Virus record (IMG/VR): IMGVR_UViG_3300036781_000113
Coordinates: 1-21,081 of that record
DNA length: 21,081 nt
From: a virus
Direction: 5' to 3' (one strand)
The notes under the pieces were generated by a model. That model was not told the DNA's origin and ran no database searches. It saw only the letters and a program-made list of their open reading frames with translations. Positions 1 to 21,081 of the stretch are shown here, in pieces. How positions within the stretch are numbered: position 1 is the stretch's first letter; every line of letters starts with the position of its first letter. The position numbers were made by a program, and so were the translations under genes.

Positions 1-1237
1 CAACAACACAACCGCTTCCTCCCGTCGTAATGGACGGCGTAATTGCCTGCGAAGCCCACACAGGACTCGACAGCGTGATGGTGGTGCCAGAGACATTCGT
101 TACCGTCGATACAGAATATGCCCCGCTGTCGAGTTCAACCCCGACAACTTGATCTTTCTGCCATCCGGAAGCGGAAGTGACAGAAATTGTTGTGTCGCCG
201 GGGGACGCCGATGTTGAAAGGGTTGTTTTCGCAAGGGTGTAATTTGACGGATCAATGACCTGACCGTTGGTCAGTCGGCTTATGAATCCGGTTTTCTTTA
301 CCACATAAGATGAACCCGGAGCCGCCGATAAAGTCGACCCCTGCAACTCAAGATGCTGTTGATCGGATAGTAGAAGGTTCCCGGCAATGCACCGAGTTTT
401 TGGGGGAAGAACAACTGTCTGGGCTGCGAGTATCGCGTTATTTATTGGAGCGCTATCGATGGTCGAGCCATCGCATTTTGCCCCCCATATCGCCGCGCTC
501 GGGTTCGACGGCAAGGACGCTATCCAACACCCCGTGCCTACGTCTGGCTTAACCTGCGAGCCATCATCGCCGGCGCCCGCATTTAGGGAGCACACACTCC
601 CCGACAGGGTATAGACAGCCTCACCGCCGTCACCTGCGGCATAGAAACCCGCACGATATACCGTGTAGGTGCCCGCAGTCAGTCCCGTGAGAGATAGCGC
701 CTTGAGAGCCGTGTTCGTCGCGACAGTCGCATTGATCTGGCCCCCGCTCGGAACCACACCTGAGCACCCACCGCCCGAATCCGACAAATCCCCACAAGCC
801 GGCCGCGCCGTCGTCAGATGGCCGTCTGTCCCCAGCCCCGTCAGAAAGAAATGCGAGACGGCCCCAAGGGAGAAGACGCCGCCGATTCTAGCAGGCCCCG
901 GCAACGGCAGAATGCCCGTATTCGCCGTCCAGTCCGCTCCTTCGACCGGCGTAGTCCCCAAACTACCATCAAGCGCAATCCATTTCTGGCCCTGCGCGTC
1001 CGATACAACATCGCCATAATTGTAATAGACGCTCCCGCTCCATGCCCCTTGATACGCCATCATCGGCGTCAGCATGTTCACGAGGTTTTGATTGAGAATC
1101 TGCCCGGTAATCGCGCCCTGACCGTTGGGACGGATTTGCTGGTTGATTGTGTTAAGGATTTCCTGCTTGGGCTCGGGGGACTGAGCTTGAGCCGCCGTAG
1201 CAAACAGGCAGAATGCTAAGGCGATATATTTGCGCAT
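1..1237 (-). CDS. Tailspike / tail fibre, beta-helix type with N-terminal signal peptide (3' end beyond the window)
   Basis: An open frame of 412 codons runs from an ATG at 1237 to the window edge without a stop, so the C-terminus is missing. Residues 1-18 look like a Sec signal peptide: a basic MRK start, a hydrophobic core and an AQA cleavage site before QS. Residues about 60-75 (GAWSG..YYNYGDVV) resemble the short adhesion modules of phage fibres. At about residues 240-290 the protein has the start typical of pectate-lyase-like beta-helix tailspikes: IWGAKCDGSTIDSAPINNAI, then a VVLPPKTRCIAG strand and LELQGSTL. These enzymes usually bind or cleave host surface polysaccharide. The start overlaps the upstream acetyltransferase stop as TGATG, so the gene ends the late operon in the usual tailspike place. 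A signal peptide is odd for a virion protein. The family call is good, the substrate is unknown. Confidence 0.8.
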   Translation of the reverse strand, partial: MRKYIALAFCLFATAAQAQSPEPKQEILNTINQQIRPNGQGAITGQILNQNLVNMLTPMMAYQGAWSGSVYYNYGDVVSDAQGQKWIALDGSLGTTPVEGADWTANTGILPLPGPARIGGVFSLGAVSHFFLTGLGTDGHLTTARPACGDLSDSGGGCSGVVPSGGQINATVATNTALKALSLTGLTAGTYTVYRAGFYAAGDGGEAVYTLSGSVCSLNAGAGDDGSQVKPDVGTGCWIASLPSNPSAAIWGAKCDGSTIDSAPINNAILAAQTVVLPPKTRCIAGNLLLSDQQHLELQGSTLSAAPGSSYVVKKTGFISRLTNGQVIDPSNYTLAKTTLSTSASPGDTTISVTSASGWQKDQVVGVELDSGAYSVSTVTNVSGTTITLSSPVWASQAITPSITTGGSGCVV

Positions 1238-1698
1238 CAATCCAGCCATTTGATCATCGCCCGTTCGAACGGCGCGAACCCCAGCGCGAGCAGCATCCGC
1301 TCCATGGCTTCCCGGTGCTCTTCCTTGAACCCCATTTTCCATGCTTTGATGCCCCGCCGCCGTGCTTCGCTCTCTATTTCAGCCGCTAACGCCAGACCGC
1401 CCGCTTTACCGCGCTTATCGGGTGAAACATACACTATATCCATTTGAAGTGTAAGGCATTCTTGATAGTGCAACTCGCGCAATACCCAGCCGATGAAATA
1501 GCCGATGATCTGGCTATCTTCCCGCAGCGTCACGAACATCAACTCGCCTGCCGCCTCGCGTCGGATATATTCGTCGTAGTTCGGATTGAGCCCAAAACCG
1601 TGGTCCTTGTGCTGCGAAATCTCATCGTAGTGGCCCGCAAACAGCGGTTTGCACTCTTCGAACCGCTCGCGGAATAGCTCGACTTGGGCGGTAATCAT
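1237..1698 (-). CDS. GNAT-family N-acetyltransferase
   Basis: This 153-aa protein has the GNAT layout. A central beta strand (residues about 84-92, LQMDIVYVSP) is followed by motif A, the acetyl-CoA pyrophosphate loop (DKRGKAGGLAL, 94-104), and a helix of the type EIESEARRRG (107-116). The last part, ERMLLALGFAPFER (133-146), fits the motif B region where the substrate-side strand ends in GF. It should move an acetyl group from acetyl-CoA to an amine, but the substrate cannot be read from the sequence. It overlaps the hydroxylase upstream by 4 nt (ATGA) and the tailspike downstream by 1 nt, so it is made with tail proteins. Stand-alone GNAT enzymes occur in tail modules of several podoviruses. 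A virion, host-surface or host-protein target are all possible. Confidence 0.8.
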   Translation of the reverse strand: MITAQVELFRERFEECKPLFAGHYDEISQHKDHGFGLNPNYDEYIRREAAGELMFVTLREDSQIIGYFIGWVLRELHYQECLTLQMDIVYVSPDKRGKAGGLALAAEIESEARRRGIKAWKMGFKEEHREAMERMLLALGFAPFERAMIKWLD

Positions 1699-2228
1699 GC
1701 GAGTCTTAGGTCCACTATTAAAACCACCCTGTCATCCCCCGAATTATTCACGACGGAGTGCTCCGAGCGGTTGTCGATCATCCACGCATCGCCAGTTTTG
1801 AAGTTCACGGTTTCGTTACCGATCTTGAATAAAGCCCCCGGCTGGCTCTGCAAGGCAATCTGATACCGCGTGAAGTAAGTGGCCGGCGCACCGCCATCGA
1901 CATGAGGCGTAATCTGCCGTCCTGGCCGCAGTTTCGTCACCAACACGCGACCCAACCTGACCGCCTCAACGCGCCGCATCAGATCAAAAACCAGCATCCT
2001 GATCTGCGGCACCTCGCGCCACGCCCGATATTCTACAACCTCACGGTCATTTGCCACATCGCCAGCGGGGTCATTGAACCACACCCAAATGTCGGAGACT
2101 TCCGAGTGCGCGGTGCCGGGATGCGTCGTCCGCAATGTGTATTCGTCCCACAAGTCGGGGTTGGCCGCCAAGGCGTTCAGGACGGGAACTGTGTCGATAC
2201 CGGCAGCGATTTGCAGGAAATGGTTCAT
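1695..2228 (-). CDS. Aspartyl/asparaginyl beta-hydroxylase-like Fe(II)/2-oxoglutarate dioxygenase
   Basis: This 177-aa protein matches the Asp/Asn beta-hydroxylase fold (cupin-like double-stranded beta helix). The iron ligands are visible as ITPHVDGG (H109, D111) and SEHSVVNN (H157). An arginine about ten residues later (R167 in DDRVVLIVDLRL) is in place to hold 2-oxoglutarate. The strands GALFKIGNETVNF and GDAWMIDNRSEH fit the core jelly roll. Members hydroxylate Asp or Asn side chains in peptides, and phage copies are known, but their targets are mostly unknown. The first 80 residues are not family core and may set substrate choice. It overlaps both neighbours by 4 nt and sits between a short structural gene and an acetyltransferase. 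I infer protein modification in or around the virion, or in the host. Confidence 0.78.
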   Translation of the reverse strand: MNHFLQIAAGIDTVPVLNALAANPDLWDEYTLRTTHPGTAHSEVSDIWVWFNDPAGDVANDREVVEYRAWREVPQIRMLVFDLMRRVEAVRLGRVLVTKLRPGRQITPHVDGGAPATYFTRYQIALQSQPGALFKIGNETVNFKTGDAWMIDNRSEHSVVNNSGDDRVVLIVDLRLA

Positions 2229-2560
2229 CTAGGAACAAAACTCAGTTGCGCGTTTCCAGTCAGGGAGACGATAGCCGTATCTCCTTGGGACAAAGGTATC
2301 ATGCCAGAGGTCATGCCGGTTGGAATCGTCATCGACGACCGCTTTAACTCAATATCCGATGCCGCGCCTTCCGGCACCACAAGATAGCCGTTCTGCCCCG
2401 CCGTGTAGTTCACAGTCGCTCCCGAACTAGGCACGTTCTGAATCGCATTCGGCTGGCCCAACAGAAGACCGAAGAACTGAAACCACGTCTGCGTTGCCAG
2501 CCCCGTGCCCGGATCGACAACTGGCATTTGCTGCGACGGGACTTTTGGGTTGACGGCCAT
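2225..2560 (-). CDS. Short virion-module protein, function unknown
   Basis: A 111-aa protein beginning MAVNPKVPSQQMPVVDPGTG. A short tail-fibre-like N-terminus with a PVVDP..G....TWFQFF pattern often opens small phage tail proteins. The rest is beta-rich (GATVNYTAGQNGYLVVPEGA, then SLTGNAQLSFVPR). There are no long coiled coils, so it does not look like the P22 gp26 needle although it occupies that gene position after the gp10-like gene. The start is ATG at 2560, 3 nt after the upstream stop, with only a weak GGA upstream, so translation is probably coupled. The stop overlaps the hydroxylase start by 4 nt. I do not recognise the family with certainty; a small tail or tail-tip component is the best guess. 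Confidence 0.65.
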   Translation of the reverse strand: MAVNPKVPSQQMPVVDPGTGLATQTWFQFFGLLLGQPNAIQNVPSSGATVNYTAGQNGYLVVPEGAASDIELKRSSMTIPTGMTSGMIPLSQGDTAIVSLTGNAQLSFVPR

Positions 2561-2563
2561 GTG

Positions 2564-4546
2564 TCAGGTCCGCTCCGGTTCCATCTCGACAAAAGCGCCA
2601 TTCAAAGCCGTCTTGACGGGAGCCGACCAACTCAATTCGAATACCCTGTCACGCGCCTTGCCGAGCCGCCACCATTTGATCTGGGTCAGATAAGCCCCCG
2701 TGGCCCCCATGCTTTGCTCGACGGGGTTGCCGTAGGAGACACCACGATCATCCGACCACCTCAAACTTACCATCGGCGGGTCTGGCACTTCCAACGCATC
2801 CGCTGTCCCGACCTGCATATCCGCAATAAACGAGAGGTATTTCACCCGCTTGCCGTCATTCAGCAAATGCGGGAAAGACCGAATCCTGGGAATGGCCTGC
2901 CCGTTGTCCGTGTAGACGTTGGGGTCGATTTCGTACAGAACGCCCGTCTGCCAATCCGCCCCGATGTTGCGCCCGTAGGCATAACAGGCCGTCGCGACCC
3001 GATGCCGGTGGAAATTACCGTTGTCGTCGATTGACGCCCATTGATACCATTGTTTCGTCTGTAAATCCATGCCCCACGTCGCGTCCGCACTCGGGAATGA
3101 GATGATGTAGAACACATGACCGGCGACTTGATAGACGTAGGAGATGGCGTCAGCGATGTTCGTGTAGCCTTGGAAAATCTCGGCAATGGCGTGCGTCGAT
3201 ATTTCCTGAACCGAATAGCCTTTGGTCATAACCACCAAAGCCTTACCCTGCGGGTCTTGACTCAACCAGAATAGCGAGTTGTCCCACTTGGCGACCGAGA
3301 ACGGCGCGATGCATCCATGCTGAATGAAAGCGCCCGGCAACGGCTGCAAGGTGAAATCTGCCGCACCCGAGTTGACCCATGTTTCGCTCGTTACGGTTCC
3401 GACTGGCCAGACTTCGCGATGGACGCAAGCCACACGCTGGATGGGATCGGGAAATCCGTTCTTCGCCGCGATGTCGAGAGGATCGAAGCCCGCACCGTGA
3501 ACTGCCGTGACTTGCCACGAAAAGCCGCCAGAGACTGAATTGACGGTCCATGCCAGACCCGTGCCTACACCACCCAAATCTGTCGCGTTGGCTGTCAGAA
3601 TGTCGCCGGCTGAATATCCCAAACCGACGTTTACTAAAGCGAAGCTCGTAATGACCTCGCCGGCAATCGTAATGTTTGCGGTGGCCCCTGTGCCAGTTCC
3701 GCCCGTCAGTGGGACATCGGTGTAGGAGCCGGTTCCGTCATAACCTGAACCCGCGTTCGTAAGCGACCCGTCGAGAATGCGGCCGACGGTGCCAATTGAC
3801 GTGTCCGTGATGGTAAGCACGTCGCCAATCGCGTAGCCCTCACCACCTTGGTTCTGGTTGGCGATAGTGACGATTCCGCCTACAATCGTAAGGTCTAGCG
3901 TCAGGCCCGTGCCGGTTCCATCAACCGTCGCCACGCTCTGATAGGTGCCGTCGATATACCCGAGACCGCCCGCGAGGATTTGGCCGCCGTACACTTGCCC
4001 CGGAACGCCCGTGAGCATGGCGAAATTGGCTTCGGACAGGGAGATGTAGAGGAAAAAGGTTTTGGGCTCGTTGAACACAAAGAATGTGTCGATGTAGTCA
4101 ACGAAGTTCGACCCGAGAAAGTTGGGGTCCGTGATTTGGCCGTAGGTACGCGGCACGACACCCGCAACCGGCGTAATGTCGATCACATAGCCATCTGGCG
4201 TGCCATCCACGATGACGACCACAAGGCCGTTGTCCGCCATCGAAACGGGAGTTTGCTGGTCCGCGACGGTGCCGAGGAATTGGTAAACCAGACTGGAATT
4301 GACGTAATAGACATTCGGACCAACAACTTCGTAAAGATCGCCATTCGACGCCGTGAAAACGCAGCGGGCGAGATTAGGCGCGGGAGGCGTGCCGAGTTGG
4401 CGTAGGCCGGGTGTGAGATAGTGCGTGACGGGAACGGGGGCTTGGGAGTCGGCGGGGTTTGTTTCTGCGTATAGGTTAACTGCCCTCTGCGCCGACGCAA
4501 TTACGCTACGGCCTTGATATGCACCTCCTAGGAGGGGGACGCGCAT
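2564..4546 (-). CDS. P22 gp10-like tail hub / packaged-DNA stabilisation protein with inserted repeat domain
   Basis: This 660-aa protein corresponds to the P22 gp10 family, which closes the portal channel after packaging and carries the tailspikes. Family features are the start RVPLLGGAYQGRS..A..RAVNLYAE (residues 2-27), LTPGLRQLGTPP (44-55), the propeller-like blades with DNGLVVVIVDG (105-115), and FPDPIQRVACVHREVWPVG (365-383), VNSGAADF (391-398) and DNSLFWLSQDPQGKALV (422-438). P22 gp10 is about 470 residues, and the excess here is explained mainly by a Gly/Thr-rich insertion at about residues 183-340. The gene starts with ATG at 4546, overlapping the adaptor stop as TGATG. It follows the gp4-like gene exactly as in P22. 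Assignment is strong, and the role of the insert is unknown. Confidence 0.85.
   Translation of the reverse strand: MRVPLLGGAYQGRSVIASAQRAVNLYAETNPADSQAPVPVTHYLTPGLRQLGTPPAPNLARCVFTASNGDLYEVVGPNVYYVNSSLVYQFLGTVADQQTPVSMADNGLVVVIVDGTPDGYVIDITPVAGVVPRTYGQITDPNFLGSNFVDYIDTFFVFNEPKTFFLYISLSEANFAMLTGVPGQVYGGQILAGGLGYIDGTYQSVATVDGTGTGLTLDLTIVGGIVTIANQNQGGEGYAIGDVLTITDTSIGTVGRILDGSLTNAGSGYDGTGSYTDVPLTGGTGTGATANITIAGEVITSFALVNVGLGYSAGDILTANATDLGGVGTGLAWTVNSVSGGFSWQVTAVHGAGFDPLDIAAKNGFPDPIQRVACVHREVWPVGTVTSETWVNSGAADFTLQPLPGAFIQHGCIAPFSVAKWDNSLFWLSQDPQGKALVVMTKGYSVQEISTHAIAEIFQGYTNIADAISYVYQVAGHVFYIISFPSADATWGMDLQTKQWYQWASIDDNGNFHRHRVATACYAYGRNIGADWQTGVLYEIDPNVYTDNGQAIPRIRSFPHLLNDGKRVKYLSFIADMQVGTADALEVPDPPMVSLRWSDDRGVSYGNPVEQSMGATGAYLTQIKWWRLGKARDRVFELSWSAPVKTALNGAFVEMEPERT
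3527..4000 (-). repeat. Two-copy Gly-rich beta repeat inserted in the gp10-like protein
   Basis: Residues about 183-340 of the gp10-like protein hold two related units of some 65 residues. Unit one (3788-3985) has GGLGYIDGTY, GTGTGLTLDLTIVGG and GGEGYAIGDVLTI. Unit two (3569-3772) has AGSGYDGTGSYTDVPLTGG, GTGTGATANITIAG and VGLGYSAGDILTA. The pattern G.GY, then GTGTG, a beta strand, and G.GY..GD.LT recurs in each. Similar G.GY..GD repeats decorate other phage structural proteins. The insert lies between SEANFAMLTG and FDPLDIAAKNG, which would otherwise be neighbouring parts of the conserved propeller. Confidence 0.75.
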
Positions 4547-5349
4547 CAGCTAGACTGATCGCTGAAGATGTTGTAGCGGTAGCCCCGCGTTAAGTCGGGG
4601 TCTAGCTGCAACAACGGCACCTGAGCATTCACAGACCGAATCGTTGCCAGCGATGCTTTCGCAAGACCAACAATCACGTCATCAGGATCAATCTGATACT
4701 TGCCGTACAATCTAATATCGAGGTTGTACTGAAGCGCCTCCAGATAGGAGTCCGGCAGTGAAATCTCATCATCAAGCCCCGCGAACTTCTGAAGCGTATC
4801 CTTGAACAGCAGATGCACGTTGAACTGGTTGGGGAATGGGACCGGATAAATGTAGGCGCGACCCAGCGGTGTCGCCGCGTCATAGAACACATATGACGGC
4901 CACGAACCCAGGAACTTCATGCAGATCAGGTTGTAGGTCTCGCGCGCCTCAATCAATTCCAACGGGTAGTCGATAGGGCCCGGGCTACTTGGAAACTGAC
5001 CATTAGGGCCGAAATCGTTGTTGAAATCCCCGTTGAAATCTCCATTGCCGTCCTGCGTCGGTGCCATGCCGTTCAACTGGCGGACAAAGTTGCCGATTTC
5101 GAGCCTGTCTGGCCTAGCGGGGACATCGATATTGCCCCCCGGCCCGACTGTGACGAAGTTGTTGCCGTTCGTCGGGCAGATGCCTTCGACAAGGTGATAG
5201 ATCAGCCACCGCTTGCTGTTCCACTGGCCGATCATGCGGTTCAGGCGCACGAACGCCCCATTGATGTCCTCGGCAAGCGGTGTCTGACCGACGCCGAGAA
5301 CGCCAATGTCTTCAAGGCAAGAGTAGATTATGTCTCTCGCCGTAGTCAT
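4546..5349 (-). CDS. P22 gp4-like head-tail adaptor
   Basis: A 267-aa protein starting MTTARDIIYSCLEDIGVLG, the helical opening typical of P22 gp4 and related connector adaptors. These dock as a ring under the portal and link it to the gp10 tail hub. The continuation AEDINGAFVRLNRMIGQWNSKR (residues about 26-47) is the second conserved helix of the family. Later ELIEARETYNLI and the C-terminal SYLEALQYNLDIRLYGKYQ fit the larger adaptors of this group; P22 gp4 itself is 166 aa. An Asn/Gly/Asp-rich stretch (GNGDFNGDFNNDFGPNGQFP) in the middle is probably a loop. I chose ATG at 5349, which overlaps the upstream stop as TGATG, over a TTG at 5376 that would add nine Cys/Gly residues. The gene lies between coat-linked genes and gp10, as expected. 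Confidence 0.8.
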   Translation of the reverse strand: MTTARDIIYSCLEDIGVLGVGQTPLAEDINGAFVRLNRMIGQWNSKRWLIYHLVEGICPTNGNNFVTVGPGGNIDVPARPDRLEIGNFVRQLNGMAPTQDGNGDFNGDFNNDFGPNGQFPSSPGPIDYPLELIEARETYNLICMKFLGSWPSYVFYDAATPLGRAYIYPVPFPNQFNVHLLFKDTLQKFAGLDDEISLPDSYLEALQYNLDIRLYGKYQIDPDDVIVGLAKASLATIRSVNAQVPLLQLDPDLTRGYRYNIFSDQSS

Positions 5350-5768
5350 CAGGCAAGCGCAACCGGGCCGACCCAAGCGCCGTAGGCAGTCGAGATCAGA
5401 AGCGCCGTGGCATTTGCTCCAAGTGAAACGCCCGTCGCGCCGGCTGTGCCATTGATGGTGTCCTGCGTGCCAGACGGCAGCGATGAAGTCGTATTGGCAA
5501 ACATCTGCACCGCCGTCGCCGTGGTGTTGACAACGATCAGGTTCTTGCCCGGCTGCGAGCGCGGAAGCTGCACGCTGTCATTAGCGCCGGCCACCGTCGT
5601 AATGGTGTTGATACCCGCCAACAGGACAGGGGCGCCGACTTGAGCGCCACCAGACAGCGCCGTGATGCCGGCAACGTAGTTGCGGAGACCTTCGGCTGAA
5701 GCCATCGCTTCAATCGACCCGTTCTGAAGGCCGACGCCGGGAAATAGAGCGGAGATAGGAGCGGTCAT
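5349..5768 (-). CDS. Putative head decoration / structural protein
   Basis: A 139-aa protein with no recognised enzyme motif. After a helical N-terminus (EAMASAEGLRNYVAGITALS, residues about 20-39) it is made of short beta strands with small residues: NLIVVNTTATAVQMFANTTS, then GATGVSLGANATALLISTAY ending GAWVGPVALA. This 'value, null, Gly-Trp' pattern is common in small beta-barrel phage decoration or fibre modules, and the Sec-signal protein at 14105-14593 ends with a similar module. A Shine-Dalgarno AGGA lies 8 nt before the ATG, and the stop overlaps the adaptor start as TGATG. Position between coat and adaptor supports a head-surface or connector role. The function is inferred from shape and context only. 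Confidence 0.6.
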   Translation of the reverse strand: MTAPISALFPGVGLQNGSIEAMASAEGLRNYVAGITALSGGAQVGAPVLLAGINTITTVAGANDSVQLPRSQPGKNLIVVNTTATAVQMFANTTSSLPSGTQDTINGTAGATGVSLGANATALLISTAYGAWVGPVALA

Positions 5769-5783
5769 CGGATGTATCCTTGA

Positions 5784-6101
5784 TTAGATAATTTCGGGTT
5801 CGCGGGGCTTCGGCGGCCGGCCGGGACCGCGCTTGAGCATGTTGGGCATCGTCTCTGTTTCGGCTTCGTCACCCACGTCAAAAACGGTGGGCTCCGGCTC
5901 CTTAACCGGTTCCACCTTCCCAGCAGAACCCCACTCTGCCCGAACCCGCGCCTCCCCTTCCGCATCCAGCACATGAGCCTCCTTGCCGTTTTCCCGGATG
6001 TACTTGGGGTATTCCAAGTGAGCGGGAACGGCGCGGCGTTGCTCGCGTTCTGCATGGGCTTCGAAGAAATGCTTGGGCTCGTCTTGAATGGGGTTCTGCA
6101 T
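5784..6101 (-). CDS. Small charged protein with C-terminal AT-hook motif
   Basis: A 105-aa, highly charged protein. The N-terminal half is helical and basic/acidic (residues 10-60), the middle is Glu/Pro/Val-rich (KVEPVKEPEPTVFDVGDEAE), and the C-terminus ends KRGPGRPPKPREPEII. The RGPGRPPKP segment at residues 91-99 has the RGRP-like core of an AT-hook, which binds the minor groove of AT-rich DNA in other proteins. An AAGGAAA Shine-Dalgarno lies just before ATG at 6101, only 9 nt after the coat stop, so it is co-transcribed with the coat gene. It may contact packaged DNA or be a minor capsid component. No family is recognised with confidence, and the AT-hook reading rests on one short motif. 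Confidence 0.65.
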   Translation of the reverse strand: MQNPIQDEPKHFFEAHAEREQRRAVPAHLEYPKYIRENGKEAHVLDAEGEARVRAEWGSAGKVEPVKEPEPTVFDVGDEAETETMPNMLKRGPGRPPKPREPEII

Positions 6102-6110
6102 GGGGTTTCC

Positions 6111-7424
6111 TTACGAAGGCAGCGGGCCGGGAACGATAACGCCCCATTCGCCGCGTGGGAGGACCGTCCCGTAAATCACGTCGAGACGGCTGATGAGAAC
6201 GTCAGTGCCGATCTGGTACTGCGTCAGGGCGCGCATCGAAACGCCGTCGTAGGCGACACGGGACGATTCCTGAAGGTTCTGCGGGATCACCAAGTCCGCC
6301 GTCGCCATCGTGATCATCTGCGGGGCAAAAGCGAGGTTCTTGATGTAGGTCGAGCTTGCCGGCATGACCAACGCCACTTGGGCATTGTTGGATGGCACAA
6401 CGATGTTGGGGGTCTGCGGGTTCGGCGCAATCGTCTGGTACTGCGACGGAACGTTGACGCCGTTAACCAGCGTGGGGCCGACAAGGCCCGGATAGACCGG
6501 GATCGTGGTAGCGCCGGTAATCACGTTCGCGGTCACGACGAACTGCCGCAAGGCGCCCGTGTTTTGCTTGGTGACGCGGTTGACAGCATAGACACCGGCA
6601 ATCGTGATGATGTCACCGACATTGAACGTGCCCGTGATGGCCGAGACTGCCAGCGTCGTGCCGCCCGGTGACCCACCTTGACCAGCCGATGTCAGCGCGC
6701 CACCAGCCGAGAAGGTGCCGACCGTGTGCTTCAGGACCGTCTGGTCCTTGGCCCAATCGAACCCGATGGCGTTCTTCATCGAGCCGGTGCGGTACTGCTG
6801 GCTGATTTCCGTCACGGGGTTCAAGAGACCCTGAAGGAGACCGGCAATCTGCGCATCGGTGAAGGGGTCGTTTACGACCTTACGACGCAGCGTCGGGGCC
6901 GAGTTGTTGTCGAGCAACGCGCCGGCCGACAGATAGGTAAACTGCGTCGGGCTGAGGATCATGGTGCCGTTGAGATTGGCCACGATGTTGCAAACGCCGC
7001 CACCGCCGCCATTGGGGGACGATCCGCCGTAGATGGTGGAGTAGCCGCCTTCGGTCGTGGACATCACGTCGAGGGCCACAGCGCCGGCAAGATTGTTCAT
7101 CTTGGGGAGCATGATGCGTTCGGCGTAGTCATCCAACTTCAGTGTGCGCTCTGCGGTGCTGAAGCCCGTATCGACGCCGACCTGATTTTGCAGCGGCAGG
7201 GTAGTGAACTGCTCCGTGGTGTTCTGGACCGACGCAGCCGCGCCGGAGCGGACGGTGTAGTCGTTCGGGAGACGGATACGCAACGTCTGGCCGATTTTGG
7301 CGCCGTCGATTGCGAACTGGTCGTCGTACTGCATATCGATGGATTGCAGGAATTTGTTCGTATTGCGGAAAATCTTGACCGCCATACGGGTGATCATGTC
7401 GATGGTAAGAAGGGTATTGGCCAC
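6111..7424 (-). CDS. Major capsid (coat) protein, P22 gp5-like
   Basis: Read from a GTG at 7424 the product is 437 aa, close to P22 gp5 (430 aa). That start has a perfect AGGAGG five bases upstream. An upstream in-frame start would add 34 residues of non-conserved sequence. The N-terminal region MANTLLTIDMITRMAVKIFRN and IDMQYDDQFAIDGAKIGQTL fits the family's N-arm and E-loop. A beta-rich insert at about residues 240-335 (GTTLAVSAITGTFNVGDIITIAG, then TIPVYPGLVG) corresponds to the I-domain that sits on the HK97 fold in P22. The C-terminal part (VSMRALTQYQIGTDVLISRLDVIYG) closes the P-domain. It forms the procapsid shell with the scaffold encoded just upstream. Family call strong. Confidence 0.87.
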   Translation of the reverse strand: MANTLLTIDMITRMAVKIFRNTNKFLQSIDMQYDDQFAIDGAKIGQTLRIRLPNDYTVRSGAAASVQNTTEQFTTLPLQNQVGVDTGFSTAERTLKLDDYAERIMLPKMNNLAGAVALDVMSTTEGGYSTIYGGSSPNGGGGGVCNIVANLNGTMILSPTQFTYLSAGALLDNNSAPTLRRKVVNDPFTDAQIAGLLQGLLNPVTEISQQYRTGSMKNAIGFDWAKDQTVLKHTVGTFSAGGALTSAGQGGSPGGTTLAVSAITGTFNVGDIITIAGVYAVNRVTKQNTGALRQFVVTANVITGATTIPVYPGLVGPTLVNGVNVPSQYQTIAPNPQTPNIVVPSNNAQVALVMPASSTYIKNLAFAPQMITMATADLVIPQNLQESSRVAYDGVSMRALTQYQIGTDVLISRLDVIYGTVLPRGEWGVIVPGPLPS

Positions 7425-7607
7425 TGTGGCCTCCTGATCTCGGAAAGGGGGAATGCGAGCCTTATTCTCGCGGTTAGCCTGATGCCCGAGATCAAGCGGT
7501 TTTCGGACGAGCCTCGTGTTTACCACCCGAGTAAGTGGGCGCCATCCGTCGCGCGGGGTAGATCGGATAAGTCCTCGCCGTTTATAGGCCGCGATGCGCC
7601 TTACACA
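7425..7607. other. Gap between scaffold and coat genes
   Basis: This 183-nt gap is the longest inside the late gene block. On the coding strand it ends with the strong AGGAGG ribosome binding site of the coat gene. A short inverted pair GCGAG/CTCGC sits around 7456-7472. I see no clear -35/-10 pair and no stem plus U-tract terminator. It may hold an extra coat promoter or an mRNA processing site, but nothing in the sequence proves either. Confidence 0.4.
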
Positions 7608-8447
7608 CTAATACCAGCCGCGAGCCGCAGCCTTCTTATCGAACTCGCCGCTGAAATCATCCATTGGCATCTTTTCGAGGTCCACAACCGGAGTTGCCGA
7701 CCCGCCAACGGGCTTAATCGGTGCCGGTGCCTTGGAAACGACCCGAGGCGCGGCTTTCTTGGCAGCGACTTCCATCGCAATACGGGTCATCGCCGCAACA
7801 CCACGGGATGACTGGCCAGACTGCATATCGCGATAGATTGCAGCCGCTTGGTCGGGGTTGTTACCAAGATAGTATAGCACGTCGGCCGGCGCGCCGGTCG
7901 CCAGCGCCGCCTCGCGGAACTCATGCGAGTTGACGGCGCCAATCATTCGCAGCGGCTCCATCGCCGTCTCGAAATCCTTATAAGCGGCCTTTCCGTCATC
8001 AACCGCCTTGTTGCACGCCTCGTCATGGGCGCGCTGGGCGGCAATCGAAACCGCGCGGCGTTCAATCTCGCTCTCCGGCACATATCCGGGCTGCGGCAAT
8101 GGGGGCACCACGCCTTCGACCGGGGCTTGCCCCTTTCGCAAAGCCTCAATCGTAGCCTGCAAAACTTCATTCTGCTTGCGGGCTTCCTCGGCTACCCGCT
8201 GCGCTTCGTGGCGCTTCCCGCTTTCTTCGGCCAACCGATCCTTCAGCCACGAAGGCATCGGAGCCTTCTTCGTCTCAGGCTCGGCTATCGGCTCGGCCGG
8301 TGACTCAGGTTCCGCTACGGCCTCAACAACAGGCTCCTCGGCCGCAGCCTCAACGACAGGAGCCGGCGCGACTGGCTCAGGCACGGCCTCTTTCGGAGGC
8401 ATCGTCGAAACCACACCGTCGTCCAAGCCTTCTTCATAAGATGCCAT
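7608..8447 (-). CDS. Scaffolding protein, P22 gp8-like
   Basis: A 279-aa protein that directly precedes the coat gene, as the scaffold does in P22 (303 aa). Residues about 17-60 are a Pro/Glu/Ala/Val low-complexity segment. Residues 66-105 (SWLKDRLAEESGKRHEAQRV, continuing to LQATIEALRKG) form a likely coiled coil. After a Pro-rich link a helical body follows, with HDEACNKAVDDGKAAYKDFE and PADVLYYLGNNPDQAAAIYR. The last 25 residues form a short helix with basic residues (DFSGEFDKKAAARGWY), like the coat-binding end of scaffolds. A GAGGGG Shine-Dalgarno lies 6 nt before ATG 8447. Scaffolds are poorly conserved, so the call rests on gene order, length, coiled coil and composition. Confidence 0.78.
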   Translation of the reverse strand: MASYEEGLDDGVVSTMPPKEAVPEPVAPAPVVEAAAEEPVVEAVAEPESPAEPIAEPETKKAPMPSWLKDRLAEESGKRHEAQRVAEEARKQNEVLQATIEALRKGQAPVEGVVPPLPQPGYVPESEIERRAVSIAAQRAHDEACNKAVDDGKAAYKDFETAMEPLRMIGAVNSHEFREAALATGAPADVLYYLGNNPDQAAAIYRDMQSGQSSRGVAAMTRIAMEVAAKKAAPRVVSKAPAPIKPVGGSATPVVDLEKMPMDDFSGEFDKKAAARGWY

Positions 8448-8458
8448 AAATTGCCCCT

Positions 8459-8809
8459 CTATTGGATGATGAGCCGAGACGAAGCGCCCTGTTCACAGAA
8501 GGCTTCGTAAATCTCGTCTTTCAGGAATTGGTGAACCGGATCGTTTTCGTGCGCTTGAGCATCTTGGAGCATACCAGCTAGAATCTCTTTGGCCGCTGGC
8601 AGAAAGCTCGCCCAATTCAGCTTGACGTACTTATAGACGCCGATCTTGCCCCAATGGGCGCGAAACTCTTTGGTTCTGTGGTTGTCCTCGTAGAACGCGC
8701 CGCAGATTTCCTCGGCCGTCTTGCGAAACAGCGTCGGGATGTCCTCGGGGAGCGCGTGCTTTTCAAGGACGTTCGAGAAATCGTAGTCGCGTTGGGGGAG
8801 GGGTTTCAT
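8459..8809 (-). CDS. Conserved small protein between portal and scaffold, function unknown
   Basis: A 116-aa acidic, helical protein. Visible features are an N-terminal YDFSNVLEKHALPEDIPTLF stretch, an aromatic middle (HWGKIGVYKYVKLNWASFLP) and the C-terminal helices KEILAGMLQDAQAHENDPVH and FLKDEIYEAFCEQG. There is no signal peptide, membrane span or enzyme motif. Its ATG overlaps the portal stop as ATGA, and it ends 12 nt before the scaffold start, so it is made with the head proteins. A head-assembly accessory role is likely from position alone. I do not recognise a named family. Confidence 0.65.
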   Translation of the reverse strand: MKPLPQRDYDFSNVLEKHALPEDIPTLFRKTAEEICGAFYEDNHRTKEFRAHWGKIGVYKYVKLNWASFLPAAKEILAGMLQDAQAHENDPVHQFLKDEIYEAFCEQGASSRLIIQ

Positions 8810-10935
8810 TGCGAACCTGAGTTCATCATATCAATGGTCGGCGCATTGGCCGTCACTATAGCAGACAAATTATCATTTAGCATAGTCTGCAAGGTTTCAT
8901 CAACAACTGGCTTGATGTCGTTGTCCCCCAACTCCGGCTGCGCGTTGCTAATCGCTGTAATGCGCCGGGTGTGGCTGTCATAGACATCAATATCCTTCTG
9001 CTCGTCCTTACCCCTGATCTTGATCGCGTCTTCCGCCGCCTTCTTCGTCAGTTCGGCAACGATATGCATCAAATTCTGGTTCTGCTGCTGCAATTGCGCC
9101 ATTTGCGCCTGCAACTGCGGCGGGGGAGCCTCCCCCAATGCCTGCGGGGGAACCATACGTTTCAGTCGCTTGGCCAACTCGTCAGCCATCGGGAAATCGC
9201 AGACTTTCATCAGCAAGTCGCCGGCAATCGTCACCAAATCCTTATTGGCCGCCATTAACTGCGTCAGCGCGTTGTATGCTTCCTGCCGCTTGGTGGCGTA
9301 GTCCGGGCCGATGTCCGCCTCTACGTCGTAGGTGCCGACGTTGGGGTTGAAAATGGACCGCACCGCCTGCCCCTCAGCCGCCTGCTTGCTGAAATACGCC
9401 TGCTGCGCCTGCGGGTCGATCTGGACTTCCTCTTCGGAATCGTCTTCCGCCATGATCTTGATGATGCGGGGAGTGTCATAAATCTTGGGGATCAAATCAA
9501 TCAGGATTTTTCCCGTGAACCGGATGGCGGTGGCTAGCCCGTCGTTGAAATGGTACGTCGCATTGTCGCCCTGCGCCTGTCGCTCCTGAATGGCACGGCC
9601 CGATTTGGCGTTTTCGTTCTCACCCAACTGGGCCTGATACTGGCCCGTCACCATCATCATTTCCTGCTGGGCGATTTCCATGCCTTTGATGAGGGCTTCG
9701 GGCAGATTAGGCGGGGCAACACGCTCTGGCGTGGGGTAGGCACGGCCACCCTCATCGTCCCACGACTTCCACGGCAGAAACGCTGGGTTGCTCACATTCG
9801 ACTTGGCCCAAACCGCTTCGTTGCCCTCAATCGAGGCCGGGTCCAGAATCCACGGCGACTTGGGCTGCAACGCCACGGACTCGGTCGTCGCACTCGCCCA
9901 GTAGTTATACTGCCGCTGGGCATCCTTCATCGGACGAACGTGGCCCTTGCGGTCCAGTTGCTTCTCGACGATGGTTTCCTCTCCTACCGCCCGCACGATG
10001 GGGACGTAGATGCCCGGCCAGTCGCGCTTGTCCAGAACCTTCTCGCCGGCAATCGTGAACCACTCGATCTTGTTTTCGATAATCTCCCGCTCTTTGTAAT
10101 CAAGGCTGTCCTTGATTTGTTCAAGCCCCTCTTTCGGGAACTTGGACAGGCGGATGGTCTGCATCTCGCCGGTCTGAGGGTTTCGAGCCCGGACCAGCTT
10201 GTCTTTCTTCGGCAGCACGCGGAAATACTCAACCACCCGCACATGGTCTTCCGCCAGCCACGCCGCGTCATCAGCACCGCCTAAAGCTGCGCCTGCCGAA
10301 ATCTCCTTGTGCTCGGGATACTTGCTGCGAAATTCGTCCTTTGGCATGTCGTCGAAGACAAAGCCAAATCGCGCGTCGGAGCCGTCTTCCTCGTTGATGT
10401 CGGGGTCCAACAGGATCGTGGTCGGGTCTTTCACGCGGCGAATGTAGATTTCCTGATCGAAAGTCTCCGGCCCCAGATGGTCAGTCACAACGCGCCAATA
10501 GCCGATGCCCGTCCTGATCTGAAACCGCGAGGCCGTCATATAGGCGTTCTGCGCGCGCGAAATGTATTCGATATGCCGAACGATGCCCTCGAAAACCTGC
10601 GCTGCCTCGTAAGTCGCGCCGTTGCCGGTCGGGCGGATGTTCACGCTGGGCTTGTTCTTGCGCGCCTCATTCTCGATCTGAAGGCAATGCACCCGCGTCT
10701 TGTTCAACGTCAGATACGGCTTGCGCTGCACCTCGCGGTCATTGCGCACGTCGTCTGGCCACTGCCAGCCGTTGTCGGGGTCGCCATTGACGAATTTAAG
10801 GTCGGACGCTGCCCGTGTGCGGGTTTCGGCCTCCCATGCCATTGCGCGCCGAAAACGCGACCGGGCCTCACGGATGACTTGCTCGTCGCCCGTAAACCCG
10901 GCCGTGTCTTCGTCTTCACCTACTATGTCGGTCAT
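8806..10935 (-). CDS. Portal protein, P22 gp1-like
   Basis: The 709-aa product is near the P22 portal in length (725 aa) and has its family signatures. These include FRRAMAWEAETRTRAASDLKFVNG at residues about 28-51 (quoted in outline), RKPYLTLNKTRVHCLQIENE, ARKNKPSVNIRP, and ISRAQNAYMTASRFQIRTGI followed by GYWRV. IYIRRVKDPTTILLDPD marks the wing domain. The region LGENENAKSGRAIQERQAQG is the conserved stem/crown part. From about residue 604 a Gln-rich coiled coil (QLQAQMAQLQQQNQNLMHIV) matches the C-terminal barrel helices that reach into the head. The dodecamer is the packaging channel and binds the terminase. It overlaps its neighbours by 4 nt on both sides. Confidence 0.92.
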   Translation of the reverse strand: MTDIVGEDEDTAGFTGDEQVIREARSRFRRAMAWEAETRTRAASDLKFVNGDPDNGWQWPDDVRNDREVQRKPYLTLNKTRVHCLQIENEARKNKPSVNIRPTGNGATYEAAQVFEGIVRHIEYISRAQNAYMTASRFQIRTGIGYWRVVTDHLGPETFDQEIYIRRVKDPTTILLDPDINEEDGSDARFGFVFDDMPKDEFRSKYPEHKEISAGAALGGADDAAWLAEDHVRVVEYFRVLPKKDKLVRARNPQTGEMQTIRLSKFPKEGLEQIKDSLDYKEREIIENKIEWFTIAGEKVLDKRDWPGIYVPIVRAVGEETIVEKQLDRKGHVRPMKDAQRQYNYWASATTESVALQPKSPWILDPASIEGNEAVWAKSNVSNPAFLPWKSWDDEGGRAYPTPERVAPPNLPEALIKGMEIAQQEMMMVTGQYQAQLGENENAKSGRAIQERQAQGDNATYHFNDGLATAIRFTGKILIDLIPKIYDTPRIIKIMAEDDSEEEVQIDPQAQQAYFSKQAAEGQAVRSIFNPNVGTYDVEADIGPDYATKRQEAYNALTQLMAANKDLVTIAGDLLMKVCDFPMADELAKRLKRMVPPQALGEAPPPQLQAQMAQLQQQNQNLMHIVAELTKKAAEDAIKIRGKDEQKDIDVYDSHTRRITAISNAQPELGDNDIKPVVDETLQTMLNDNLSAIVTANAPTIDMMNSGSQ

Positions 10936-11549
10936 TCATTCCCAATGTGATTAGGCGGGTGATCAGGCTGAGGCTGCGGACCAAACTCTTTATACGGGTC
11001 GTCTTCGGCAGGCTGCGAATGCACTTCCTCACCGCGCTGTTCGAGCTCGACCTCATCGCCTTCCAACACAGGTGCGGGCTGCTCAGGCCCATTCACCGGC
11101 ATATCGGTGTGCTCGACAGGCGTAGCGGGCGGCCCATAAGTCTGCGCCGACAATGCCTGATTGCGACTCGACTTAGCCCCGATCACGCTGTCGTGCGCAT
11201 CCATCTGGAACCCGCGCGTGGCGTTTTTGTGCTCATCGTCGAGATCATGCCACGTCTCGTCCGACTTGGTCCGATTGCCCAAAAGCCCCGTCTTGTTGCC
11301 GCCCAACTCTTCACGCTCCGAGTCGGTCAAATCACGCACGCGCCAGCCACGCTCGACCATACCCAGCGCGTGGTCAAAGTCGGTACCGTCATACAAAATC
11401 CAGGTATCTGTGTCGGGAATGCGCTTGAAAACATGGTTGCCATCGCCCGATGTCATTTCGACATGCGAATCGAAATCGTCGATATTCACCAGCACGTCAC
11501 GCCCACGAAGGCGAGAGGCAATGGTCTGACGCTGAATAGATACGGCCAT
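10932..11549 (-). CDS. Unknown protein between terminase and portal genes
   Basis: A 205-aa protein. The first 70 residues look folded: RLRGRDVLVNIDDFDSHVEM, FKRIPDTDTWILYDGTDFDH and GMVERGWRVRDLTDSEREEL. The remainder is polar and Pro/Glu/Gln-rich (EQPAPVLEGDEVELEQRG onward), so probably disordered. No catalytic motif, signal peptide or membrane segment is seen. A GGAGA Shine-Dalgarno lies 6 nt before ATG 11549 but is caught in a perfect hairpin (11550-11564). The stop overlaps the portal start as ATGA. It may be a minor head component or assembly factor; the sequence does not decide. Confidence 0.65.
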   Translation of the reverse strand: MAVSIQRQTIASRLRGRDVLVNIDDFDSHVEMTSGDGNHVFKRIPDTDTWILYDGTDFDHALGMVERGWRVRDLTDSEREELGGNKTGLLGNRTKSDETWHDLDDEHKNATRGFQMDAHDSVIGAKSSRNQALSAQTYGPPATPVEHTDMPVNGPEQPAPVLEGDEVELEQRGEEVHSQPAEDDPYKEFGPQPQPDHPPNHIGNE

Positions 11550-11564
11550 GGTAGGTCTCCTACC
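11550..11564 (-). promoter_or_regulatory. Hairpin over the ribosome binding site of the 11549 gene
   Basis: The message reads GGTAGG-AGA-CCTACC and then directly ATG. It is a perfect six-base stem with a three-base loop touching the start codon. The Shine-Dalgarno AGGAGA lies inside stem and loop, so folding would hide it. The structure is seen directly, its effect on translation is inferred. Confidence 0.5.
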
Positions 11565-11581
11565 CTAGGGGTGGTCTAGGA

Positions 11582-11953
11582 TTAAGCGGCCGAAGCGGTG
11601 TCTGGTTCCCTAAGCTCGGTAAGCTCATGCCAACGTCGCCACAGAACCGCATCATCATAAGAAATGTGCTCTCCCTTCGCCGCGCAGATAGCCTTGCGGA
11701 AATGTAGCTGGGTAAGAACCTGGGGATCATCCCCCACCTCAGATAGGAAAATGGCGCCACCCAAATTCAAGATCATCGCTTTCAACCGCTCTGGCGGAAG
11801 GTGTTCCCCGTCGAATTGGGCGTGGAAGTTTCCTGCGTGCAGCAGAATAATTGGCTTTCCCTCGTCATCCTTGCCACGGCGCGGGATGATGTATTCAGGA
11901 AGCCAGTTCTTAAACGGACATTCATTCCAAACCGGCACGTCTTCAACTAGCAT
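11582..11953 (-). CDS. Unknown protein downstream of the large terminase gene
   Basis: I start this gene at ATG 11953, giving 123 aa, because GGGGAG lies six bases upstream and the start sits just after the terminase stop. An ATG at 11971 would add six residues inside the terminase end. The protein has an acidic N-terminus (MLVEDVPVWNECPFKNWLPE), a beta stretch GKPIILLHAGNFHAQFDGEH and a helical C-terminal half with HFRKAICAAKGEHISYDDAV and WRRWHEL. No family is recognised. It is clearly part of the head operon by spacing. It could be a small packaging or head-completion accessory; function unknown. Confidence 0.6.
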   Translation of the reverse strand: MLVEDVPVWNECPFKNWLPEYIIPRRGKDDEGKPIILLHAGNFHAQFDGEHLPPERLKAMILNLGGAIFLSEVGDDPQVLTQLHFRKAICAAKGEHISYDDAVLWRRWHELTELREPDTASAA

Positions 11954-11955
11954 AT

Positions 11956-13557
11956 TCAACTCCCCATCCATCCTTGCGCCAACGGCATATCGCCCGACCA
12001 AGCGGGCTTCTTCTCAGTCTTCCTGATAAATCCGCGCTCCCGAACATGCCATGCCATCACGATGGCGTCGGCTTCGTCGGGGGAGCTTCCCAATCTAGTC
12101 CTAATTTCTTCTTTGGACTCGATCTGTATCTTGCCGCGCTGATATTTCCACCGCGCCGCCGACAGTTGCGCTAGTATCCTGTCACCAGGCGGCAGCGCAA
12201 CATCCTCTTTCTCCAAGGCTTTCCGAAAATCCCAATACATCTTGGCGCGAAGATTGACAAAGCCTAGCAGCGTCTCGCTATCCATGCCGTCAGCACCGGC
12301 AGAAAAGACAATGGCGCTCGCTGTAATCTGGTGGTGCGTCTTGAGGTGATCCCTTGCCGAGCCGCCCCATCCGCCAGTCGTATCGATAGCAATCGCCGCG
12401 CCGTGGGTTCTGGCGGCCAGAATAAGATTGGCGACTGAGGGGCCGTCTGGTGTCTCGCCACCCGGATAGGACTTTACCTTGCCGAACAGGTTAACGTCGT
12501 ACAGTGGCACCAAGCATGTCTTGTCTGAGCCACCCTGCGCGACATCCACACCGAGCGACCGCATAATTGCTTTGCCGGGCTCTTTCCAACGGAGTTGGGC
12601 CTTCCTTAAAAGGTCTGATGGCAACACTTGCCATTCGTGGTCTTCTTGTCCCGCGAGAAAGCTACCGTTGAGAAGCTGCGAACGGAGGGGTTCGGGCTTG
12701 GACTGAATTTGAGCCCGGTAATTTGTATCCTTTAAGTAGGGATTATCATCTAGCCGGCTGGGTATAAAAGTCCTGCTCAGCGGTTTTGTCACTTCGTTGT
12801 GGTGCGGTCGGAAATCAATCTCTTCCTGCGTTGCAAGCCGCCAAGTCCAGTCTTCATTCACCCAAACAGGCTCAGGCCCGTCAACCCATATGGATTTCAG
12901 TTCCTCTTTATTTCCAACCAGCACGGCCCACCGCAATTCACCGTATTTAGCGGGCTGGGGAAAGAAAGGGTCAACCCACGGGGCAAACCACTCAATTAGA
13001 TATGTGCCCTCGCCGGCGATGGGCGGATTGCTTGCCAGAATTGCGCGGCACCGATGTCCGTTGGCCGACCGCAGCCAACCCAACACGAAATCGATCTTGA
13101 AAGGGTTAATCTGCGCTGCCTCGTCGATACAGACCAGATCGTGATCCCGGCCTTGCCAAGACCTTTCCGCGCCCGGCGCAGCCAAATGACCGCATTCGAT
13201 ATAGCGCCCGTCAGTCGTTGTTAGCTGCTTAAGGTTCGAGTTCATCTTGACGGGATTAGGACAGAGTTCCGTAAGCCTACCCCAGAAACCGTTAAGATCA
13301 GATGACTGACTTCTAAATACAACCGTGCGATAATGTTCGGTTAACGCAAGTCCGCAAAGTAAATCCGTTTTCCCACCACCCACGGAACCTCCGAAAAGTA
13401 GCATATCTGCTTGGCTTAATTGGGCAGAAAGCTGCGGTCCAGGAGTCGCCAACCACGGTTTACTTAATTCAGGTGCAAGTAACTTATCCAAATCGGCAAG
13501 CTGATCTGCGCTAAGCTCTGCGATTAGTTCGTCTAGCTTGTCGAGAACGCTGGTCAC
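11956..13557 (-). CDS. terL: Terminase large subunit (packaging ATPase/nuclease)
   Basis: The 533-aa protein is the DNA-packaging motor. In the ATPase half, Walker A is GGSVGGGKT (residues 56-64), Walker B is LVCIDEAAQ (141-149, with D145 and catalytic E146), and the coupling motif is ILASNPP (173-179). The C-terminal RNase H-like nuclease has its acidic residues in SLGVDVAQGGSDKT (D338), AIAIDTTGGWG (D392) and SSPDEADAIVMAWH (D494/D497). It works with the small subunit upstream and docks on the portal encoded downstream, filling the head and cutting the concatemer. The start is GTG at 13557, overlapping the small-subunit stop as GTGA. All key residues are present, so it should be active. Confidence 0.95.
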   Translation of the reverse strand: MTSVLDKLDELIAELSADQLADLDKLLAPELSKPWLATPGPQLSAQLSQADMLLFGGSVGGGKTDLLCGLALTEHYRTVVFRSQSSDLNGFWGRLTELCPNPVKMNSNLKQLTTTDGRYIECGHLAAPGAERSWQGRDHDLVCIDEAAQINPFKIDFVLGWLRSANGHRCRAILASNPPIAGEGTYLIEWFAPWVDPFFPQPAKYGELRWAVLVGNKEELKSIWVDGPEPVWVNEDWTWRLATQEEIDFRPHHNEVTKPLSRTFIPSRLDDNPYLKDTNYRAQIQSKPEPLRSQLLNGSFLAGQEDHEWQVLPSDLLRKAQLRWKEPGKAIMRSLGVDVAQGGSDKTCLVPLYDVNLFGKVKSYPGGETPDGPSVANLILAARTHGAAIAIDTTGGWGGSARDHLKTHHQITASAIVFSAGADGMDSETLLGFVNLRAKMYWDFRKALEKEDVALPPGDRILAQLSAARWKYQRGKIQIESKEEIRTRLGSSPDEADAIVMAWHVRERGFIRKTEKKPAWSGDMPLAQGWMGS

Positions 13558-14093
13558 TCGTCTGTAGACCTTGCTGCGAGCAATTTAGCCAGTGCGGCGC
13601 GGCGTTGCTCGGCCGTCACCATATTAACTTCTAAGGGCGCCCCATCCACCCCACTAACTTCCTTCCGCGCCACCTCCACATATTCCCGGCTCATGCGCGG
13701 CAGCATGTATTTGCGCGTGTCGATCCGCAACTTGGACCGCTGAATGTGATCGACGTTGAGCTTCGCCTCGCCACCGTCGCCTTCAACGAAATCATTGGTG
13801 CCGTCGTCGGCAATCTCAAGCATCTGGTCAAACAGGAAATCTGCCCTGATCTTGCGGGCGACTTCATACTCGGCTCGCAGCGCTACTTGCGCGGGATCGG
13901 CTAGCCACTTGCGGAATGTGTTGTGATTGGCGAGGCCGTTCTTGCCGAATATCTGGCTCGTAGGCTTGCCCTGCGCATACAAATCGAGAATGCGTGCCAT
14001 CATGTCAGGCCGCGTGCCAACACCCGGAAAGGTTCTTTCGTTGTTGAAAGTCCCTATGCCGGGTGCTTTGTATCCTTTTGGCTCGCGCGCCAT
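13554..14093 (-). CDS. terS: Terminase small subunit, Sf6-like
   Basis: The 179-aa protein has an N-terminal helix-turn-helix region (RPDMMARILDLYAQGKPTSQ, then IFGKNGLANHNTFRKWLADP), suited to recognising the packaging site. The middle is the characteristic Sf6-type signature RADFLFDQMLEIADDGTNDF and, later, VDHIQRSKLRIDTRKYMLPR, which forms the oligomer core. The C-terminal AEQRRAALAKLLAARS helix may reach the large subunit. An AGGG Shine-Dalgarno lies before ATG 14093. Gene order (directly before the large subunit with a 4-nt overlap) fits. It selects phage DNA for packaging, and the pac or cos site was not located. Confidence 0.85.
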   Translation of the reverse strand: MAREPKGYKAPGIGTFNNERTFPGVGTRPDMMARILDLYAQGKPTSQIFGKNGLANHNTFRKWLADPAQVALRAEYEVARKIRADFLFDQMLEIADDGTNDFVEGDGGEAKLNVDHIQRSKLRIDTRKYMLPRMSREYVEVARKEVSGVDGAPLEVNMVTAEQRRAALAKLLAARSTDE

Positions 14094-14104
14094 GTGTTAC
14101 CCTA

Positions 14105-14593
14105 CTATCGAATCCGATACCAGACCAAGGTGGCGGCATTGTATTTGTAGGCCACGCCGACGTTGGCGACCAAGGCAGTTACCGCCGCATTGATGGTCGT
14201 GCCCGCCGAAGGAGTCAGCGTCAACGCCGTCTGCGTCTGCGTCGAATAGATCGCGAGTTCCTGCCGGTCAACCGGGTTGGCAGGAAAAACAATCGTACCC
14301 GTCGCCAGCGTGCCAGCCGGGGTAATCTCGATCACCGACGTGGGATTGACGGCCGTGATGGTGAAGGCGGTGACCGGCGTCGACTGCTGAAGGGCACCGA
14401 AGCCCAACTGAAACGGCGTCAGATAGCCCGTCTGCGGGTTGGCGCCATTGGGATATTCAGTGTCGGCCGGAATGCGCTCGTTGCCCGTGTAGGAGCCGAT
14501 TGCGGGCAGGCCGGGGAAGAGACCCTGACCAGACTGTGCGAAGGCGGGGAGAGCGAGGGAGATGAGAGCGGCAGAGAGGAGGAGTTTGCGCAT
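14105..14593 (-). CDS. Signal-peptide-bearing phage structural protein, function unknown
   Basis: A 162-aa protein with an evident Sec signal peptide: MRKLLLSAALISLALPAFA followed by QSGQG, with the AFA cleavage site after residue 19. The mature part begins GLFPGLPAIGSYTGNERIPA and continues into a beta module. The strands are VIEITPAGTLATGTIVFPAN, ELAIYSTQTQTALTLTPSAG and TTINAAVTALVANVGVAYKY, ending TLVWYRIR. That end resembles the decoration-like module of the protein at 5349-5768. The signal resembles that of the tailspike at the left edge (MRK start, A-Q-S cleavage region). It lies just before the terminase genes. Export, membrane tethering or a fake signal used for virion assembly are all open. 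Confidence 0.65.
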   Translation of the reverse strand: MRKLLLSAALISLALPAFAQSGQGLFPGLPAIGSYTGNERIPADTEYPNGANPQTGYLTPFQLGFGALQQSTPVTAFTITAVNPTSVIEITPAGTLATGTIVFPANPVDRQELAIYSTQTQTALTLTPSAGTTINAAVTALVANVGVAYKYNAATLVWYRIR

Positions 14594-14607
14594 CGTTGGA
14601 GTTCCTT

Positions 14608-15000
14608 TTAGGCGGAGAGATAAGCAAGGTCGTAACGCAAATCATATGTATCCGTCATGACTTGATACATCAGAATTGTTCGGATTATCAGATTTCCGAG
14701 GGCTGTATGGATTGCTACCACTTGATTAGGTAGGATAAGCGGGACGCATTGGATGCGCCGTTCTGGAATTTGTTTAACGATGCCTTCAGCTATCTTCACT
14801 TTCCGTACTTCGGCGTCCGGCGCATCGAAGGGCAATGAAGCACCGATCTGCGTTTTTGGCATATTGTCGGAAAAAACATCGGTAGAAGGCTTATCCACGA
14901 TAATTTTATTGGATTCCATCTGCCTATAAATCATGCCGGCCATTTTGTGACCCTCGGCAAGAATATCAACGTGATGTGGAAAGCGGGGATCGCTACTCAA
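14608..15000 (-). CDS. Unknown small protein, start uncertain
   Basis: The frame ends at 14608 and is clearly coding through MAGMIYRQMESNKIIVDKPS, EVRKVKIAEGIVKQIPERRI, LPNQVVAIHTALGNLIIRT and MYQVMTDTYDLRYDLAYL. I place the start at TTG 15000 (130 aa), because it overlaps the upstream stop by 4 nt (TTGA) like other junctions here. It also follows a GGGGA, and the added DPRFPHHVDILAEGHK reads as protein. ATG at 14943 (111 aa) has GAGGG seven bases upstream and is a good alternative. A longer start at 15057 would run 60 nt into the neighbour and is unlikely. No domain is recognised. Confidence 0.55.
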   Translation of the reverse strand: MSSDPRFPHHVDILAEGHKMAGMIYRQMESNKIIVDKPSTDVFSDNMPKTQIGASLPFDAPDAEVRKVKIAEGIVKQIPERRIQCVPLILPNQVVAIHTALGNLIIRTILMYQVMTDTYDLRYDLAYLSA

Positions 15001-15245
15001 TACTTTCCCCGCTCGCGCCACTCTTCCTTGCCCTCGGCTGACATACAATCCCGACACTTACACCCAGCCGCGTGCATACCCATGGCGCGATTGGCGGCGG
15101 CGTCGATTTTCGCCTCGGTGGCGTTGGTCATCCAGCCGTCGGACTTCATTTTGCTGGACGCTGCGGCAATCTTGCTCGCGTTGGATGGGCCGTCTTTGGG
15201 CATGGGGCGGAGCGGAGGGGATTTCTTGTCGGTGGGGGATTTCAT
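14997..15245 (-). CDS. Small basic protein with CxCxxC-like motif
   Basis: An 82-aa, Lys/Ala-rich protein. The first half is polar (MKSPTDKKSPPLRPMPKDGP), followed by helical NASKIAAASSKMKSD and NATEAKIDAAANRAMGMHAA. Near the C-terminus GCKCRDCMSAEG holds three cysteines (C62, C64 and C67) plus an upstream His, a possible metal site. The EAKIDRAA-type helix resembles the C-terminus of the 66-aa protein at 15457-15657 (EEAKIDRAADKVLKK), hinting that the two share an element. It is coupled to both neighbours by 4-nt overlaps. Function unknown. Confidence 0.6.
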   Translation of the reverse strand: MKSPTDKKSPPLRPMPKDGPSNASKIAAASSKMKSDGWMTNATEAKIDAAANRAMGMHAAGCKCRDCMSAEGKEEWRERGKY

Positions 15246-15460
15246 GCGGCACTCTTTTCGGGATAGGGAAAGTGCGCGTCAACAAGATCGCGAACAAGGA
15301 CATTCACGAGGTATTGAATCTTATCGTCCGAGAACGATTGATAATTGTTGATATAGCGGAAAAACCGACCACCTCTTGGAACCCGCATAACTACGCGCAG
15401 ATCAGCACCATTTGCCATGGGCTCGACTTCGAAAACGGGCAAATCCAGATCAGGTATCAT
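15242..15460 (-). CDS. Unknown 72-aa protein
   Basis: A short, mostly soluble protein with acidic ends: MIPDLDLPVFEVEPMANG, a basic beta strand ADLRVVMRVPRGGRFFRYIN, then a helix DDKIQYLVNVLVRDLVDAHF. ATG 15460 overlaps the upstream stop as ATGA, and its own stop overlaps the next start in the same way, so it belongs to the tightly coupled block between the NusG-like gene and the terminase. No family is recognised. Its size and neighbours are typical of small regulatory or inhibitory phage proteins, but that is only context. Confidence 0.6.
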   Translation of the reverse strand: MIPDLDLPVFEVEPMANGADLRVVMRVPRGGRFFRYINNYQSFSDDKIQYLVNVLVRDLVDAHFPYPEKSAA

Positions 15461-15657
15461 TTCTTCTTCAACACCTTATCCGCCGCGCGGTCGATCTTGG
15501 CTTCCTCGGCCTTGGACATGCGGCCCTTGCGCTCGGCTTCCGAGGCACGCGCTTTCGCGTTGGCGGCGTGAGATCGATCCGGAATCGGGTAGCTGCGATC
15601 CGGCCCCGCGAACTTACCAACGGGCATCTTCTTGCGGGCGGCGGCAGTGAGTTTCAT
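15457..15657 (-). CDS. Small basic conserved phage protein ('FAGP..SYPIPDRSHA' type)
   Basis: A 66-aa very basic protein. The N-terminus MKLTAAARKKMPVGKFAGPD followed by RSYPIPDRSHAANAKARASE matches a motif that recurs in many phage and prophage proteins: a K/R-rich start, FAGP, then sYPIpD..HA..A.aR. It ends in a Lys-rich helix AEEAKIDRAADKVLKKK. Such domains occur alone or fused to larger phage proteins, and their function is not established to my knowledge. Start ATG 15657 has AGGG seven bases upstream, 9 nt after the NusG-like stop. The domain likeness is remembered, not searched. Confidence 0.65.
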   Translation of the reverse strand: MKLTAAARKKMPVGKFAGPDRSYPIPDRSHAANAKARASEAERKGRMSKAEEAKIDRAADKVLKKK

Positions 15658-15666
15658 GGAGAGGCC

Positions 15667-16227
15667 CTAAGCACAGACAAGGCTACGCACGGGCGTTGTG
15701 GGGAGCCGGCTAGGCCGAATCTCAGCCGCAACGTGGCTAACCTGAAATGGGATCAAGCTAGCCTTCCCGAGGAAATCAACCGCTAGCACGACAGCGCGGG
15801 CGCCGTCAATAGCTTGTATGCTGGCAAAGTGGCCACATAGGGGGCCATCCACAATCTGCACGCGTTGGCCTACCGAATAGGGGTTCTTGGTGGGGCGGCC
15901 CTCTTCCTCGACGCGAGCAAGCAGGCTGGGCATGTATTCGTCGGGGAGGGGCTGCGGACGGTCTCCTAAAGCGGAAACCAACAAGCCGCGCACGTCGGGC
16001 TGGCTGTCAATTGCGTTCCATAATACGGCGGTGAGTTGCTCGATATTCGCGAATAGGTAGCGGCCGAATCGTGGAATATGGATGTCCTCGCGTTTGACGC
16101 CGGCTCGACCTCTGCGAGGATCGCGCCTGATAATCGTCGGCATTCGCACATCTAGGCCCATGTAGGCCAGCCGCCCGTAAGCCTGCCGCACGCGGCCTTC
16201 TTTGGCTTCGACGACGTACCAGGGCAT
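15667..16227 (-). CDS. NusG-like transcription (anti)termination factor, phage-encoded
   Basis: A 186-aa protein with both NusG domains. Residues 1-100 are an NGN domain, opening PWYVVEAKEGRVRQAYGRLA, with FGRYLFANI and GLLVSALGDRPQPLP where host NusG binds RNA polymerase. Residues about 117-166 are a KOW domain: YSVGQRVQIVDGPLCGHFAS, then AVVLAVDFLGKASLIPFQVS. NusG/RfaH proteins hold polymerase in a processive state and link it to other factors. Start ATG 16227 is preferred over GTG 16236 because AGGTG lies upstream at the right distance. It sits near the head of a roughly 16-kb late operon, where an antiterminator would act. I infer it helps polymerase read the late genes. A host-directed role is also possible. 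Confidence 0.82.
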   Translation of the reverse strand: MPWYVVEAKEGRVRQAYGRLAYMGLDVRMPTIIRRDPRRGRAGVKREDIHIPRFGRYLFANIEQLTAVLWNAIDSQPDVRGLLVSALGDRPQPLPDEYMPSLLARVEEEGRPTKNPYSVGQRVQIVDGPLCGHFASIQAIDGARAVVLAVDFLGKASLIPFQVSHVAAEIRPSRLPTTPVRSLVCA

Positions 16228-16236
16228 CACCGGCAC

Positions 16237-16347
16237 CTATTGACGACATCGTGCATCACTTGCGGCCTCGCGGCACTCGTTCATGAGCGCCATTTGGTCG
16301 TCGGTCGGCTTGAGATAACCGAAGGTGGAATCGTGGAGGGTTTTCAT
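16237..16347 (-). pseudogene. 36-aa ORF resembling the N-terminus of an Acb2/Tad1-hairpin (DUF7681-like) protein
   Basis: From ATG 16347 the frame reads MKTLHDSTFGYLKPTDDQMA followed by LMNECREAASDARCRQ and a TAG. An AAGAG lies five bases before the ATG. The FGYLKPTDDQ....N..REAA pattern recalls the opening of small phage proteins in the Acb2/Tad1 hairpin group, some of which sequester cyclic nucleotides to block CBASS or Thoeris defence. Those proteins continue for some 35 further residues with a second conserved helix (around MWAN), which is absent. Codon third positions are GC-rich until GAG-GCC and then lose this bias. A one-base shift there would read QVMHDVVNRCR and end as TGATG on the NusG-like start. 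It overlaps the last third of another small frame (16256-16480). I read it as a truncated or decaying gene; the family link is from memory. Confidence 0.42.
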
Positions 16348-16480
16348 AAGTGCTCTTTTTCTGAGAGAAAATAGCAGCGTATTCCGCTTCAGCGCGTTGC
16401 AGACACGTCTCGGAGAGTTTCTTCTCCCCGAGTATTTTCTTGAACTCAGTGGTGGCTTTGTCGAAATAAGAGGAGTCCAT
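16256..16480 (-). CDS. Small helical protein, possibly frameshifted at its 3' end
   Basis: From ATG 16480 (TGATG overlap with the upstream stop) the frame encodes 74 aa. The first 45 residues look real: MDSSYFDKATTEFKKILGEK, then KLSETCLQRAEAEYAAIFSQ, charged and helical with normal codons. The rest (PPRFHLRLSQADRRPNGAHE...) is Arg/Pro-rich and lies antiphase to the Acb2-like frame, so it is probably not original. If the A5 run at about 16360-16366 had one more A, the protein would end SQKKEHL at a TGA inside ATGA, giving the usual 4-nt junction with the next ORF. The function is unknown. The coding call is good for the first half only. Confidence 0.5.
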   Translation of the reverse strand: MDSSYFDKATTEFKKILGEKKLSETCLQRAEAEYAAIFSQKKSTYENPPRFHLRLSQADRRPNGAHERVPRGRK

Positions 16481-17118
16481 CACAAATGCCTATACCCGCC
16501 CGAGAACACATCCCACGTCGCCGCGATCTGCTCGCGAGTTTTGGAGAGGGGCTCGGCGGTGAAGAGTTCGGCCTTTTTGGCCCGCGCTCGATCATCGTCC
16601 CGCTTGCGCTTCAAGAGGGTTAGTTCGTTGTTCTCGCCAAGGGGCAGGTCCGGCAGCGCGTCAAGCACAGCCTTGCGTTCAGCCAGCCTCTGACGGGCCT
16701 GATCAAGTTTGGTTGGATATGCAAGCGGGTCAGGCGCCGGCTCAACACGTACCCCACCGCCGCCGGGCTCACTCCGCATCACGACTTGGTAGGACATAGG
16801 CACGGGCGTCGACAAGAAAGCCCACGGCACCTTGCTGCGCATCCTCTCATTCAGCGTCTCATACGCCCTTGCCGCCTCGGCCGAAGCAATTGAGGGAGGC
16901 GGATCAATCATGGCGTAGGCATCGTCAATAATGGCCTGCACCGAGCTTTTACCCTCCATCACCGCCACCATGTCCCGGAACGCGGCGTCGTCGGCCTGCG
17001 TGGGCGGGTTGCAAAAGGGCGAAACGTCGCCGCGCATCACACCACCATAGGACGCCCCACATTCCAGACAATCGCAGCCGTCACGAAACCTGTGAGCTAC
17101 CCAATTTCTATGTTCCAT
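16480..17118 (-). CDS. Unknown 212-aa protein with Cys-rich N-terminus
   Basis: Start ATG 17118 follows AGGGGG at five bases. An adjacent GTG (17121) is too close to that site. The N-terminal part HRFRDGCDCLECGASYGGVM followed by SPFC holds four cysteines and a histidine and may bind zinc. The middle is acidic and helical (ADDAAFRDMVAVMEGKSSVQ), and a central stretch PWAFLSTPVPMSYQVVMRSE precedes a long charged coil LDQARQRLAERKAVLDALPD. It ends with AATWDVFSGGYRHL. No family is recognised. It is the first large gene after the Cro-like regulator, so it may be a delayed-early or regulatory protein rather than a virion part. Confidence 0.6.
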   Translation of the reverse strand: MEHRNWVAHRFRDGCDCLECGASYGGVMRGDVSPFCNPPTQADDAAFRDMVAVMEGKSSVQAIIDDAYAMIDPPPSIASAEAARAYETLNERMRSKVPWAFLSTPVPMSYQVVMRSEPGGGGVRVEPAPDPLAYPTKLDQARQRLAERKAVLDALPDLPLGENNELTLLKRKRDDDRARAKKAELFTAEPLSKTREQIAATWDVFSGGYRHL

Positions 17119-17127
17119 CACTTCCCC

Positions 17128-17235
17128 CTATTCAACGCCACCGGCCAGCATGGGATGGAGAGGGGGAACCACACCGGCCGACAGCGGAGCCCCGAAAGGC
17201 AGGTGCAGGATGCGCCATGGCTGGGCGGTAGTCAA
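17128..17235 (-). CDS. Possible 35-aa hydrophobic ORF
   Basis: A TTG at 17235 overlaps the stop of the helix-turn-helix gene by 4 nt (TTGA) and opens a frame reading MTTAQPWRILHLPFGAPLSA, then GVVPPLHPMLAGGVE, ending at TAG 17128, ten bases before the next gene start. Third codon positions are mostly G or C. There is no Shine-Dalgarno site and the protein is Pro-rich, so this could be a chance frame. It otherwise fills the only gap at this end of the leftward operon. Confidence 0.22.
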   Translation of the reverse strand: MTTAQPWRILHLPFGAPLSAGVVPPLHPMLAGGVE

Positions 17236-17444
17236 GGCTTGCGAAGGCCACGCTTGCGGAGAGCGCGGGCGACGGCGGGGCTTTCGGCTAGCTCGGCTAG
17301 CGTGGCAAGATAGCCGGGGATGCAGCGTTCGCCGTATTCCCATCGACCCACAGTTCTAATGAAACTCACGCCGACAGCCTTCGCAAACCCTGACTGCGAT
17401 AGCCCTAGTTTCTCCCTGAATCCCCGCACATCGGCCGGCGTCAC
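17232..17444 (-). CDS. Small XRE/Cro-type helix-turn-helix regulator
   Basis: Read from GTG 17444 the product is 70 aa: MTPADVRGFREKLGLSQSGF, AKAVGVSFIRTVGRWEYGER, then CIPGYLATLAELAESPAVAR. The LSQSGFAKAVGVSFIRTVGRWE segment is a standard XRE helix-turn-helix with the recognition helix around SFIRTVGRWE. A one-residue excess in the turn is slightly unusual. A TTG at 17486 would add 14 residues but falls inside the candidate promoter and palindrome, so I prefer GTG with AGGA nine bases upstream. It heads the leftward genes and faces the rightward XRE gene across the repeat-rich region. This suits a Cro-like or antirepressor-linked switch protein. Confidence 0.7.
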   Translation of the reverse strand: MTPADVRGFREKLGLSQSGFAKAVGVSFIRTVGRWEYGERCIPGYLATLAELAESPAVARALRKRGLRKP

Positions 17445-17480
17445 GTTCCATAATCCTGATTTTGGGCCGACGGCCCTACC

Positions 17481-17515
17481 GGACAAAATGTCCTACTGTT
17501 CGGGGCGGGCGTCAA
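17481..17515 (-). promoter_or_regulatory. Candidate leftward promoter with palindromic operator over the -10
   Basis: On the minus strand TTGACG (17510-17515) and GACATT (17487-17492) are 17 bases apart. The -10 box lies within the palindrome GGACA-AAA-TGTCC (17481-17493). Transcription would begin near 17480, upstream of the GTG of the helix-turn-helix gene. A repressor on the palindrome would block it. The -35 is 5/6 to consensus, the -10 only 3/6. Confidence 0.42.
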
Positions 17516-17527
17516 GGCCCCATGAGC

Positions 17528-17557
17528 GGACAGGACAGGACAGGACAGGACAGGACA
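17528..17557. repeat. Six perfect tandem GGACA pentamers
   Basis: Six head-to-tail copies of GGACA fill 30 bases just upstream of the leftward -35 box. The same pentamer forms the arms of the palindromes at 17481-17493 and 17563-17581, so it may be a binding half-site array (or iteron set). Slippage at a short tandem repeat is the simpler alternative. Confidence 0.8.
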
Positions 17558-17581
17558 AACATGGACAGTCCGGTTTTGTCC
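17550..17581. promoter_or_regulatory. Nested GGACA/TGTCC inverted repeats
   Basis: GGACAAAC (17553-17560) can pair with GTTTTGTCC (17573-17581) with one bulged base. The loop contains its own palindrome GGAC-A-GTCC (17563-17571). Together with the tandem array this gives a cluster of GGACA sites in both orientations. It could be an operator or a hairpin in a rightward or leftward leader RNA. Confidence 0.5.
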
Positions 17582-17810
17582 CGAAGATTCCGCTTGCCGA
17601 AGCCGCCGCGACGTGCCACCATCCTCTTTCGGCCACCCCCGCGTCTGCGGACTGCCTCCCTAAAAAATGTTTACCCTGTTCCCGATGGGAAAGCGTAGAG
17701 AAACATTTTAAGGGAACACCTTTCACAAAATCAAATCAATGACTTAGGGAGCGGTGTTTCCGCATTTCCCTATAATTCACATTTTCAAAGACCCCTATAT
17801 CAATATCCAT
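17582..17810. other. Non-coding part of the divergent region, left half
   Basis: No convincing gene is seen here. GC-rich sequence to about 17650 gives way to AT-rich sequence. It contains TGTTCCC (17677-17683), GGGAACA (17712-17718) and the first TCAATGACTTAG (17736-17747), bracketed by GGAACACC (17713-17720) and GGTGTTTCC (17753-17761). Confidence 0.5.
17736..17747. repeat. TCAATGACTTAG direct repeat, copy 1
   Basis: This 12-mer recurs exactly at 17929-17940. It lies between the inverted arms GGAACACC and GGTGTTTCC (one extra T), so arm-core-arm units seem to be repeated rather than the core alone. Confidence 0.7.
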
Positions 17811-17839
17811 TTAACATATCTAATATACTACCCTATATA
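17811..17839 (+). promoter_or_regulatory. Candidate rightward promoter in the AT-rich tract
   Basis: TTAACA (17811-17816) and TATATA (17834-17839) are separated by 17 bases, a 5/6 and 4/6 match to a sigma-70-type promoter. A perfect TATAAT follows at 17841-17846 but has no -35 at proper spacing. It would drive the XRE gene with a leader of about 220 bases. The whole tract is AT-rich, so chance matches are likely. Confidence 0.35.
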
Positions 17840-17928
17840 TTATAATCGTTAATCCATACTCCTATCTATAGTCTTTTTACCCTCTTTATAGAGAAACAGA
17901 GAAACAGATCATATAGAAAGATTGAATT

Positions 17929-17940
17929 TCAATGACTTAG
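17929..17940. repeat. TCAATGACTTAG direct repeat, copy 2
   Basis: Second exact copy of the 12-mer, 193 bases from the first. It is bracketed by GAAACAG (17893-17899 and again 17901-17907) and the perfect complement CTGTTTC (17941-17947). Confidence 0.7.
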
Positions 17941-17950
17941 CTGTTTCTTT

Positions 17951-17965
17951 TAAGATTAAATCTTA
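17951..17965. promoter_or_regulatory. Perfect palindrome TAAGAT-TAA-ATCTTA
   Basis: A 15-base dyad with six-base arms, in the leader region before the XRE gene. It is a plausible repressor operator. No poly-U tract follows, so a terminator is less likely. Confidence 0.45.
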
Positions 17966-17971
17966 GAGCAA

Positions 17972-18056
17972 CAAAGAGGAACAGTGGCACATTCGATTCG
18001 GTGGGGTTTACAAACCCGCTTGGATCATTATACTTCCTCGAAAGTCCTCTTTGGAG
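17972..18056 (+). promoter_or_regulatory. Structured leader of the XRE gene
   Basis: CAAAGAGGA (17972-17980) is the perfect complement of TCCTCTTTG (18045-18053), a nine-base stem. Inside it GGGTTT-AC-AAACCC (18004-18017) makes a second hairpin. The outer stem ends against GGAG (18053-18056), the only purine-rich site before ATG 18070. Folding could affect translation. The pairing is seen, the role inferred. Confidence 0.4.
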
Positions 18057-18069
18057 TGCATCCATCCCC

Positions 18070-18723
18070 ATGCCTGATATATCAGAGACAATTAAATCAG
18101 CCAGAAAATCTAAACGTCTGACCCAGCTTCAACTGGCCAAAAGTTTAGACCCACCTGTGTCGGCGTGCTACATTTCACAAATCGAGAACGGCTATTACAC
18201 CTCGCCAAACCCTGAAATCGTGCGCCAGATCGGGATCGTGCTCGGGATCAAGGTGGTTGGCGACGTTGAAGTTGGTGACGATCCGTTCGCTGATCTGACC
18301 GACTTTGAGCGCCGCGCCTTAGTCGATTGCCTTCGAAAGCTGCGGGCCGTGGACCCGATCAGCCGTCTCAAGGCCGGAAAGCTTGTGTTGAAGGCCGATC
18401 CGGACGTGGACGAGCTGGCAATGAACGCTTTCGCTTTGGCTAAAAACGCGGCCATGCGCGTTCTTGTCTGGGATCCTGATGATAATGAGAGCGAACCGGA
18501 GACGGGGTGGGTCATCACCGAGAAGGCCCGCTACGTCGAGCAGGCGTGGCTGTGGGCCGAGGGAATTGCCGTCCAGTCAGATAAGGGTTGGTATCAGGCT
18601 CTACGTCTTACGCCCCGCTCTATGGACTACGCCATGACGCAGATCGACAGAGACAAGGAGGCTATGGAAGCCAGGCACGCCCAAATGCGCGACGAAATGC
18701 TGATGAAGGGGAAAAAGAGATGA
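18070..18723 (+). CDS. XRE-family repressor-like regulator with a non-LexA C-terminal region
   Basis: From ATG 18070 the protein is 217 aa. Residues 5-61 form an XRE helix-turn-helix domain: SETIKSARKSKRLTQLQLAK, then PVSACYISQIENGYY and NPEIVRQIGIVLGI. The Tyr-Ile-Ser-Gln-Ile-Glu-Asn helix is typical of the recognition helix. Residues 78-217 are helical and acidic (LTDFERRALVDCLRKLRAVD, WLWAEGIAVQSDKGWYQALR) and lack the Ser-Lys pair of self-cleaving CI/LexA repressors. A GTG at 18001 would add 23 residues of poor quality and has no Shine-Dalgarno. The GGAG before ATG is 13 bases away, so the start is not certain. Facing the Cro-like gene, it is the probable lysogeny regulator, likely relieved by something other than RecA cleavage. 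Confidence 0.72.
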   Translation: MPDISETIKSARKSKRLTQLQLAKSLDPPVSACYISQIENGYYTSPNPEIVRQIGIVLGIKVVGDVEVGDDPFADLTDFERRALVDCLRKLRAVDPISRLKAGKLVLKADPDVDELAMNAFALAKNAAMRVLVWDPDDNESEPETGWVITEKARYVEQAWLWAEGIAVQSDKGWYQALRLTPRSMDYAMTQIDRDKEAMEARHAQMRDEMLMKGKKR

Positions 18724-19082
18724 CATTCGAGGACGCACTGGCAATTGAAGGTCTATCGAGAACGGATCACTCTGGTTATCGGATGGGAATGCTCATCCTG
18801 GTTCCGAAGCCTTACATTCATAGTGTCTGGTATCGTCATCTAGGGATGAAATGGACCCGTGTTCCGGCCGACTATGGAAGAGTCTATTACAAGCACTTGA
18901 AAAAGGATGCTGCCGTGCGAACCCATCCGCGAGGCGATAATACCGGCGCAACGGAAACTGTCGTTCTGTCCTATGGCGAGTGGGGACCATATAAGATGGC
19001 CAACCTCGGGCCGGGCATACGCGGCATGAAGCACGCGGCGCTGCCGTGGAAAGGCGAGACGTTTTTGGGTGCGGATGAATAG
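18720..19082 (+). CDS. Unknown 120-aa protein coupled to the XRE regulator
   Basis: ATG 18720 overlaps the regulator stop as ATGA, behind an AAGGGGAAAAAGAG purine tract. The protein starts MTFEDALAIEGLSRTDHSGY and has aromatic stretches PKPYIHSVWYRHLGMKWTRV and ADYGRVYYKHLKKDA. It ends with VLSYGEWGPYKMANLGPGIR and GMKHAALPWKGETF. No known domain is recognised. Being translated with the regulator suggests a partner such as an antirepressor, a modulator or an anti-defence protein, but nothing in the sequence shows which. Confidence 0.6.
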   Translation: MTFEDALAIEGLSRTDHSGYRMGMLILVPKPYIHSVWYRHLGMKWTRVPADYGRVYYKHLKKDAAVRTHPRGDNTGATETVVLSYGEWGPYKMANLGPGIRGMKHAALPWKGETFLGADE

Positions 19083-19113
19083 GCCCAGCTCACCCTTTTT
19101 GATGAGAAAGGTG

Positions 19114-19143
19114 TTGACAGGGGCGGCGGGGTAGGGGTAGGGT
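19114..19143 (+). promoter_or_regulatory. Rightward promoter with consensus TTGACA
   Basis: A perfect -35 TTGACA (19114-19119) is followed after 18 G-rich bases by TAGGGT (19138-19143), 3/6 to the -10 consensus. It sits in the 86-base gap before the accessory gene chain, which otherwise starts without an overlap to the gene before. A strong -35 and weak -10 fit alphaproteobacterial promoters. Confidence 0.5.
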
Positions 19144-19168
19144 GAGACATAGAGAGAGGGACACGGAC

Positions 19169-19333
19169 ATGAAACAGTATCGCATCTATTTCGTCGGTTG
19201 GAATGCGGCTCACCCGCATCGGGAATTTCTTGGCACCGTATGGGCCTATAGCGAGGCTTCCGCACGAAATGAAGCTCGTCGGTTATGGCCCTGCGGCAAC
19301 GGTCAAATATACGACGCTGTGGCGGGCCGCTGA
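19169..19333 (+). CDS. Unknown 54-aa protein
   Basis: Start ATG 19169 has GAGGG eight bases upstream. A GTG at 19142 lies on the putative -10 and is rejected. The sequence MKQYRIYFVGWNAAHPHREF followed by LGTVWAYSEASARNEARRLW suggests one beta strand pair and a helix, with a single cysteine in PCGNGQIY. It is the first gene after the TTGACA promoter. Small beta-alpha proteins of this form are frequent in phage early regions; function unknown. Confidence 0.55.
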   Translation: MKQYRIYFVGWNAAHPHREFLGTVWAYSEASARNEARRLWPCGNGQIYDAVAGR

Positions 19334-19345
19334 GGGAGTCCTGAC

Positions 19346-19684
19346 ATGCAGACGAAGTTTACGAGCGGGCCGTGGCGGGTAGCTCAAGCCTATACAGAAC
19401 ATGGAATGACCGGTAATTCCGGAAGTGTCCCGATCATGTCGGAAGAAGACGGCGGCACTCATGTTTGCGATGTCCATATGCAAGCAGCGCATAAGCGCGG
19501 CAAGGTATCTGGAATTGAAGACCCGGAAAGAGACGCAAACTTGGCGCTCATCGCCGCTGCGCCAGACCTGCTGGAGGCGCTGCGCCGAGTTGACCACACG
19601 CTACAGACGCACGGCCATATGGACTGCGCGACGGAACTCCATAATTTTTTGCTGCGCGCCATTCTCAAGGCCGTGGGCGAGTAA
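19346..19684 (+). CDS. Conserved phage protein of the 'LIAAAPDLLEAL' type
   Basis: A 112-aa protein. An N-terminal FTSGPWRVAQAYTEHG leads to VPIMSEEDGGTHVCDVHMQA, followed by DPERDANLALIAAAPDLLEA and a helical tail LHNFLLRAILKAV. The GPWRV start with ANA.LIAAAPDLLEAL is a very common pattern in small phage and prophage proteins whose biochemical role is not established, to my knowledge. ATG 19346 has GAGGGAG seven bases upstream, 12 bases after the previous stop. The motif likeness is from memory. Confidence 0.68.
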   Translation: MQTKFTSGPWRVAQAYTEHGMTGNSGSVPIMSEEDGGTHVCDVHMQAAHKRGKVSGIEDPERDANLALIAAAPDLLEALRRVDHTLQTHGHMDCATELHNFLLRAILKAVGE

Positions 19685-19718
19685 TCGAAAGACCGCTTGC
19701 AATCTAGGAGGGACTAAC

Positions 19719-20078
19719 ATGACAACCATCGACTGGACGCGACCGATTGAGACAGCGGATGGCTACAGAGCAAGTTTATTGCATACATTGCGGGGTGCGA
19801 TTGCGAGCGCCGAGCGCCGCATTGTATTATTTACAGATAGAAATGGCGCAGAGCACATCCTTATCTTGGATGATAATGGCAAATCATATGAATATAGCCC
19901 TGTTTATATCCGCAACGTCCCCGCGCCGCGCAGGAATGTGTGGGTGGCGGTACAGCAGGAATCCTTGAACATTGCGCCAATTCAATTTGAAACAAGAAAT
20001 GCTGCGCAAGAATATGTAGTGAGAAGATCAGCGCACCCATATAACTGGTCCTTCCACGAAATCGAGATCGACGGGTAG
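19719..20078 (+). CDS. Unknown 119-aa protein with IDWTRPIETADG start
   Basis: ATG 19719 is set by a strong AGGAGG seven bases upstream. The N-terminus MTTIDWTRPIETADGYRASL resembles small phage proteins that open with 'W..pi.t.dG'. Strands then follow: RIVLFTDRNGAEHILILDDN, GKSYEYSPVYIRNVP, VWVAVQQES. The final part QFETRNAAQEYVVRRSAHPY with WSFHEIEIDG also recalls these beta-rich modules. The last protein of the window (20683) has a similar 'T..G.PV.I..TD..G' layout. It is probably a small beta-barrel protein; function unknown. Confidence 0.6.
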   Translation: MTTIDWTRPIETADGYRASLLHTLRGAIASAERRIVLFTDRNGAEHILILDDNGKSYEYSPVYIRNVPAPRRNVWVAVQQESLNIAPIQFETRNAAQEYVVRRSAHPYNWSFHEIEIDG

Positions 20079-20099
20079 CCTGAAACTGAGGGGAACCAC

Positions 20100-20447
20100 A
20101 TGAAAATCGCAACGAAAGTGCTAGGCACATTGACGACCGGCATGATGCTGACAACACCGTTCTCGAAAATACACGAGGCGGCAGAGTGGATTATGGGACA
20201 GCCAATCTTCACGCATAACTTCGCGAATGAGGCGGTACAGAAGGAGTTAGTACGGCGTATATTGCTCATAGTTCCAGACATGCCGGTTGAGATCAAAGGT
20301 GGCGCGTGGGAAGTGTTCGGCAATGCTTTGGTTGATAAATACGGCGAGTTTATCGATGTGCCGAAAGGTGGGGACGCGAAGGTAGCCTTGTCGGCCGGCC
20401 TTGAGCATCTGAATGAAGATGCCGAGATTGTGGTGGTGAAGATATGA
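20100..20447 (+). CDS. DUF7736-like small phage protein
   Basis: The 115-aa protein carries VLGTLTTGMMLTTPFSKIHE, a Leu/Thr-rich start, then WIMGQPIFTHNFANEA and VQKELVRRILLIVPDMPVEI. The pattern LtTG..L......i...v....g.pifTHq......c...l....P.L is what I recall of the DUF7736 family, a small helical domain in many phages. The later GAWEVFGNALVDKYGEFIDV extends past that core. GAGGGG lies six bases before ATG 20100. The stop overlaps the next start as ATGA. No biochemical role is known to me. Confidence 0.62.
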   Translation: MKIATKVLGTLTTGMMLTTPFSKIHEAAEWIMGQPIFTHNFANEAVQKELVRRILLIVPDMPVEIKGGAWEVFGNALVDKYGEFIDVPKGGDAKVALSAGLEHLNEDAEIVVVKI

Positions 20448-20686
20448 CCGACCGCGCTTACACCGTGAAAGAGATCGACGCGCTGCGGGCGTGTTGTGAT
20501 AATAAGTATTTGTGGGGAAATTATAATGGGCCACTTTTTTACGAAGACGAAAAAGGAAGAAAGCGCAGCCCTATTAGCATCCCATGTCGCGAACCGGAGA
20601 AATCAGTTGCGGTTGAAGAAATGGTCCGCACCTTCATGCTGGCGGGCAAGACGGCCGACGAATTGATAGAAAGCGAGTTGCCATGA
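20444..20686 (+). CDS. Unknown 80-aa phage protein ('YTV.EID.LR' type)
   Basis: MTDRAYTVKEIDALRACCDN followed by KYLWGNYNGPLFYED gives a short N-terminal region. The C-terminal helix VAVEEMVRTFMLAGKTADEL closes it. The combination 'yTv.eID.lR....k.lWG' with 'VEE.vRT.MLAG.Ta..L' recurs in small phage proteins I recall from alphaproteobacterial phages. There are no catalytic residues evident. Its start and stop overlap both neighbours by 4 nt, so it is translationally coupled in the early chain. Function unknown. Confidence 0.62.
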   Translation: MTDRAYTVKEIDALRACCDNKYLWGNYNGPLFYEDEKGRKRSPISIPCREPEKSVAVEEMVRTFMLAGKTADELIESELP

Positions 20687-21069
20687 CAGACACATCTAAT
20701 CGGACGACATCTTCTATGATCTCCCTCACCAAGACATACCGCACCAAAGGCGGCCACCCTGTTAAGATTTTCATGACGGATAATAAAGGCGATTATGCTG
20801 TTGTGGGTGCTTATCAATACGAAGATGGTGAGTGGGAACCGTCCACTTGGACCATCAATGGGGTCTATGGTCTTAAATACCAGGACCCCGATCTCGACCT
20901 CATCGAAACCAAGCCCCGCATTAAGCGCGAGGGGTGGGTGAATGTGGATGCGAATTACACAAGTAGTATTCTTTGTTTTGATAAAAGAGAGGCTGATTAT
21001 TTATCTAGCCCGGACCGCCTCGCCTGCGTGCAAATCACCATCGACTGCGAGGAAGGCGAGGGGTTATGA
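20683..21069 (+). CDS. Unknown 128-aa beta-rich phage protein
   Basis: ATG 20683 overlaps the previous stop by 4 nt. Residues 14-32 (SLTKTYRTKGGHPVKIFMTD) start a module seen in many small phage proteins: 'T..G.PV.i...d..g...vvg'. VVGAYQYEDGEWEPSTWTIN and GVYGLKYQDPDLDLIETKPR complete it. A second half, KREGWVNVDANYTSSILCFD, begins another strand-rich part ending VQITIDCEEG. That half resembles the frequent 'WvNvy......f.sr..Ad' ending of phage small proteins. Function unknown; likely expressed with the accessory chain. Confidence 0.6.
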   Translation: MTDTSNRTTSSMISLTKTYRTKGGHPVKIFMTDNKGDYAVVGAYQYEDGEWEPSTWTINGVYGLKYQDPDLDLIETKPRIKREGWVNVDANYTSSILCFDKREADYLSSPDRLACVQITIDCEEGEGL

Positions 21070-21081
21070 AAGCGGAACTGA
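21066..21081 (+). CDS. Start of the next early gene (cut by the window)
   Basis: ATG 21066 overlaps the previous stop as ATGA and reads M-K-A-E-L to the last base. The constant use of ATGA junctions in this chain makes a real gene start likely, but nothing can be said about its product. Confidence 0.4.

Follow-up and report, generated by a model that had tools for sequence, protein, structure and literature searches.

The window analysed here, a virus DNA of 21,081 bases that comprises the whole record IMGVR_UViG_3300036781_000113 and may hold only part of a phage, carries a gene at 15667-16227 (minus strand) whose product is best explained as a putative processivity or antitermination factor of the phage late (packaging and head) operon, with a probability of about 0.7. 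The fold and superfamily of the protein, the recurrent place of such genes before the terminase genes on the terminase strand, and scores below every cut-off for housekeeping NusG and the named paralogues are established for this explanation; that the protein works in place of Q or N is something we infer from its position.

The NGN-KOW protein and the leftward operon

The minus-strand open frame extends from 16236 to 15667 and would encode 189 amino acids if begun at GTG. The ATG at 16227 (186 amino acids) is the likelier start of the gene, because AGGTG, a Shine-Dalgarno sequence, lies six bases upstream. The protein matched Pfam NusG at 43 bits (gathering score, 22.2) and PHROG 6386, 'transcription antiterminator', at 6e-21 over residues 2-167, and no match to the small Pfam KOW model was obtained. 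An AlphaFold2 model based on a 17-row alignment (mean pLDDT 87.8) comprised an alpha/beta NGN domain and a five-strand KOW barrel; the C-terminal strands lie between residues 122 and 168, pLDDT was 92-96 by block over residues 121-170, and KOW structures were matched. The initial annotation had described a full NGN-KOW protein, and the scans and the model bear this out. It had also proposed comparing the predicted NGN domain with NusG and RfaH: the best structural match of the model was 8pen_P, the NGN domain of recruited RfaH (Z 13.8, 100 aligned residues, rmsd 2.1), followed by NusG 1npp_C (Z 12.7, 147 aligned residues, rmsd 5.2).

The curated NCBIfam models scored the protein far lower than their own cut-offs, namely, 31.4 bits against 135.7 for housekeeping NusG (TIGR00922), 46.1 against 144.5 for RfaH (TIGR01955, yet the top-ranked of these models), 27.9 against 125 for LoaP and about 36.5-36.6 against 100 for UpxY. 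Because it falls below all four, we read the protein from its sequence as a divergent specialised NusG paralogue and not a stray housekeeping NusG; secE and rplK, the neighbours of housekeeping NusG, do not flank the window gene, whose context is phage late genes. In the alignment of the family, W3, P30 and F59 of the NGN domain are invariant and Y57 is nearly so. In RfaH numbering, window K9 aligns with K10 of RfaH, and P77, a NusG-like residue, stands at R73, so that one member of the RfaH ops-contact pair has an equivalent and the other has none. Residues K10 and R73 of RfaH contact ops (PMC5995543). By the account given in PMC7593976, the gain of K10 predates the emergence of RfaH and that of R73 came later, and for this reason the window protein resembles, in its sequence, an intermediate stage that has gained K10 and not R73.

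The phage is P22-like and probably alphaproteobacterial. Genes on the same strand extend from 17121 or 17486 down to 1237. The first leftward gene encodes a Cro-like helix-turn-helix (HTH) protein (17232-17486, minus strand, start perhaps GTG 17445; Pfam HTH_3, 3.2e-5), and it is followed by a gene of 213 (or 185) amino acids to which gene calling and Pfam and PHROG scans assigned no function (16480-17121, minus strand), a 75-residue open frame immediately upstream of the NGN gene that the gene caller missed (16256-16483, minus strand), the NGN gene itself and five small genes recognised as open frames and by gene calling (14105-15657, minus strand). The small terminase subunit TerS (13554-14093, minus strand; Sf6_terminase 2.2e-20, phrog_1482) and the large subunit TerL (11956-13557, minus strand; phrog_2 1.2e-28, phrog_979 2.3e-28) come next, 1.6 and 2.1 kb after the NGN gene, respectively. 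The P22-like portal (8806-10935, minus strand; Pfam P22_portal 3.5e-162) and the head genes identified with PHROGs (2564-8447, minus strand), comprising the scaffold (7608-8447), the major head protein (6111-7424 or further upstream) and connector genes, precede an acetyltransferase gene at the far end (1237-1698, minus strand; phrog_1249, 1e-11). A divergent HTH regulator, CI-like by position (18001-18723, plus strand; Pfam HTH_3, 3.7e-9), and small genes run rightward from 18001.

This order confirms that the NGN gene lies shortly before the terminase genes in a leftward operon of at least 16 kb, as first described. It does not stand strictly at the head of the late operon: three frames, the first of them the HTH gene, come before it, and another five small genes lie between it and TerS. 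There is no clear gap 3' of the window NGN gene that could house a separate late promoter. The last small gene before TerS (14105-14593) has a signal-peptide-like start and 52% identity to a gene of relative L002, and its product contains a DTE/GANPQT stretch that recurs in the first late gene of the phages with an ops core described below.

The pre-terminase slot in related phages and cellular relatives

Relatives were picked by portal, TerL, NGN protein or motif: 11 loci by TerL, 51 by portal, 26 by portal alignment in genomes, and 80 kept of 596 by portal alignment in viral contigs. A first-pass PF02357 search of genomes missed the window's own gene in spite of its above-cut-off hmmscan score, and a zero in that search is therefore no proof of absence. 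A profile built from five NGN proteins was run over the frames of 153 loci (some of which overlap) and revealed 16 NGN genes besides that of the window. All 16 lie on the strand of the portal gene and upstream of it, with 2.1-6.6 kb between the end of the NGN gene and the portal start, and their proteins share 17-29% identity with the window protein. These 16 proteins, the window protein and those of two named phages all match Pfam NusG and PHROG 6386 (19 of 19 scanned), and several very divergent NGN types occupy the same pre-terminase slot. Searches of whole records gave 5 positive records of 34, the window included, and 11 of 45, two named phages included; each positive record had one match and none elsewhere in the record.

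No NGN gene is present in L001 and L002, the two closest relatives by TerL (67% and 63%), and therefore the gene is optional in this phage type; where it occurs among the sampled relatives, it always takes the pre-terminase slot. No close relative of the window protein was found in the phage or viral collections searched. In the 16 loci and the two named phages the gene ends the early genes and directly precedes the late genes, which is the place of lambda Q; the window gene precedes the late genes yet follows only three frames of its own operon. In NGN-less relatives, a known antiterminator did not appear in that slot among the 25 families listed of 180 PHROGs and 34 Pfam families (117 of 255 proteins listed, from 46 loci).

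Both named phages are temperate and rhizobial, and each has one NGN gene upstream of its terminase and portal genes. In Sinorhizobium phage phi3LM21, p27, annotated as NusG, overlaps the replication-initiator gene and is separated from TerS (p29) by one gene. The slot seems to cross head modules, because phi3LM21 has a head maturation protease and a portal that its annotation does not name P22-like. In Bradyrhizobium phage ppBjS10J-1, the NGN gene is the last of the early genes, ahead of the packaging genes and on their strand; this 'hypothetical protein' (8884-9516 of locus L160; OP596615.1 29025-29657) is a member of the NusG superfamily. The other matches in the collection that gave the named phages were mostly host or unannotated contigs. 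A match in Microcystis phage MaAM05 (L161; MW495066.1 32410-44835) was set aside, as its secE-nusG-rplK-rplA, trxB and ilvD genes look like bacterial rather than phage DNA.

In cellular genomes, matches at 1e-8 included both host NusG and chromosomal paralogues; they occurred in 74 of 397 genomes in the order of G035 and in 64 of 385 in the class of G037. Among the cellular proteins found, the chromosomal paralogues L277, L279 and L285 are the nearest (33% identity; tree support of 89/79, which is not strong). Sampled loci of chromosomal paralogues carry polysaccharide-biosynthesis genes, as determined in a scan that covered 36 of the 78 large frames listed and omitted four regions that were taken as host nusG loci for their RpoB-sized frame, as well as some other regions; a P22 portal was found in none of the 20 cellular regions fetched. 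The proteins of L015, L083 and phi3LM21 group weakly with host NusG (90/82). The tree has 30 rows, with 11 of 20 host and chromosomal rows missing because their loci lay opposite to the reading direction and L080 omitted as a long branch, and its deep forks are weak. Chromosomal paralogues as the nearest cellular proteins, together with the polysaccharide genes at their loci, suggest an exchange between phage and host specialised NusG genes, in a direction that so weak a tree does not give.

Late leaders of the RfaH-like branch

The proteins of L105 and L110 keep K10, T72 and R73 at RfaH's own numbers. Both phages carry GCGGTAGC about 70 bases beyond the NGN stop, in the gap after the gene, and the motif is also present in L191, a third relative found by its protein; in each of the three, the coding strand has exactly one copy and its complement lacks the motif. 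Their leaders share the order of a sigma70-type promoter, GGCTGCGTT, a structured stretch, TGCGGTAGC (the ops core), CTATTCC or TATTCC, a Shine-Dalgarno sequence and a related first late gene. The promoter of L105 is TTGACA-17-TATGGT, and GGCTGCGTT lies 35-36 bases past the start of the -35 box in the leaders.

A composite motif, GGCTGCGTT-N18-48-TGCGGTAGC, was derived from these three phages and used in a DNA-only scan of all viral contigs, which returned 65 stretches. NGN genes are present in seven of them, and in all seven the site is downstream on the same strand; four are the motif source phages or a copy of one, and three are new contigs of two new phages, namely, L208 and the pair L247/L251, where the element lies 1.3 kb beyond the NGN gene and immediately before the first late gene. 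A -35 score of at least 5/6 at the right distance occurred in 6 of the 7 NGN-bearing stretches versus 4 of the 58 others, and a Shine-Dalgarno sequence plus ATG after the site in 7 of 7 versus 2 of 58. The shared late-leader element, with an RfaH-like gene upstream in each case, is located at L105 2422-2560, L110 6940-7085, L191 6833-6970, L208 3320-3470 (minus strand) and L251 2395-2544. Its conservation is in part shared descent, because the five phages form one branch (99/98).

The GCGGTAGC motif alone is not strand-biased around NGN genes (five forward versus four reverse sites in 19 loci). A count in which it occurred in 4 of 6 loci with a TRG motif in the NGN protein versus 0 of 13 others (Fisher p 0.004) was rejected as evidence, since reverse-strand sites were equally common (4). 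The weight for a recruiting site, as judged from sequence, is carried by the composite leader and its blind retrieval, not by GCGGTAGC on its own. In L049, GGCGGTAGCGTG, which is identical to the ops core, overlaps the very start of the phage's own NGN gene (2500-2511), and a TerL-sized gene follows directly.

The KOW domain was modelled as a barrel in the window protein and as beta strands in that of L105, from shallow alignments in both cases, and RfaH-type autoinhibition is thus not indicated by the model of this RfaH-like protein. Terminator-like hairpins were not enriched between the NGN gene and TerL (0.55 per kb, compared with 0.41 over the rest of that strand and 0.79 for the reverse strand), in a count that added L191 and left out L049, where TerL follows directly. 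In phi3LM21 and ppBjS10J-1, individual strong terminator-like hairpins (-14.7 and -25.1 kcal/mol, respectively) occupy the gap that follows the NGN gene.

Proposed mechanism and alternative readings

The leftward operon would be opened at the HTH-flanked control region, and the NGN protein would be made as a delayed-early product. Its NGN domain, through W3, P30, F59 and Y57, would bind the beta' clamp of RNA polymerase near the leader and would displace or exclude host NusG, and the polymerase carrying it could then transcribe the late genes, about 16 kb in all, without being held up at pause sites or at Rho and hairpin terminators. An element in the transcribed leader would probably mediate recruitment. 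In the RfaH-like branch, such an element would be the hairpin or structured stretch followed by TGCGGTAGC that can be seen immediately 3' of the apparent late promoter; for the window protein, the best candidate would be a hairpin-flanked CGGTAG in the leftward leader. A positive feedback loop would result, because the NGN gene lies inside the operon that it would help, and similar feedback has been proposed for operon-linked NusG paralogues. The suggestion that a specialised factor of NusG/RfaH type does the job of Q or N remains the best reading, as a NusG-superfamily gene fills the slot in every one of the 16 P22-portal loci that bear NGN and in both named phages, but the replacement of Q or N itself is deduced from position.

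The expectation that such a factor needs an ops-like site near the leftward promoter agrees with the site at the apparent late promoter of the RfaH-like branch, but in the window GCGGTAGC is absent from the coding strand of the operon, from 120 bases before the NGN gene to TerL, and the protein has no R73 equivalent. Likewise, the element 5' of the late operon for which the initial annotation had proposed a search was recovered as the shared leader of five phages of that branch, the window itself offering only a candidate CGGTAG. The control region is a relatively AT-rich space of 0.5 kb with several inverted repeats between the two divergent HTH genes. It contains 7 promoter-like sites versus 2.9 expected from shuffles, including TAGATA-18-TATAAT for the leftward operon (17839-17868, minus strand; 10 of 12 matches). 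The candidate recruiting element (17464-17493, minus strand) consists of a perfect hairpin GGACA-TTT-TGTCC, GGTA and a hairpin GGGCC-GTC-GGCCC, and it includes CGGTAG (17481-17476), the C3-G8 portion of the ops core; its DNA fold has a z of -3.4. An abutting hairpin accompanies 1 of 7 CGGTAG sites in the window and 33 of 772 in the loci of relatives, that is, 0.0077 per strand-kb, or about 0.4% expected in a 0.5-kb leader by a test chosen after seeing the sequence. The site lacks a comparative footprint, given the absence of close relatives of the window protein from the phage and viral collections, and an Rfam scan of the window gave no matches. An GGCGGTAG copy at 17224-17231 was rejected as ops, since it lies on the plus strand, antisense to the operon, and is probably due to chance; the window has two copies (0.53 expected), and 9 of 100 shuffles reach as many. 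A perfect tandem (GGACA)6 occupies 17528-17557 between the divergent HTH genes and possibly represents operator half-sites or a slippage-prone tract. The proposal that the palindrome-rich region holds a recruiting site thus gains a single CGGTAG, flanked by two hairpins and correctly oriented in the leader, a weak candidate found post hoc, but the palindromes may equally be repressor operators. We give even odds to the reading in which the palindromes and GGACA repeats are operators of the two HTH regulators, the CGGTAG is coincidental and the NGN protein uses another site, for example an RNA hairpin. Several inverted copies beside (GGACA)6 between divergent HTH genes are the usual operator layout, and the missing R73 equivalent points the same way, whereas the rarity of a hairpin-abutting CGGTAG and its occurrence on the right strand here argue against coincidence. 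This reading is compatible with a late-operon factor in everything except the candidate site.

Two further explanations would take the protein away from the late operon. It may be a host-takeover or anti-silencing factor that competes genome-wide with host NusG on RNA polymerase and protects phage DNA from NusG/Rho-dependent silencing without using a specific site in the late leader. The NusG-like P77 at the R73 position, the lack of a convincing site in the window, the weak grouping of three phage proteins with host NusG and the open beta KOW, free of an autoinhibited hairpin, in both AlphaFold2 models (window and L105) would fit such a role. We nevertheless consider it unlikely, as the fixed pre-terminase place in every positive record suggests a target in cis in the late operon and relatives have a recruiting site at that place. 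Alternatively, the gene may be a host NusG paralogue captured as cargo from polysaccharide loci, with host envelope operons and not phage genes as its targets. The chromosomal origin of the nearest cellular proteins and the sampled paralogue loci, with their polysaccharide genes and without a P22 portal, are consistent with capture; against this, cargo genes normally keep no single slot, and here 16 of 16 loci and two named phages share one, which several very divergent NGN types occupy. Cargo thus appears very improbable.

The late-operon factor can be compared with several known systems. The NGN slot corresponds to that of lambda Q, whose gene follows the early genes and precedes the late ones. 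Like Q and GafZ, the NGN protein would be a dedicated antiterminator of one phage or phage-like structural operon; no sequence relation to either was found, and the window protein is itself a NusG homologue. GafZ of the Caulobacter gene transfer agent has been reported to act together with host NusG (PMC11150451). The likeness to RfaH and ops of enterobacteria extends from the NGN-KOW fold, the specialised paralogue and the K10 equivalent of the window protein to the K10-T72-R73 pattern (checked for two proteins) and the ops core in the leader of a long operon in the RfaH-like branch. The window protein differs from RfaH in its score, R73 position and barrel KOW, and RfaH is a lone chromosomal gene, whereas the window gene is phage-encoded beside its presumed target. 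LoaP, UpxY, plasmid-borne ActX and others are encoded at or inside the long operon that they presumably serve (PMC7819879, PMC7593976). The window gene likewise sits in the long operon of its presumed action; it differs in scoring far under the LoaP and UpxY cut-offs and in a presumed target that is a phage late operon. The 'transcription antiterminator' families PHROG 6386 and 25909 are also comparable, as the window protein matches PHROG 6386 and p27 of phi3LM21 has the same place, but these families and p27 are annotations only.

NusG paralogues and phage proteins so annotated were already known (PHROG 6386; BFVD entries named NusG and RfaH). Prophage-borne rfaH-like genes are noted in PMC7593976, where the passage on them describes no target, and neither NusG nor antitermination appears in the main text of the phi3LM21 paper (PMC5537653). 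Phrase searches on phage NusG and phage RfaH found no paper, and the arrangement of a late promoter plus ops in phages is not described in the literature searched.

More broadly, and at rather less than even odds, temperate phages, many of them alphaproteobacterial, may repeatedly have placed a NusG paralogue in the lambda-Q slot. One branch would have a complete RfaH-ops module, in which the paralogue gene is joined by a late promoter, a structured stretch, an ops core roughly 40-60 bases from the transcript start and the first late gene. RfaH-type recruitment would be a phage late switch possibly exchanged with polysaccharide operons, and the window would represent an intermediate stage that reads a hairpin-flanked CGGTAG. 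If true, such a late switch would solve the Q problem by another molecular route, the antiterminator being the elongation factor itself and not a nozzle or a protein that assembles host Nus factors. These phages would then offer a compact system from nature, in which the leaders are short and their boundaries known, for asking how sequence-specific recruitment evolved.
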